From: Symbiodinium natans
Taxonomy: Eukaryota; Sar; Dinophyceae; Suessiales; Symbiodiniaceae
Assembly (NCBI GenBank): GCA_905221605.1
Contig: CAJNDS010002620.1
Location: 248,001 to 312,000 of the forward strand
DNA: 64,000 nt
Direction: 5' to 3'
Below the pieces are notes generated by a model. The model did not search any database. It was not told the DNA's origin and saw only the letters and a program-made list of their open reading frames with translations. The position numbers and the translations under genes were made by a program. This document shows positions 1 to 64,000 of the stretch, one piece after another (the stretch's first letter is position 1; each line of letters begins with the position of its first letter).

Positions 1-309
1 GGCCCTGAAGGATTCCAAAATTCCCTTCAGGCCCGAGGGCCAGCTACAAGTGGGCTGACTCTCCGAATAACTTTACAGCAGGTTCCCTAACGACGCTCTA
101 CGACGTGCTACAAAGGACCCCAGCACGGACGCCGACATCCGCATTCCACATTGCACATTGCCGAAATTCGCTGATGGAAAAGATTCCGCAACCTTGCCTC
201 AGCGTTGGCGGGTGATCCAAGTGCACCTGCCATTCGGGATCCGAAGGCCCAAGCATCCCCAAAGCCCGACTTGGGACCCAATTTACTTGCAGCTTGGTAG
301 TAACTTCCC

Positions 310-885
310 TTAACTAGTAGGTAGAACCCATAAAACTGAAAGAGGGCCACAGGCAAAGCCGTCCCCAAACAAGCGAAGGATTCGAAGGTGCGAAGGTGCC
401 CCACTTTTGTACTGCGAGAAAGATCGGATCACTTCTGGGGTGAGAAGAAACTTGCCCTTGCAGGCAGCCACCCCGTATCGGCTTCCCATGGAGCGCAGCA
501 CTCCCTTCCAGGCTCTCCAATCTGGCACTTTGCTCTTTTTGCCTCTGAGGCCTTGCTGAAGCCTGTAAAACATACCTTTGCGCAACACTTGGGTGCTCTT
601 CGGCGGCGCGTGCATGTCGGAATTTCTGAGAGATGGAGCTAGGCAGGACGGAGAAGACATGCCCCACTGGATTCTAGCCATTCCAGTCGGCTGCCTTTGT
701 TGAATGGCATGAAGTTCCGTGAAGCAAGCTCTCCTGCCGCTCCTGCCGAGTTCTAAACACAGCAGATAGCCGAGAGCCTTCAGACGCCGACAAAGCCGCA
801 AAATCTCGCTGGATCGTTTTGGGGTGTTTTGGCCGTTGCCAATGTCCTGAAAGGTCGTGGCCATCAAGCCTTTGACAAGCGACAT
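310..885 (-). CDS. Open frame of 191 codons, unknown protein
   Basis: I do not recognise this protein. The frame is uninterrupted for 191 codons on the minus strand in non-repetitive DNA. It has an ordinary amino-acid mix and a basic middle section (for example GMFYRLQQGLRGKKSK). A methionine start lies at 885. No signal peptide, membrane helix or domain was noticed. Other frames in the same interval are also open for 80-117 codons, so the length alone is weak evidence. It could be one large exon or chance, and nothing next to it helps to decide. Confidence 0.25.
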   Translation of the reverse strand: MSLVKGLMATTFQDIGNGQNTPKRSSEILRLCRRLKALGYLLCLELGRSGRRACFTELHAIQQRQPTGMARIQWGMSSPSCLAPSLRNSDMHAPPKSTQVLRKGMFYRLQQGLRGKKSKVPDWRAWKGVLRSMGSRYGVAACKGKFLLTPEVIRSFSQYKSGAPSHLRILRLFGDGFACGPLSVLWVLPTS

Positions 886-2357
886 CTCTCATCAGGGCCG
901 GCGCTCAGTGTTTCATGACCCCCCTTAAGCACCCGTAAGCCTGCGAACACACCATGCGCCGGCCCTTTGAGCCGTGCAAAAATATTCAAAGCATTGCCTA
1001 GCTAAGACTGGCTTTGACTGGATGACTGGCTTTGCCACCGTCGTGTGCAGTTCCAAAGGCACTGCTTTGGCAGAGCGCTTGGTGAGCTTTGACACATGTG
1101 GAGGCATGGGATTGGCGCGGCTTCGATTGTGGGGCTCTTTTGCTGGGCAACTCAGGAGTACGCAAACCTATGCGTTGCGACAAGGACTGAAAGCCTCAGG
1201 TAAGCAGTCAGGTCTTACTTGATCTGGACGCCGCAGCAACCAACCCCACGAACCCAAAGTCACATGAAAGGCCTTACCGCCTCACACTGCGTTGTGGTTG
1301 CCCGCCGCTTCGTCGTGCAGCCAGCGCATGCGACGTCCATCCTCCCACACTCCTGCCGCAGCACCAAGCTGCTTCAAGCGTCTCGCTTGCTGGAGCGCTA
1401 CCAAAAATCGCGCGAAGGCTTCAAGGTCCCTCCCCCACACCCCTGGGCAGTGGCGGTCCATGCTTCTTCTCTTGCGCCAGAGTCACCTTGGGCCAATGGG
1501 CTCAGGGTTTAGGGCGCCGGGTGTAAAGTTAAGGCCTGACGAGACGGCAGAGGTCAACCTAAACCTACACCTCAGAAATAACCCCGAAACCCTAAACCCT
1601 AAAGCCCTACAGCCTTACCCCGTACCGCTACATTTTACCCCAAGGCCCCCTGGTCTACGGTCCACCGGGGGCCTGGCCGGACCACGGGGGGGACCCAACC
1701 AAGGAACCGCCGATGGCACGGCCCAGAACAAATCAAGTTTAGCAACATTACGCACCCCCACCACGACTTGATCAGCCAAATGCGTCCCCAGATGTACAAT
1801 CTGCTTCATCCCACACAGTGCGGACTCCTGCTGCTCAGACCATCTCCTGCAATCTGAAACAAAGAAAATGCCAGCATTCGGGCCCTGGCATAGTAGCCAG
1901 TGCCATGCTGCTTGCCATCTCTCCTGGCATGAGCCCCCTCAAACACAGCTTGAAAATCACCGTCAAGCAGCTTTTCCAGCTCACCGGAAAAAGGGCACCT
2001 GAGACTGAACGCCGATCTTTGAGAGAGTTTGTGGCAAAAGGCTCAGGTTTGCTTTCGGTTCGCACTTGGCAAGCGAGCCAGACATTGCCACTGGCCATCG
2101 TACTTCCGACCATCTGGCCACAAAAACCTGGCACTGAGGCTTGCAGTTATTCTCACAGACCGCTGCTAAGGGGTTTCATATCTAGGCTCGCTACTACTGG
2201 TACTTACTACTGCTTCTCCACAACAACAAGGCAAAGAGAAGGACTCGAAGCAAGATCAAACTTCCGGGCGTCCCGCAGGCCGTGGCCATCCTTGGCATCC
2301 TCAGTCTGCAAACGCCCCCACTAAATCTGTTGACTTTAAAATACTAACAGTAATAAG

Positions 2358-2361
2358 GATG

Positions 2362-2411
<50 letters not shown>
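2358..2411. repeat. (ATA)n trinucleotide microsatellite
   Basis: An uninterrupted ATA array of about 17 units. It produces poly-isoleucine or poly-asparagine translations in overlapping frames, which should not be read as protein. Confidence 0.95.
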
Positions 2412-2413
<2 letters not shown>

Positions 2414-3726
2414 TAACACTAATTGCAAGTAGCCCATTCAAAGACCCAACAGCACAGCTCGACCACGCAGCCACGACCACGACACGCGACGGCACTTCCA
2501 AAAACCAAGCAACCATGTCGCGTACACTTCCAAGAGCCATGCAGCCACCATGATAGGTCAACTTCCAAGAGCCGGCCCACCGCAACGGTAGGTACGATCC
2601 AGTAGGTCATAACGGAAGGTACAGATCCAAGAACCAAGCGAATACGACACAGGCGCACGCCCAAAAACCAATTGACCACGCAGTGTACTCCCAAAAAAGG
2701 GACCAGACGCTACATGCACCCCCAAAAAACCATGCGGCCATGAAGAGGTAAAGTACGTGCGGCCACGAGGAGTAAAGCTTCCAAGCACCAGTCCACCACG
2801 GGTAGGTGCTCTTGGGGTGGCCCCGGCGAGCATCATGAGCATCAGCGGCGTCGCTATTTCGGGACAAGGGGCTCCAAATCCGGCAATTCGGCAGGAGCAG
2901 CGTTTGTGCATGATTTTCATGCCCCTTGGGAGGGGTGCCGATGGCCCCAAGGAGGAGAAGTGGGGGCCCAACGATGCTCATGATGCTGGGGGGGGGGGGC
3001 GCAGGGGGGGCGTATAAGGGCGAGGAACGGAGGCAATGATGCTCGTAATCCTGTGTCGGAGGAGGCTTGTGAGAATTTTTTCGGGCTAGTGCAGCTTTCT
3101 CGCGCGCGCGCGCGCGCGCCGTTGAGATGGCCTTGCCGGTGCGCGTGCCCACGCTGCGGGGCGTTGCCCGCCCCTGGGCACAGCCCCTTAAAATAAAATA
3201 CATAACATTTCTAACTCTAACATTAATGTCGCAGTGCTCAGGGGCAAAAGTAACTTGCAAGCTGTTGTGTTTGTTGTTTACAGTTGCTCTTGTCTGGCGT
3301 TGTGCGACTCATGAGGAGCGTGTTGGCATGGAAGATGTGTACGTGGCATGGGATCCCGACTTAAAGGGCCAGTAAGTGCCCAAAGGGTGATACCACTTGT
3401 AAAGCGTGCATCTTGGATCCTTGTCGTTCCGGTCCTGGCTTGCTGCGTGGTTGTTTGTTGCGTGGGGGTTGAGGGCCGATGATGACATTATGACTGAGGC
3501 CCTCACTATCTATATTTATGCCTCCGTGTGACATGCGCATGTACGGTGTTTGAATGTTGTATTTTTGAACTCGTTCCGTTAGCCCGTGGCGTGTTCGCAT
3601 GGTCCCGGCCTCTGCGTCGACGGTCCTAAAGGAAAAGTCGAAGTGGGGGGTGTCAAATGACCGCGAACCATACATGCAGCATGCGTAGGATGAAAGGATT
3701 CCCTTGCCATATCCAGCCTATTAAGG

Positions 3727-6700
3727 TGTGACGGCACCAGAGAACAATCCGTTCGCAGCTTGGGTGCTGTGTCGACGGGTTTGGGACATCGAGGCTTGAC
3801 ACTTTGGGGCTGAAATGTTTCGGAAAGTTGGGTGTTGTGCCTCCATGGTGCTGCATTGCTTCGCGGGTTTGGGTGTTGCGTCGGCGGTTTTTAGCCATCG
3901 AGGCTTGACCCCTTTGGTGCTGCATTGCTTCGCGGGTTTGGGTGTTGCGTCGGCGGTTTTTAGACATCGAGGCTTGACCTCTTTGGTGCTGCATTGCTTT
4001 GCGGTTTTGGGTGTTGCGTCGGCAGTTTTTCGACATCGAGGCTTGACCTCTTTGGGGCTGCATTGCTTTGCGGGTTTGGGTGTTGCGTCGGCGGTTTTTA
4101 AACATCGAGGCTTGACCCCTTTGGTGCTGCATTGCTTCGCGGGTTCATCGGCGGTTTTTAGACATCGAGGCTTGACCCCTTTGGTGCTGCATTGCTTCGC
4201 GGGTTTGGGTGTTGCGTCGGCGGTTTTTAGACATCGAGGCTTGACCCCTTTGGTGCTGCATTGCTTCGCGGGTTTGGGTGTGGCGTCGGCGGGTTTTAGA
4301 CATCGAGGCTTGACCCCTTTGGTGCTGCATTGCTTCGCGGGTTTGGATGTTGCGTCGGCGGTTTTTAGACATCGAGGCTTGACCTCCTTGGCGCTGCATT
4401 GCTTCGCGGGTTTGGGTGTTGTGTCGAAAAGTTTGGGACATCGAGGCTTGACCCCTTTGGTGCTGCGTTGCTTCGCGGGTTTGGGTGTTGCGTCGGCAGT
4501 TTTTAGACTTCGAGGCTTGACCCCTTTGGTGCTGCATTGCTTCACGGATTTGTGTGTTGTGTCGAAAAGTTTGGGACATCGAGGCTTGACCCCTTTGGTG
4601 CTGCATTGCTTCGCGGGTGTGGGTGTTGCGTTGGCGGTTTTTAGACATCGAGGCTTGACCCCTTTGGTGCTGCATTGCTTCGCGGGTTTGTGTGTTGTGT
4701 CGAAAAGTTTGGGACATGGAGGCTTGACCGCTTTGGTGCTGCATTGCTTCGCGGGTGTGGGTGTTGCGTCGGCGGTTTTTAGACATCGAAGCATGACCCC
4801 TTTGGTGCTGCATTGCTTCGCGGGTTTGGGTGTTGCGTCGGCGGTTTTTAGACATCGAGGCTTGACCCCTTTGGTGCTGCATTGCTTCGCAGGTTTGGGT
4901 TGCGTCGGCGGTTTTTAGACATCGAGGCTTGACCCCTTTGGTGCTGCATTGCTTCGCGGGTTTGGGTGTGGCGTCGGCGGTTTTTAGACATCGAGGCTTG
5001 ACCCCTTTGGTGCTGCATTGCTTCGCGGGTTTGGGTGTTGCGTCGGCGGTTTTTAGACATCGAGGCTTGACCCCTTTGGTGCTGCATTGCTTCGCGGGTT
5101 TCGGTGTTGCGTCGGCGGTTTTTAGACATCGACTCTTGACCAATTTCGTGCTGCATTGCTTCGCGGGTTTGGGTGTTGCGTCGGCGGTTGTTACACATCG
5201 AGGCTTGACCCCTTTGGTGCTGCATTGCTTCGCGGGTTTGGGTGTTGCGTCGGCGGTTTTTAGACATCGAGGCTTGACCCCTTTGGTGCTGCATTGCTTT
5301 GCGGGTTTGGGTGTTGCATCGGCGGGTTTGGGACATCGAGGCTTGACCCCTTTGGTGCTGCATTGCTTCGCGGGTTTGGGTGTTGCGTCGGCGGTTTTTA
5401 GACATCGACGCTTGACCCCTTTGGTGCTGCATTGCTTCGCGGGTTTGTGTGTTGTGCGAAAAGTTTGGGACATCGAGGCTTGACCCCTTTGGTGCTGCAT
5501 TGCTTCTCGGGTGTGGGTGTTGCGTCGGCGGTTTTTTTAGATATCGAGGCTTGACCTCTTTTGTGCTGCATTGCTTTGCGGGTTTGGGTGTTGCGTCGGC
5601 GGTTTTTAGACATCGAGGCTTGACCCCTTTGGTGCTGCATTGCTTCGCGGGTTTGGACAACGAGGCTTGACCCCTTTGGTGCTGCATTGCTTCGCGGGTT
5701 TGTGTGTTGTGTCGAAGGGTTTGGGACATCGAGTCTTGACCCCTTTGGTGCTGCATTGCTTCGCGGGTTTGGGTGTTGCGGCGGCGGTTTTTAGACATCG
5801 AGGCTTGACCCCTTTCATGCTGCCTTGCTTCGCGGGTTCGGGTGTTGCGTCGGAGGTTTTAGACATCGAGGCTTGACCCCTTTGGTCCTGCATTGCTTCG
5901 TGGGTTTGGGTGTTGCGTCGGCGGTTTTAGACATCGAGGCTTGACCCCTTTGGTGCTGCATTGCTTCGCGGGTTTAAATGTTGCGTCCGGCGGTTTTTAG
6001 ACATCGAGGCTTGACCCCTTTGGTGCTGCATTTCTTCGCGGGTTTGGGTGTTGCATCGGCGGTTTTTAGACATCGAAGCTTGACCCCTTTCGTGCTGCAT
6101 TGCTTCGCGGGTTTGGGTGTTGCGTCGGCGGTTTTTACACATCGAGGCTTGACCCCTTTGGTGCTGCATTGCTTCGCGGGTTTGTGTGTTGTGTCCGGCG
6201 GTTTTTAGACATCGAGGCCTGACCCATTTGGTGCTGCATTGCTTCGCGGGTTTGGGTGTTGCGTCGGCGGTTTTTAGACATCGAGGCTTGACCCCTTTGG
6301 TGCTGCATTGCTTCGCGGGTTTAAATGTTGCGTCCGGCGGTTTTTAGACATCGAGGCTTGACCCCTTTGGTGCTGCATTTCTTCGCGGGTTTAGGTGTTG
6401 CATCGGCGGTTTTTAGACATCGAAGCTTGACCCCTTTCGTGCTGCATTGCTTCGCGGGTTTGGGTGTTGCGTCGGCGGTTTTTACACATCGAGGCTTGAC
6501 CCCTTTGGTGCTGCATTGCTTCGCGGGTTTGTGTGTTGTGTCGGGCGGTTTTTGGACATCGAGGCCTGACCCATTTGGTGCTGCATTGCTTCGCGGGTTT
6601 GGGTGTTGCGTCGGCGGTTTTTAGACATCGAGGCTTGACCCCGTTGGTGCTGCATTGCTTCACGGGTTTGGGTGTTGCGTCGGCAGTTTTTTTAGATATC

Positions 6701-9700
6701 GAGGCTTGACCCCTTTGGTGCTGCATTGCTTCGCGGGTTTGGGTGTTGCGTCGGCGGTTTTTAGACATCGAGGCTTGACCCCTTTGGTGCTGCATTGCTT
6801 CGCGGGTTTGGGTGTTGCGTCGGCGGTTTTTAGACATCGAGGCTTGACCCCTTTGGTGCTGCATTGCTTCGCGGGTTTGGGTGTTGCGTCGGCGGTTTTT
6901 AGACATCGAGGCTTGACACCTTTGGTGCTGCATTGCTTCGCGCGTTTGGGTGTTGCGTCGGCGGTTTTTAAACATCGAGGCTTGACCCCTTTGGTGCTGC
7001 ATTGCTTCGCGGGTTTGGGTGTTGCGTCGGCGGTTTTAGACATCGAGGCTTGACCAATTGGTGCTGCATTGCTTCGCGGGTTTCGGTGTTGCGTCGGCGG
7101 TTTTTAGACATCAAGGCTTGACCCCTTCGGTGCTGCATTGCTTCGCGGGTTTGGGTGTTGCGTCGGCAGTTTTTTTAGATATCGAGGCTTGACCCCTTTG
7201 GTGCTGCATTGCTTCGCGGTTTGGGTGTTGCGTCGGCGGTTTTTTAGACATCGAGCGTGACCCTTGGTGCTGCATTGCTTAGCGGGTTTGGGTGTTGCGT
7301 CGGCGGTTTTAGACATCGAGGCTTGACACCTTTGGTGCTGCATTGCTTCGCGCGTTTGGGTGTTGCGTCGGCGGTTTTTAAAACATCGAGGCTTGACCCT
7401 TTGGTGCTGCATTGCTTCGCGGGTTTGGGTGTTGCGTCGGCGGTTTTAGACATCGAGGCTTGACCAATTGGTGCGCATTGCTTCGGGGTTTCGGTGTGCG
7501 TCGGCGGTTTTTAGACATCAAGGTTGGACCCTTCGGTGCTGCATTGCTTCGGGGTTTGGGTGTTGCGTCGGCAGTTTTTTTAGATATCGAGGCTTGACCC
7601 TTTGGTGCTGCATTGCTTCGCGGGTTTGGGTGTTGCGTCGGCGGTTTTTAGACATCGAGGCTTGACCCCTTTGGTGCTGCATTGCTTCGCGGGTTTGGGT
7701 GTTGCGTCGGCGGTTTTTAGACATCGAGGCTTGACCCCTTTGGTGCTGCATTGCTTCGCGGGTTTGGGTGTGGCGTCGGCGGTTTTTAGACATCGAGGCT
7801 TGACCCCTTTGGTGCTGCATTGCTTCGTGGGTTTGGGTGTTGCGTCGGCGGTTTTTAGAAATCGAGGCTTGACCCCTTTGGTGCTGCATTGCTTCGCGGG
7901 TTTGGGTGTTGCGTCGGCGGTTTTTAGACATCGAGTCTTGACCCCTTTGGTGCTGCATTGCTTCTCTGGTTTGTGTGTTGTGTCCAAGGGTTTGGGACAT
8001 CGAGGCTTGACCCCTTTGGTGCTGCATTGCTTCGCGGGTTTGGGTGTTTCGTCGGCGGTTTTTACACATCGAGGCTTGACCTCTTTGGTGCTGCATTGCT
8101 TCGCGGGTTTGGGTGTTGCGTCGGCGGTTTTACACATCGAGGCTTGACCCCTTTGGTGCTGCATTGCTTCGCGGGCTTGGGTGTTGCGTCGGCGGTTTTT
8201 AGACATCGAGGCTTGACCCCTTTCGTGCTGCATTGCTTCGCGGGTTTGGGTGTTGCGTCGGCGGTTTTTAGGCATCGATGCTTGACACCTTTGGTGCTGC
8301 ATTGCTTCGCGGGTTTGGGTGTCGCGTCGGCGGTTTTTAGACATCGAGGCTTGACCCCTTTGGTGCTGCATTGCTTCGCGGGTTTGGGTGTGGCGTCCGG
8401 CGGTTTTTAGACATCGAGGCTTGACCCCTTTGGTGCTGCATTGCTTCGCGGGTTTGCGTGTTGCGTCGGCGGTTCTTAGACATCGAGGCTTGACCCCTTT
8501 GGTGCTGCATTGCTTCGTGGGTTTGGGTGTTGCATCGGCGGTTTTTAAACATCGAGGCTTGACCCCTTTGGTGCTGCATTGCTTCGCGGGTTTGGGTGTT
8601 GCGTCGGCGGTTTTTAGTCGGCAGTTTTTAAGTCATCGAGGCTTGATCTCATTGGTGCTGCATTGCTTTGCGGGTTTGGGTGTTGCGTCGGCGGTTTTTA
8701 GACATCGAGCCTGGACCCCTTTGGTGCTGCATTGCTTCGCGGGTTTGGGTGTTGCGTCGGCGGTTTTTAGACATCGATGCTTGACCCCTTTGGTGCTGCA
8801 TTGCTTCGCGGGTTTGGGTGTTGCGTCGGCGGTTTTTAAACATCGAGGCTTGACCCCTTTGGTGCTGCATTGCTTCGCGGGTTTGGGTGTTGCGTCGGCG
8901 GTTTTTAGGCATCGATGCTTGACATTGCTTCGCGGGCTTGGGTGTTGCGTCGGCAAATTTTTACACATCGAGGCTTGACTCATTTGGTGCTGCACTGCTT
9001 CGCGGGTTTGGGTGTTGCGCCGGCGGTTTTTAGACATCGAGCCTTGACCCCTTTGGCGCTGCATTGCTTCGCGGGTTTGGGTGTTGCGTCGGTGGTTTTA
9101 GCCATCGAGGCTTGACCCCTTTGGTGCTGCATTGCTTCGCGGGTTTGGGTGTTGCGTCGGCGGTTTTTAGTCGGTGCTTTTAAGTCATCGAGTCTTGACC
9201 CCTTTGGTGCTGCATTGCTTCGCGGGTTTGGGTGTTGCGTCGGCGGTTTTTAGACATCGAGGCTTGACCTCTTTGGTGCTGCATTGCTTCGCGGGTTTGG
9301 GTGTTGCGTCGGCGGTTCTTAGACATCGAGCCTTGACCCCTTTGGTGCTGCATTGCTTCGCGGGTTTGGGTGTTGCGTCGGCGGTTTTTAGACAAGGAGC
9401 CTTGACCCTTTTGGTGCTGCATTGCTTCGCGGGTTTGGGTGTTGCGTCGGCGGTTTTTAGACATCGAGGCTTGACCCCTTTGGTGCTGCATTGCTTCGCG
9501 GGGTTGGGTGTTGCGTCGGCGGTTTTTAAGTCATCGAGGCTTGACCGCTTTGGTGCTGCATTGCTTCGCGGGTTTTGGGTGTTGCGTCGGCGGTTCTTAG
9601 ACATCGAAGCTTGACCCCTTTGGTGCTGCATTGCTTCGCGGGTTTGGGTTGCGTCGGCGGTTTTTAGACATCGAGGCTTGACCCCTTTGGTGCTGCATTG

Positions 9701-12385
9701 CTTCGCGGGTTTGGGTGCTGCGTCGGCGGTTTTATCCATCGAGGCTTGACCCCTTTGGTGCTGCATTGCTTCGCGGGTTTGGGTGTTGCGTCGGCGGTTT
9801 TTAGACATCGAGGCTTGACCGCTTTGGTGCTGCATTGCTTCGCGGGTTTGGGTGTTGCGTCGGCGGTTCTTAGACATCGAAGCTTGACCCCTTTGGTGCT
9901 GCATTGCTTCGCGGGTTTGGGTTGCGTCGGCGGTTTTTAGAAATCGAGGCTTGACCCCTTTGGTGCTGTTGCGTCGGCGGTTGTCGCCATCGAGGCTTGA
10001 CCCCTTTGGTGCTGCATTGCTTCGCGGGTTTGGGTGTTGCGTCGACGGTTTTTAGTCGGCGGTTTTTACACATCGAGGCTTGACCGCTTTGGTGCTGCAT
10101 TGCTTCGCGGGTTTGGGTGTTGCGTCGGCGGTTCTTAGACATCGAAGCTTGACCCCTTTGGTGCTGCATTGCTTCGCGGGTTTGGGTTGCGTCGGCGGTT
10201 TTTAGAAATCGAGGCTTGACCGCTTTGGTGCTGCATTGCTTCGCGGGTTTGGGTGTTGCGTCGGCGGTTCTTAAACATCGAGGCTTGACCGCTTTGGTGC
10301 TGCATTGCTTCGCGGGTTTGGGTGTTGCGTCGGCGGTTCTTAGAAATCGAGGCTTGACCGCTTTGGTGCTGCATTGCTTCGCGGGTTTGGGTGTTGCGTC
10401 GGCGGTTCTTAGACATCGAGGCCTGACCGCTTTGGTGCTGCTTTGCTTCGCGGGTTTGGGTGTTGCGTCGGCGGTTCTTAGAAATCGAGGCTTGACCGCT
10501 TTGGTGCTGCATTGCTTCGCGGGTTTGGGTGTTGCGTCGGCGGTTTTAGACATCGAGGCTTGACACCTTTGGTGCTGCATTGCTTCGCGGGTTTGGGTGT
10601 TGCGTCGGCGGTTTTTAGACATCGAGGCTTGACCGCTTTGGTGCTGCATTGCTTCGCGGGTTTGGGTGTTGCGTCGGCGGTCTTAGACATCGAGCCTTGA
10701 CCCTTTGGTGCTGCATTGCTTCGCGGTTTGGTGTTGCGTCGGCGGTTTTAGATCGAGATTGATGCTGATTGCTTCGCGGGTTTGGGTGTTGCGCGGCGGT
10801 TCTTGCCACCGCTTTGGTGCTGCATTGCTTCGCGGGTTTGGGTGTTGCGTCGGCGGTTTTTAGACATCGAGGCTTGACGCTTTGGTGCTGCATTGCTTCG
10901 CGGGGTTGGGTGTGCGTCGGCGGTTTTTAGACATCGAGGCTTGACCCCTTTGGTGCTGCATTGCTTCGCGGGTTTGGGTGTTGCGTCGGCGGTTTTTAAA
11001 ATCGAGGCTTGACCCCTTTGGTGCTGCATTGCTTCGCGGGTTTGGGTGTTGCGTCGGCGGTTTTTAGACATCGAGGCTTGACCGCTTTGGTGCTGCATTG
11101 CTTCGCGGGTTTGGGTGTTGCGTCGGCGGTTTTTAGACATCGAGGCTTGACCCTTTGGTGCTGCATTGCTTCGCGGGTTTGGGTGTTGCGTCGGCGGTTT
11201 TTAGACATCGAGGCTTGACCCCTTTGGTGCTGCATTGCTTCGCGGGTTTGGGTGTTGCGTCGGCGGTTTTTAGACATCGAGGCTTGACCCCTTTGGTGCT
11301 GCATTGCTTCGCGGGTTTGGGTGTTGCGTCGGCGGTTTTTAGACATCGAGGCTTGACCCTTTGGTGCTGCATTGCTTCGCGGGTTTGGGTGTTGCGTCGG
11401 CGGTTCTTAGACATCGAGCCTTGACCCCTTTGGTGCTGCATTGCTTCGCGGGTTTGGGTGTTGCATCGGCGGTTTTAGACATCGAGGCTTGACCCTTTGG
11501 TGCTGCATTGCTTCGCGGGTTTGGGTGTTGCGTCGGCGGTTTTTAGACATCGAGGCTTGACCCCTTTGGTGCTGCATTGCTTCGCGGGTTTGGGTGTTGC
11601 GTCGGCGGTTCTTAGACATCGAGCCTTGACCCCTTTGGTGCTGCATTGCTTCGCGGGTTTGGGTGTTGCGTCGGCGGTTCTTAGACATCGAGCCTTGACC
11701 CCTTTGGTGCTGCATTGCTTCGCGGGTTTGGGTGTTGCGTCGGCGGTTCTTAGACATCGAGCCTTGACCCCTTTGGTGCTGCATTGTTTCGCGGGTTTGG
11801 GTGTTGCGTCGGCGGTTCTTAGACATCGAGCCTTGACCCCTTTGGTGCTGCATTGCTTCGCGGGTTTGGGTGTTGCGTCGGCGGTTCTTAGACATCGAGG
11901 CTTGACCGTCGGCGGTTCTTAGACATCGAGCCTTGACCCCTTTGGTGCTGCATTGCTTCGCGGGTTTGGGTGTTGCGTCGGCGGTTTTTAAACATCGAGC
12001 CTTGACCCCTTTGGTGCTGCATTGCTTCGCGGGTTTGGGTGTTGCGTCGGCGGTTCTTAGACATCGAGCCTTGACCGCTTTGGTGCTGCATTGCTTCGCG
12101 GGTTTGGGTGTTGCGTCGGCGGTTCTTAGACATCGAGCCTTGACCCCTTTGGTGCTGCATTGCTTCGCGGGTTTGGGTGTTGCGTCGGCGGTTCTTAGAC
12201 ATCGAGCCTTGACCCCTTTGGTGCTGCATTGCTCTGGGGGTTTGGGCGTTGTGAAGCTGGTTTGGGACATCGAAGCTTGACCCCCTTTGGTGCTGCATTG
12301 CTTTGGGTTTTGGGTTTATGTCGACTGGTTTGGGACATCGACGCTTGACCCCTTTGGTGCTGCATTGGTCTGGAGGTTTGGGTTC
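3727..12385. repeat. 69-bp satellite array, about 125 tandem copies
   Basis: A head-to-tail satellite fills 8.6 kb. The unit contains ACATCGAGGCTTGACCCC, then TTTGGTGCTGCATTGCTTCG, then GGGTTTGGGTGTTGCGTCGG, and repeats every 69 bp. Since 69 is 23 codons, three of the six frames (one plus, two minus) have no stop in the consensus, giving apparent proteins of up to 451 residues with a 23-residue period. Two unit types occur: a common type ending GGCGGTTTTTAG and a rarer type with AAAAGTTTGGG in that place, found at the left edge, scattered inside, and as relatives at the right edge. Edge units are the most diverged. Indels shift the open frames within the array, which argues against it encoding one protein. 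Confidence 0.95.
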
Positions 12386-12834
12386 TTCTTCCCGATTCGC
12401 TTCGTATTCCGTCATTTCCGGATTCTTGCGTCTTCTTCCCATTTTGATTGGCCGCAAAGAGGTTGATCAAATTCCCCCTTTTTTTAGGGGCTGAAACCCG
12501 ACAGTATGTGCTGCTGGAAATGTCCGTCATTCACATTCTACCATTTCCGGAATACGCGGTCCTTCATGTCCCGTTAGTTCCGGAAATTTCCATCTTTCAT
12601 ATTCCACCTCCGATTTTTCCGTCTTTTACGTTCCCTCATTTCCCGAAAGTTCCGTCTTTCATATTCCACCATCTCCGGATTTTCCCGTCCTTCACATCCC
12701 ATCATTTCCGAAAGTTTCCGTCATTCATATTCCATCATTTCCGGATTTTATCCGTCTTCCTCCCGTTTTGGCCGGCCGCAAAGAGTTTGATCCACGTGAA
12801 ACCCAACAGTATGTGCTGTTGGGAATTATAATCA
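12386..12834. repeat. Degenerate short tandem repeats with a flanking direct duplication
   Basis: From about 12505 to 12760 a pyrimidine-rich motif resembling TTCCGTCATTCATATTCCA recurs every 40-50 bp with many changes. On both sides lies a related segment of about 60 bp, GGCCGCAAAGAG followed by CAGTATGTGCTG, at about 12452-12515 and 12776-12822. The block sits between the satellite and the end of the MORN gene. I see no exon in it. Confidence 0.7.
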
Positions 12835-14890
12835 TCATACGAGTAGTAACAATAAACATCCCCAAAGCCAAATGACGGTATACTGCATGCCTGGGCCGCG
12901 GGCATCTTTGTACTGTCCTTCCTCGGGTGCGCCCACACGTGGCTTCTACTTCCAGGGCTCGAAGGCCTAAACGAACCTACTCTTTGCTGCTGCTGAAGAA
13001 CCCCAGAAGAATAAAAACTATATATTATCCCTATATTACCCTTAGTCAGGAAGAATGTTTTGCAGATTTTTTGGTGGTTCTGAAGCAATTCGTAGGAACG
13101 CCTCGAGCCCAGAGCGCCGTGTCAAAATTGTCTGCAATCGGGCCGCGTATCTTCGCCCATCGGCCCAGGTGAAGATACCGTGGCCGTGCATGCGATTGTT
13201 GACCTTGTAGATTGTCAAGGTTTAGAGGGCCAGCGATCACACAACCCATCACAACCCTAAACTGCGGAACTGGCTGCCTGAGTGTTCAGGGGCCGCAACC
13301 AACCCTAAACTGCGGAACATCTCAGCCGACGGCCCATTGACCTTCGTATCTTCTTCGGTCCCCCTGCAACAGCCAGTTGCTAGGGTTTCAGGCTTCAGGC
13401 CTGTGAGGATCTCTTGCATTCTGCAGGTTTCTGCAGGCAACGGGCGCACCCAAATGTACAAACCCTCGCCGTTGATCTCGTTGTTGCTGAATCCTCCCTG
13501 TGCGAAGTTTGGATCGGGTTTGGATCAGGCTTCTTCAGTTCTTCTTCCAATGTCCATGCAGTCGCTGCATGTACCAGGGACTCGTTTGGGTATCCAAGCA
13601 CTTTCATGGCCATAAGCATTGTCCTCGTAGCTCGAGCCATCGGCCCACATGAAGCTACCGTGTCCGTTCTTCTTGCCGTCCTGACGCCAAATGGAAACAG
13701 TAACGTCCTGGAGCGATGCTGCGGACCGAGTGCCAGGCTACATAGTCGCCCTGGTATCTAGCACCTGCAGATGAAATCTGTGCAACTGACAGGCACGTCA
13801 GAGACGAGGACCGGAAGTCGCCGGCGCAACTCAGCACGAATGACTACGACTGCAGCTCTGAGAGCGCAACCGTCCGGCCAAATTTCGATGCCCTTTCCAT
13901 GCCTTCACTTGGGTGATCTTGGGTGCTCGTCCCTGAAGGCTCAACTGCGTAGTCCCTCACATTCCGATCTCCAAGCAGCCGGCTGCTTATCATCTCTCCA
14001 CTGGCCCTCGTACTTGGAGCCGTCAGCATGCTGATACCTGCCCAGCAGGAATGGGTACAGTGTGGGTACAGTACGGGTACAAGTACGGGTACAGTATATG
14101 GGTACAACTTCACAGCAACTTCAGAGCTGAGGCTCCAACATGCCCTGGCCGTGAGCCTTATCCTCGCGCCACTGACCCTCGTAGACCTCACGGAAGAGCG
14201 TCACTGCTCCCATCTCCTCTACACCCCCTTTGGCCACCCCCCTTGCACTGGGCACTTTGCATCGCCATCGATGTGTTCGAAGCGCCCGTAGCCGTGGGCT
14301 TTGTCGCTCAACTGGCGGGCTGCGCTTACGCGCCCGACAGCTTTGCGTCTGGTCTACCACGTCTATGAGAGACCATGACAGAACAAAAGAGCTTGTCACG
14401 CAAACTCTCCTCATATGCCCTCTTCTGATCAACTCACGCATCATGCCGCAACACAAATCTCATCAAGTCTCCGGAGGCGCACCCACTGCCCAACGTATCT
14501 GGCCCCGTCGGTCCACAACTGGCAGGCGCGGCATCCAAGCGCGGCATCCAAGGCAGGCTCAAGACTTCAGGAATCTTCAACTTGGAGGTCCATGGTACTC
14601 ATTAACCAAAAACTGTATTGATAACAAGGGGCTTATGAGTGGGTTATAAGTACAGCTAGAATTGGTTAACAAGAGCCATGAACCCTTCATCCGGGCTCCG
14701 GGCCTGCTCGCCGTGGCCTTGCCTCATGTCGCCCACCCTGAGCCAGTGGATACGTTATTGCAACTGCAGCTTCAAGGCAGACCACAGGCCTAAGAAAGCC
14801 TATTAAACCGCAGCGCACGCGTGAACCCAGAGCCATGACCCTGGCTGAGGTCCAGGCCAGGAGCCTGCGTACGTGGCGCCGTTCTCATAC
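12835..14890 (-). CDS. MORN-repeat protein, at least 13 micro-exons
   Basis: A chain of about eight MORN repeats (Y-E-G-x-W ... H-G-x-G ... W-x-D-G pattern), 183 residues visible. Exons in coding order: 14858-14890, 14704-14737, 14483-14518, 14261-14311, 14140-14186, 13984-14037, 13871-13902, 13742-13764, 13624-13680, 13450-13497, 13331-13363, 13147-13203, 12877-12921 (open to a TGA at 12835). Joined exons keep frame and repeat spacing throughout, e.g. DGARYVGQW|LSDKAHGYG and GLYIW|GDRRRYEGQWA|VNN. Donors are GC at five introns, GA at one, GT at six; all acceptors are AG. MORN proteins usually bind membrane lipids or act as scaffolds in flagella and cortex; the specific role here is unknown. 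The 5' end is not found. The 3' end may be the TGA, giving a hydrophobic tail (VIWLWGCLLLLLV), or another exon may follow. Confidence 0.85.
13498..13623 (-). other. GA-AG intron in the MORN gene
   Basis: The upstream exon ends TGGCTCGAGCTACGAG and the intron begins GACAATGC. It ends GCACAG, and the next exon starts GGAGGATTC. Joining them reads SSYE|GGFSNNEINGEG, a complete MORN core. No GT or GC near the boundary preserves the repeat, so a GA donor is the simplest reading. Confidence 0.75.
14187..14260 (-). other. GC-AG intron in the MORN gene
   Basis: The intron begins GCAAAGTG directly after codon GAT and ends CCGTGAG before GTCTACGAG. The join gives HIDGD|VYEGQW, with the D-G-x-x-Y-E-G spacing seen in the other repeats of this gene. 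Confidence 0.75.
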
Positions 14891-14963
14891 CTGGAGAGTG
14901 GAGTTCGAGTCCCCAAGAAAGCGCGGACACGGATCGCGGTGAAAATTTGGCAAGTGGAGCACA

Positions 14964-15215
14964 TTAGAACATTAGAACCCATTCTCTCCCAGAACCGAAA
15001 CGCATCGAAGCGCTGCGCATCGCTGCGAGGCCCGGACGTGAAGAGGGCCCTGGCGCGTCCCAGAGAGGGGTGATGGGAAAATTGGGCGCAAGCTCCTGCC
15101 CAGTCCCCTGAATCCGCCTGACTTCGCTCGGCCCAGAGGTCTTCTCGTCGAAGACGGTGGCATTCAACTGAGCAAGTTGGGTCACTCTAAAACCGGTAGC
15201 CCATCTGAAAGGCAC
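14964..15215 (-). CDS. Possible upstream exon of the MORN gene
   Basis: An 83-codon minus-strand frame with an ordinary composition (includes NATVFDEKTSGPSEVRR). It ends in RFGSGREW, which resembles the first half of a MORN repeat and lies just upstream of the first confirmed MORN exon. I could not find a donor of accepted type that joins it to 14890 with perfect repeat spacing; a GA donor would leave the repeat about three residues short. It may be part of the same gene, part of a neighbour, or chance. Confidence 0.3.
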   Translation of the reverse strand: MPFRWATGFRVTQLAQLNATVFDEKTSGPSEVRRIQGTGQELAPNFPITPLWDAPGPSSRPGLAAMRSASMRFGSGREWVLMF

Positions 15216-15466
15216 ATGTCAGTGTTGTTTCATTGTTGTTGCCTGAAGGCCTTCGGGTGTATAGGCAGGCTCCAGCCTCGTTCTCCGCCTCATCGGTATC
15301 ACACCTTGGCCCACACTTGAGGACGAAGATGGCGACCTATCTCCTCAAAAAAACCGGCACATGGCCCGAGGCCAAAAGTGAGAGCCGGGGCTCTGGCAGG
15401 CAATGGCTAGCCCGCCCGCCCATCGCCTCGCTTTGCATATCTTTGCATTCTTTGGGGTGGGGGTGG

Positions 15467-15467
<1 letters not shown>

Positions 15468-15502
<35 letters not shown>
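15468..15502. repeat. Poly-G run of 35
   Basis: An unbroken guanine run just downstream of GGGTGGC. Such a run can form quadruplexes and is hard to sequence, so its exact length is uncertain. Confidence 0.95.
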
Positions 15503-15503
<1 letters not shown>

Positions 15504-15600
15504 ACCGAACCCAAAAACCTCCCAAGGACGAAAACCCTTCCCTTCCATCAGCCCAAGGATGCCCAAGCGCCTCAGCACCTCGAGGTGCCCGATGAGCGCG

Positions 15601-15666
15601 AAGCTCGGAGAAGCTCGGAGAAGCTCGGAGAAGCTCGGAGAAGCTCGGAGAAGCTCGGAGAAGCTC
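15601..15666. repeat. 10-bp tandem repeat AAGCTCGGAG
   Basis: Six perfect copies and a partial seventh of AAGCTCGGAG, each copy identical. A CG/GT-rich stretch follows at about 15690-15721. Confidence 0.95.
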
Positions 15667-15669
15667 AAG

Positions 15670-16470
15670 AGGCAATTTCTATGTGTGTGCGGGTGTGCGT
15701 GCGTGCGCGCGCGCGCGCGTGTTTTTTGTCCTTGTGCAGGCTTGTTGGCTGAAGACTCTCTTGCTGCTAGCCGGAGTGTGGGGTTTTGGCAGACCTCTAC
15801 TGCGGCAACAGTGGATATCTACGGTTGTCCAACATTGCTGTCTGACGCTTTAATGGTCAGCACAGCGTGGCGTTTTGCCAGCAGCTGGAGCCAGAGAGCC
15901 CGGACAGCGGTTTCGATCAAGACGATGGAATGTCACACAACACTCACAAAGACCTCCTGAAGACCTCGCCATTTGATGGGGACCCCGAAAAGAGACCCCC
16001 AAATAGTAACATTCCCTTATCATGAGGACCCCTATAAGGTACCCGCCCTAACTTCCGAAACCCCCATTCTTAAATCGACTCCTCGAGCTGCCAGCCGTGG
16101 CCTCGTCGACAGCCTCTGTCCTTTCATCGGCAATCTCTTGCCTGCACGCTTTGCATTGCTCAGGCTGGGCATTGTGTTCAGGTCTGGAATGGTGCATGGG
16201 CCGATCTGCCCAAGTAGATGCTTCTGGTCTTGAAGGTAGCATACAAACCAATGGTTAAAACATGTCCTTGTTGCCAAGCAGCCCGCCCCGGCAAGTCAGC
16301 GGCACGACATTTTCCGCCAGAGAGGCAGATGATCGCGAGCGCGCGGGATGGCTGGACCCCACGTCGCGATGCCGTCTAGCTACAACATTAAATGTCAATT
16401 GCTGCGACACGAAGCAGTCAAGTGTCGCATGGTGTGCAGACCTGCTGCACCTCCGCTCAGCCTTGCAGTA
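15670..16470. other. No gene recognised
   Basis: Non-repetitive sequence after a short GT/CG-rich tract. Several frames of 60-86 codons overlap on both strands and none shows a domain or clear splice structure. I can support no feature here. Confidence 0.5.
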
Positions 16471-16471
16471 G

Positions 16472-16640
16472 CTAATGGCTTGCAGGCAATTTTGCCTTGT
16501 CGTAAATGCTTAGAAAATGCTTGGGTTCTGCCAGGACGGACCCAGCAAAAGTCCTCGCAGACACCAGGCATCCGATGAATCCCATTTTAGTGGAAAGCGC
16601 ATCTTGCACTGCTGCCACTTTGGGAGAAAATGCCATGGGC
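16472..16640 (-). CDS. Possible exon downstream of 16783-16983
   Basis: The minus-strand frame reads FSPKVAAVQDALSTKMG and SVLAEPKHFLSIYDKAKLP before a stop near 16472. The composition is natural, with few of the Arg/Ser/Pro biases of shadow frames here. It has no recognised domain. It lies on the same strand as the preceding exon-like frame and could be the end of the same gene. Confidence 0.35.
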
Positions 16641-16782
16641 CACCGCACCCACGCCCTTCTTAAAACATCTACAACTACCACGACTTGGGCCACAACCACT
16701 GTGCCACAACCCTTCTGAGCAGTCTTGTCCGTTTGCGGCGAGGGTCGGAACAAGATTGTATAGGAACAGACTGGTAAGCTGG

Positions 16783-16983
16783 TTATCCGGCACTTGTCGA
16801 AGTACACTGAAGCTGCCCCAGATTTGGGCAGGGGTTGAGCAGCCAGGCAAGGTTCCAAATCACGCGCCGGTACACCTCACCACATCGCTTCACGTCATGC
16901 TCCTTGCGGAATTGTCGATTCCGGGGCGCCTCCTTGACATGCGCTTTGTAAGTTAATGGTGAAGGTTGAATTTGCTCTGCCAT
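16783..16983 (-). CDS. Probable exon with start codon, unknown protein
   Basis: A minus-strand frame of 66 codons begins MAEQIQPSPLTYKAHVK and continues with a basic, helix-prone stretch (RRVIWNLAWLLNP). The beginning reads like a genuine N-terminus. Downstream on the same strand (16472-16640) another stretch looks coding (SPKVAAVQDALSTKMGFIG, then SARTFAGSVLAEPKHFL) and could be a later exon. No known family was recognised. Splice sites between the two were not resolved. Confidence 0.4.
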   Translation of the reverse strand: MAEQIQPSPLTYKAHVKEAPRNRQFRKEHDVKRCGEVYRRVIWNLAWLLNPCPNLGQLQCTSTSAG

Positions 16984-16999
16984 CTTGCCATGCTCTGCT

Positions 17000-18235
17000 C
17001 GCTTTTTCCTACACTGTCTTCACTGCCAGCGCCAGCAGCACGGGTCCTTCTGCTGGAGGCTTCTGCTCCCAGGCACCAGAGGGAGCGGAAGTACCAGAAG
17101 TGCCTAAAACAAGCAATGGCGGCACTCTGTTCTCCCACTTCCGTAACAAAAACGCGGAGGCAACAAGGCGAGCTTGGCTTGGAGATCGGAAAGTGAGCGC
17201 GTGAGCGGGTGAGGGGGTGAGGTGATTTGGTAAGTGGGCCAGCTACGGAACCGCCCCTGCTCATACTCCCCTGACTCAGCGAGTTCTTCCCTAACATCCC
17301 AAACGCCGAACCCAACATGCTGCGCCTCGAGGAGCCCAGCGCTTGGTGCCGGACGCCCGGCCGGAACCTGGAGTTCAGGGCAGCCCTGAACGACCAGCAA
17401 AGGCTTGAAGCTAGTAAGCATTGAAGTTGCAAGGGGGCTTCTCACGTTGCATCACATTAGGGAAGGCCAATCTTTGCAACCACCGTTCGTTGAAGGCCTC
17501 TGTACGTCTGGCACATCCTGGCATTCTTCAACCAAGACGACCTCTCCCACCCTTTCTGGGTCTGCGGCCATTCCAGTGGCCTCGCTGACCCTGTCCCTCA
17601 GTCAAGGCTGTGCACTCTCACAAGCAAACAACATGAGAGCACTACAAATTCTCGGCAACGTCAAGAAACTTGGTGCAGAGCCCACCAGCTTCCTCCTCCA
17701 CTTCCGTCTTAGCCGAAGTTAGGCTTGCAGATGCTGCGCTGCTTGCTCCATGCAGCATGCCGCAATAGGCGGCAATACTTTCAAGACTTGTCCTCTTTCA
17801 CTTGGCTCAAGCTTGAGGCGCCGGCACCAGCCATCCTCCCAACTCTCCTGAAGCCAAGACTCTGTTGCAGAGCTACAAAGTGCCCATTGAATTATGAGGT
17901 ATCACTACATGTGCATGGTACATGCCACGCCTGCTCTCCCCACCACGAGTCGTGACCGCCTCGCGTGTGTCATCGCTCTGACAAGACGGTTCCAGGGGCA
18001 TGTGGGACTTGTGCTGTAAGAAGGCTGAACTCGATACCTACAGGCAGAGCATATCTGCATGCAGTAAGCGTTCGACCATACCATTCGTCCTTGCGGGCGA
18101 CTGCATTGATGCCACAACGTGTCGTGGGCATGTCTGCGAGAGTTCATATCATACTCCCGCTGTCCTGCCAGTTCTTGCTCTTGGACTTGCCATGGCCTGC
18201 CAGATGCTGTCTGCATGCCGGGCATGCCACTTCAG
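17000..18235. other. No gene confidently placed
   Basis: Overlapping frames of up to 159 codons occur on both strands without recognisable domains. A minus-strand stretch near 18040-18225 (EQELAGQREYDMNSRRHAHD) reads reasonably but has no support. A 10-base TTGGCTCAAG at about 17801 matches the end of the dinoflagellate spliced leader, which may be chance. Confidence 0.4.
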
Positions 18236-18301
18236 GTTGAGGGTCCAGAGCCAACCAAAAAAAAGCGGAAGGCCTTTGAGAGGCTTCGTGCTCTCTTTTG
18301 T
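18236..18301 (+). CDS. Probable plus-strand exon, basic nuclear-type segment
   Basis: The segment after CCACTTCAG reads VEGPEPTKKKRKAFERL and then RALFC, ending at a GT donor (TGT|GTCACC). TKKKRK is a typical nuclear localisation-like cluster. The 66-nt length keeps phase. No family is recognised. It could belong with the exon-like segments at 18672-18775 and 19429-19529 on the same strand, but the phases at the intervening joins were not resolved. Confidence 0.45.
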
Positions 18302-18456
18302 GTCACCAGAATCCTGCGCCGCGCAGGAATGCACTCGTGCATGATAAGGGGGCGCACTTTCGAGTTTACGCTGTCAGCACTCGTGCTAAGACGTTATCTG
18401 CACCTGCCACCACACACACTCTCTCACTTGAAGGATGCACTGCACACGTCGCATAG

Positions 18457-18600
18457 CTACAAAGAGCATCCCTGATGTTCTTGAGGGTTCGGGATGTTCT
18501 GGAGGGTCACTTCTGTCTCCGCCCCCCGCCTTCTCCTTGGCTGCCTTGGCTGCCTCTGGGCTCTTCCAGCCTTTGCCTGACAAATCAAGGCACAGGCGGG
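18457..18600 (-). CDS. Possible minus-strand exon, Ala/Lys-rich
   Basis: One minus-strand frame reads GKGWKSPEAAKAAKEKAGGG, then a Pro/Ser-rich tail (RSDPPEHPEPSRTSG). An alternative frame is Arg/Gln-rich (RAQRQPRQPRRRRGAE). The first looks more like protein. The strand is opposite to the neighbouring plus-strand candidates, so at most one of the two gene models may be right. Confidence 0.3.
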   Translation of the reverse strand, partial: PACALICQAKAGRAQRQPRQPRRRRGAETEVTLQNIPNPQEHQGCSL

Positions 18601-18671
18601 GCCCTTAAGCAAGAGACATGAAGTCCCTTCCCCCCCCCCCCCAAGGATGAACCTGTGTGGAAGCTCTGCAG

Positions 18672-18775
18672 CCCTAAACTTGTTCCAGGAAAAGTCTCTG
18701 CTGGACTCAGACTTCGCCCGCACCTGCTGATGCTGCAGGACCTTTGCCAGAAGGCAAGGAGGTCCCCTGGCGCGG
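18672..18775 (+). CDS. Possible plus-strand exon, unknown protein
   Basis: After GCTCTGCAG the plus frame reads PKLVPGKVSAGLRLRP and HLLMLQDLCQKARRSPGAG, ending at a GT (GCGG|GTGTGAG). The composition is helical and basic. It lies between the two other plus-strand exon-like segments. The phase does not match a direct join to 18301, so another exon or a different boundary would be needed. Confidence 0.35.
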
Positions 18776-19428
18776 GTGTGAGTCTTCGCTCGCGCTGACA
18801 CCACTGGCACCATCACGCACTTTCCAGCTTGAGATCACCCAAACACTCGGTACATGAAGAGCCCCGAGCAAGACCTCCGAATACACTAGCCACTAGCCCA
18901 CAGTCAAGACTCCTTCACGACAGCTGTCATAGCATCCGAGTGGACACGACGGGCCAACCAACGCAACTGGTACATCAGAAGCTCACCAAGAAGATCTCAA
19001 TTGCACATGGGCTGAGCCTTGCCAACCGCACTGTGGCCGTTGACAGTCGTGGCACCGTTGGCTTTGCCTCCACAGGACTCTACAGCAGCTACCTGAGCCA
19101 ACGTCATGGGTTCGTGGTCTTCAAAGCTTTGGGGCTTCTCGGGTTCCCCTGGGTGTAAAGGGCCGCTCTGGGAACGCAAGGTACGCTGGGGGCCTCGGCT
19201 GGTCTTTCCAGCATCTTTCGCAGCCTGCGTGCGCCATGTTCCAACGCCGGATGGCTTAAAAGGTTTGCGACCGTCTAACATCGTGAGCTAATCGCCCGTT
19301 GCCACCGAAATATACTTGATACCATCCCCAAATGCCAAACTTCGAAAACCAAAACCAAGTGGGCCAAAGACCCAGAGGCCCCTCTGCTGGCCCAGGTGCT
19401 GGTCGGGGCCCCAGTGCTTTTGGGGCAG

Positions 19429-19529
19429 CCTGTAGGCAGCGCTTGAAGAAGGATTTGGAGGAGGGGAAGGCGCTGCCGTTCCTCAGCCGAAGCCCTGAGC
19501 CTCCTAAGCGCAGCCGTGGTAGCCGCTAG
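19429..19529 (+). CDS. Probable last exon, basic C-terminus
   Basis: After TTGGGGCAG the plus frame reads CRQRLKKDLEEGKALPFLS and RSPEPPKRSRGSR followed by TAG at 19527-19529. The end is Arg/Ser/Pro-rich, as in many nuclear or RNA-binding proteins, but no domain is present. The same frame stays open to the left through a Gly/Pro/Ala-rich stretch (19332 onward). It is best read as the last exon of a plus-strand gene that may include the exon at 18236. Confidence 0.45.
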
Positions 19530-19633
19530 ATTGTCACTGCACAACCGGAGTAGACATATTGAGCAGTCTTTCCGTGTACTACAGTACTAACCCTAAGTCA
19601 CTCTGAGCCCGGATACCTAAGACTTGCTGTTGG

Positions 19634-19780
19634 TTAGTAGGGAATCAGGGAATGAAGTACCCTATATCCTCCCAATATATACCCTTTAAGGAACTATATA
19701 GGGTACCCTATATTCCCCTTTTTACACCCCTTAATTCAGGGATTATATAGGGCACCCTATATCCCCCCATTCCCTACTAA
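19634..19780. mobile_element. Small inverted-repeat element (MITE-like)
   Basis: The 147-bp segment starts TTAGTAGGGAAT and ends ATTCCCTACTAA, a perfect 12-bp terminal inverted repeat. Internal CCCTATAT and ATATAGGG motifs extend the pairing. It has no coding capacity. No clear target-site duplication flanks it, so mobility is an inference from shape only. Confidence 0.55.
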
Positions 19781-19927
19781 GCAACACTAAGAAGAAGCCC
19801 CCACGGGAAAGGAAACAGGGCCTTGGCTGCGGAGCCGTTCCTCCCGGCGGAGGCAGCGGCCTCTGCGGGGCGAAGTTGCGGCCGGTTGGGGCTTCGAGGC
19901 TGAGTCCTCTGTACACTTCTGAATATT

Positions 19928-20245
19928 CGTGTGTGTGTGTGTGTGTGTATATGTATATCTATATATGTTATATTATATATATTCTATATATATATGTATA
20001 TATTATGTATATATATATTTATTCCGTCCGTTTGTTGTCTGCATATCTGGTTCTTTCTTTAATTCTTTCTTGCACACACTCTCTCTCTCTCTCTCTCTAG
20101 CTCGCTCAGTCTCTCTCCTCTTCTTCTTCTTCTTCTTCTTCTTCTTCTTCTTCTTCTTCTTCTTCTTCTTCTTCTTCTTCTTCTTCTTCTTCTTCTTCTT
20201 CTTCTTGTTCTTCTTCTTCTTCTTCTTTTTCTTCTTCTGCTGCTG
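19928..20245. repeat. Compound GT / TA / CT / TTC microsatellites
   Basis: A GT tract is followed by TA-rich sequence, a CT tract near 20079-20098 and a long TTC (GAA on the minus strand) array from about 20119 to 20240. GAA/TTC arrays can form triplexes. The poly-Phe and poly-Lys translations are artefacts. Confidence 0.95.
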
Positions 20246-20465
20246 GGCATGAGGGGGGCCCGGGGCCTCCCCCGCGTGCACGCGCGCCCGAGTTCGTTGT
20301 CCAGTGTGACGCTTTTTCGGGGTCCTGTCGGTTTCCCCTGATTTGGTTGTGATACTTCCTTCGATGGTGAGCCGTGTCATTTCCCTCTTTCTCTCTCTAA
20401 CTCACTCTCTCTCGCTCTCTCCCTCTTTTGTTCTCTCGCGGCAAACACCGCACGTGACAATACAG

Positions 20466-21236
20466 GCTTGGGTTCTTGCCATGTGCAACTCACGAAAACC
20501 ACAGTCCATGACATACAAGCTGGGGCCTTGCCATGCGAACTCACGAAAAAACACAGGGCGTGACATACAGGCTGGGGCCTTGCCATGTGAAACTCACGAA
20601 AAACACGGGGCATGACATACAGGCCGGGGCCTTGCCATGTGAAACTCACGACAAACACAGTGCCTGGCACACAGGCTGGGGCCTTGCCATGTCAAACTCA
20701 CGACAAACACAGGGGCCTGGCGTACAGGCTGGAGCCTTGCCATGTGAAACTCACGAAAAACACAGGGCGTGACATACAGCCTGGGGCCTTGCCATGTGAA
20801 AAACACAGGGAGTGACGTACAGGCTAGGGCCTTGCCATATGAAACTCACGAAAAACACAGGGCGTGACATAATTACAGGCTGGGGCCTTGCCATGTGAAA
20901 CTCACGAAAAACACAGGGCGTGACATACAGGCTGGGGCCTTGCCATGTGAAGCTCACGAAAAACACAGGGCGTGACATACAGGCTGGGGCCTTGCCATGC
21001 GAAACTCGCGAAAAACACAAGGCGTGACGTACAGGCTGGGGGCTTGCCATGTGAAACTCACGAAAAAACACAGGGCGTGACATACAGGCTAGGGCTTGCC
21101 ATGTGAAACTCACGAAAAAACACAGGGCTTGACGTACAGGCTGGGGCCTTGCCATGTGAAACTCACGAGAATCACAGGGTGTGACGTACAGGCTGGGGCT
21201 TGCCATGTGAAACTCACGGAAAAACACAGGGCGTTT
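20466..21236. repeat. 52-bp minisatellite, first block
   Basis: About 14-15 tandem copies of a 52-bp unit: GGGGCCTTGCCATGTGAAAC, TCACGAAAAACACAGG, GCGTGACATACAGGCT. The unit varies by a single A in the AAAAAC run (52 or 53 bp). The block ends at AACACAGGGCG, after which unrelated sequence starts. Confidence 0.95.
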
Positions 21237-22423
21237 GTTTGCAACACAGCTGAGGTGACCCAGTCTAGCGTGAGCCTAACGACGTGAGTAACACATCGGT
21301 CGTCTTTAAGACGAGCAAAGGCTTCGAAGTAAAGCAGACGAAAAGAGAAAAAGGACACAGTCAACAGATGCACCGATAGTGCCTATAAAATTGATTGTGT
21401 CTCGAAGCTTGAGGTTGTCTCAAAGCAGCAAATAGAGAACAAAAAGAGCTGCACAGTATCAGAGGAGACCACAGAGCCACCGGTAGAGCGGCAGTGGAGA
21501 GTCTCAGAAAAGCTCCAAAGCAGGCAGAAGTAAATATATACAGATATATACAGAGTTGTGGCCGAAAAACAAATTAGAAAACGAATTCAAAAACGAATTA
21601 CGATCCCCTCATCGGGAACTCTCAGCAGATGGCTGCTATAGCCAACTTGTCAAAAGCTGAGTCAAAAATGGCATGGAAAACATGGAAAAACACGAGCATC
21701 TACAGTGAACGCCCACAAGTCTGAGAAAAAGGGATTGAAAGCGGAGGGAAAAGCTTGTCACATCGGCATCCCTTTACGCTGGTCGGGCTCCTTCTTGTGG
21801 GAGAGCAATTTTGTTCTAGCCCCGACCAGAAGTTACCATGACAGAAGAACAGCTTGCATGACAACCCGACGGGCATCTTTGGGCCCCCTTTTCTTGTTTA
21901 GCGTCGGGTGTCCAGCCGAGAGGCACTACATTATTCAGGCCATGCATCCAATGGGACGATACAATCCTCCCAAATGGCAGCATCACTGCGTTTGGGTGAC
22001 TCTAACCAGAAAGACACGCCAAACCACCAACCCCAAACCCCAACACCCCAAGAACCAACCAAGGGAAAGAGACACCCAAGGCAACGCAGCGCTCCAAAGA
22101 ATCTTCACTGCATCAAGCTCCGAAACATGCACATGCAAGCCACAACTGCGAGTACAAAGCTGCTCATCTTTGCATGAGCTGTTAACTTCAAATGTGAGTG
22201 AGAGAGAGCGAGTGAGAATGAGAGAGTGCCTCATCCAAAGTGGGTCTGCAGGAGAGCGTCAATGCCAACCCCACGCGTCGGCCTTTGCATGGCGTTAGAA
22301 ATCGCCTCACGTCGACGATAGGCCCAAAGCATATAAACATGCGCAAGTTCCGCTCGCACATGCTCAGACTCCAGCACGATGGCTCTCCTACGATCATCGC
22401 AAAGGTAATGGCTGCCCTGATCA
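21237..22423. other. 1.2-kb segment interrupting the 52-bp minisatellite
   Basis: Unique sequence lies between two blocks of the same minisatellite. AACACAGGGCG occurs at both junctions, which could be a target duplication or simply part of the repeat. No terminal inverted repeat, poly-A tail or protein domain was seen. A 197-codon plus frame (21705-22298) has no recognisable features. An inserted element or a duplication of the minisatellite are both possible. Confidence 0.5.
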
Positions 22424-22845
22424 AACACAGGGCGTGACATACAGGCTGGGGCCTTGCCATGCGAAACTCACGAAAAAACACAGGGCTTGGTGTACAGGCT
22501 GGGGCTTGCTATGTGAAACTCACGAAAAAACACAGGGCGTGACGTACAGGCTGGGGCTTGCCATGTGAAACTCGCGAAAAAACACAGGGCGTGACGTACA
22601 GGCTGGGGCTTGCCATGTGAAACTCGCGAAAAAACACAGGGCGTGACGTACAGGCTGCGGCTTGCCATGTGAAACTCGCGAAAAAACACAGGGCGTGACG
22701 TACAGGCTGCGGCTTGCCATGTGAAACTCGCGAAAAAACACAGGGCGTGACGTACAGGCTGGGGCTTGCCATGTGAAACTCGCGAAAAAACACAGGGCGT
22801 GACGTACAGGCTGCGGCTTGCCATGTGAAACTCACTGCCTTGCCA
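22424..22845. repeat. 52-bp minisatellite, second block
   Basis: About eight more copies of the same 52-53-bp unit as at 20466-21236, in the same orientation. Several units here share the variant CTCGCGAAAAAAC, so this block has been homogenised separately from the first. Confidence 0.95.
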
Positions 22846-23540
22846 TGTGAACTCACTCTTTCTTGAGGCATGAGGGGCAAGCCCTCCACGCTCTAGGCGC
22901 GCCCCCTGTTTGGGGTAGCCATCGGACACTGGAACTCGGGGGGCTGCCTCTATCTGTCTTTTCTTTGTTTCTTGGGGCTTGGTGGAAAACCCCGGCGCTC
23001 GAGACGCGTCCCACGTGGTTGCGGAGGACGGTGAGTGCCTCTCTCTTCTTCTTCTTCTTCTACTCAGCGAAGAGGCCCCCATCTCTCTCTTTTTTTCAGG
23101 CTTTCATTGTTTCTTTCTCGGGGGCCCTCTTCTTCCTTCCTTCTGGCGCACGCACCTTCCTTTCCGGCGCACGCAACCCCGCCCCGAAGGGCGTGTTGTT
23201 TGTACTGATCGCCTGCTGTCTGGCTCAGACTCAACCGGTCACTAAACCAACAAAGAATATTCGACACTGTGCCTGACAAAAGCTGGGGCTGTCGTTCTCT
23301 ATCTCTTTATTTCTTTCTTGGGGGAATGGGGGAGACCCCCGCGCGAGCGCGCGCGCTCTCTCTCTCTCTCTCCTGCACGCTTAGCCCCCCCCGAAGGGAA
23401 GGCTGCCCCTAGGGGCGCGCGAAGTCCATGGGTGCGTTGGTTAGGAAGGGCCACGGTTTTCACGGCCCTTTTGAAATCACGAGGCGTGTGGTTTCCCCCT
23501 GGAAGTCAAAGCACGAAGAAATGGAGCGCGCGCTCTATCT
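22846..23540. other. Pyrimidine-rich stretch, no gene recognised
   Basis: CTT and CT tracts alternate with short palindromic pieces such as CCCCCGAAGGG and GCCCCTAGGGGC near 23388-23420. Frames of up to 137 codons are Phe/Ser/Leu-rich because of the CT bias. I see no supported exon. Confidence 0.5.
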
Positions 23541-23542
23541 CT

Positions 23543-23993
23543 CTCTTTCTTCCTTTATTTCTTTCGGTCGTTCATCCTTTCTTTCTGTCTTTATTTCTGT
23601 ATTTCTTGATTTCCTGATTTCTTTATTTCTTTATTTCTTTATTTCTGTATTTCTGTATTTCTGTATTTCTTTATTTCTGTATTTCTCTATTTCTGTACTT
23701 CTTTATTTCTTTGTTTCTGTATTTCTTTTTTTTCTTTATTTCTTTTTTTCTTTATTTCTTTATTCCTTTATTCCTTTATTCCTTGATTCCTTTATTTCTT
23801 TATTTCTTTATTTCTTTAATTCTTTATTTCTTTATTTCTTTATTTCTTTATTTCTTTATTTCGTTATTTCTTTATTTCGTTATTTCTTTCTTTCTTTATT
23901 TCTTTATTTCTTTATTTCTTTATTTCTTTATTTCTTTATTTCTTTATTTCTTTATTTCTTTATTTCTTTATTTCTTTATTTCTTTATTTCTAA
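23543..23993. repeat. (TTTATTTC)n octamer array
   Basis: An irregular array of TTTATTTC, with CTTT and TGTATTTC variants becoming more regular towards the right. It gives hydrophobic Phe/Leu/Ile translations that mimic membrane proteins but have no coding meaning. Confidence 0.95.
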
Positions 23994-24245
23994 TGACACA
24001 CCACACTCCATGACACACACGACTCTCTGCCAAAACGCCGAAACTACAACACACCACACCCATTCATGAAAAAACAAGGGAAACACACACAGACACCACT
24101 GCAAGGTCACTGTTTTTTTGTTTTTGGTGTCACTTCTGAGACTCCATGCCTTACCACCCTTTACCTACACACTGACACTTTCCTTGCACACTGAAGTCAA
24201 AGACATGCACCCCCAAACCACCCACTTTGCAACCACAAATGCTCA

Positions 24246-24248
<3 letters not shown>

Positions 24249-24279
<31 letters not shown>

Positions 24280-24707
24280 CCACAACACTCTTGCACATGC
24301 ACACTCAGAAAAACAGCCGAAACCACAAAATGCACATTCATGGATATCTTTGAGTTCCGATTGCAATTTTTTCACTGTCTTTCTGATCAATCGACAGCTT
24401 ACCGAGCTGAAAGCACCCACGAAAACCTTATTTTCTTTCTTGCTGTCTTGCTTTCTTGCTTTCTTTCTTTCATGTGGCGGGTGAAGCCCCACCGGCGTCT
24501 CTGCATTGGGGGCCTTGGCAGACAAGCTCCGCTTTCACCAACCAGTGCCTGTCCCCCTCCCCCTCCCCCTCCCCCTCCCCCTCCCCCTCCCCCTCCCCCT
24601 CTCCCCCTCCCTCCCTCCCCTCCCCCTCCCCCTCCCCTCCCCCTCCCCCTCCCCCTCCCCCCTCCCTCTCCCTCTCCCTCTCCCTCTCCCTCTCCCTCTC
24701 CCTCTCT
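24249..24707. repeat. (CA)n and (CCCCTC)n arrays with short spacer
   Basis: A CA tract at about 24249-24279 and a CCCCTC/CCCTCT array at about 24546-24707 flank roughly 260 bp of ordinary sequence. The CCCCTC array is strongly strand-asymmetric (G-rich on the minus strand). Confidence 0.95.
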
Positions 24708-24709
24708 GG

Positions 24710-25290
24710 CGGGCCTTCCCTGGGTCAGCAGGCGCTTTGGCAGCTGCCTTCCTCAGCATTCTTAAGCTCGGCGCATGATGAGGTTAGACTTCCGCTGCTC
24801 CGGCAGAATATGCCCGATCTAGATGCTTCAGAAGAAATGCAACGCAAAGTCCTTCCCAAGCTGGATGGTATCATTTGCCAGTATGTCTTCAGTCGTGCAA
24901 TTCGGGCTCTACCTAAGGACCACCGTCATGAATTTCCTAGCGTCGCACAGTACGTCACAGACAACACACTGCTCAATAGTACCCATGTCAGGCGCCCTTC
25001 TCCCTCTCCCAGAACCTCCAGCCGAGGATGCGGCTTGGGTTCTGGAGCCTGCCAGGGACTCGGAGAACACTCTGTAGCTACCCTAAACCAAATTCAAACC
25101 CCTAATTCCTGCACCAAGCCCTGAACACCCAAAACCCACCAACCCGAAATGTCCTAAACTTACCCCAGGCCCACAGGCCGAGAACGGGCCTCCGTGACAG
25201 GCGCAGGAGGTGGTGCCTTCTTGTCCTGCGGACTAAGAATAGCGAGTGTAGCCGAGTAGGGCTTCGGATACTTCAGGACAGCCGTGGATT
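24710..25290. other. No gene recognised
   Basis: Ordinary-looking sequence between the CCCCTC array and the end of the next gene. A plus-strand stretch near 24781-25080 is open in two frames but shows no domain. A short CCCTAAACC-like patch lies near 25080. The minus strand here would be the 3' flank of the 25.3-26.1 kb gene. Confidence 0.45.
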
Positions 25291-25297
25291 TAAGGAC

Positions 25298-26129
25298 TTA
25301 AAGAGCTTGGCGGGCATCGACTGGATTTTGTTGGGGTGTTCCTTTCAAGTTCCAGGGGCGCTCCTCTTTTCGCTTCTGGCTCTCTCTGAGGTCGTCTGCC
25401 GTTTTCTTCAGCGCCTGCCGCCTTAGCGTCTGAACATGTCGGAGCTCCGAGGTCATTTCCAATCCTTCCGGTGCTCAGCAGGACGTCGCCAGGAACAGAT
25501 ACACAAAGTAGGGCCATTCATAACAGAACTTAAGGCAACGAGATCTCTCCCAATCTCAAAGCCGGTCTCAAAGCCCCGAAACTTGCAAGCAGCCTGTGCG
25601 CGATGTAAAGTGGAAGCCTTCCTGAAACATGAGAACTCTAAGACCGACAGAGGCTGCAGTTTGCCAGTGGAAGCCATACTCACAGCCTATTGGCCACAAG
25701 TGCAAACGAAACAAGTTCACTCAACTGCAAAACCATACAAGTGAAGATGTTGTCTGAGCAGATGCCCTGAGCACGAGACAGGCGGCTGTGCTGCAGAAAG
25801 TCCTCCAGGTCTTCGACCACCTGTCAACTTCTCTTGGGCCGCGCCGAATGCCCACCCAAACCGGTTTGGGGGGGGGACGCCAAGCCTCTGCCTCCAGCTC
25901 GTCATCGACGATGAAGGTCTCCTGAATGCACAAGATTCGACAGGTGTAGCGGGGTTTGGGGGGGGGGGGGGGGGGGGGGTCAGGACCGCTGAGTCTCCCA
26001 TGATCTCCGATGATCTCATCGCGCGCGCGACTCCATGTGTTACAACGTGTTCTTAGAAGCCCATGGCCCGACCTCGCCGTCTTCCCGTGCCTTCTTCTTC
26101 CTCCGCTTCTTCGCCGCAGTGCTCTCTGC
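25298..26129 (-). CDS. Small multi-exon gene, unknown protein, C-terminus defined
   Basis: Six exons join in phase: 26073-26129, 25892-25921, 25739-25820, 25583-25686, 25490-25528, 25298-25414 (stop TAA 25298-25300), 142 residues visible. The order is a basic segment (KKRRKKKAREDGE), an acidic one (ETFIVDDELE|VVEDLEDFLQ), then YGFHWQTAASVGLRVLMFQE, an aromatic stretch (FCYEWPYFVYLFL) and a charged helical end (KKTADDLRESQKRKEERPW). Donors are GT, GC, GT, GT, GC; acceptors AG. The GC sites (CTGGAG|GCAGAG, TTCCTG|GCGACG) give the only in-phase joins I found. The family is not recognised. FVYLFL could be one membrane segment with a cytosolic basic tail, but it is short. The 5' end may extend to about 26370 (an exon-like EAERRKGPVTGLSSVKEEKG occurs at about 26300-26365). 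Confidence 0.65.
25950..25979. repeat. Poly-G run of about 30 inside an intron
   Basis: This homopolymer lies in the first intron of the 25.3-26.1 kb gene (poly-C in the transcript). Its length is probably unstable. Confidence 0.9.
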
Positions 26130-26399
26130 CTTTCCCACAAGAAGCCAAGTCTGATGTCAAGCTGTCAAACATGGCCACACTCTGGTCATGCTCTGAAAAC
26201 TCAGGAAGATATCGCAAAGCACGCGCAAAGCCGCGCCGCGGCAGGCTGCGCCGACGGCGCATGGGAGGGTGCCTGGCAAGGCTCAGAGGTAACAAAAAGC
26301 CCGTGCGAAGCCCCTTCTCTTCCTTTACTGAACTCAGCCCAGTCACAGGGCCCTTCCGGCGCTCAGCCTCATGAGCGTGAGACCTGACATCTGACGGCT

Positions 26400-28140
26400 C
26401 ACGTAGAGAACTAGACATGGCAGGGTGCAAAGCTGAGACATCACTTCACTGGGGCCGTCGCCGCTCCCACGCCCTTTCCACCTGGCACGGGAAATACTAA
26501 AGCCCCAACAAGCAAACCTACTGACCTGCAGGTCCTATGGGTCCTGCGTCCGGCTCCTCAAAGGTCTAGGAGTCTAGGAGTGGATCCCAGTCACAGAAAG
26601 CGGTTACACACAGGCTAAACCAATCTTGTCATGTGCAAAAGTGCAAGAGCTGGAAGGCTGAGCTGTGCTTTACTCTCACTCTCCAGCTGCTTTGCTCCCT
26701 CTACAAGAACAGCAGAGACGTGATTCGGCAGTGTAGTCAGCTTTCAAGCTGCCCAGCTGCCTCGGCTGCAAAGGCCCGATGCTGCATCAGGAGCGCCTGA
26801 CCAGTGACCAGCACTTGATTGGGATTGCGCGTCTGCTGTAATTAAGATTTTGTGCGCGCACGTCGACGCACCATGATGCGCTAGCGGCTATTGCTCGCTC
26901 CCCGTTTGCCAGCCTCTTGCTCATTCCTTGCCCTGAACTGCTGGGACCTCTGGCGATGCTGAATGATTCAAGCATTAAGCATATGTACGGGTTGAGTCGC
27001 ACATCAACACGACCGTGCCGCTGCCTCTGCACGAACCAGATGGCGCACATCACCTGGACTTACATCGGAATTGGAGCGGGTGGAGTCGGATGGAGGTGAC
27101 TGGCGACACGGGGAACTCTAAGCCCCCCCACCACAACCAGCACGACGGTCACCATGCCTGGCAGACATCAAGATGGCCCCAAAGCCCCAACAAAGGGCAC
27201 AAGAAAAGTCTCCGCACCTGGACTGCCCAGGACCTCGGAATCGTCACTCATTCCAACTGGCGTGCAAGAGAAGCTTGGCTTTTGGGCCGAGGCATAGGTC
27301 AGCAGCAGGTGCAAAACGATAAAGAAAGCGCCGATGCCCTGCAACCACGCACGTGTTAAGCCATGTCCAGAAAGATGGGAAGAACTGCGAGCGCGAAGAA
27401 TTTAAAGACCACGTGTTTGGGACTGATTAGATGTTATTGAGGCGTGTCGCGATGTTGGGGGAGCAAACTAGGGCAAGCTGTAGTCATTGATCCAGAGGCT
27501 CCCGCTGTAAGGCTGTAGGCCAGCAAGCGCAGGGCTTGCGGAGTATTCGCAGCCTTGCGGCAGAACAGATGGCGTCGGGAAACGTTGGGAAAGCCCAGCT
27601 TGCCTTGCTCATGGCGACCTCAGCACGACGTAAGCTTGCTTCTTTCTACAGCATCTCCACCTCACAGCTAAAGCGCTTACTCATGGGAGTCGAGGCTGGA
27701 GGAAGGATGGAGATACCTAAAGTTGCCTCAGACGCTGAGGGACCCACAACAGCGCACCCGACAGCAAGGACACGGACGCCGCTCTTTAGCAGGCTAAAGC
27801 TCGTTAAAGCGAGCCAAGGCTGTTTGATCTCTTGCTTGCCTGCGGCTGCAATGGCTCCTTCTGCAGCTGTTGAGGCTAGTCTGATTTGTACGATCTAAGG
27901 TTGCGGTGGCTATGGACTTACAGTCCCTGGACAACACTTTTCAGGAAGTAGCATTGCCCTTACGACAGCACGACAGCCTCAGACCTCAGTTGTTGTGGCA
28001 CTCTCTTTGCATCAAAACAACTTTTTGTCCATCCACCCAATTTTGAGCTGATGCCCTCGACCCGTCTGTTGTCAGCTACATGCTTCGAACACTCCTAACT
28101 TGAGCCATGCACCGATGGTGTTGATGGAAAGATTCCTCTG
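26400..28140. other. No gene recognised
   Basis: Complex, non-repetitive sequence. Frames of 60-120 codons occur on both strands, the longest on the plus strand at 27536-27898 (Ala/Thr/Ser-rich, no domain). Short exons may be hidden here, but I cannot support any. Confidence 0.45.
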
Positions 28141-28146
28141 GACACT

Positions 28147-28254
28147 CCCAAATCTTCCAAAACCCGTAATTAAGGTATATACCCAAATTTATACTACGGA
28201 TCATTATTATGAGTTAGGGGATTTCCTTAATTAAGGTGTTTTGGAAGATCTGGG
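28147..28254. mobile_element. 108-bp hairpin element (MITE-like)
   Basis: The left arm CCCAAATCTTCCAAAAC...TAATTAAGG (28147-28176) is the near-perfect reverse complement of the right arm CCTTAATTAAGGTGTTTTGG...ATCTGGG (28224-28254), with about 47 bp between them. It has no coding capacity. The shape is that of a miniature inverted-repeat element; no target duplication was identified. Confidence 0.65.
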
Positions 28255-28399
28255 CTATGGAAGCTATGAAAGCTGAATGCAGCGTGGAACGCAAGGCTGC
28301 TGAATGCCTTTCATCGCCATCGGGACTTGCACTCCTCAACGCGAGAGGTACCGATAAGCATACCAGAGCACCAAGCAACTGCCAAAAGCATCTCATTAA

Positions 28400-28742
28400 T
28401 CTTACTATTACTATTACTATTACTATTCCTATTCCTATTCCTATTACTATCACTATCACTCTCACTATTACTATTACTACTACAATTTCTATTACTATTA
28501 CTATTACTATTACTATTACTATTACTATTACTATTACTATTACTATTACTATTATACTATTACTATTATACTATTACGATTATACTATTACTATTACTAT
28601 TACTATTACTATTACTATTACTATTACTATTACTATTACTATTACTATTACTATTACTATTACTATTACTATTACTATTACTATTACTATTACTATTACT
28701 ATTACTATTACTATTACTATTACGATTATTATCATTGCTATT
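28400..28742. repeat. (TATTAC)n hexamer array
   Basis: About 340 bp of TATTAC repeats with a few TATTCC, CACTAT and TTATAC interruptions. The left edge is degenerate and the right edge decays into ATTATTATT. Confidence 0.95.
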
Positions 28743-28759
28743 ATTATTAATAATATATG

Positions 28760-29737
28760 ATTGTCTTCCAACGCCTCGGCACCTCTGCCATGTCCGCCGT
28801 GTCCTGGCAAAGGAGATTCAGGTTTCTGACATGCGGACAACTGGCCACGCACAAGAGGACCTTGCAAGATAACAGACCATTCGACTTTAGCGACGGAGTG
28901 CCATTTTCATGCATAGACTCCGAACGAGCTGTGGATTCGTGAATTGCCACGGCCTCCCACGGGCCACCGGCCTTTCGACTCTACCACTGGCATACATCGT
29001 TGCATACCGTTGCGCTAAAAAGGTGCACTCAATATTGGACAGAAGTCTCAACCCCCCAGCCGGAGCCTTGCAGGAGCGTGCATGTTCCTAGGAGGCTACC
29101 TGCAGGGAAAAACTTCTCAATGGCCACCTGCCAACTGTCCCAGGGTGCATTGAAACGTAATGAAACGTTCGACGCGGGAAGCCATCGAGAGCAATCGGGA
29201 TCTGAAAAGCTTGGCGGATGAGGGAAGGCCTCCCCTTTGGAGTGCCGAGGTGGGGGTCCGTCTTTGCTTAGGTCTTGCTCATGCGGCTGTCGACTCCTGC
29301 AACTGTTCCTGTCCTGATGCGGACACCACCTGATGGCGTGAGACGGCCGAAAGAACATGAGCTGCTTGGCAGCCAGAATGTTGAAATGAGGCGCTGCTTT
29401 GCAGGGCCGTCCCTACGTAGGCTGCGGAATCCCTGTTTTGCTGAAGTTGTACAGGAATCTCACTGAACGATTGTAGAAGCACAACTCGACCATGAACACT
29501 ACAAGGATGCACCGTGTTTCACCAGCGCCCACGCAAGGGGCTCGAGCTACATTATCCCTACAGGCACAGGTGGCCAAGGCTCAGGTGGCCACGCGGGGCA
29601 CACCCGTAGACTGGTTCCGCAACATTCGTGCCGCGGCTGCCGGGCGGTGCAAGTTCCTGACAAAGATGGTTATTGCATGGAATTGCCGTGCTTTGAGAGA
29701 TGATTTGCTCTTTTTGTGGCAAGCAATAGCGACGCAC

Positions 29738-29769
<32 letters not shown>

Positions 29770-30600
29770 GCGCACCTAACCCTTCCCAATTGAGGAGGGC
29801 ATTGGGGAGGGCCGCCCGACTCTCTCTCTCTCTCTCTCGCTCTCTCTTTCTGGGACAGAAAGGCTTAATGCCTCCGAGCGTCCCAACAGACACGGGGCTC
29901 AGAACAAGTCCGGACACGCTGCCCTCCACGTGCCCTTGGCGGCTACAGGGGAAGGTCACACATGTATCTGTAGGCCATGCATGCACACACGAGATTGAGG
30001 CAGCAACTGGTAGACGCCTCACTACCAGCGCTTCACTACCCGCGCTCGACATTCTCTTGTTCAACAACTGTAAAAAACAGATCTGTCGGCTTGAAATGAA
30101 AGTTCATCAATTGCATCCGAAGGGAAAATACCCCTCTTTGTCCGAACACTGTCGTAAAAAAACACCCAGGCAGCTAGCGATGCTTGGAACATGGTGCTGA
30201 GGACCGGCATAAGACATGAAACAAGGGAGTACTAGCAACAAACTGCTGCCAACTCCCGTTTAACAGGCGAAGGCGCTCACGAAGCACCAGATAAGAAGCA
30301 GTCTTTGCCTAGCTAAGGTGGACAAGAACCTGGGAGACATGGTCTCCCACTCCCTTATTTGGGTGTTCGGGGTTTCAGGCACGTCCGAGGCACCGATCTC
30401 CGTTGCTGGCGCCAAGGTGGGCGGCGCGGGCAGCTGATCCTCGCAAAACCGACTTGGCCCAAACAGCACGGAGCACAACACGGAGCAACGGAGCTTGGAA
30501 AACTCTAGAGGCGATCATGAGCTTCAATCAACTCGAACAGCTGTAAGCTTGGGTGAACTGGGCCAAGATGGGTTCATTCAGTTTCGAGCCGTTCCGCGAG
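28760..30600. other. No gene confidently placed; CT tracts
   Basis: Two CT tracts (about 29737-29765 and 29817-29850) are followed by short palindromic GC-rich pieces. Minus-strand sequence near 29060-29190 (VSLRFNAPWDSWQVAIEKFF) reads plausibly but has no support. Overlapping frames of up to 169 codons run through the CT tracts and are unlikely to be real. Confidence 0.4.
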
Positions 30601-30624
30601 CTGTCCTGCTGCAGCACCGAGTCG

Positions 30625-30873
30625 TCAGCAGAGCCTCCTGTCTAGGCAGCTGGTCCCATACCCCCGACCAGAGCAAAGCATAGTATCGGCATCATTTAGA
30701 CCATGAGACGTCAGCTCCATGACAAGTGAGTTCCTACCGCGGGATGCAACATGCATCGCAGCACCTTCGGAGAGGGGTCTCTCTGTGACGTGCACCAGGT
30801 CAGTGTGGCTACTGTTGAAGCCCGATGTCACGGTCCGAGCCGTCGTGAGCTTCCTGGGCGCAGGGACTTGCAC
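30625..30873 (-). CDS. Possible exon, unknown protein
   Basis: A minus-strand frame of 82 codons includes GFNSSHTDLVHVTERPLSEG and ASRGRNSLVMELTSHGLND, with an ordinary composition. It lies downstream of the MADPSKSQ exon on the same strand and could be the next exon of that gene. Splice boundaries are not resolved and no family is recognised. Confidence 0.35.
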   Translation of the reverse strand: MQVPAPRKLTTARTVTSGFNSSHTDLVHVTERPLSEGAAMHVASRGRNSLVMELTSHGLNDADTMLCSGRGYGTSCLDRRLC

Positions 30874-31109
30874 GTGCCTGGCTCATTCAACTAATATGCT
30901 TCTGGTAGCATCTGCACACTCGACGGGACAGCCATGCCGCCAGGTGACGACCCCGTCCTACCTTTGCTATGGGTTCGGCTGACAGCATAGCTGCTGCCCG
31001 CGCCAGTTCGCGACGTGTTCCTTGGATATTGCACTCAAGTACATGAGAGTGTTACTCGATCAACTCTGCATCTTTGGCCGTGCTGCAGGCGACTGGAGCC
31101 CCCGATGCT

Positions 31110-31249
31110 CACGGCCTGAAAAGACCAGGATACTCGTGGTGCAGTGGAGAAGGCGTGCTTGGACAGTGCAGGCACACAAGCTTGCTCGCCTGGTGATGGT
31201 TCCCGCTGCTCATGTCGTCTTGGCTCTGGCTCTTGCTCGGATCTGCCAT
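31110..31249 (-). CDS. Probable first exon (MADPSKSQ...), unknown protein
   Basis: The minus strand reads MADPSKSQSQDDMSSGNHH, then QASKLVCLHCPSTPSPLHHE, before a stop near 31110. The start looks like a genuine N-terminus: a polar, Ser/Gln-rich beginning and then a C-x-x-C pair that could bind zinc. It is followed on the same strand by the exon-like frame at 30625-30873. The donor is not resolved. It could instead be an internal exon of the gene represented by 31372-31926. Confidence 0.45.
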
Positions 31250-31371
31250 GTTCGGGCATTCGGGCAAAGGGTAAGGCAAGAATCATAGAACGCAATCGAG
31301 ACCCCGAACACCTACCAGCAACTAGCATGGGAACTATGACGAGAAGGCCTACCCCAAAATGAAACTTGTCA

Positions 31372-31926
31372 GGCCCAACTCTGCTAAGCAAGGCATGGCA
31401 AGGCGGCGCGGGAAGTCATCCTCCGGCTGCAAGGCCAGGGCCCTCTTCTCCGTGAAGGGCATGTCCAGCTCCTTCAACGCAGGCGCAACAACCCCCCCCC
31501 CCCCCCCCCGGCGCACAACGACCCCCCCCCCCTCTCCCCATGCGCGTCATTTGATTCAAGGATCCCCTGCTGATCCTTCGGCAAATGCTTTTGACTACTG
31601 CATGCACCCGTGTACGAGGAGGAGGTCGAAATATGTTGAAAGAGGGAGCTGCGCTGAAGCCCCGACGGTCCTCGGGCAAACAGATGACACCTTCGCCGGT
31701 GTAGGTGGTGCCCTCCAGTACATCAGGGAGCGGATGGATCTCGTCCGGGGTCACTTGTTGGATCTGAGCCTTGCAGGAAAATGCCATATGGTACAAGCAA
31801 CCAATCCGCCAATGGCAAAACTGGCTCCCGCAGCCCCGCCTCCGCTACGATGGCGTCCACCCATGCAGCGTTTGCTGCCTCCGGCACAGCCGTCTCAGCC
31901 TTCTGCTTCAGCGCCAGAGGCAGTAC
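31372..31926 (-). CDS. Probable exons of an unknown helical protein
   Basis: Three coding-like pieces run in order on the minus strand. The first, 31810-31926 after GATGGTGCTCAG, reads VLPLALKQKAETAVPEAANA and VDAIVAEAGLREPVLPL. The second, about 31625-31769, reads AQIQQVTPDEIHPLPDVLEG and GEGVICLPEDRRGFSAAPSF. The third, about 31372-31490, reads PALKELDMPFTEKRALALQP and EDDFPRRLAMPCLAELG. A GC donor at 31809 joins the first two in phase but leaves an intron of only 40 nt, so that boundary is doubtful. Two poly-C runs (about 31491-31534) lie between the second and third pieces. No family was recognised. Confidence 0.45.
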
Positions 31927-31995
31927 CTGAGCACCATCAGGCCACACATGCACTCTAAAATGCGCTCAAAACTGAATTGAAACTCACTCCTTCGT

Positions 31996-32515
31996 TCACT
32001 CATTCGCTCGCTTCGGCATGCTTCGGGCCTTGTGGTTGTCCAGCATGTTCCTCAGCCCCAGAGGGCCTCGGCACCGAACTGCAAAGCAACAGCTGCACAG
32101 CAGCAGCACTAGAATCACTAGAAGCATAGCCAGAAGCACGACCTTCCGTTCCACGATCCGGCCCAGCCACGAGGCTCGACCCGACCGTAGGTCAGGTTCT
32201 GGTCCACACCCTTGGTTCCGCTCGTCATGAGATCCTTCTGCGGCTCCTTAGGTCAAGGAACTGTCAAGAGTAAACAGCTTCCGAATGGATATGAGTGGAA
32301 GGAGTCGCACTACTACACACGGTGTAGAGCTCCCCTCTCTACCTTAGCCGCAATTGCAAAAGTGCGGGGAAGGAGAGGGGCGATGAAGGTGTCTTCCGCC
32401 ACGACCGTGGCCTTGGTGGTGTGGAAGAGTGGCTCGATCGCCTCCTTGAAGACACCGGCCTTGTTCAGTGCCATGGCGATGCAGACCAAAGCGAAGGGGA
32501 TGGAAGACAAGCCTC
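31996..32515 (-). CDS. C-terminal exons of a single-pass membrane protein
   Basis: Three exons join in phase. 32343-32515 follows a pyrimidine-rich acceptor (CTCTTTTGCCAG) and reads GLSSIPFALVCIAMALNKAG, AIEPLFHTTKATVVAEDTF, up to IAAK. 32208-32246 reads EPQKDLMTSGTKG. 31996-32142 holds one strong membrane helix (VVLLAMLLVILVLLLCSCC) and a short basic tail (RCRGPLGLRNMLDNHK ... PKRANE) ending at TGA 31996-31998. Both donors are GT (GCTAAG|GTAGAG, AAGGGT|GTGGAC). A helix followed by a basic tail at the very end is the layout of a type I surface protein. It may be the end of the PA14 locus upstream on the same strand, but continuity through 34-40 kb is not proved. The second intron is only about 65 nt and the frame is also open through it in another phase. 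Confidence 0.6.
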
Positions 32516-32540
32516 CTGGCAAAAGAGAACTCGTCTTATA

Positions 32541-32541
<1 letters not shown>

Positions 32542-32598
<57 letters not shown>
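32542..32598. repeat. Poly-A run of 57
   Basis: This uninterrupted A tract (poly-T in the minus-strand transcript) lies directly upstream of the acceptor at 32516. It could be a retroposon tail on the plus strand or a simple homopolymer; no retroposed gene was identified next to it. Confidence 0.95.
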
Positions 32599-32601
<3 letters not shown>

Positions 32602-32656
32602 CTGTCTTTGCCAACCCGTCCCCTCTTCTCCCCCCTCTTTTCATCCTCTTTCCATG

Positions 32657-32962
32657 CTCCCTAAACCCTAAACCCTAAACCCTAAACCCTAAACCCTAAA
32701 CCCTATATACCCTATATACCCTATATACCCTAAACCCTAAACCCCCCTCGCTCCGATGAGGCCCCAAGGAGGTGGCTCGGGGGGCCGATCCACCGCGCCC
32801 TCGGCAATCTCTTCCCTCGTCGGCTCCCGGGTTGGCCTCGATGGCTTTGAGACCCTTGGGGAATCGGCGGCCCAGGTTTAGGGTTTAGGGTTTAGGGCTT
32901 AGGGTTTAGGATTTGGGGTTTAGGGTTTTGGGTTTAGGGCTTAGGGTTTAGGGTTTAGGGTC
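32657..32962. repeat. Inward-facing telomere-type repeats
   Basis: CCCTAAA units (with CCCTATATA variants) at about 32661-32744 face TTTAGGG units at about 32876-32962 across some 130 bp of GC-rich spacer. Together they form an imperfect inverted repeat. They lie in inferred intronic DNA of the minus-strand locus. Confidence 0.9.
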
Positions 32963-33097
32963 TTCTCAAATCCCAAGTAGAACAAACCCGGCCTAAGCCC
33001 CTCCGTGATGGCTGGCTCCCTGTCGATGATGGACGGACAGCCTGCGGCATGCGATCCCAACATGCACTTACACGATTTCCCTCAAGTTGTGCAATCT

Positions 33098-33345
33098 CTA
33101 GCTGGGCACCAACATCCCACCTGCAATTTCATCGTCTGGATTATTGCAGTTGTCGGTGGTACACGACTTCATAACCTGACCGTTGGTGATCATCGTGTAG
33201 GTGCTGGTGCCCAAACTCCGTGTCAGCTCCTGACTGAAAGCGGACATCGCTCCACACGTCGTTTGTTGCAAGCGATGCAGAGTCGACAGCAAGAAAGCCT
33301 CTCCTCCAACAGTGAGCTGCATGTCCCTTGGGCAACGCCCATCAT
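33098..33345 (-). CDS. Cysteine-containing exon of the surface-protein locus
   Basis: The minus frame reads MQLTVGGEAFLLSTLHRLQQ, GAMSAFSQELTRSLGTSTY, TMITNGQVMKSCTTDNCNNP and DDEIAGG. The C-x-x-x-x-C-N spacing resembles that of the neighbouring exon (ECYQSNCNQI), suggesting a repeated cysteine-rich module. It lies between the transmembrane exons and the PA14 exons on the same strand. The exact boundaries are not fixed: one candidate acceptor is GGGACATGCAG just before CTCACTGTTGG. Confidence 0.5.
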
Positions 33346-33496
33346 GCGACACTCAATTCCTCCGCGAGCGTTCATGTACAGGAAGCTGCAACAAGCCTTG
33401 CAGGGTGACTGTTTTGCACTGCAAATGCCAAGGCATCGTCATGTTGGGGGCACCCTCTGCTAACCGACCCCCACAACTCACCGTGACCCACCCTTC

Positions 33497-33704
33497 CCAC
33501 CGTGTGCGGGCGGCCGTCGAACGTCTTCCGGTCCAAACAGAAGTTCCACTGGAATCGCCCACTCTGACATTGCGACAGCACATCTGTGACACCATCTGCT
33601 GCAAACGGGCCAATGAAGCACTCGAACCCACGATCTGGAGACTCTTCAACAGGGCAAACGCGCTGGTCGGTCTGAAAGCCAGTGAACTGGTTGATGATGT
33701 ACGC
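33497..33704 (-). CDS. Cysteine-rich exon of the surface-protein locus
   Basis: The minus frame reads EAYIINQFTGFQTDQRVCP, DRGFECFIGPFAADGVTD, then VLSQCQSGRFQWNFCLDRK and TFDGRPHTVG. Its Cys, Gly, Asp and aromatic content suits an extracellular domain. The CFIG...C spacing loosely resembles the exon at 40711-40798 (CFAGSENVVGDRVC). The acceptor may be GGTCCTGAG at 33705; the phase with the preceding exon was not reconciled. Confidence 0.5.
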
Positions 33705-33769
33705 CTCAGGACCAGCATGAAATCTCCACATTGTACGAGGACTCACAATTGCCACGCGTCAAATCTTAC

Positions 33770-33827
33770 ATGGTTGTGCTGACGAACCCCTCCTCCGTGA
33801 TCTGGTTGCAGTTGCTCTGGTAGCACT
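33770..33827 (-). CDS. Small cysteine-rich exon
   Basis: After TTTAACGTCAG the minus strand reads ECYQSNCNQITEEGFVSTT up to a GT donor (ACCAT|GTAAG), which is a textbook splice donor. The C-x-x-x-x-C-N motif matches SCTTDNCN in the exon at 33098-33345. This is probably one module of the same extracellular protein. Confidence 0.5.
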
Positions 33828-34069
33828 CTGACGTTAAACGCCCAGTGGGTGGAGGCCTGTCACTGGGACATGGTAGCTGGGCTCCTCTACAGCACATTGC
33901 CCCTAAACATTCAGGCCCCCGCAGGCCTAGGTATCAACGGATCGTAAACGGAACTCGCATCCAGCAGCAAAGGCGTCTGATGGATTCGGTCCAAGATGGT
34001 CCGCAGCTTCCCTCAGTGTTCCCAGCTGCAAGATGACATTCTTGCATTAAGTCGTTGCTCGCTTTCACT

Positions 34070-34108
34070 CTCGCTCTCGCTCTCGCTCTCACTTTCTCTC
34101 TGTCTCTC

Positions 34109-34173
<65 letters not shown>

Positions 34174-34180
34174 CTCTCTG
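34070..34180. repeat. (CT)n microsatellite
   Basis: A CT tract with CGCT and TGTCT interruptions. It is followed at 34193-34245 by a palindromic piece (GACCTCCCTAAGGAGGTC, GCCCCAAGGGGC) and CGAGTCAGT, a combination that recurs near 39600. Confidence 0.95.
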
Positions 34181-34298
34181 TTTTTCCAGCGCGCATGACC
34201 TCCCTAAGGAGGTCGCCCCAAGGGGCACGCTCTATCGAGTCAGTCGGTGTGAATTTGGGCTGCCGAATCAAAAAATGAAACGGGTCAAAAAACATTAA

Positions 34299-34720
34299 CA
34301 GCCGAGGGTTTAGGGTTTAGAGTAGGGTTTAAGGTTTAGGGTTTAGGGTTTTGGGTTTTAGGGTCTAGGGTTTACGGTTTAGGGTTTAGGGTGTAGGGTT
34401 TAGGGTGTAGCGTGTGCGTTTAGGGTTTAGGGCTTAGGGCTGAGGGTTTAGGGTTTAGGGCTTAGGGTTTAGGGTTTAGGGTTTAGGGCTCAGGATTCAG
34501 GGTTCAGGGTTTAGGGTTTACGGTTTACGGTTTAGGGTTTAGGGTTTAGGGTTTAGGGTTTAGGGTTTAGGGTTTAGGGTTTAGGGTTTAGGGTTTAGGG
34601 GGTTTAGGGTTTAGGGTTTAGGGTTTAGGGTTTAGGGTTTAGGGTTTAGGGTTTAGGGTTTAGGGTTTAGGGTTTAGGGTTTAGGGTTTAGGGTTTAGGG
34701 TTTAGGGTTTAGGGTTTAGG
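34299..34720 (+). repeat. Interstitial telomere-type array (TTTAGGG)n
   Basis: About 420 bp of TTTAGGG: the left half is degenerate (CTTAGGG, TTTACGG, GTGTAGGG), the right half nearly perfect. This is the longest telomere-type tract in the window. It lies inside the minus-strand surface-protein locus, between the cysteine-rich exons and the exons near 40 kb, so it is not a chromosome end. Confidence 0.95.
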
Positions 34721-34739
34721 GACCCAGGGCGTGTGAGGG

Positions 34740-35780
34740 GGCGGCATATGTCGCGGCGGCGTGTATTTAATTTGAACCCATCACAACTAGCAAGGTTGGG
34801 CTGTTCTGTTTTTCCCACCCCCTGCTTACGCAGGTATCCACCCAAATTTGTTCCTTTTAGGGTTTCGGGCTAAACGCCCTAAATTCCCACTTCCCACCCT
34901 CGTCCTTCAAATAGGGGGTTTGGTGACTTTGGTAGGAGATGCGACGTCTCTTGGTCGGAGGCTTTGGCAGGGGTTTTTGAGCAAGCGACGGCATGCAATG
35001 CCTACATCCCAACCTTTTGGTCAGGGCATTTGAAAGACACCCGCCAGGCATCAGATTTGGTTATGATTTTTGTAATTCTGGCAATTCGCGGAATTCGTCG
35101 TCTCAATTGCCCTCGCTTACCGGCTGTCCGCGAGAGGGAAGGGGTGAGGGGTCAACAAATGAAGAGCGAGCGCGGCGGCGAGGAGGAGTGTATGCTTCAG
35201 AGCCTCGACATGTCCACGTGGGACTCATCGGGCAGCCTTGGATCACAGGACCCTTGCTGGCAGATTCAAGCCAGATCACGGAGATGCCAGCAGCCCATCG
35301 CCTCTGCATCCACCAGACCTTCAGAACTCGAATCATCTCTATGGTCTTAGCGCAAACTGAAAACACTGAAAAGATCCAGCGGGCGTGGGTTGATATTGAG
35401 CATGACGGAGCATTAACATGACAGCGTGATGCTTGCTCTGATCGCTCTTTGTTGATCCCCATAACCCAGCCGAGCCCCCTCCTGAAACTGCCTATGCTGC
35501 GTCCAGAGGTCTGGCAGAACGCTGCGAATCATTTGCGAAAGTGGTTTTGTGAGTGACCAACGACCGCATGTCCCGCGCCGGCATGGAGCACCTCAACTGA
35601 GGGCCTTGCTCAGTGCATTGGCTTGGGCGATGTGCATTTGATCGGATAGATCCAGCTCTCGACCCCTACCAACTACACACACTGGGACGCGCAAGCCTGA
35701 AGCATCGTAAGGTTACGCAATCTCGCAGGCTCGCAAAAATTCCTGCCTCATTCTTGCGGCGCTCCGCCTCCACCTGCTAT
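34740..35780. other. No gene confidently placed
   Basis: Mixed sequence between the telomere-type array and 35.8 kb. A plus-strand frame at 34993-35421 (142 codons) ends with a natural-looking stretch (AQTENTEKIQRAWVDIEHDG), but no domain or splice structure supports it. If the minus-strand locus is continuous, this is intron. Confidence 0.4.
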
Positions 35781-36171
35781 GCAGTCGTGCTCAATCGAGC
35801 TACACCTAATCGCCTCCTTTTTGGCAGTCTTCTGCATGGGTACGGGCCAGGGGCTGGCCATCGTCTTCCCCCCTCCCCCATCTCCCAAACCCCCGAACCT
35901 CCTTATCACTGTACCTTTCCATCTATCTCCCACGCCTGCGGCTACCCTGCCCCAACCCTCCAAACAGCTAGTCCCGGCCGAGTTGAGCGGCGTTCTTGCA
36001 AAGCCCATGCTGCAAAAAGAACAGATCCTGCATTGCCCTCGAAAGACGCTTGTCAATGCGGCGAGAGGTTATATGCCTATAGACACCCACTGCCACCATG
36101 TGAGTGAGCGCACGAATTTCTGCCTGAAGCCTTGGCAGTCAAGACTCTGCATGAGAACCAATAACACGTGA
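35779..36171 (+). CDS. Open frame of 130 codons, doubtful
   Basis: A plus-strand methionine-started frame with a hydrophobic beginning (LIASFLAVFCMGTGQGLAIV) that could be read as a signal peptide, followed by a Pro-rich stretch. It overlaps the better-looking minus-strand frame at 36069-36440 at its end, and has no domain. I think it is more likely to be chance than real. Confidence 0.2.
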   Translation: MQSCSIELHLIASFLAVFCMGTGQGLAIVFPPPPSPKPPNLLITVPFHLSPTPAATLPQPSKQLVPAELSGVLAKPMLQKEQILHCPRKTLVNAARGYMPIDTHCHHVSERTNFCLKPWQSRLCMRTNNT

Positions 36172-36450
36172 AAGATGTAGTGTCTGCGCAACTGCTGAGG
36201 GGGCGACGAAGCCTGCACCATCTGTAGTTCGCGTCGCAGCTCTGTTTCCTCAATGCGCATTCGGCAGTCGAATGCTTGCATCAGCTGGATTCTGGCGTCC
36301 GTACACAAGCCATGCACACCAATGAACAGGCGCACCGCTGCAGACGTGGCCGATCCATCACGTCTTAAAAGGCTAAAAAAATCAATTTGGTAAATTGGAG
36401 GTTTGGGGGAACATGTTTTAGGGCTTGGCTCGAACCCCGCAAGTCGTCAT
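36069..36450 (-). CDS. Probable exon, unknown helical protein
   Basis: A minus-strand frame open for about 127 codons and ending at 36069. Its core reads [40 protein letters not shown] and [19 protein letters not shown], with a strongly helical, charged composition. A good acceptor (CCACGTCTGCAG) precedes the core at about 36344. The family is not recognised. It lies on the same strand as the PA14 locus but looks cytosolic, so it may belong to a separate gene nested in or splitting the locus. Confidence 0.4.
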
Positions 36451-36575
36451 CCCGCAAGTCGTCAGGCCAAAGCACGAGGCGACGAGACTTGCGACATCTG
36501 CGACTGGCAGCCGCATGCCGCGTAGTACTTGACACCTTGACGAGCACAAGAATGAAGACACAGCATGAGACACAG

Positions 36576-36684
<109 letters not shown>

Positions 36685-36689
36685 TATAT

Positions 36690-38340
36690 ATAAACAAACA
36701 AAAAAGGAACATGGTGAGTTGTCTCAAGGACTCCATGCAAAGCTGTTGCAAAGCCAAGGCACGTCCTTCGTACAGCACAGAGGCCCAGCACAAAGGCCGG
36801 ACGCCAGCAGAGGCCAGAGGGGCAGGTTAGGGGGTGTGAGGGGGGCCCAAGAAGGGAGGGGGCCAGGCTAGAGAGGATAGGGGGCCAGGATCAGGGGCCG
36901 GTTGGGGGAGGAAGCCAAAGCTGTGAAAAGCCACGCGAGGTCCAACACTTCAGAATCAGACAAGGGAGGGGGGTGCCCAGGCCGGGTTTGAACCGCTCAC
37001 GCTCAACAACTCTTTATGCTTGCACAGTAAGTCTAAGCGATGGTGTTAGTGGCTGTCGGGTGTAGTTCTGGGTCCAGGCACCCTAGAAAGGGGTGGGTAC
37101 GGCCTAAGCAGGCCTGGGTGGGAATTTAGGGCTTAGGGTTAGGGCTAAGGGTTTAAGGCTCATTTTTGTTGATCCTTTTTTACTTTGTTTTTGACCCTTT
37201 GTAGTTTTTTGATCCCTATCCCCTCGGCGCGTTGTGGAGGTCGGACATACCATGGTGTTTTGGGGCCCCATCCATGCGATCCAAGCCTAGCACGATCAAT
37301 GCTCGGACGATTTCCCATTGTTGCACGAGGGCTGTGTCTTGGGTGTTTGGAAGGTTGTCGATGAGTGCTTGTGTTGGCGGAGGGCTTCGTCATGGGCTGG
37401 TTGGCACGGCGGTGGTCCTGGGGTCTGCAGCAGCACCACACATCCAAAGGAATCCACATGAAACTTTGGTGCCCCGGCACCCCCAAACATCAATCAGAAG
37501 CTGAACATGTGAGACTTGAGTTCTGCCACAAAGGCCTGGCGGAACAGCGCCGGCATGTTCACCGCTTCTGGCCTGCCCACCCCCCCCCTGATACTTCTTG
37601 ATACTTCTACACTGTGATGTCCTCGCGGGAGCGGCTTACGGAAATAGCAACCAACAAGCTTAGGCCAAGTGCCACAGAAAAGGTTGCCTGTCGAGCAATT
37701 AGGAATCCAGGTTCATCGTTGTTGTTGTTGCGGCGGCGGCGGTGACGGCGGCGCTGGCGCGGTGGAGGTGGTCGCGGTCGTGGTCGTCGTTGATTCTGCT
37801 GGTGTTGCCGCGGTCGATGGTCCCAAAGGTATACATCGTGCTTGTGACGCTGAATGATGTTCACGCACACGCTTGTATTTCGACGATGAGCAGATTTCTT
37901 ACTCTGCAATCAGAAACAGGAAACCCTAATCTGATTCTCCGAAGGAAACACGAGAGCTGCATTGTGTCGTGGAAGCATCAACCCTAAACTGCTCTTGCTG
38001 CGTCCCCCCGCCGCTGGTGTTCCGGCAAACTCGTCGTCCCAAAAAAGCCTCCACGCCTCAGCCCCAGCCAAAGCTGCTGGATCCGAGCAGACTGGGACCG
38101 ACTGGCACCAGCAGCGGGCATATCAGCATTAGGGGACCGTCGCGTGGGGCGGCGCCCCCATGCGGAGCTGGAGCGTCTGGGCAGCGGACGCGGAGGGCAG
38201 GAGCACGCGATCGCGAGAGTGTTTGGCGAGGGTCCGCGACATGTGGTACTGCCACGAGGGCGTCAATTCCAGAAACGCGCACTGGATATTCTTTGACTGT
38301 CACACGTGGATCCTCTTCGGCGACTGCTGACCAGGAGCTT
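36690..38340. other. GC-rich stretch with competing open frames, no gene assigned
   Basis: From 38060 to 38350 all frames are unusually open. A minus frame reads QCAFLELTPSWQYHMSRTLA and a plus frame reads CLARVRDMWYCHEGVNSRN; both look natural and they cannot both be right. The region directly follows the RNase H-type remnant and may be part of the same decayed element. 36800-37200 is a G-rich stretch with a weak TTTAGGG patch near 37130. Confidence 0.4.
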
Positions 38341-38353
38341 CTCATGACATTTC

Positions 38354-38811
38354 TCACTCAAAGCAGGTTGGGGGCTCCTTCCCAAAGAAGGATAAGTTGG
38401 GCCCCCCTCTTTCGCAGAGTTTGGGGACTGACTGCCCGGTAGCCAGCACTAGCCTGCCGAGAACCACTGAAATCCGAATGAAGAAGAGATGGTGAAAAAT
38501 TGGACGGCGGCTCTGTGAACTGAGCCCAAGCGGAGCGAAATGGCCTCTACTCGGACCGTCGGCTAGGTTGCACTTCGATTTTACGCGGCCCACATAAATG
38601 TCCGCCAACACTGCCGCAGCTCGCAGCCAGTAGTCGCCAACAACAGGCGATGAAACGACTTGCGGACTTTGAGTAAGCAAGCGGCCGTAGAGGCGTTATC
38701 CACAATATGGAGCACCCCTTTGTGACGAAAAACTTCTAACCAGGCGGCGAGAGCCAAAGGGCCAGCTAAACTTCCAATTGCCAGTGATTGCGCGTTGTGC
38801 CTCTGCTGCAA
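38354..38811 (-). pseudogene. Retroelement RNase H-like remnant, frameshifted
   Basis: Two overlapping minus frames make up one domain. The first reads SLAGPLALAAWLEVFRHKG and VLHIVDNASTAACLLKVRKS. The second reads VVGDYWLRAAAVLADIYVG and RVKSKCNLADGPSRG. A D-N-x-x-A-A segment followed by V-x-S-K-x-N-x-A-D-G-P-S-R-G is characteristic of the RNase H region that follows reverse transcriptase in algal and dinoflagellate retroelements (family knowledge, not searched here). One frameshift near 38650-38690 separates the two halves. No reverse transcriptase or terminal repeat was recognised nearby. It is probably an old insertion in an intron of the surface-protein locus, in the same orientation. 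Confidence 0.65.
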
Positions 38812-38819
38812 TGACTGGT

Positions 38820-40240
38820 AGCTACCTGATCGATATCACTCCATTCTGGGCCCATGCTTGGTGCTCAGCTGGGTTCATTCCTCTGGATATGTGTTGTGGG
38901 GCCATTCAGGCCGGGCGTTGGTGTGGAGATGTCCCCATTGCTGGGTTGATGATGTTGCGGGTGTGCTCCCGATGGGTAACCCCATCTTCTTGGTATTTGT
39001 TGGTCGGGGGTTCGTGTAGGTGTCGTGTTGGTCGCGGTTGTGGCGCTTGATGTGGTGCGGGTATCCAGACGCCATCGTGGTCGTCGTGGATGTTGGTCGA
39101 CTTGCTCTCGACGAGGTGCTTGGAGTGTGCGTGTCTTTGGTGGCCTGGGTGGATTGGCTAGCTGGCGGCGGGGGATCTGCTCTTTCTGAGTAGGTGGCTA
39201 CCAAGATGGGGCAGCTGGCTGTATGTTGACTCGTAAGCTTGTCCCAGGTCGAAGGTGTGGGTATGCTGTCTCGACCAGGTCCACTTCGAAAGGAGATGGT
39301 AGTGGATGAGTTTGTTTATATGGTCCAAGTGGTGGTGGCCGTGGCCGTGCTGTTGCGCTGGTTCCAGTTGCTGTGCGCCGGGTAGCTTGCCTCGGGTGCG
39401 GCGTGAGGGCACAGGGAACCCGCGCAGTCCGCGGCGCGGTTGCAAGGAGGGTGGGAGATGTCATACTTTTTTTGACCCCTACCCCCCTTGCTTCCCGACT
39501 CTCCTTGCGAGTGACACTGAGTCAGTTACCTCTTTGTAACTGGACATTAGACAGCACAAGCACTCACCCCCGAACACAACGCCCCAAAAACCTTTCCTCT
39601 TCTTCGGAGACCGCCCCGAGGGGCATGCTCTTGCCGAGTCAGTTTGTGCGAAAAGAGGCGGTAGTGCGGAAACAACCAGGCTATACCAGGCTTAAACGTT
39701 CAGAACCCAGGACTCCCACCTTGCTCCCTAGAAGTGCCAGGTCAGAAACATGCATCCCTGGGCGCCAGGTCTACCGAAACATGTGTGTGAAACCGCCCCG
39801 AATTGCAACCATGGCAATGCTTGGCAAACGAAATTCCCCCCAGGGATGCTCTCTCTCTCACTCTTTCCCTCTCTCTCTCTCTCTACATTTCGTTTTTCTT
39901 CTTCGTCATTAGTTATTTCTTTCTTTCATTCCCTCGCACAATCTGCACGCGCGTTTCTGTCTATCTCTCTGTCTGCAAGTGTAGCCCCCGAAGGGGCCGC
40001 CCCGAAGTGCATTTCCCTCCCGAGAGCCGTCTGTGAGTCTCTCTCTCGCCTTTGCTTCCTTCTCTCGAACACTCGCTTGCAGCGAACTGCTGGACGTCAG
40101 TTCAAGCCTAGCTGACAAACTGGGCAGGAGACCGGAGCAATTTGTGGATGTGCCGAAGGCTAGGCAGTCCTTGCCCCAATAGTTCAAGCCATTGACCTTA
40201 CGCTGGTAGGCTGCCCGCGCGAATCAAAAGCTGCCATGTC
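38820..40240. other. No gene assigned; CT tracts with palindromic module
   Basis: GT-rich sequence to 39450 gives no credible exon. Two CT-rich pieces (about 39849-39890 and 39900-40060) carry GGCCGCCCCGAAG-type palindromes. GACCGCCCCGAGGGGCATGC with CGAGTCAGT lies at 39605-39640, matching the module after the CT tract at 34.2 kb. Confidence 0.45.
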
Positions 40241-40246
40241 TTCCAC

Positions 40247-40594
40247 ATGGTTTCGGAATGTGCCAGGCCTCGGCAACACAGCACGTGATGAAGGTGCAAT
40301 CCTCTTGGACGCCAGATGGGCAATAGTCATCGTAGCTCTCCACACAGATCTCATCTCCTGGGATAAGGAGAGTACAAAGGCCATGCCAAGGACGCATCAA
40401 AGTCAGAAAACACAGACCAAAAGCCTCCGAGTCTCCACTACCCGAATGGGTAGAAGTGCAGCCAGAGCAGTCCTTCCGCATGAAGTTCCCCGCTTGGCAC
40501 GATTGCAGGCAGGTGATGCTGGGCCGCGGCGTGGTCTGCAACTTAACTGGGTAGGTTGGAGAACAATCGTAGTTGTCGAACTTGAAGTTCTCAC
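40247..40594 (-). CDS. Two cysteine-rich exons of the surface-protein locus
   Basis: Exon 40442-40594 (acceptor GAGCGCTCAG) reads GENFKFDNYDCSPTYPVK, ITCLQSCQAGNFMRKDCSGC and TSTHS. An 84-nt GT-AG intron (GTAGTGG ... TTATCCCAG) leads in phase into exon 40247-40357: GDEICVESYDDYCPSGVQED, CTFITCCVAEAWHIPK. About 13 cysteines in some 85 residues indicate a disulphide-rich extracellular region. It continues the chain of PA14 exons on the same strand. The low-coordinate end is a guess (CCAT|GTGGAAG). Confidence 0.6.
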
Positions 40595-40643
40595 CTGAGC
40601 GCTCATCGGATCTAAATCCCCACCCAAGGCATCCGAATCCCCC

Positions 40644-40684
40644 TAAACCCTAAACCCTAAACCCTAAACCCTAAACCCTAAACC
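40644..40684. repeat. (CCCTAAA)n tract
   Basis: About six units of CCCTAAA just downstream, in transcription order, of the exon at 40711-40798. The opposite orientation, TTTAGGG, lies on the other side of that exon at 40808-40925. Confidence 0.95.
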
Positions 40685-40710
40685 ACGTCTCTTCCGAGGG
40701 CCGCCGAGGC

Positions 40711-40798
40711 CCCCACAGGCCAGGTTGTAGGACCCTGCCTCGCCGTTGTCGCACACGCGGTCCCCGACCACGTTCTCAGAGCCAGCGAAGCACCGGCC
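40711..40798 (-). CDS. Cysteine-rich exon flanked by inverted telomere-type repeats
   Basis: After CTATTTTTACAG the minus strand reads GRCFAGSENVVGDRVCDNG and EAGSYNLACG. A GC donor at 40710 (GGGG|GCCTCGG) joins in phase to the next exon at 40594, giving LACG|GENFKFDNYDC; a second GC donor six bases further on would also keep phase. The composition (Cys, Gly, Asn, Asp) is extracellular. The exon is small and sits between oppositely oriented telomere-type tracts in its two introns. Confidence 0.6.
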
Positions 40799-40807
40799 CT
40801 GTAAAAA

Positions 40808-40925
40808 TAGGGTTTCGGGTTTAGGGTCTAGGATCTAGGGTTTAGGGTTTAGGGTTTAGGATTTAGGGTTTAGGGTTTAGGGTTTAGGGTTTAGGGTTTA
40901 GGGTTTAGGGTTTAGGGTTTAGGGG
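40808..40925 (+). repeat. (TTTAGGG)n tract
   Basis: About sixteen units, degenerate at the left and perfect at the right. It lies directly upstream, in transcription order, of the acceptor of the exon at 40711-40798, so the transcript would carry CCCUAAA there. Confidence 0.95.
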
Positions 40926-41403
40926 ATCACATGCGCTCCGAAGGGGGCGAGGGGGCAGAGCTTATCGCGGCTTCTGGACAGGAAATCTGAGAGTCTTGAT
41001 AGTCGTTCTCATGGAAGTCTTCGGGAGTTCATGTGGGGTTTGAACAATGCTCGTTGGAAGGTTGTGGGATGCTGTCGGGCTTCTAGGGGTCTGTAGGGCC
41101 TGAGACTTTGCGGTGTTTGGGGGCTTCGGAGCCAGGGGCTTCCATGACATTTCCGGCCTGGCAGTCACGGGACACGGACATTCCATTGCCCCAGCTGAAG
41201 CGCCTGGTTGGGATTGGGCCCCCATACACTTCTGAACATGCCCATTTGCCATGCCCTGCACACCGAACTTCCCTGAACCCCTGAAGCTTCCCCGAAACTT
41301 CCCTGAGCCTAAACCCTAAACCCTAAACCCTAAACCCGCTTCCTTCTGAGCCATCTTGCAGGTTCCCTGGACCTAAGACCCAAGTCCGACGCGACCTCAG
41401 CTC

Positions 41404-41493
41404 ACAGTCGAACTCGTTCTGCGTGAGGCGGCCGCCATTGTCCCGCGACATCGAGAAGTAGTAGCCCCCGGTATCAAAGCCGGAGTACAACAC
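41404..41493 (-). CDS. PA14-like exon
   Basis: After TTTCCTGAG the minus strand reads VLYSGFDTGGYYFSMSRDNG and GRLTQNEFDC. This resembles the G-x-Y-x-F-x-x-x-x-D-x-G core of a PA14 domain, so it may be the start of another, incomplete copy. A GA donor (GACTGT|GAGCTG) gives FDC|GRCFAG in phase with the next exon; a GT donor a few bases later would shift the frame. In transcription order it lies between the two-domain PA14 exon and the cysteine-rich exons. Confidence 0.55.
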
Positions 41494-41640
41494 CTCAGGA
41501 AATTCTTTTCGAAGTTAAGGGACTTCAGAACCTCGAGACTTTACATCACAGTCTCAGAATTTACAACTTTACAAATCAAAACCCTTGAGGTGAGGGCGAA
41601 GGTTTTGTGTTGGGACTCCTTTTTCTTGTTCCTCTCCTGC
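41494..41640 (-). other. Inferred GC-AG intron after the large PA14 exon
   Basis: The large exon stays open to a stop at 41569, but PA14 homology ends near 41700. A GC donor (ATCCAG|GCAGGAG) joins in phase to the AG acceptor at 41494. The alternative is that translation ends at 41569. Confidence 0.45.
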
Positions 41641-42476
41641 CTGGATCCCTGGAGGCCGCGGCACGGAGACCACGGGGTTTGCATCCGGCTTCCAGAAGAA
41701 CTCGACCCGAACCGGGTGCAGGCCGGGCCGCATGAAGAGCCGGGTGTCCCTCGCAGAGGCCCCTTCCTGCAGGCCGTCGTTCACCACCACCACGGACTCT
41801 CCACCAAGGCCCCGGCCACCCATGCTCAGGCGGCCGCTGTCGTCCGAACGGAGTCGAAAGATGTATTCCCCACCGTTGACGATGAGAAAGTAGCCCTGCC
41901 AGCGCACGTAGATCGGTCGGTTCAGCAGCTCAATCTCGTCACTGAAGTCCCCTTCTCCAGGGCCAGTCCTCTGGAACTGATCATCCGTGCGGTAGAGTAG
42001 TCTTCCGTTTGGGTAGCCCGCACCCATGTTGGCTGCAGGTGGCAGTACGATTGGGTCGTCCTCGGTGACATCGAACACCTCCTTCATGAATCCAATGTAT
42101 CTTGGGAAGCCCAGCTTCTCCCTGGGCACGATGATCATGTTGTCGTTCGTGTCTGGTCCCGAATATCTGAAAAACAGCTTGGCATCTCCTCCGCGTTGAA
42201 AGTACTCGATACGCAGTGGGTGCAGGCCAGCTTCTAGCCATCGCTTGCTGCTTCGGGTCACGGTCCCAGTGTTGCAGGTGCCTGATAGGCCACCATCGCC
42301 CTCCAACTGCCACAAGCTAAAGGGCTCGCAGCCCCAGTCAGTGACAAAGCAGTTCAAGTATATTCCTTGGGAGCACTCTGAACATTGGTTGCCATACGAG
42401 CCATCATCGACCCGGTTCTTTCTCATCTGCTGCATGGCCCAGTTTTGAACATCGTACCTGTGCAGGGGCATCCTTT
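41641..42476 (-). CDS. PA14-domain exon, extracellular binding domains
   Basis: A large exon of 836 nt, open on the minus strand. It contains the end of one PA14 domain (RWLEAGLHPLRIEYFQRGG, KLFFRYSGPD) and most of a second (DEIELLNRPIYVRWQGYF, GGEYIFRLRSDDSGRLSMGG, RPGLHPVRVEFFWKPDANP). The hallmarks are R-W-x-G-Y-x-x, G-x-Y-x-F-x-x-x-S-D-D-S-G-R-L and G-x-H-P-x-R-x-E-x-F. A cysteine-bearing insertion (NQCSECSQGIYLNCFVTDWG) lies in the first domain. PA14 domains are beta-barrels that bind glycans or proteins outside the cell. The acceptor is GAGATGCAG at 42477. This is the strongest coding region of the right half. Confidence 0.85.
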
Positions 42477-42511
42477 CTGCATCTCTACGTCAACAATGGC
42501 CCTCTCCTCTT

Positions 42512-42547
42512 CTAAACCCTAAACCCGAAACCCTAAACCCTAAACCC
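42512..42547. repeat. CCCTAAA tract in a PA14-gene intron
   Basis: About five CCCTAAA/CCCGAAA units, next to a CA tract (42560-42577), inside the 123-nt intron 42477-42599. Nearly half of this small intron is simple repeat. Confidence 0.9.
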
Positions 42548-42599
42548 CTGGCACCAAAACACACACACACACACACTTTCACGAGCCTTGTGGCACAAC

Positions 42600-42674
42600 C
42601 TTGCCCAGGACAGGCATCGTGGCCCAGAATCATCCGGAAGCCATCATCAGCCTCGATCTCGAAGGTGTAGTAGC
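42600..42674 (-). CDS. PA14 core exon
   Basis: After CTGCTTGCAG the minus strand reads [19 protein letters not shown] then ACPGQ, the Y-x-F-x-x-x-x-D-D-G-x-R core of PA14. A GT donor (GGCAAG|GTTGTG) joins in phase to 42476 (CPGQ|ERMPLHRYD). Upstream it takes two bases (GC) of a split glycine codon, which fits the exon at 48717-48816 across a 6-kb intron. Confidence 0.75.
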
Positions 42675-42689
42675 CTGCAAGCAGCATCA

Positions 42690-42700
42690 TACATACATAC

Positions 42701-42732
<32 letters not shown>

Positions 42733-42734
42733 GC

Positions 42735-42776
<42 letters not shown>

Positions 42777-42812
42777 GCCTATATATATATATATATATAT
42801 AGATATATATAT
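42690..42812. repeat. (TA)n microsatellite
   Basis: TA dinucleotides broken by CATA, GCCCATA and GCCTATA. It lies just upstream of the PA14 core exon acceptor. The array itself is self-complementary. Confidence 0.95.
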
Positions 42813-43039
42813 TAGGGACCCAAAGCCCTCAAACCCGAAACCCTGCGCAAAACCCTCAAGCCCTAAAGCCCCAAGCCCTGACTGAAACCCTCCCCTAACA
42901 CCACCCCACAGCCACACCACAGGGGGAGTGGGGGGGGGGGGAGGGGGAGGGAGCAAAAAGATCATGACCAGCCTAAACCCGAATACTTTAAAACTAAACT
43001 TTAAACCTCAAGCTGTAAAAGGCTAAGCTCTGAAACCTA

Positions 43040-43165
43040 ACCCTACGAGCACGAAGGGAGGGGACATGCGACAAACCTCTAGGGCCCTCGCCAAACCCTA
43101 CGAGCACGAAGGGAGGGGACATGCCACCTGGGCCCAACTCGTGTTTCAAGTGTAACTAGGCCGGA
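43040..43165. repeat. Repeat motif with CCCTACGAGCACGAAGG
   Basis: A roughly 51-bp motif, CCCTACGAGCACGAAGGGAG, GGGACATGCGACAAACCTCT, AGGGCCCTCACC, occurs twice here. It recurs within each downstream duplicate (about 43790, 43848, 44725, 45330, 46260, 46850) and at 48036-48160. Confidence 0.85.
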
Positions 43166-44387
43166 ATTCAGGGTTTAGGGTTTCCTTGCAATCCATCCCC
43201 GCGCCAGCATGGTTCCTTTCCCCCCATACCAACGAGGCGTAATTGCCATTTATTCTGATCTTGTCACAGGCTAATTTCCTTTGACAAACGGGTGCCCCAT
43301 ACAATGCCAGAGGCCTGGATTTGGCGCCGCTCTCTACTTACCCCTCTTCCCGGTTGGTGATGAAAAAAATCCGCCAAACGGGGTACAGGGCCGTAAGCCC
43401 GGCTACCATATGGGAGAAACATCTCAATTTACTACCACCCTCTTTTGGGAAGCAAATGTACTCACGAAGGGGACTAGACATTTCTTGGCACGGCCTTTTC
43501 GCACAAAAAGATGGGGGACATTTTTGACGAAAGGAGGTTGGTTTAAGCAAATTCGGCGGAAGAACGGTCGTTGCAACGAAATGAAGACGAAATGCAAGCA
43601 AGAAACGCCGCGCGAAATCATTGCAACGAAATGAAGGCGAAACAAACAGAAAAACAACGGCGGAGCCATTGCAACGAAATGAAGACGAAATGAACGGAAG
43701 ACATCGGAATCGTGGCTTCGAAAAGAAGACGAAATGAAAGCAATAAACTCCCGGCATTGCAGCGGCATGAACACGAAATGAACTTAACCCTACGAGCACG
43801 AAGGGAGGGGACATGCGACAAACCTCTAGGGCCCTCACCAAACCCTACGAGCACCTACGAGCAGGAAGGGAGGGACCTGCGACAAACCTCCAGGGCCCTC
43901 ACCTGGCCCAAATCTGTGTTTCAAGTCTTGCTGGGCCGGAGTTTAGGGAGTTCAGGATTTGCGCCCTTCATGTTCCTTACTCGTGCCCGCAAAGTTTAAG
44001 GGGGTGTTTATCCCTTCGTGGGACTACAACCATAGTCCTTTGTGGGAAGAGAGTCTTATAGACGCTTTGACGCGGTCTTTTCGCACAAGAAGAGGGTGGT
44101 TTAAACTTTGCGGCACGAGTAAAACTGAAGGGCCGATAGGGGGTGCATAACCCTAGATATAAAACGAAAACCTGTGCTGGCAACGTAATCGTGGCTCCAT
44201 AACCTGCCCACAGTTTCAGGTCTGTCTACGAAGGGCAGGAAGTAACCGCCCCAAGGCGATGAGATTGGATTCAAAGGGCTTCCACATGCATTCCTTGGAA
44301 GTATAATTATACTACTCCCCCACCGCTGCTTCCGAGGAACCGCCCTCTTTTTGTGTGACAGTTCAAAGAGCTCAATTTACTTGTAAA

Positions 44388-44484
44388 CCCGGACAGTTTT
44401 CTCCATGTTTTGGCCTGAGCTACTCGGTCAAGCGCTTGAACCTGACCAAACAGCTCGCGCCAAAACATGGCGAAAATGTCCGGG
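44388..44484. repeat. 97-bp imperfect hairpin, copy 1
   Basis: CCCGGACAGTTTTCTCCATG, TTTTGGC ... is mirrored by GCCAAAACATGGCGAAAATG, TCCGGG. The central part (GGTCAAGCG / CGCTTGAACC) also pairs. Both arms are about 48 nt with few mismatches. Confidence 0.8.
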
Positions 44485-45930
44485 ATTAGAGCGTGTTCAA
44501 TCAGCCTTTCGGGCTCTCCACTACAGAAATCATGTTTAAAGCCTAAAAAACCCTAAAGATAAAAAAAAAAAAAAACCTAAAGATATAAACCCCAAATAAT
44601 TGAAGCGAAAGCAAGGGGCAATTAAACGCCTTGACAGAAAACATGTTTGAAGCCGAAAAAACCCTCTGGATGCTAGTTGAAGACGCTCTAAACCACCACA
44701 AACCTTTAGGGCCCTCACCAAGCCCTACGAGCACGAAGGGAGGGGACAACCTCTAGGGCCCTCACCAAACCGAAGGGAAGGGGACATGCGACAAACCTCT
44801 AGGCCCCTCACCTGGCCTGAATCTGTGTTTCACGTTTAATTAACCAGGCCGCAGTTTAGGGTTTAGGGTTTTCTGGCAATCCGTTCCCGCGCCAGCTTAC
44901 TTCCTTTCCCCCACACAATGGCCAACTAGCAACGAGACGGAATTGCCATTGATCTTCAACATGTCAATTTACTACCACCCTCTTTTGCGAAGCAACTGTA
45001 TTGCCCTTCGTGGGACTAGACATTTCTTGGCACGGTCTTTCCGCACCAAAAGAGGGGGGGGGAACATTTTTGACAAAAGGAGGTTGGTTTAAGGAAAATC
45101 GACGGAAGAACGGTCGTTGCAACGAAATGAAGACGAAATGCAAGCAAGAAATTCCGGGCGGAATCATTGCAACGAAATGAAGGCGAAACAAACAGAAAAA
45201 CAGGCGGAGCCATTGCAACGAAATGAAGACGAAATGAACGGAAGACATCGGAATCGTGGCAACGAAATGAAGACGAAATGAAAGCAATAAACTCCCGGCA
45301 TTGCAGCGGCATGAACACGAAATGAACTTAACCCTACGAGCACGAAGGGAGGGGACATGCGACAAACCTCTAGGGCCCTCACCAAACCCTTCGAGCACCT
45401 ACGAGCAGGAAGGGAGGGACCTGCGACAAACCTCCAGGGCCCTCACCTGGCCCAAATCTGTGTTTCAAGTCTTGCTGGGCCGGAGTTTAGGGAGTTCAGG
45501 ATTTGCGCCCTTCAAGTTCCTTACTCGTGCCCGCAAAGTTTAAGGGGTGTTTATCCCTTCGTGGGACTACAACCATAGTCCTTTGTGGGAAGAGAGTCTT
45601 ATAGACGCTTTGACGCGGTCTTTTCGCACAAGAAGAGGGTGGTTTAAACTTTGCGGCACGAGTAAAACTGAAGGGCCGAGAGGGGGTGCATAACCCTAGA
45701 TATAAAACGAAAACCTGTGCTGGTAACGTAATCGTGGCTCCATAACCTGCCCACAGTTTCAGGTCTGTCTACGAAGGGCAGGAAGTAACCGCCCCAAGGC
45801 GATGAGATTGGATTCAAAGGGCTTCCACATGCATTCCTTGGAAGTATAATTATACTACTCCCCCACCGCTGCTTCCGAGGAACCGCCCTCTTTTTGTGTG
45901 ACAGTTCAAAGAGCTCAATTTACTTGTAAA

Positions 45931-46027
45931 CCCGGACAGTTTTCTCCATGTTTTGGCCTGAGCTACTCGGTCAAGCGCTTGAACCTGACCAAACAGCTCG
46001 CGCCAAAACATGGCGAAAATGTCCGGG
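45931..46027. repeat. 97-bp imperfect hairpin, copy 2
   Basis: The same hairpin as at 44388-44484, carried in the second tandem unit. CCATGTTTTGGC and GCCAAAACATGG pair perfectly. Confidence 0.8.
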
Positions 46028-47505
46028 ATTAGAGCGTGTTCAATCTAGCCTTTCGGGCTCTCCACTACAGAAATCATGTTTAAAGCCTGAAAAACCCTAA
46101 AGATATAAACCCCAAATAATTGAAGCGAAAGCAAGGGGCAATTAAACGCCTTGACAGAAAACATGTTTGAAGCCGATAAACCCCTATGGATGCTAGTTGA
46201 AGACGCTCTAAACCACCACAAACCTTTAGGCCCCTCACCAAGCCCTACGAGCACGAAGGGAGGGGACAACCTCTAGGGCCCTCACCAAACCGAAGGGAAG
46301 GGGACATGCGACAAACCTCTAGGCCCCTCACCTGGCCTGAAGCTGTGTTTCACGTTTAATTAACCAGGCCGCAGTTTAGGGTTTAGGGTTTTCTGGCAAT
46401 CCGTTCCCGCGCCAGCTTACTTCCTTTCCCCCACACAATGGCCAACTAGCAACGAGACGGAATTGCCATTGATCTTCAACATGTCAATTTACTACCACCC
46501 TCTTTTGCGAAGCAAATGTATTCCCCTTCGTGGGACTAGACATTTCTTGGCACGGTCTTTCCGCACCAAAAGATGGGGGGGGACATTTTTGACAAAAGGA
46601 GGTTGGTTTAAGGAAAATCGACGGAAGAACGGTCGTTGCAACGAAATGAAGACGAAATGCAAGCAAGAAATTCCGGGCGGAATCATTGCAACGAAATGAA
46701 GGCGAAACAAACAGAAAAACAGGCGGAGCCATTGCAACGAAATGAAGACGAAATGAACGGAAGACATCGGAATCGTGGCAACGAAATGAAGACGAAATGA
46801 AAGCAATAAACTCCCGGCATTGCAGCGAAATGAACACGAAATGAACTTAACCCTACGAGCACGAAGGGAGGTGGCATGCGACAAACCTCTAGGGCCCTCA
46901 CCTGGCCCCTGTGTTTCGAGTCTTGCTAGGCCGGAGTTAGGGAGTTCAGGATTTGCGCCCTTCAAGTTCCTTACACGTGCCCGCAAAGTTTAAGGGGGAA
47001 TATGTGGGAAGAAGAGTGTCTAATGGACGCTTTTGACACGGTCTTTTCGCACAAGAAGTGGTTTAAACTTTGCGGGCACGAGTAAGTAGATTGAAGGGCG
47101 CAAAGGGGTGCCTACACCCTGCCCACAGTTTCGTAAACGCCCCAAGACGATGAGGGGGGATTCAAAGGGCTTCCACATGGGTTCCTCGGAATGCGTTTTG
47201 GCGTAATATTATGCTGTTCCCCCACCGCGGTTCCTTGATCATATTACCCCAAAAGGAACCCGTGTGCAAGCCCTTAGAATCCTCTCTCATCGTCTTGGAG
47301 CGGTTGCTAGTGGTCTCCCGCCCTTCCGAGAAAACCATGACACCAGTTCGGTCAAGCAAGCTACTCCCCTAAAAGAGGGTGGTTTAAGTCAGTCTAAGTA
47401 AAGTGTCAAAAATGTCGAGTGCTGCAGCAACGTTGGCGGGAGTTTCTTTGGTATGGTCAGGTTTAAATATGGGCAGCTCCGGCAGCTCTGACCTACTCCC
47501 CTAAA

Positions 47506-48011
47506 GAGGGTGGTTTAGAGAGCGTCTTCAACTAGCATCCATAGGGGCTTTGCGGTTTCAAACATGTTTTGCGTAAGGGCGTTTAATTGCCTCTTACCTT
47601 TGCTTCAATTTTTGGGATTTACATCTTTAGGGCGTTTTTAGCTTTAGAAAAGGTTTTCTGCAGTGGAGAGCCCAGCCCGCGCGAAAACATAGCGAAACCT
47701 GTCTGCTTGGTCAAGTTCACCCGAGCTATTTGGGCAAGCTATGACCAAATAGCTCGCGCCAAACCATGGCGAAAAATGTCCTGGTTTAGCTCTTTGAACT
47801 TGACCTGACCTAATGGCTCGCGCCAAAACATGGCGACAAATGTCCAGGTTTAGATCGCCAAAGGCTCCCCCAGCCTAAAAAGCCCTAAAGATATAAGCCC
47901 CGAAAAATTGAAGCAAAGGTAAGAGGCAAGTAAACGCCTTTACAGAAAACATGTTCGAAGCCGAAAAAACCCTATGCATGCTAGTTGAAGACTCTCTAAA
48001 CCACCACCCTC
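47506..48011. mobile_element. Element with about 150-bp terminal inverted repeats
   Basis: The left end GAGGGTGGTTTAGAGAGCGT, CTTCAACTAGCATCC is mirrored by the right end GGATGCTAG-like sequence, GTTGAAGACTCTCTAAACCA, CCACCCTC. Pairing continues for about 150 bp through AAACATGTTTT, GCGTTTAATTGCC and CTTTGCTTCAATTTT. The middle holds further copies of the CCAAAACATGGCGA motif. It has no coding capacity. Half-copies lie at the ends of the 1.5-kb tandem units (44515-44700, 46060-46220). This is the structure of a large MITE or foldback element. Confidence 0.7.
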
Positions 48012-48627
48012 AAATAGGAGACGGAGTCGGTCTAACCCTACGAGCACGAAGGGAAGGGACACGCAGACAAACCTCCAGAGCCCTCACGAAACCCTACGAG
48101 CACGAAGGGAGGGGACACGCCGACAAACCTCTTGGGGCCTCACCAAACCCTACGAGGGACAATCCATCCCCGCACCAGCATGGTTCCTTTCCCCCCACAC
48201 AATGGCCAACGAGCAACGAGGCGTAATTGCAATTCATCTTGTCACAGGGAAATCTCCTTTCACAAACGGGTGCCACTTCCCCCTCTTCCCGGTTGGTTGT
48301 TCAATCCGCCAAACGGGGTACACGGACGAAAACCCGCCTCAATTTACTACCAACCTCTTTTGGGAAGGAAGTTGTTTTCCCTTCGTGGGAGTAGGCACGG
48401 TCCTTTCGCACAAAAAGAGGGGTGATGTTTTTGACACGGTCGTTCGCACGAAAAGAGGGTTGTTTGAGTAAACTCAGGGGAAGAGCGGTCGTTGCAACGA
48501 AATGAAGACGGAATGCAAGCCAGAAATTCCGGGCGGAATCATTGCAACGAAATGAAGACGAAATTAACTGCTGAACAAAATACATAACTTCACAACTAAG
48601 TAATATGTATATACTACAATATATATA

Positions 48628-48672
48628 GAGAGAGAGAGAGAGAAAAAGAGAGAGAGAGAGAGAGGGAGAGAG
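48628..48672. repeat. (GA)n microsatellite
   Basis: GA dinucleotides with AAAA and GGG interruptions, just downstream (in transcription order) of the PA14 exon at 48717-48816. Confidence 0.9.
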
Positions 48673-48716
48673 TTGAACCCCGCCACAGCTCTTGGAGATG
48701 CCGCGCGCAGACGTGC

Positions 48717-48816
48717 CTCGACGGTAGACATACACGTAGCCCGTGTAGCGAGCAGCGAAGTTCTTCCGGAGCTCCTCCTGACCGCGGCAGGAGAACACGA
48801 GGTCCTCCTCCATCTC
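48717..48816 (-). CDS. PA14 N-terminal half exon
   Basis: After ATGTCCCTGAG the minus strand reads EMEEDLVFSCRGQEELRK, then NFAARYTGYVYVYRRG. F-A-A-R-Y-T-G-Y-V-Y-V matches the F-x-V-R-W-x-G-x-L strand at the start of PA14 domains. The natural continuation is the [12 protein letters not shown] segment at 42674, reached by a GC donor (CGAG|GCACGTC). The frame is also open to a GT donor at 48678, which would give a longer exon without the PA14 continuation. An exon-like frame just upstream (48910-49070, RLDFDSRDRFELDRCAWEE) may be the preceding exon. Confidence 0.65.
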
Positions 48817-48909
48817 CTCAGGGACATGGGCACTGGGCCGTCGCTTCCAGGTTTGCTACACTGACTTATCTACACACAGAGACACACACACACAGCGACA
48901 CAGCACAAC

Positions 48910-49075
48910 TGTCCACTCTTGTCCTCCTCCCATGCACATCTGTCCAACTCAAAACGATCTCGGCTGTCGAAATCCAGCCTTAGTTGCCGCTTGTTGAGAC
49001 ATGCGAACTGCCATGAGTTAGGAACAATAATGCTATTGAATAAGAACCACAAGTTCTCGATGGCCAAGAGTCCGC
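48910..49075 (-). CDS. Possible upstream exon of the PA14 gene
   Basis: The minus strand reads NLWFLFNSIIVPNSWQFACL, then NKRQLRLDFDSRDRFELDRC and AWEEDKSGQLCC. The composition is natural and the position is right for the exon before 48816, but the boundaries and phase were not resolved and there is no recognised domain. Confidence 0.35.
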
Positions 49076-49089
49076 AGCACCCTCCTCGC

Positions 49090-50480
49090 AATGTTCGGGA
49101 GCCTGGTAGTCAGCACCTGCCATACCGCAGGAACAGCTTATGCCGGGAACGCAGCTCAACGTGGAGTGAGAAGCGGTCGAGTTCAGGACAAGGCAAAATC
49201 GTAACCCTAAGATTCAAGCTTAGGACTCTGTGTCTCTTCGTCTCTGCACCTGAGTGGATCCATTCGCAGAATCACAGAGCTCCGAGGGAGCTGTGGGCGC
49301 GAAGTACTCGCCAAGCAGGCCAGTGTTCTCGTAAAGGTCCTCCGAAGATGTTGACTGCTGCCCTAAGAACTATTAAAAGTGGTGCCACACGCACCTGCGA
49401 GTCCGCAGAGGTCATGCAGAACACCATGAAAGCCCTACAAGGGCACCTCTGTTGGGGGTTGAGGACCTGGGGACTTCCAAATGGGGTATGCAGGCCTTAC
49501 GACTCAAAGTCTGAGATCTGTCCTGGCCGTACCCAAGAAGTGGCAGCACTGCCACTGCAAGTCTTAACATTCCCGAAGCTGTGGCCTTCAGCCCATGGCA
49601 TCGGGTCGGAAGCGAATTAAGTGGTGGCAGTGCTGGGGTTTAGATGGGGTTAAAAAAAGCTTTGGGGATGCACCCCCCATGACCACGATGTGGCCCAGAA
49701 GAGAGAACTAGAGCCGCGACCTGCATGAGGACTTATGGACGCGCTGTCTGTGTGTTGCACTGTGGGAACCTGAGCTCGTTCAACAGCTGAGAGCCCCAAG
49801 CGCGATCCAAGGCATGGCCAGAAAAACGCTGCAGCTTTCTCATTGAGACGCAAGCTGTCCAATTACGACCCCGCTTTCAAGAGAAAGCCTTCACACTGCG
49901 CACCACCGCAGATGCACCAAAGGGCCTCGAAGCTCCAGCCCTGGGCCACGAACTCACTGGTGGAGGGCGCCGGCGAGGCCTGCGCCGACTCAAGCAGATG
50001 TTACACTCAGGTGAAGCGGCGAAAGCTCACGCCGACTTCGAGGGAACGACCTCAGGAACTTCGTCTGGAGGCTGCTCCGCAGATACCTGGGCTCAGCAGG
50101 AGAGACATGTGACACGCATGTGACACACATGTGACACTCATGTGAGTACAGGTGGTCCCGAGACTCTGGCAACCCCAGCACGGGTTGAGGGGACTGAGGG
50201 CGATGGGGCCGGCTCTGGCACTCCGTTGCTTCGGCTGCCTTGAGCCTCCCCAGGCACCTCCTCAGCTTCCTCTTCGTCCTGTAACGCAGCTGTAGCAGCT
50301 GTGACAGCTGTGAGCATCAGCCGTAAACGCGTATCTCCATGAATCCCATGGACATATGAGGCATACGTTCGACTGGGTCCTCACCAAGCAAGGACGTGAT
50401 GGCATCAAACTGTGCCTGCAAGGTGTGGTCTGCGCATTTCAAGTGATGGATTCGAAATTGCAAGGATCGTTTTTAGACAC
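49090..50480. other. No gene assigned
   Basis: Complex sequence with frames on both strands; the longest on the plus strand (48919-49620, 233 codons) overlaps the better minus-strand exon and shows no domain. A short GTGACACATGTGACAC-type repeat lies near 50107-50142. Confidence 0.4.
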
Positions 50481-50639
50481 TGTCAATTCAATGAAACCGA
50501 AACCACAACGAGCGCATTAAAGCAAACAGGCCAAGAACAAGGTTTGGCAAATTTAACGTGTACTATGTGTACTCTAGCTAGCCAGAAAGGCATGAAATGG
50601 CTTGACTCACGTTGGCTCAGAGCGATGCTGTGAACAGCT

Positions 50640-51130
50640 TTGAGGGCGGCTACACGTAATGTCCACACGGTTTGCGAAGCCGGGCAAAACGGCCAGGAGC
50701 CTTGGCGGCATTTGTCGAGCTCGATGCCACGGAACCTGGCAAGCGCGCAGAGAGCCAGGCCAGGGATGCGACTGAAAAGCGATCCGGTGCTTGGTTTCCG
50801 CTTTTTACGTAATGTCATGGGAAAGATGATGCAAACAATATAGGAAAGCAGTGCGCCTGCGGCCTGGGACGCGGAAGTGAGCAGTCCACCGAGGGAGTTG
50901 GCCAGAGATCCCTGCACGTCGGCACTTGCACCGCAAGACTTGCACTTTGTCTTGCACTCGTGGTTAATCTAGGCGTTTCGATGCGAAAGCGAACTTTAAA
51001 CTCAGACGCCTCGGTTGTTGGCTCGGTAGCCTCGCCTTCCTGACAGCGCAGAATGCAGTTTGGGCCGTTGCAAATCTCTGGAAATCGATCTGGACGTCTA
51101 AGCCCGAGCTTTCATTCAGGCACTGACGAC
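50640..51130 (-). CDS. Cysteine-rich exons with a membrane segment
   Basis: Two exon-like pieces lie on the minus strand. Around 51010-51100 it reads PEICNGPNCILRCQEGEATE. Around 50790-50975 it reads INHECKTKCKSCGASADVQG, then SLANSLGGLLTSASQAAGAL, LSYIVCIIFPMTL and RKKRKPS. The cysteine clusters followed by a hydrophobic stretch and a basic stop-transfer cluster (RKKRK) suggest a type I membrane protein end. A candidate acceptor for the second piece is ACGCCTAG near 50972. The reading frame stays open to about 50483 with ordinary composition, so the tail length is uncertain. The family is not recognised. Confidence 0.5.
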
Positions 51131-51205
51131 TACATTTGGATCTCCTTTTCTCACTCCTGTTACCCTTCGAGGATAGTACTGCAGTAAACCCTCAGCCTCG
51201 GAGAA

Positions 51206-51595
51206 CTACCGCTGACAAACTGTAGTTGAAGCTGGCGGGGAACAGTCGGAAGGATTTAAAAAGCATTTGGGCTTCGCCTTTTGCTGCAAAACAAGAGCAC
51301 AAGAACAACTCGACACATGCTTCACATTATGCTCGATCAAATCCTTGCCTTGAATCAGCTCCTTGAAACTGACCCGGTAAACTCGGACCTGAACCTTGTC
51401 GCCGGATCCGCCGTCGATTTCGTCCAGCAGATTCCCAAGCTGCGAGCAAGCAAAACTCGCCATGACACACTCGTGGCAAAAATGAGCGCACGCGGCAGCA
51501 GACAACTGCAACGCTGTAAGGAACTCGGTGTTTGCAAGATGTTGCCGCTGCATGTTTAAACGAACTCTGCTCGCGTTTGTGACAAGCCAACGCAT
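51206..51595 (-). CDS. Probable exon of the same cysteine-rich protein
   Basis: A minus frame of about 130 codons. Its core reads LTALQLSAAACAHFCHECVM, ASFACSQLGNLLDEIDGGSG, DKVQVRVYRVSFKELIQGK and DLIEHNVKHVSSCSC. It mixes cysteines, hydrophobic beta-like stretches and acidic turns, as in extracellular domains. It lies upstream (in transcription order) of the membrane-segment exons and is probably part of the same gene. No family was recognised. Confidence 0.5.
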   Translation of the reverse strand: MRWLVTNASRVRLNMQRQHLANTEFLTALQLSAAACAHFCHECVMASFACSQLGNLLDEIDGGSGDKVQVRVYRVSFKELIQGKDLIEHNVKHVSSCSCALVLQQKAKPKCFLNPSDCSPPASTTVCQR

Positions 51596-51639
51596 TGAGA
51601 AGCACTCCTCAAAACGAACATACCCATGAAACCCACAAC

Positions 51640-51798
51640 GCTCTCAACACTCAAATCTCGAGTGAGCGGCGCCTTGCTCAAGTAGAACATTGCAGAGCGA
51701 TTGAAATAGCAGTTGCAGCCAGGGTCGTTGTGATGCTGTTGTTGCAATATATTCGTGGGACACAGCGCGAACTGGTGTAGCTTACAGTGTGTTGGCAC
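51640..51798 (-). CDS. Possible exon upstream of 51206-51595
   Basis: The minus frame reads NDPGCNCYFNRSAMFYLSK, then APLTRDLSVESVVGFMG. Cysteine pairs and the position suggest that it precedes 51206-51595 in the same gene. Boundaries are not fixed. Confidence 0.4.
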
Positions 51799-51959
51799 TT
51801 GCTGCGAGATTCGCTACGGTGAGTGTGGCTCAGCCGAATGTTTCCAGGGCGGCCTGGGCGATTAGCATCAAATGTTCGTCGATATGCATGGGCTTGGGGG
51901 AAGATGGATTGATATTCCAACTCAACCAGGCGGTGTAGAATGTGCCCAATTAAGATCAA

Positions 51960-53900
51960 TCAATTTCGCCTACCTGGCTGGGAGGGCGGTATGGCTAGAC
52001 CTTTCGGCGCGCTAACCCAAATCGAAACAGGCGAGCCCGAGACTCATTGGTTTCAGGCATCTGCACTTAAACAGGCGCGGAATGTAAGTACTTCAAACAA
52101 ACCTTCTAATCCAGCAGCTCTGCTTCTTTGGCAGGGGTTTGGGGGCTTTGATCCAACAGGCATCTTTCCCTGCGCTAGAGATATCCTGGTTGGAGTTGGG
52201 GGCGGGTTTAAGGTGGAGGGCGCCTGGCCCCTCCACTCCCTACTCGCAGAGCCACAAGCCATTCGTCTGCACAACGGGGGCTGATCTCAATGAGGGGCCC
52301 GTAGTTGGGGTTCTCTACTTCTGGTCATATAATAGTGCCCCTTCCTGCTGATTTTGTATATCTATGTATATCTTTAGCATGTTGCAGTATGCTGCAGCAT
52401 CCTCCTTCCTACGATGGTCCTTAAAACCCTCTGAAAAATACTCCTCAAGATCATCCTCTCACAAATCCCAATAAGGGAAAATGTGAAACATCCCAAGGGC
52501 CTACCGAGTTCCTTTTATGGTTTATTAGGGTTTAGGGTTTCGGGTTTAGGGTTTAGGGTTTAGGGTTTCGGGTACGGAGGGGCCAGTGACTGAGATCAAC
52601 CCCCTTAATGGCCCAAGATGCTCGGACCAAGTTTGGCAACAAGTTAAGAGGACAAGACTCGGCTGACGCCTCAGCAAGGCATGCTGCTAGATGACTAGAC
52701 CTCTTGCGAGACGCACCGCAGGGGCCCGGCTAGGCTATTCGATAAGTTGCAGCATTCCAACGCTAACTGTCCACAGCCGAGCATCACTTGGCCAAGATCC
52801 TCGAAGAATCAGAAGTCATAAACTCAGCCGTGCACAGTGGCACGTGTTCAAGCACGGCTCTGCTGAAGGTTGCTTGCACAGTAACTTTTCCAGCCAGCTG
52901 GCACGGCGAGAGGTCCACAGGATCTAGGCACGTAAACAGCATGCACAGTGCCCTCATGAGAAGGCGCAATCGGACCTGCCCAGGTGGAAACTTCCAAGCG
53001 TTCAACTGAACACTCGCAAAGCTCGTTCCAGAACAATCACAGCTCAAAAACTAGCATGTCCCCTACCCTACGTGCGGTCTAATCCGAATGGTGGACCCTT
53101 TTGGGCTCGGATTATCAGCAACACCACCCGGCTCTGTACAAGCAAACCGCATTTGTGCTGCCAGTCCCGGAACCAACCTCTAATCTCCGGCTGCAATGCG
53201 GCGCAACACACGGCTTAGCATTGCCTCACAGCAAGCAGAGTCTCGGGGTTCAGGGCTCAGGGCCTCGCGTTTGAGCTTGAAGGCATGGGGTTCTTACATT
53301 GTTGGGTCTTGCACGGTTGCTGAGTTTTTGGGTTTGGGGGGGTTTCGAGGTCTCATGTTCGGGGCCGCACCACACCTGTGACCCTGAAATTTCCTAACCC
53401 TGAAGCCCCAAACCCTAAAACTCCTAAAGCCCTAAATGCTAGAACTCTACAAGAAGCATCTGCATGGCATCAGGTCAAATACCGCCCCGGCACTATCGTA
53501 GGCCCATCTACATCCCAACCCTAAACCCTGAACTCTCAACCCAAAGATTAACAGTTCTCAAGAAACTCATGAACGCATAAACTCATCAAGCTTCCCATGA
53601 AGCCCTTTATCCTACTTCAATCAAGGCCTAAAACCCGGAGGTACACAGAGTGAGTAGTTTCCTAAGCTGTGCAAGAGAGCATCCCAGTCCAAAGATGATG
53701 CCCGTACTGGTGCAGTTCACTCCTCTTTACAAATGCAGCTTGGCCTTGTCAGCACGTGCTATCATCACAGCTGCCCATAGCTTCATCTGCCAGCAGACGG
53801 GGCATGATATGCAACATGTGCAGGAAGTGCAAGGTCCGAAACGACGGTCAGAACCAGCGGCTCCAACTGGATTTCTCAAGAAGCTGCAGAATCATTTGTC
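51960..53900. other. No gene confidently placed
   Basis: A short TTTAGGG tract lies at about 52527-52571 and weak CCCTAAA patches near 53390-53530. A minus-strand stretch at 52784-52940 (LDPVDLSPCQLAGKVTVQAT, SRAVLEHVPLCTAEFMTSD) reads like protein and may be an exon of the 50.5-51.8 kb gene. A minus-strand Cys-rich stretch near 53770-53850 (FGPCTSCTCCISCPVCW) is also possible. Confidence 0.4.
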
Positions 53901-53906
53901 AGAAAG

Positions 53907-54463
53907 CTAACGCCAGACTAGCCTGCGTGCCAGCGTTGCCAGCGCGCACAAGGCTGAGCCCCTGATGACCCTGCGAATCCTCATGATTCCCAGTCCCTCC
54001 TCCTCTTCTTCCATCTTCTCCTCCTTCTTGTCTTCCCTTGGGGTGACCTCAGCCTTCCAGCAGTTCTCTCTCCAAAACGACCCAGCAAGGGTTTAGGGTT
54101 TAGGGTTAAGGGTTTAGGGCTCACAAGGTTTTGCTTAAATACCTGGGCCCGAGGTGTTAGAAGAGGTGTGGATAGTGTCTACGTATATAAGCCAGTTTCA
54201 TCAAGAAAAAACATGTTTTTACATGTATGTATGTTTGCGTATATATATATATAAATGCATATACATGTTCATTGATATATATATATATATATATTTATTT
54301 ATTTATTTATGTAGTGTATAAGTAAATAGAGTTGTGGAGGATAGTATTGATACGTACTCATAAGCTCCTGTACTGCAAATTCTGACGTGACTACAGTGCA
54401 TCCAGATTGAAACGGGCCAGGGGCCTCCTTCTTCTCGTCTGCAGCCTCTTCCTTCGCATCCTC
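53907..54463 (-). CDS. Two last exons of an acidic protein
   Basis: Exon 54358-54463 (acceptor CAAGACAG) reads EDAKEEAADEKKEAPGPFQS and GCTVVTSEFAVQELM. A GT donor (ATGA|GTACGT) leads, in phase, to exon 53907-54067 (acceptor GGAGAG): KNCWKAEVTPREDKKEEKM, EEEEEGLGIMRIRRVIRGSA, LCALATLARRLVWR, then TAG at 53907-53909. The two acidic, Lys/Glu-rich stretches frame a Cys/aromatic piece, and the C-terminus is basic. No domain is recognised. A short TTTAGGG tract (54091-54120) and an AT-rich stretch fill the intron. Upstream ankyrin exons on the same strand may belong to the same gene, but this is not shown. Confidence 0.6.
54236..54310. repeat. AT-rich microsatellite
   Basis: TATATATA and ATTTATTT tracts within the intron of the acidic gene. 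Confidence 0.9.
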
Positions 54464-54685
54464 CTGTCTTGAGAACCCTAAAGGTGCATGCCCCTCTATA
54501 GTACATAGTCGAGGACATAATCGGGCCTTTTAAAGGGCTCCCGCGCATCCCAAGTCACAAGCACAAGGCTTGCAGATACGGGTCCCAAGTCCCAACTATC
54601 AGGATGCTGATGCAAAAACCCTCAATGATGTACCAAAATTTTCAGAAACCCCGTCTGCGCCCCTAGTCCAGAACACAGAGCTTGG

Positions 54686-54741
54686 TGCGTGGGTATGTGG
54701 GTGTGTGGGTGTGCGGGTGTGTGGGCGTGTGGGTGTGTGGG
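54686..54741. repeat. GTGGGTGT-type repeat
   Basis: GTGTGGGT and GCGGGTGT units in about 55 bp. No coding meaning. Confidence 0.85.
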
Positions 54742-55122
54742 TAAGCTCTAGGTCTCATTGGGTTGTTATAGCTACTTCGATCATAGTTTCTTTTGCCGCT
54801 GCCAAAAGCCTCAACTCACGTCCGTTTATTCCTAGCCGCATCATTTAAGACGAGGTCTGGGTTTATCGGTACGTCTGTTTCAATATCCGGTCGGTCACAT
54901 CAGAGCTGCTAGGGCTTCTGGCGGTGACGTTACAACTATGTGCGGCTATTGTTCCGGTCCCGTTGGGTCTGGGTTACAGGTTTGCGTGTTAACCATGCAT
55001 CGCACATGTGAACGTGAACCGGAATTAGAAAAGAATCCTCGATCCTAAACCCTGCACCCTAGACCCTAAACCCTCACACCGTGCATGCAAAGACTCTGCG
55101 CCCCTAGTCCAGTGCATGACAC

Positions 55123-55303
55123 GTAGTGTGGCTGCTCCTCTTCAAGCCGTTCCTCAACGTCTGCACCTCTCGGATCGAGATTCGTCTAGTTTCTGACGAC
55201 AGCCTCGACCCTCAGCCAACTGACCCCGGCCTGCACGCAGCAAGGCCTGGCAGGGGCCCTCAGAGCCGGAAGCGGCCGCGCAGTGCAGCGCGGTGCGCTT
55301 CTC
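55123..55303 (-). CDS. Ankyrin-repeat exons joined by a GC-AG intron
   Basis: Exon 55231-55303 (acceptor TCCTGTGAG) reads EKRTALHCAAASGSEG, PCQALLRAG. Exon 55123-55166 (acceptor TCCGAGAG) continues GADVEERLEEEQPHY up to a GT donor (CACTAC|GTGTCA). T-A-L-H-x-A-A-x-x-G and A-L-L-x-x-G-A-D-V are the two halves of the ankyrin consensus, and the 64-nt intron between them must use a GC donor (GCAG|GCCGGG) to keep it. Ankyrin repeats are protein-binding scaffolds; the partner cannot be told. One full repeat is visible here. Confidence 0.7.
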
Positions 55304-55759
55304 CTCACAGGAACTGGCGCGGTGGGTGTGCATGTTTGCCTATTTCTGACGGCACACTGGCAACCACCTTTGAGATCCTTTGAGCATAGAGCACACGATT
55401 CCCCAATATGACGGTTGCAACGGTCAGTGACAGTTAGTAGGCAGTCTGCGCTTGTCCACGCCATCCAAACTTCCACTACGCAGCTTGTCTTGTTCTAAGT
55501 CTGCCACCGCAAACCAAGCAACCGTGCACCTGAACCGTGAAAGCCTTCAACTCTCTCCTTTTCTGTGAAAGTGCCTAGCGTAGTTCGAGAGAGAAGTGTT
55601 CGCCGGGGCATATCCACGAGACGTAAGGCTACGGTAATATGAACAGCTACAGCCATTTGGCAAGTTGGGAGAGCAAGTATGATTCCCTGCAGATGCTTGT
55701 GTCATCGGCACGACAAGCCAAGGAAGCCTCGCACGCAACAGCTCAGAGACACTTCAGTC

Positions 55760-55824
55760 CAGAAGCGGCAGACCGACATGCGCTGCACCGTGCTGCGGCG
55801 TCTGCCGCAGTGTATCGCGGTTGT
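55760..55824 (-). CDS. Probable ankyrin-repeat exon
   Basis: After TTTCTGCAG the minus strand reads NRDTLRQTPQHGAAHVG then LPLL, close to the ankyrin pattern D-x-x-G-x-T-P-L-H-x-A-A-x-x-G-x-x-x-x-x-x-L-L. It lies upstream of the ankyrin exons at 55123-55303 on the same strand and is probably an earlier repeat of the same protein. The donor is uncertain (CTTCTG|GACTGA would be a GA type). Confidence 0.5.
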
Positions 55825-55829
55825 CTGCA

Positions 55830-56390
55830 GAAATCGATCCAAAGGAGAGGAAGGAGGTGGGGGTGTTCCAGGTCTCACCCCCAACGCGTGCCTCTGCACT
55901 CGAACTAACGAATGTTGGCTGAGCTGCGCCTGCCAGAAAGTGCACTCCTTCTCTGTGTGTGTGTGTGTGTGTGCGTGCGTGCGACCTGCCAGCTGCTGTC
56001 AGGAAGCGGGCAAACCGCGCCGAGCGACGACAATGGTGCTGCACCTGGCACGACGCGAGGCTTAGTCCCAACCCCTAAACAGCTCTGTACGCTTCAGCAT
56101 GCTCACAACGCCCGTCCCGGCTACATCCTGGCGAAAGACGGCCCGTCCTCAGGAGGGGAAGTTTGGGCTGGGCCCCCGATGACAACGAACCACGGAGAGA
56201 CCTAACCGCTTCGCGCTGATGGTTTTATGAGGAGGCCAATAAGCACCACTACTCACATCCTGACCTCTGCTCCGTACAGTAACCTGGAAACACAGCGCTG
56301 GCAAAAGCGCCTCCATCGCAGTCGCTTCTGGGCGCGGGGGAAGCCTCCTTGTGAGACGTTAAGGGCATCACTGACAATGAGTGATGCGCA
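55830..56390. other. No gene confidently placed
   Basis: A short GT tract lies at about 55956-55980. Minus-strand sequence at 56287-56360 could encode a few residues of an upstream ankyrin exon (DALNVSQGGFPRAQKR), but there is no clear repeat or splice support. Confidence 0.4.
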
Positions 56391-56394
56391 TGTA

Positions 56395-57036
56395 TGTTGT
56401 GCGTTGCGTGCTGCGCGTTGCGTGCTGCGTGTTGCGTGTTGCGTGTTGCGTGTTGCGTGTTGTGTGTTGTGTGTTGTGTGTTGCGGGCTGCGTGTTGTCT
56501 GCGCGGTGTGTGTCGTGAGTTGTGGGCTGTCTGTCATTTGCTGCATAACGCGTGCTGCGTGTTGCGTGTTGCGCGTTGCGCGTTGCGTGTTGCGTGTTGC
56601 GTGTTGCGTGCTGCGTGTTGCGTGTTGCGTGTGTTGTGTGCTGTGTGTTGTATGTTGAGCGTTGCGCGGTGTGTGTTGCGTGTTGCGTGTTGTGTGTTGT
56701 GTGTTGTGTGTTGTGTGACGCGCGTCGTGTGTTGTGTGTTGCGTGTTGTGTGATCTGTGTTGCCAGAAAGCGCACTCCTTCTCACCCCGCCTGCCCCTCA
56801 CCCTCACGCAGTCCCACCGCTAGCACACGGAGCACCCCGTTCGTATTCCGTGTTGCGTGTTGCGTGTGTTGCGTGTTGCGTGTGTTGCGTGTTGCGTGTT
56901 GCGTGTTGTGTGTGTTGTGTGTGTTGTGTGTTGTGTGTGTTGTGTGTTGCGCGTTGTGTGTTGTGTGTTGTGTGTTGTGCGTTGCGTGTTGCGTGGTGGG
57001 TGGTGTGTGGTGCGTGGTGTGTGTTGTGTGTCTGGT
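56395..57036. repeat. Degenerate GTGTTGC / GTGTTGT heptamer array
   Basis: Two blocks (56395-56762 and 56850-57036) of 7-bp units, mainly GTGTTGC and GTGTTGT, flank about 88 bp of other sequence. That spacer begins CCAGAAAGCGCACTCCTTCT, matching CCAGAAAGTGCACTCCTTCT at 55934, next to a GT tract. Cys/Val-rich or Thr/His/Asn-rich translations are artefacts. Confidence 0.9.
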
Positions 57037-57092
57037 CGGCCGTTAAGGATAATTGAAATAATTTTTTTGATTTTCCCATCCAAATTTCTCAT

Positions 57093-59841
57093 GTGTTTCT
57101 TCTGGACTTGACGTTTAAATTGACTAATTTGCATCGAGGCTATCCAACTTTCTAAGAGACCAATTTGCATCGAGGACATCCAGCTTCCAGCTTTCCAAAA
57201 AAGCTAGACACCGATCATCCCGAAAGCAATCAGTGCGGAGATATCAACTGACACGTATAGCTGGTTGTGTTGTCAGTGCGGTGATCGTGGTGTGGTGTAG
57301 TAGGCTAGAAGCAGATGCGGTGTCGACGGCAGAGAGAGCGCGAAACGCAAAGAAGATGAAATTAACAGGCAGCGTAGAGAAGCGGTGTAGCTGAGGGGAT
57401 GGTAGCGCGGCGATGGTAATGGGGCGATGGTCATGTGGTGATGGTAAGCGAATTCAGGGACCATGGTATTTGCGATGGTTTTGGAACCAGCGAATTCGGG
57501 GACCATGGTATTTGCGATGGTTAATTGGAAACAGCGAATTCCAGGACCATGGTATATTTTCGATGTTTTGGAAGCAGCGAATTCTTTCCAGCCACTGAAA
57601 CTCCGGGCGTCCGCAGCGTAACTACGTTTGTACTACAAAAGTCGACTTTCCAGCCACGGAAGCTCCGGGCGTCCCCGGCGCGCTACATTGTGCTGCAAAA
57701 GTCGACTTTTCAGCCACGGAAGCTTTCCAGCCATGGAAGCTCCGGGCGTCCCCAGCGTACTACGCCTGTGCTACAAAAGCCGACTTTCCAGCCACAGACG
57801 CTCCGGGCGTCCGCGGCGTACTACATTTGTACTACAAAGGTCGACTTTCCAGCCACGGAAGCTCCGGGCGTCCGCGGCGTGCTACATTTGTACTACAAAA
57901 GTCGACCAGCCACGGCAGCTCCGGGCGTCCCCGGCGTACTACGTCTGTACTACAAAAGTCGACTTTCCAGGCTCCGATATGCACGATCCCCGCAGAGGGT
58001 GCGCGGTTCAGTTCCAAAATTTGCGAAAACGCACAGCGGGAGCGCTCCGACAGGCACGCTCTGCGGGGGCGCACGGTTCAGTTCCAACCAGGATGGGCTA
58101 TTAGGCCCTATGATCACCATAATCAACCCTATAAAGGGCCTTTTTTAGGGGTTATAAGGTATAATAGCCCGTCCTGGAAAATGCGCGAAAACGCACAGCG
58201 GGAGCGCTTCGACACGCCCGATCCCCGCAGAGGGTGCGACAGGCCACTCAAGACAACGCAAAAACGCGCAGCGGGAGCGCTCCGACACGCACGATCCCCG
58301 CAGAGGGTGCGCGTGTAAGATCCAAAATGCGCGAAAACGCACAGCGGGAGCGCTCCGACACGCGCGATCCCCGTAGAGGGTTCAACAGACCACTCAAGAA
58401 TAAGCAAACTCAAGAATACGCAAAAACGCACAGCGGGAGCCCGCCGACACGCGCGATCCCCGCAGATGGGTGCATCGCGCTAGCCGCAGCGAAACCCACC
58501 CCAGCTTAAGAAACAAGAGAGCATTCAATAGACACCGTACAGAAGCGATGCAGCTGAGATGGTACTGTGGTGATGGTAGTGTGGCGGCCTTAGTGTAGTG
58601 ATGGAAGTGTGGTGGTGGTAGTGTGGTGGTGGTAGCGTAGTGATTAGTGTGGTGAAGGTAGTGTGGCGGTGGTAGGCTGGGCGAACGTTTCTTTTCTCTC
58701 CGGAGAACCCTTCGCTGGAGCTTTCGGGAACTCAAAGACTAATTCGCGTCGAGGACATCCAACTTTCTCACTTATTTCTTCTGGATATTAGTTCGCGTCG
58801 AGGACGTTTCAAGGGGGAGGGTCTTTAAGGGGAGTTCGCCCAATTTCCTTTCCCCCCCGGAAAGGCAACTGAATTACGGGGAGTTCGCCCAATTTCCTTT
58901 GTCCCCCGGAAAGGCAACTGAATTAAGGGGAGTTCGCCCAATTTTCTTTCCCCCCTTTATCCCGAAAAAGGCAACTGAAAAGACAACTGGGTCTTGCACC
59001 GCGAAAAAACCAGACGTCCGGGTGAGGTCTGGTTCAAAAACCAAGTTCTCACTGCAACAGTGTTGCCGCTGCCTGCCCCCTTACACGCGCAAGATTCAAT
59101 CGCTGCCAGAGTCTGGACAGCCCGCGAGCCTCCCCAGGATCCCTATAACTTCAAACTGGTTTAGGTTTTATTAGGGTTTAGGGTGTGGGTTTTAGGGCTA
59201 AATTTGGGTTTAGTTGTAGGGTGTGATACAAATCAATGGGCCTCAAACAGGCTTTGCCAGGAAACCCCAAACCCCAAACCCCAAACCCCCAAACCCAACC
59301 AACACAACATTCCCCCCCCTGGGACCATCGGTCCCGTTGACCCTGGGGTCCATCGGGACCATCGGTCCCCATGAAAACTTAACCCAAACCCTGAAAAGCT
59401 GCAGTGGCCGCCGTTCATGAAGTCCACCGCCAGACATGGATGGGTGTTGGGTTTGGGGGTTTAGGGTTTAGGGTTTTAGGGTCTTAGGGTTCTCGGGCTT
59501 GTCTCGCAGTCTGTGGTTTGAGGGTTTTTGTGGCTTTAGGAGTTTGGGATTTACCACGGCTTTGGGGTCTATGACTTGGGGCATTGAGGGTTTGAGGGTT
59601 TAGGTGGGTTGCGGTTGAAGGGCTTGGGTTGGGGCCCGAAACTTCCTCCAGCACTGCCTACCTAAACCCTTTAAACCCTAAACCCTAACCCTGTTTTGGG
59701 GGCTTGGGAAAAAGCTTTTAAAGGATGATACTTCCACCCGAAACCCTAAGTAAGACCCTATTTGGCTAGGCTGTTTTGTTCTTAAGGTGTGGGTTGTGAG
59801 CTTTTATATTCGTTTGGTTAGGGTTCAGGCGTCGGGGTTTG
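57093..59841. repeat. 2.75-kb tandem duplication, copy 1
   Basis: The 2749-bp unit starts GTGTTTCTTCTGGACTTGAC and ends GGCGTCGGGGTTTG. Inside, in order, are GATGGT-type repeats, a 42-bp minisatellite (GGACCATGGTATTTGCGATG, GTTTTGGAACCAGCGAATTC), 60-bp units (AGCCACGGAAGCTCCGGGCG, TCCGCGGCGTACTAC), GGGAGCGCTCCGACACGC repeats and TTTAGGG-type sequence. It is followed immediately by copy 2. No credible gene is present. Confidence 0.95.
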
Positions 59842-62599
59842 GTGTTTCTTCTGGACTTGACGTTTAAATTGACTAATTTGCATCGAGGCTATCCAACTTT
59901 CTAAGAGACCAATTTGCATCGAGGACATCCAGCTTCCAGCTTTCCAAAAAAGCTAGACACCGATCATCCCGAAAGCAATCAGTGCGGAGATATCAACTGA
60001 CACGTATAGCTGGTTGTGTTGTCAGTGCGGTGATCGTGGTGTGGTGTAGTAGGCTAGAAGCAGATGCGGTGTCGACGGCAGAGAGAGCGCGAAACGCAAA
60101 GAAGATGAAATTAACAGGCAGCGTAGAGAAGCGGTGTAGCTGAGGGGATGGTAGCGCGGCGATGGTAATGGGGCGATGGTCATGTGGTGATGGTAAGCGA
60201 ATTCAGGGACCATGGTATTTGCGATGGTTTTGGAACCAGCGAATTCGGGGACCATGGTATTTGCGATGGTTAATTGGAAACAGCGAATTCCAGGACCATG
60301 GTATATTTTCGATGTTTTGGAAGCAGCGAATTCTTTCCAGCCACTGAAACTCCGGGCGTCCGCAGCGTAACTACGTTTGTACTACAAAAGTCGACTTTCC
60401 AGCCACGGAAGCTCCGGGCGTCCCCGGCGCGCTACATTGTGCTGCAAAAGTCGACTTTTCAGCCACGGAAGCTTTCCAGCCATGGAAGCTCCGGGCGTCC
60501 CCAGCGTACTACGCCTGTGCTACAAAAGCCGACTTTCCAGCCACAGACGCTCCGGGCGTCCGCGGCGTACTACATTTGTACTACAAAGGTCGACTTTCCA
60601 GCCACGGAAGCTCCGGGCGTCCGCGGCGTGCTACATTTGTACTACAAAAGTCGACCAGCCACGGCAGCTCCGGGCGTCCCCGGCGTACTACGTCTGTACT
60701 ACAAAAGTCGACTTTCCAGGCTCCGATATGCACGATCCCCGCAGAGGGTGCGCGGTTCAGTTCCAAAATTTGCGAAAACGCACAGCGGGAGCGCTCCGAC
60801 AGGCACGCTCTGCGGGGGCGCACGGTTCAGTTCCAACCAGGATGGGCTATTAGGCCCTATGATCACCATAATCAACCCTATAAAGGGCCTTTTTTAGGGG
60901 TTATAAGGTATAATAGCCCGTCCTGGAAAATGCGCGAAAACGCACAGCGGGAGCGCTTCGACACGCCCGATCCCCGCAGAGGGTGCGACAGGCCACTCAA
61001 GACAACGCAAAAACGCGCAGCGGGAGCGCTCCGACACGCACGATCCCCGCAGAGGGTGCGCGTGTAAGATCCAAAATGCGCGAAAACGCACAGCGGGAGC
61101 GCTCCGACACGCGCGATCCCCGTAGAGGGTTCAACAGACCACTCAAGAATAAGCAAACTCAAGAATACGCAAAAACGCACAGCGGGAGCCCGCCGACACG
61201 CGCGATCCCCGCAGATGGGTGCATCGCGCTAGCCGCAGCGAAACCCACCCCAGCTTAAGAAACAAGAGAGCATTCAATAGACACCGTACAGAAGCGATGC
61301 AGCTGAGATGGTACTGTGGTGATGGTAGTGTGGCGGCCTTAGTGTAGTGATGGAAGTGTGGTGGTGGTAGTGTGGTGGTGGTAGCGTAGTGATTAGTGTG
61401 GTGAAGGTAGTGTGGTGGTGGTAGGCTGGTGTGCTTGGGCGAACGTTTCTTTTCTCTCCGGAGAACCCTTCGCTGGAGCTTTCGGGAACTCAAAGACTAA
61501 TTCGCGTCGAGGACATCCAACTTTCTCACTTATTTCTTCTGGATATTAGTTCGCGTCGAGGACGTTTCAAGGGGGAGGGTCTTTAAGGGGAGTTCGCCCA
61601 ATTTCCTTTCCCCCCCGGAAAGGCAACTGAATTACGGGGAGTTCGCCCAATTTCCTTTGTCCCCCGGAAAGGCAACTGAATTAAGGGGAGTTCGCCCAAT
61701 TTTCTTTCCCCCCTTTATCCCGAAAAAGGCAACTGAAAAGACAACTGGGTCTTGCACCGCGAAAAAACCAGACGTCCGGGTGAGGTCTGGTTCAAAAACC
61801 AAGTTCTCACTGCAACAGTGTTGCCGCTGCCTGCCCCCTTACACGCGCAAGATTCAATCGCTGCCAGAGTCTGGACAGCCCGCGAGCCTCCCCAGGATCC
61901 CTATAACTTCAAACTGGTTTAGGTTTTATTAGGGTTTAGGGTGTGGGTTTTAGGGCTAAATTTGGGTTTAGTTGTAGGGTGTGATACAAATCAATGGGCC
62001 TCAAACAGGCTTTGCCAGGAAACCCCAAACCCCAAACCCCAAACCCCCAAACCCAACCAACACAACATTCCCCCCCCTGGGACCATCGGTCCCGTTGACC
62101 CTGGGGTCCATCGGGACCATCGGTCCCCATGAAAACTTAACCCAAACCCTGAAAAGCTGCAGTGGCCGCCGTTCATGAAGTCCACCGCCAGACATGGATG
62201 GGTGTTGGGTTTGGGGGTTTAGGGTTTAGGGTTTTAGGGTCTTAGGGTTCTCGGGCTTGTCTCGCAGTCTGTGGTTTGAGGGTTTTTGTGGCTTTAGGAG
62301 TTTGGGATTTACCACGGCTTTGGGGTCTATGACTTGGGGCATTGAGGGTTTGAGGGTTTAGGTGGGTTGCGGTTGAAGGGCTTGGGTTGGGGCCCGAAAC
62401 TTCCTCCAGCACTGCCTACCTAAACCCTTTAAACCCTAAACCCTAACCCTGTTTTGGGGGCTTGGGAAAAAGCTTTTAAAGGATGATACTTCCACCCGAA
62501 ACCCTAAGTAAGACCCTATTTGGCTAGGCTGTTTTGTTCTTAAGGTGTGGGTTGTGAGCTTTTATATTCGTTTGGTTAGGGTTCAGGCGTCGGGGTTTG
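59842..62599. repeat. 2.75-kb tandem duplication, copy 2
   Basis: This copy is 2758 bp long. The visible differences from copy 1 are a 9-bp insertion near 61431 (TGTGCTTGG) and a G-to-T type change nearby (GTGGCGG versus GTGGTGG). Near-identity over 2.7 kb means a very recent duplication, or an assembly artefact. Confidence 0.95.
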
Positions 62600-62719
62600 T
62601 GCCTTGGGTTTTTTATGTTCAAGTTGATGGTTGACACGTTAGTATGTGGAGCCATCCCTTGCCATTAAAATCGGTTGCAGGCTGTGCTTCCCCTGAGCGC
62701 CTGCCTCGACGTCGACCTC

Positions 62720-63060
62720 AAGTACAAACGTAGTACTACCGTAGTACGCCGGGGACTGGGGACGCCCGGAGCTTCCGTGGCTGGAAAGTCGACTTTTTAG
62801 TACAAACGTAGTATGCCGCGGACGCCCGGAGCTTCAGTGGCTGGAAAGTCGACTTTTGTAGTACAAATGTAGTACGCCGCGGACGCCCGGAGCTTCCGTG
62901 GCTGGAAAGACGACTTTTGTAGTACAAACGTATTACGCCGGGGACGCCCGGAGCTTCAGTGGCTGGAAAGTCGACTTTTGTAGTACAACGTAGTACGCTG
63001 CGGACGCCCGGAGCTTCAGTGGCTGGAAAGTCGACTTTTGTAGTACACAAACGTGGTACG
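62720..63060 (-). repeat. 60-bp minisatellite, inverted relative to the duplication
   Basis: Five to six units of GTAGTACGCCGCGGACGCCC, GGAGCTTCCGTGGCTGGAAA, GTCGACTTTT at 60-61-bp spacing. They are the reverse complement of the units at 57590-57970 and 60340-60720. Confidence 0.95.
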
Positions 63061-63780
63061 CCGTGGTCCCCGAATTCGTTGGTTCCAAAACCATCGCAAA
63101 CACCATGGTCCCCGAATTCGCTGGTTCCAAAACCATGGCAAATACCACGATCCCCGAATTCGCTTACCATCACCACATTACCATCACCACATTACCATCA
63201 CCCATTTGCATGGTCCCCGAATTCCCTGGTTCTAAAACCTTCACAAATACCTTGGTCCCCGAATTCGCTGTTTTCAAAACCTTCGCAAATACCATGGTCC
63301 CCGAATTCGCTGCTTCCAAAACCATCGCAAATGCCACGGTCCTCGAATTCGCTGTTTCCAAAACCATCGCAAATACCATGGTCCCCGAATTCGCTGGTTC
63401 CAAAACCATCGCAAATACCATGGTCCCCGAATTCGCTGGCTCCAAAACCATCGCAAGTACCATGGTCCCCGAATTCGCTTACCGTCACCACATTACCATC
63501 ACCCCATTACCGTCACCGCGCTACCACCTCGCAAATAGCACGGTCCCCGAATTCCCTGGTTCCAAAACCTTCACGAATACCACGGTCCCCGAATTCGCTG
63601 TTTCCAAAACCTTCGCAAACACCATGGTCCCAGAATTCGCTGCTTCCAAACCATCGCAAATATACCATGGTCCTCGAATTTCGCTGTTTCCAAACCATCG
63701 CAAATATACCACGGTCCTCGAATTTCGCTGTTTCCAAAACCATCGCAAATACCATGGTCCCCGAATTCGAGCTGCTGCCA
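63060..63780 (-). repeat. 42-bp minisatellite, inverted relative to the duplication
   Basis: About 14 units of CCATGGTCCCCGAATTCGCT, GGTTCCAAAACCATCGCAAA, TA at 42-bp spacing, broken by ACCATCACCACATT sequence near 63165-63210 and 63475-63530. They are the reverse complement of the units at 57455-57580 and 60204-60330. The 42-bp period is 14 codons, which keeps several frames open (up to 286 codons) without implying a protein. Confidence 0.95.
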
Positions 63781-64000
63781 TTCTACAAGGAGGTCCAAAA
63801 TTCACTTTTTTATGAATAAAAGTGTGTTTGGGCTTTCCCGAACCATTGGAAGCAACAACCCTGACATTAAGTCCATTATAGCAAACTTGCTTTCAACTGG
63901 CATTTCAGCTTGGGCATGCCCCACTCTTTTTTTAAACTGAAAAAAGTGTTTTTGGGCTTGCCTAAACCATTGCAAGACAACAGCCCTGACATTGAGTCCC
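63781..64000. other. Right edge, no gene recognised
   Basis: Sequence after the 42-bp array. A motif TTTGGGCTTxCCxxAACCATTG, followed by AGCAACAACCCTGACATT or a close relative, occurs twice (about 63828-63875 and 63952-64000), so a further repeat may start here and continue beyond the window. Confidence 0.6.

Follow-up and report, generated by a model that had tools for sequence, protein, structure and literature searches.

Analysis of a 64,000-nt stretch of Symbiodinium natans DNA (hereafter, the window) confirms, at the level of DNA-based tests, a predicted micro-exonic MORN gene on the minus strand, which in the final model comprises 18 exons, 17 introns and 718 coding nt. Intron density in this gene reaches 23.7 introns per kb, the median internal exon measures 35 nt, and the encoded protein consists of about nine 23-residue repeats followed by a conserved C-terminus. 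The account that we consider highly probable as a whole is that of a working nuclear MORN gene whose micro-exons would have been produced by repeated intron gain after gene duplication. MORN proteins are generally membrane or cytoskeleton scaffolds, and the predicted protein would most likely be one as well.

The gene was reconstructed by splice-aware alignment of a cyclic profile built from 23 MORN repeats of solved proteins; GT, GC and GA were allowed as donors and AG as acceptor. On the minus strand of positions 12780-15330 the alignment scored 195 bits in an unbroken 23-residue register, compared to a mean of 13.9 and a maximum of 20.1 bits for 300 dinucleotide shuffles of the same stretch. 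Among 95 other window stretches the maximum was 35.7 bits, obtained for two overlapping stretches that carry more of the same MORN gene, and the next score was 17.9 bits. Without introns the MORN stretch yielded at best 40.2 bits, and with GT donors alone it yielded 85.7 bits and the MORN protein was not rebuilt. The initial model contained 13 exons of 24-57 nt (14889-12898, minus strand) encoding 176 residues without gaps or stops, bearing out the proposal of the sequence-only reading that 13 small exons can be joined with unbroken phase and MORN spacing; the MORN HMM search it had suggested identified Pfam MORN (PF02493) in the joined exons 1-16 (206 aa) with an E-value of 1.6e-58 and 191.5 bits against a cut-off of 22.5, in 7 stretches. 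In the final model exons 1-13 end at 12904, sum to 523 nt and encode approximately 174 residues, so that, comparing totals only, the final figures replace the 183 residues and the end at 12835 of the earlier reading.

Five further exons, spanning 2299-1282 on the minus strand and including the stop codon, continue the gene beyond an intron of 10.6 kb. These were missed by the sequence-only reading. Exons 14-16 maintain the MORN register past the long intron, exons 17 and 18 were located by eye in the translation, guided by the C-terminus of the paralog C1861, and no internal stop or frameshift was found across the 18 exons. The 18-nt exon 13 ranked first among 214 stop-free 18-nt candidates between exons 12 and 14, scoring 12.7 bits against -1.1 for the runner-up. 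The gene start and N-terminal exons were not found upstream of exon 1 in the window by tblastn with the upstream reading frames of the paralog C1782: the 5,027 matches, 2,530 of them antisense, were rejected as N-terminal exon candidates, the best sense matches (E 0.001, 0.007 and 0.009) being neither collinear nor convincing next to a best antisense match of E 0.003.

Predicted exons of the MORN gene, its long intron and the satellite array therein (window positions; borders compared to paralog C1782)
Feature	Position	Strand	Length	Remarks
Exon 1	14858..14890	-	33 nt	acceptor placed as in C1782
Exon 2	14704..14737	-	34 nt	donor position common to C1782
Exon 3	14483..14518	-	36 nt	acceptor AG|T, like exon 4 an exception to AG|G; both borders common to C1782
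Exon 4	14261..14311	-	51 nt	acceptor AG|T; both borders common to C1782
Exon 5	14140..14186	-	47 nt	both borders common to C1782
Exon 6	13984..14037	-	54 nt	acceptor position common to C1782
Exon 7	13871..13902	-	32 nt	donor position common to C1782
Exon 8	13739..13764	-	26 nt	both borders common to C1782
Exon 9	13624..13680	-	57 nt	both borders common to C1782
Exon 10	13450..13497	-	48 nt	both borders common to C1782
Exon 11	13334..13363	-	30 nt	acceptor position common to C1782
Exon 12	13147..13203	-	57 nt	neither border found in C1782
Exon 13	12904..12921	-	18 nt	best of 214 candidates; neither border found in C1782
Intron 13	2300..12903	-	10,604 nt	contains 69-bp satellite; C1782 has no intron at this position
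Satellite array	3846..12367		8.5 kb	69-bp tandem satellite inside intron 13; about 120 units; strong strand asymmetry
Exon 14	2277..2299	-	23 nt	donor position common to C1782
Exon 15	2089..2127	-	39 nt	both borders common to C1782
Exon 16	1890..1923	-	34 nt	both borders common to C1782
Exon 17	1459..1486	-	28 nt	located by eye; both borders common to C1782
Exon 18	1282..1352	-	71 nt	stop TGA 1284-1282; acceptor position common to C1782

Several features outside the alignment model appear to support the predicted junctions. The checks described here (AG|G, intron positions in C1782, repeat order and the C768 query) did not take the junctions as input, all of them being DNA-based inference. The 17 introns have 11 GC, 4 GT and 2 GA donors, from the donor set imposed by the model, and 15 of their acceptors read AG|G, where AG was imposed and the following G was not. 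Across five MORN genes AG|G occurs at 50 of 53 predicted acceptors (against strand-specific background frequencies of 0.275 and 0.312), and across ten family genes at 87 of 94, with 52 GC, 32 GT and 10 GA donors; departures from AG|G elsewhere include 3 of the 15 acceptors of C389 and 2 of the 13 of C1793. For Symbiodinium natans, the accessible portion of PMC10666404 reports AGG at 97.1% of acceptors and GC, GT and GA at 58%, 23.6% and 18.4% of donors. An automatic comparison with C1782 found 10 of 15 intron positions to be exactly common, with 0.34 expected; once exons 17-18 are included, common positions amount to 12 of the 17 in the MORN gene and 12 of the 16 in C1782. In-register identity to C1235, C1752 and C1861 is 49%, 50% and 69%, respectively, against 33-44% out of register. 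When the protein of C768, which encodes the domain in one open frame, was used as query in place of the MORN profile, it recovered 9 of the 10 acceptors and 8 of the 10 donors that it spans before the satellite; beyond the satellite, recovery dropped to 1 of 5 for acceptors and donors alike, and exons 14 and 17 were not returned. This query scored 136.9 on 1261-15330, compared to a maximum of 26.2 in 20 two-base-block shuffles of the shorter 12780-15330. The genome also contains 205 exact DinoSL copies and none of the reversed pattern, in agreement with the earlier attribution of the MORN gene to a dinoflagellate.

These independent features bear on whether the splice model, permissive in accepting three donors and AG, could have assembled a gene from MORN-like debris. 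As such an artefact would predict, scores on this stretch remain as high as 81.1 and 106.7 bits when two wrong sets of donor dinucleotides are substituted, but the true donors, at 195 bits, score above both these sets and the shuffle maximum, and neither AG|G nor the common intron positions were inputs to the model, leaving us to regard an artefact as extremely improbable. A decaying pseudogene, in which fragments of a dead MORN copy, perhaps broken by the satellite, resemble exons, is also improbable, if less remote. In its favor, the exons are predictions from DNA, the start was not found and an 8.5-kb satellite lies inside one intron. Set against this, the 18 exons are free of internal stops and frameshifts, and the comparison with C1782, in which 139 of 206 residues are identical (67%), indicates constraint: 67 of the 139 amino-acid-identical codons carry synonymous differences, and over 206 codons dN amounts to 0.24, with dS not computable. 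The exons after the satellite retain the repeat and positions common to C1782, but their constraint rests on 32 codons only (dN 0.29, dS 0.70) and seems weaker than dN alone suggests.

Because 16 of its 17 introns measure 58-403 nt, the gene fits intron definition. The transcript would be spliced at dinoflagellate sites (G[C/T/A]...AG|G), mostly by intron definition across short introns. The 10,604-nt intron between 18- and 23-nt exons would be hard to splice, fitting neither intron nor exon definition comfortably, and would demand very tolerant splicing or stepwise removal. The expectation of the sequence-only reading that exons this small need intron definition or special signals fits the short introns and does not cover the long one, and the search for special signals was negative: a strong extended consensus is absent from the raw base counts around 53 donors, and among the 5-mers in the tails of 52 introns from five genes none exceeded the mononucleotide-shuffle maximum as a branch-point motif.

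The satellite within the long intron has 499 matches in the genome; among the matches listed, most are in this window, and small arrays are present on contigs such as C1745, C1858, C1959 and C2012. Descent of the satellite from the 69-nt coding repeat was rejected, since array stretches without gene exons score at most 17.9 bits, and the equal length of the 69-bp and 69-nt units is taken as a coincidence. A 276-nt satellite stretch in gene orientation folds worse than all 200 of its shuffles (z +2.45). Other repeats were observed in the window, including a segment of approximately 2.75 kb in two tandem copies at 57093-61735 (two 300-nt reference stretches are 100% identical), interstitial telomere-like heptamer arrays (CCCTAAA / TTTAGGG) at 32659-32961, 34305-34721, 40641-40924 and 52525-52573, which are also found upstream of the C768 gene, and a 49-base run of almost pure G at 15454-15502. 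Parts of intron 2 (14519-14703) match the neighboring 10 kb and may belong to a dispersed repeat.

The sequence-only reading described a single gene, and that gene stands, but at least six more MORN genes with small exons were missed. Gene models place the median internal exon at 39 nt in C1782, 49.5 in C85, 37 in C389, 49 in C1793 and 37 in C1235, and the MORN1-like C2340 is finely split too. Other relatives are divided less: the four internal exons of C1752 measure 66-217 nt, C768, which is one repeat shorter, is nearly unbroken, with a single intron behind the open frame that may be spurious, and C2239 shows no break in the portion covered (repeat 4 onward; 2,500 N). Micro-exons are no necessity of the repeat, since MORN genes on contigs C2322, C2008 and C711 hold five or more repeats in one exon. 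A kinesin search, run as a non-MORN comparison, returned 98 matches in both single-exon and split genes, a survey that very small exons would escape. In the family comparison C1861 is partial (3,999 N in its locus), and C2290 was left out because its model equals that of C389; the two contigs carry MORN models with identical exons and residues, perhaps reflecting an unmerged haplotype or a recent duplication. L001, L003-L007, C162, C2232, C1202, C2206 and the MORN1-like C2340 were excluded as other MORN groups, and with further MORN places outside the comparison (e.g. C1839, C694, C1934, C1768, C767, C252, C2200, C879 and C38) the family may be larger.

Sister genes are finely split at different points. 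The MORN gene has a single intron position in common with C85 (of 11 introns; 66% identity), two with C389 (of 15; 67%) and two with C1793 (of 13; 56%), and none with C1235, C1861 or C1752, although four C1235 positions lie within 3 nt of MORN gene positions, making some sliding or misplacement possible. Positions are scattered over the repeat, as the sequence-only reading had recognized, and do not recur at the one repeat position that duplication of one exon per repeat would require. The ten family genes, eight of which have introns in the 621 nt compared, jointly contain 73 distinct intron positions in that interval, and this number makes it probable that most introns were gained after duplication. 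Most introns would thus probably be younger than the duplications, and the fine but differing splits point to repeated intron gain, and not to one inherited pattern. Several nodes of the family gene tree are weakly supported. In the scenario we favor, introns were gained repeatedly in each gene copy after duplication, giving rise to the micro-exons; C1782, the closest copy by intron positions, would have kept most of them, and copies of equal protein identity hold different ones.

These differing positions could instead descend from an ancestral gene packed with introns, each copy having lost different ones. A few positions are widely common (five genes have R1.17.0, and three each have R2.23.0 and R4.21.1), and the near-coincident positions of C1235 could reflect sliding or misplacement. 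That ancestor, however, would have carried exons averaging 8.4 nt, with 30 of 72 under 6 nt, and 59 positions remain even when those within 3 nt of one another are merged, so that we assign ancestral loss little probability. Whether introner transposons inserted and made the introns concerns the mechanism of gain, and would complement repeated gain, not oppose it. Introners have been reported from dinoflagellates in the available parts of PMC11453091 and PMC10666404, and stretches of 44 and 50 nt in intron 2 resemble places in the neighboring 10 kb (L012) with 80-89% similarity. The comparison, which covered introns against one another, the window and fetched DNA, detected no match between introns of the MORN gene at E 0.1. 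At intron ends, inverted repeats and site duplications were no more frequent than expected by chance in 52 introns taken from five genes, a set that excludes the 10.6-kb intron. Some introners lack these signatures, according to the accessible text of PMC9860276, and old or signature-free introners may still be compatible with the data. Overall, we consider introners an unlikely source, although one with an appreciable chance.

Exon lengths are far more even than random placement of introns would produce. Over 80 internal exons from six genes, the shortest of 12 nt, the mean coefficient of variation of length is 0.41 against 0.89 for random placement, 3 exons are under 15 nt against 21.7 expected, and no random set out of 10,000 reached this evenness. 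Omitting C1782 (65 exons) leaves a coefficient of 0.41, with 3 exons under 15 nt against 17.5 expected. Very short exons may be misplaced by the aligner, and wrong borders there could inflate the evenness; unseen exons are unlikely to explain it, since the MORN gene was reconstructed without missing residues. The even lengths and the scarcity of exons under 15 nt suggest selection against unspliceable exons, whereby insertions leaving pieces below about 15 nt would be removed. More tentatively, and with considerable doubt, introns might accumulate independently in each paralog until near-even pieces of about 40 nt remain, with a floor of about 12-18 nt, the limit being set by a spliceosome whose mode differs from both classical exon definition and simple intron definition.

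Dinoflagellates are already known, from the accessible parts of PMC11453091, PMC10666404 and PMC4201569, to be rich in introns, to use GC donors and AGG acceptors and to gain introns rapidly. As excerpted from PMC10666404, Symbiodiniaceae genes resemble the MORN gene in their GC/GT/GA donors, in AG|G acceptors (96-97% in three Symbiodiniaceae) and in having many introns per gene, but their mean exon is 98.7-120.4 nt (106 in Symbiodinium natans), against the 35-nt internal median here. The high rates of gain described in the available text of the review PMC11453091 are likewise comparable, whereas the MORN introns differ from the dinoflagellate introners treated there in that inverted repeats and site duplications were detected at their ends only at chance level. 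Different introns in related copies are also found in the peridinin-chlorophyll protein genes of Symbiodinium, for which the accessible part of PMC4201569 gives three introns, in contrast to 73 positions in ten genes of the MORN family. Such splitting, such scarcity of common positions among equal-identity paralogs and such even spacing were not met in the literature searched, which mostly comprised papers outside subscription, and none on dinoflagellate microexons was on the subject by title. The MORN family represents an extreme form of the intron gain known from dinoflagellates, and not a new kind of system.

The solved MORN1 structures 6t69, 6t4d and 6t4r, from Toxoplasma, Plasmodium and Trypanosoma, have the 23-residue repeat in common with the present gene. 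No register stands out in the comparison with the MORN1-like C2340 (32-42% identity), and the present gene probably belongs to another subfamily.

The MORN genes of Symbiodinium natans are a warning that genes of this type may escape gene finders that impose a minimum exon size, and that an 8.5-kb satellite can sit between exons of 18 and 23 nt. They provide a natural series in one genome, in which a domain is nearly unbroken in one copy and interrupted by 17 introns in another, and copies of equal identity with mostly different positions can reveal both intron gain and the smallest usable exon. If the proposed accumulation of introns to a lower length limit is true, the dinoflagellate spliceosome would fix the limit at which intron gain stops.
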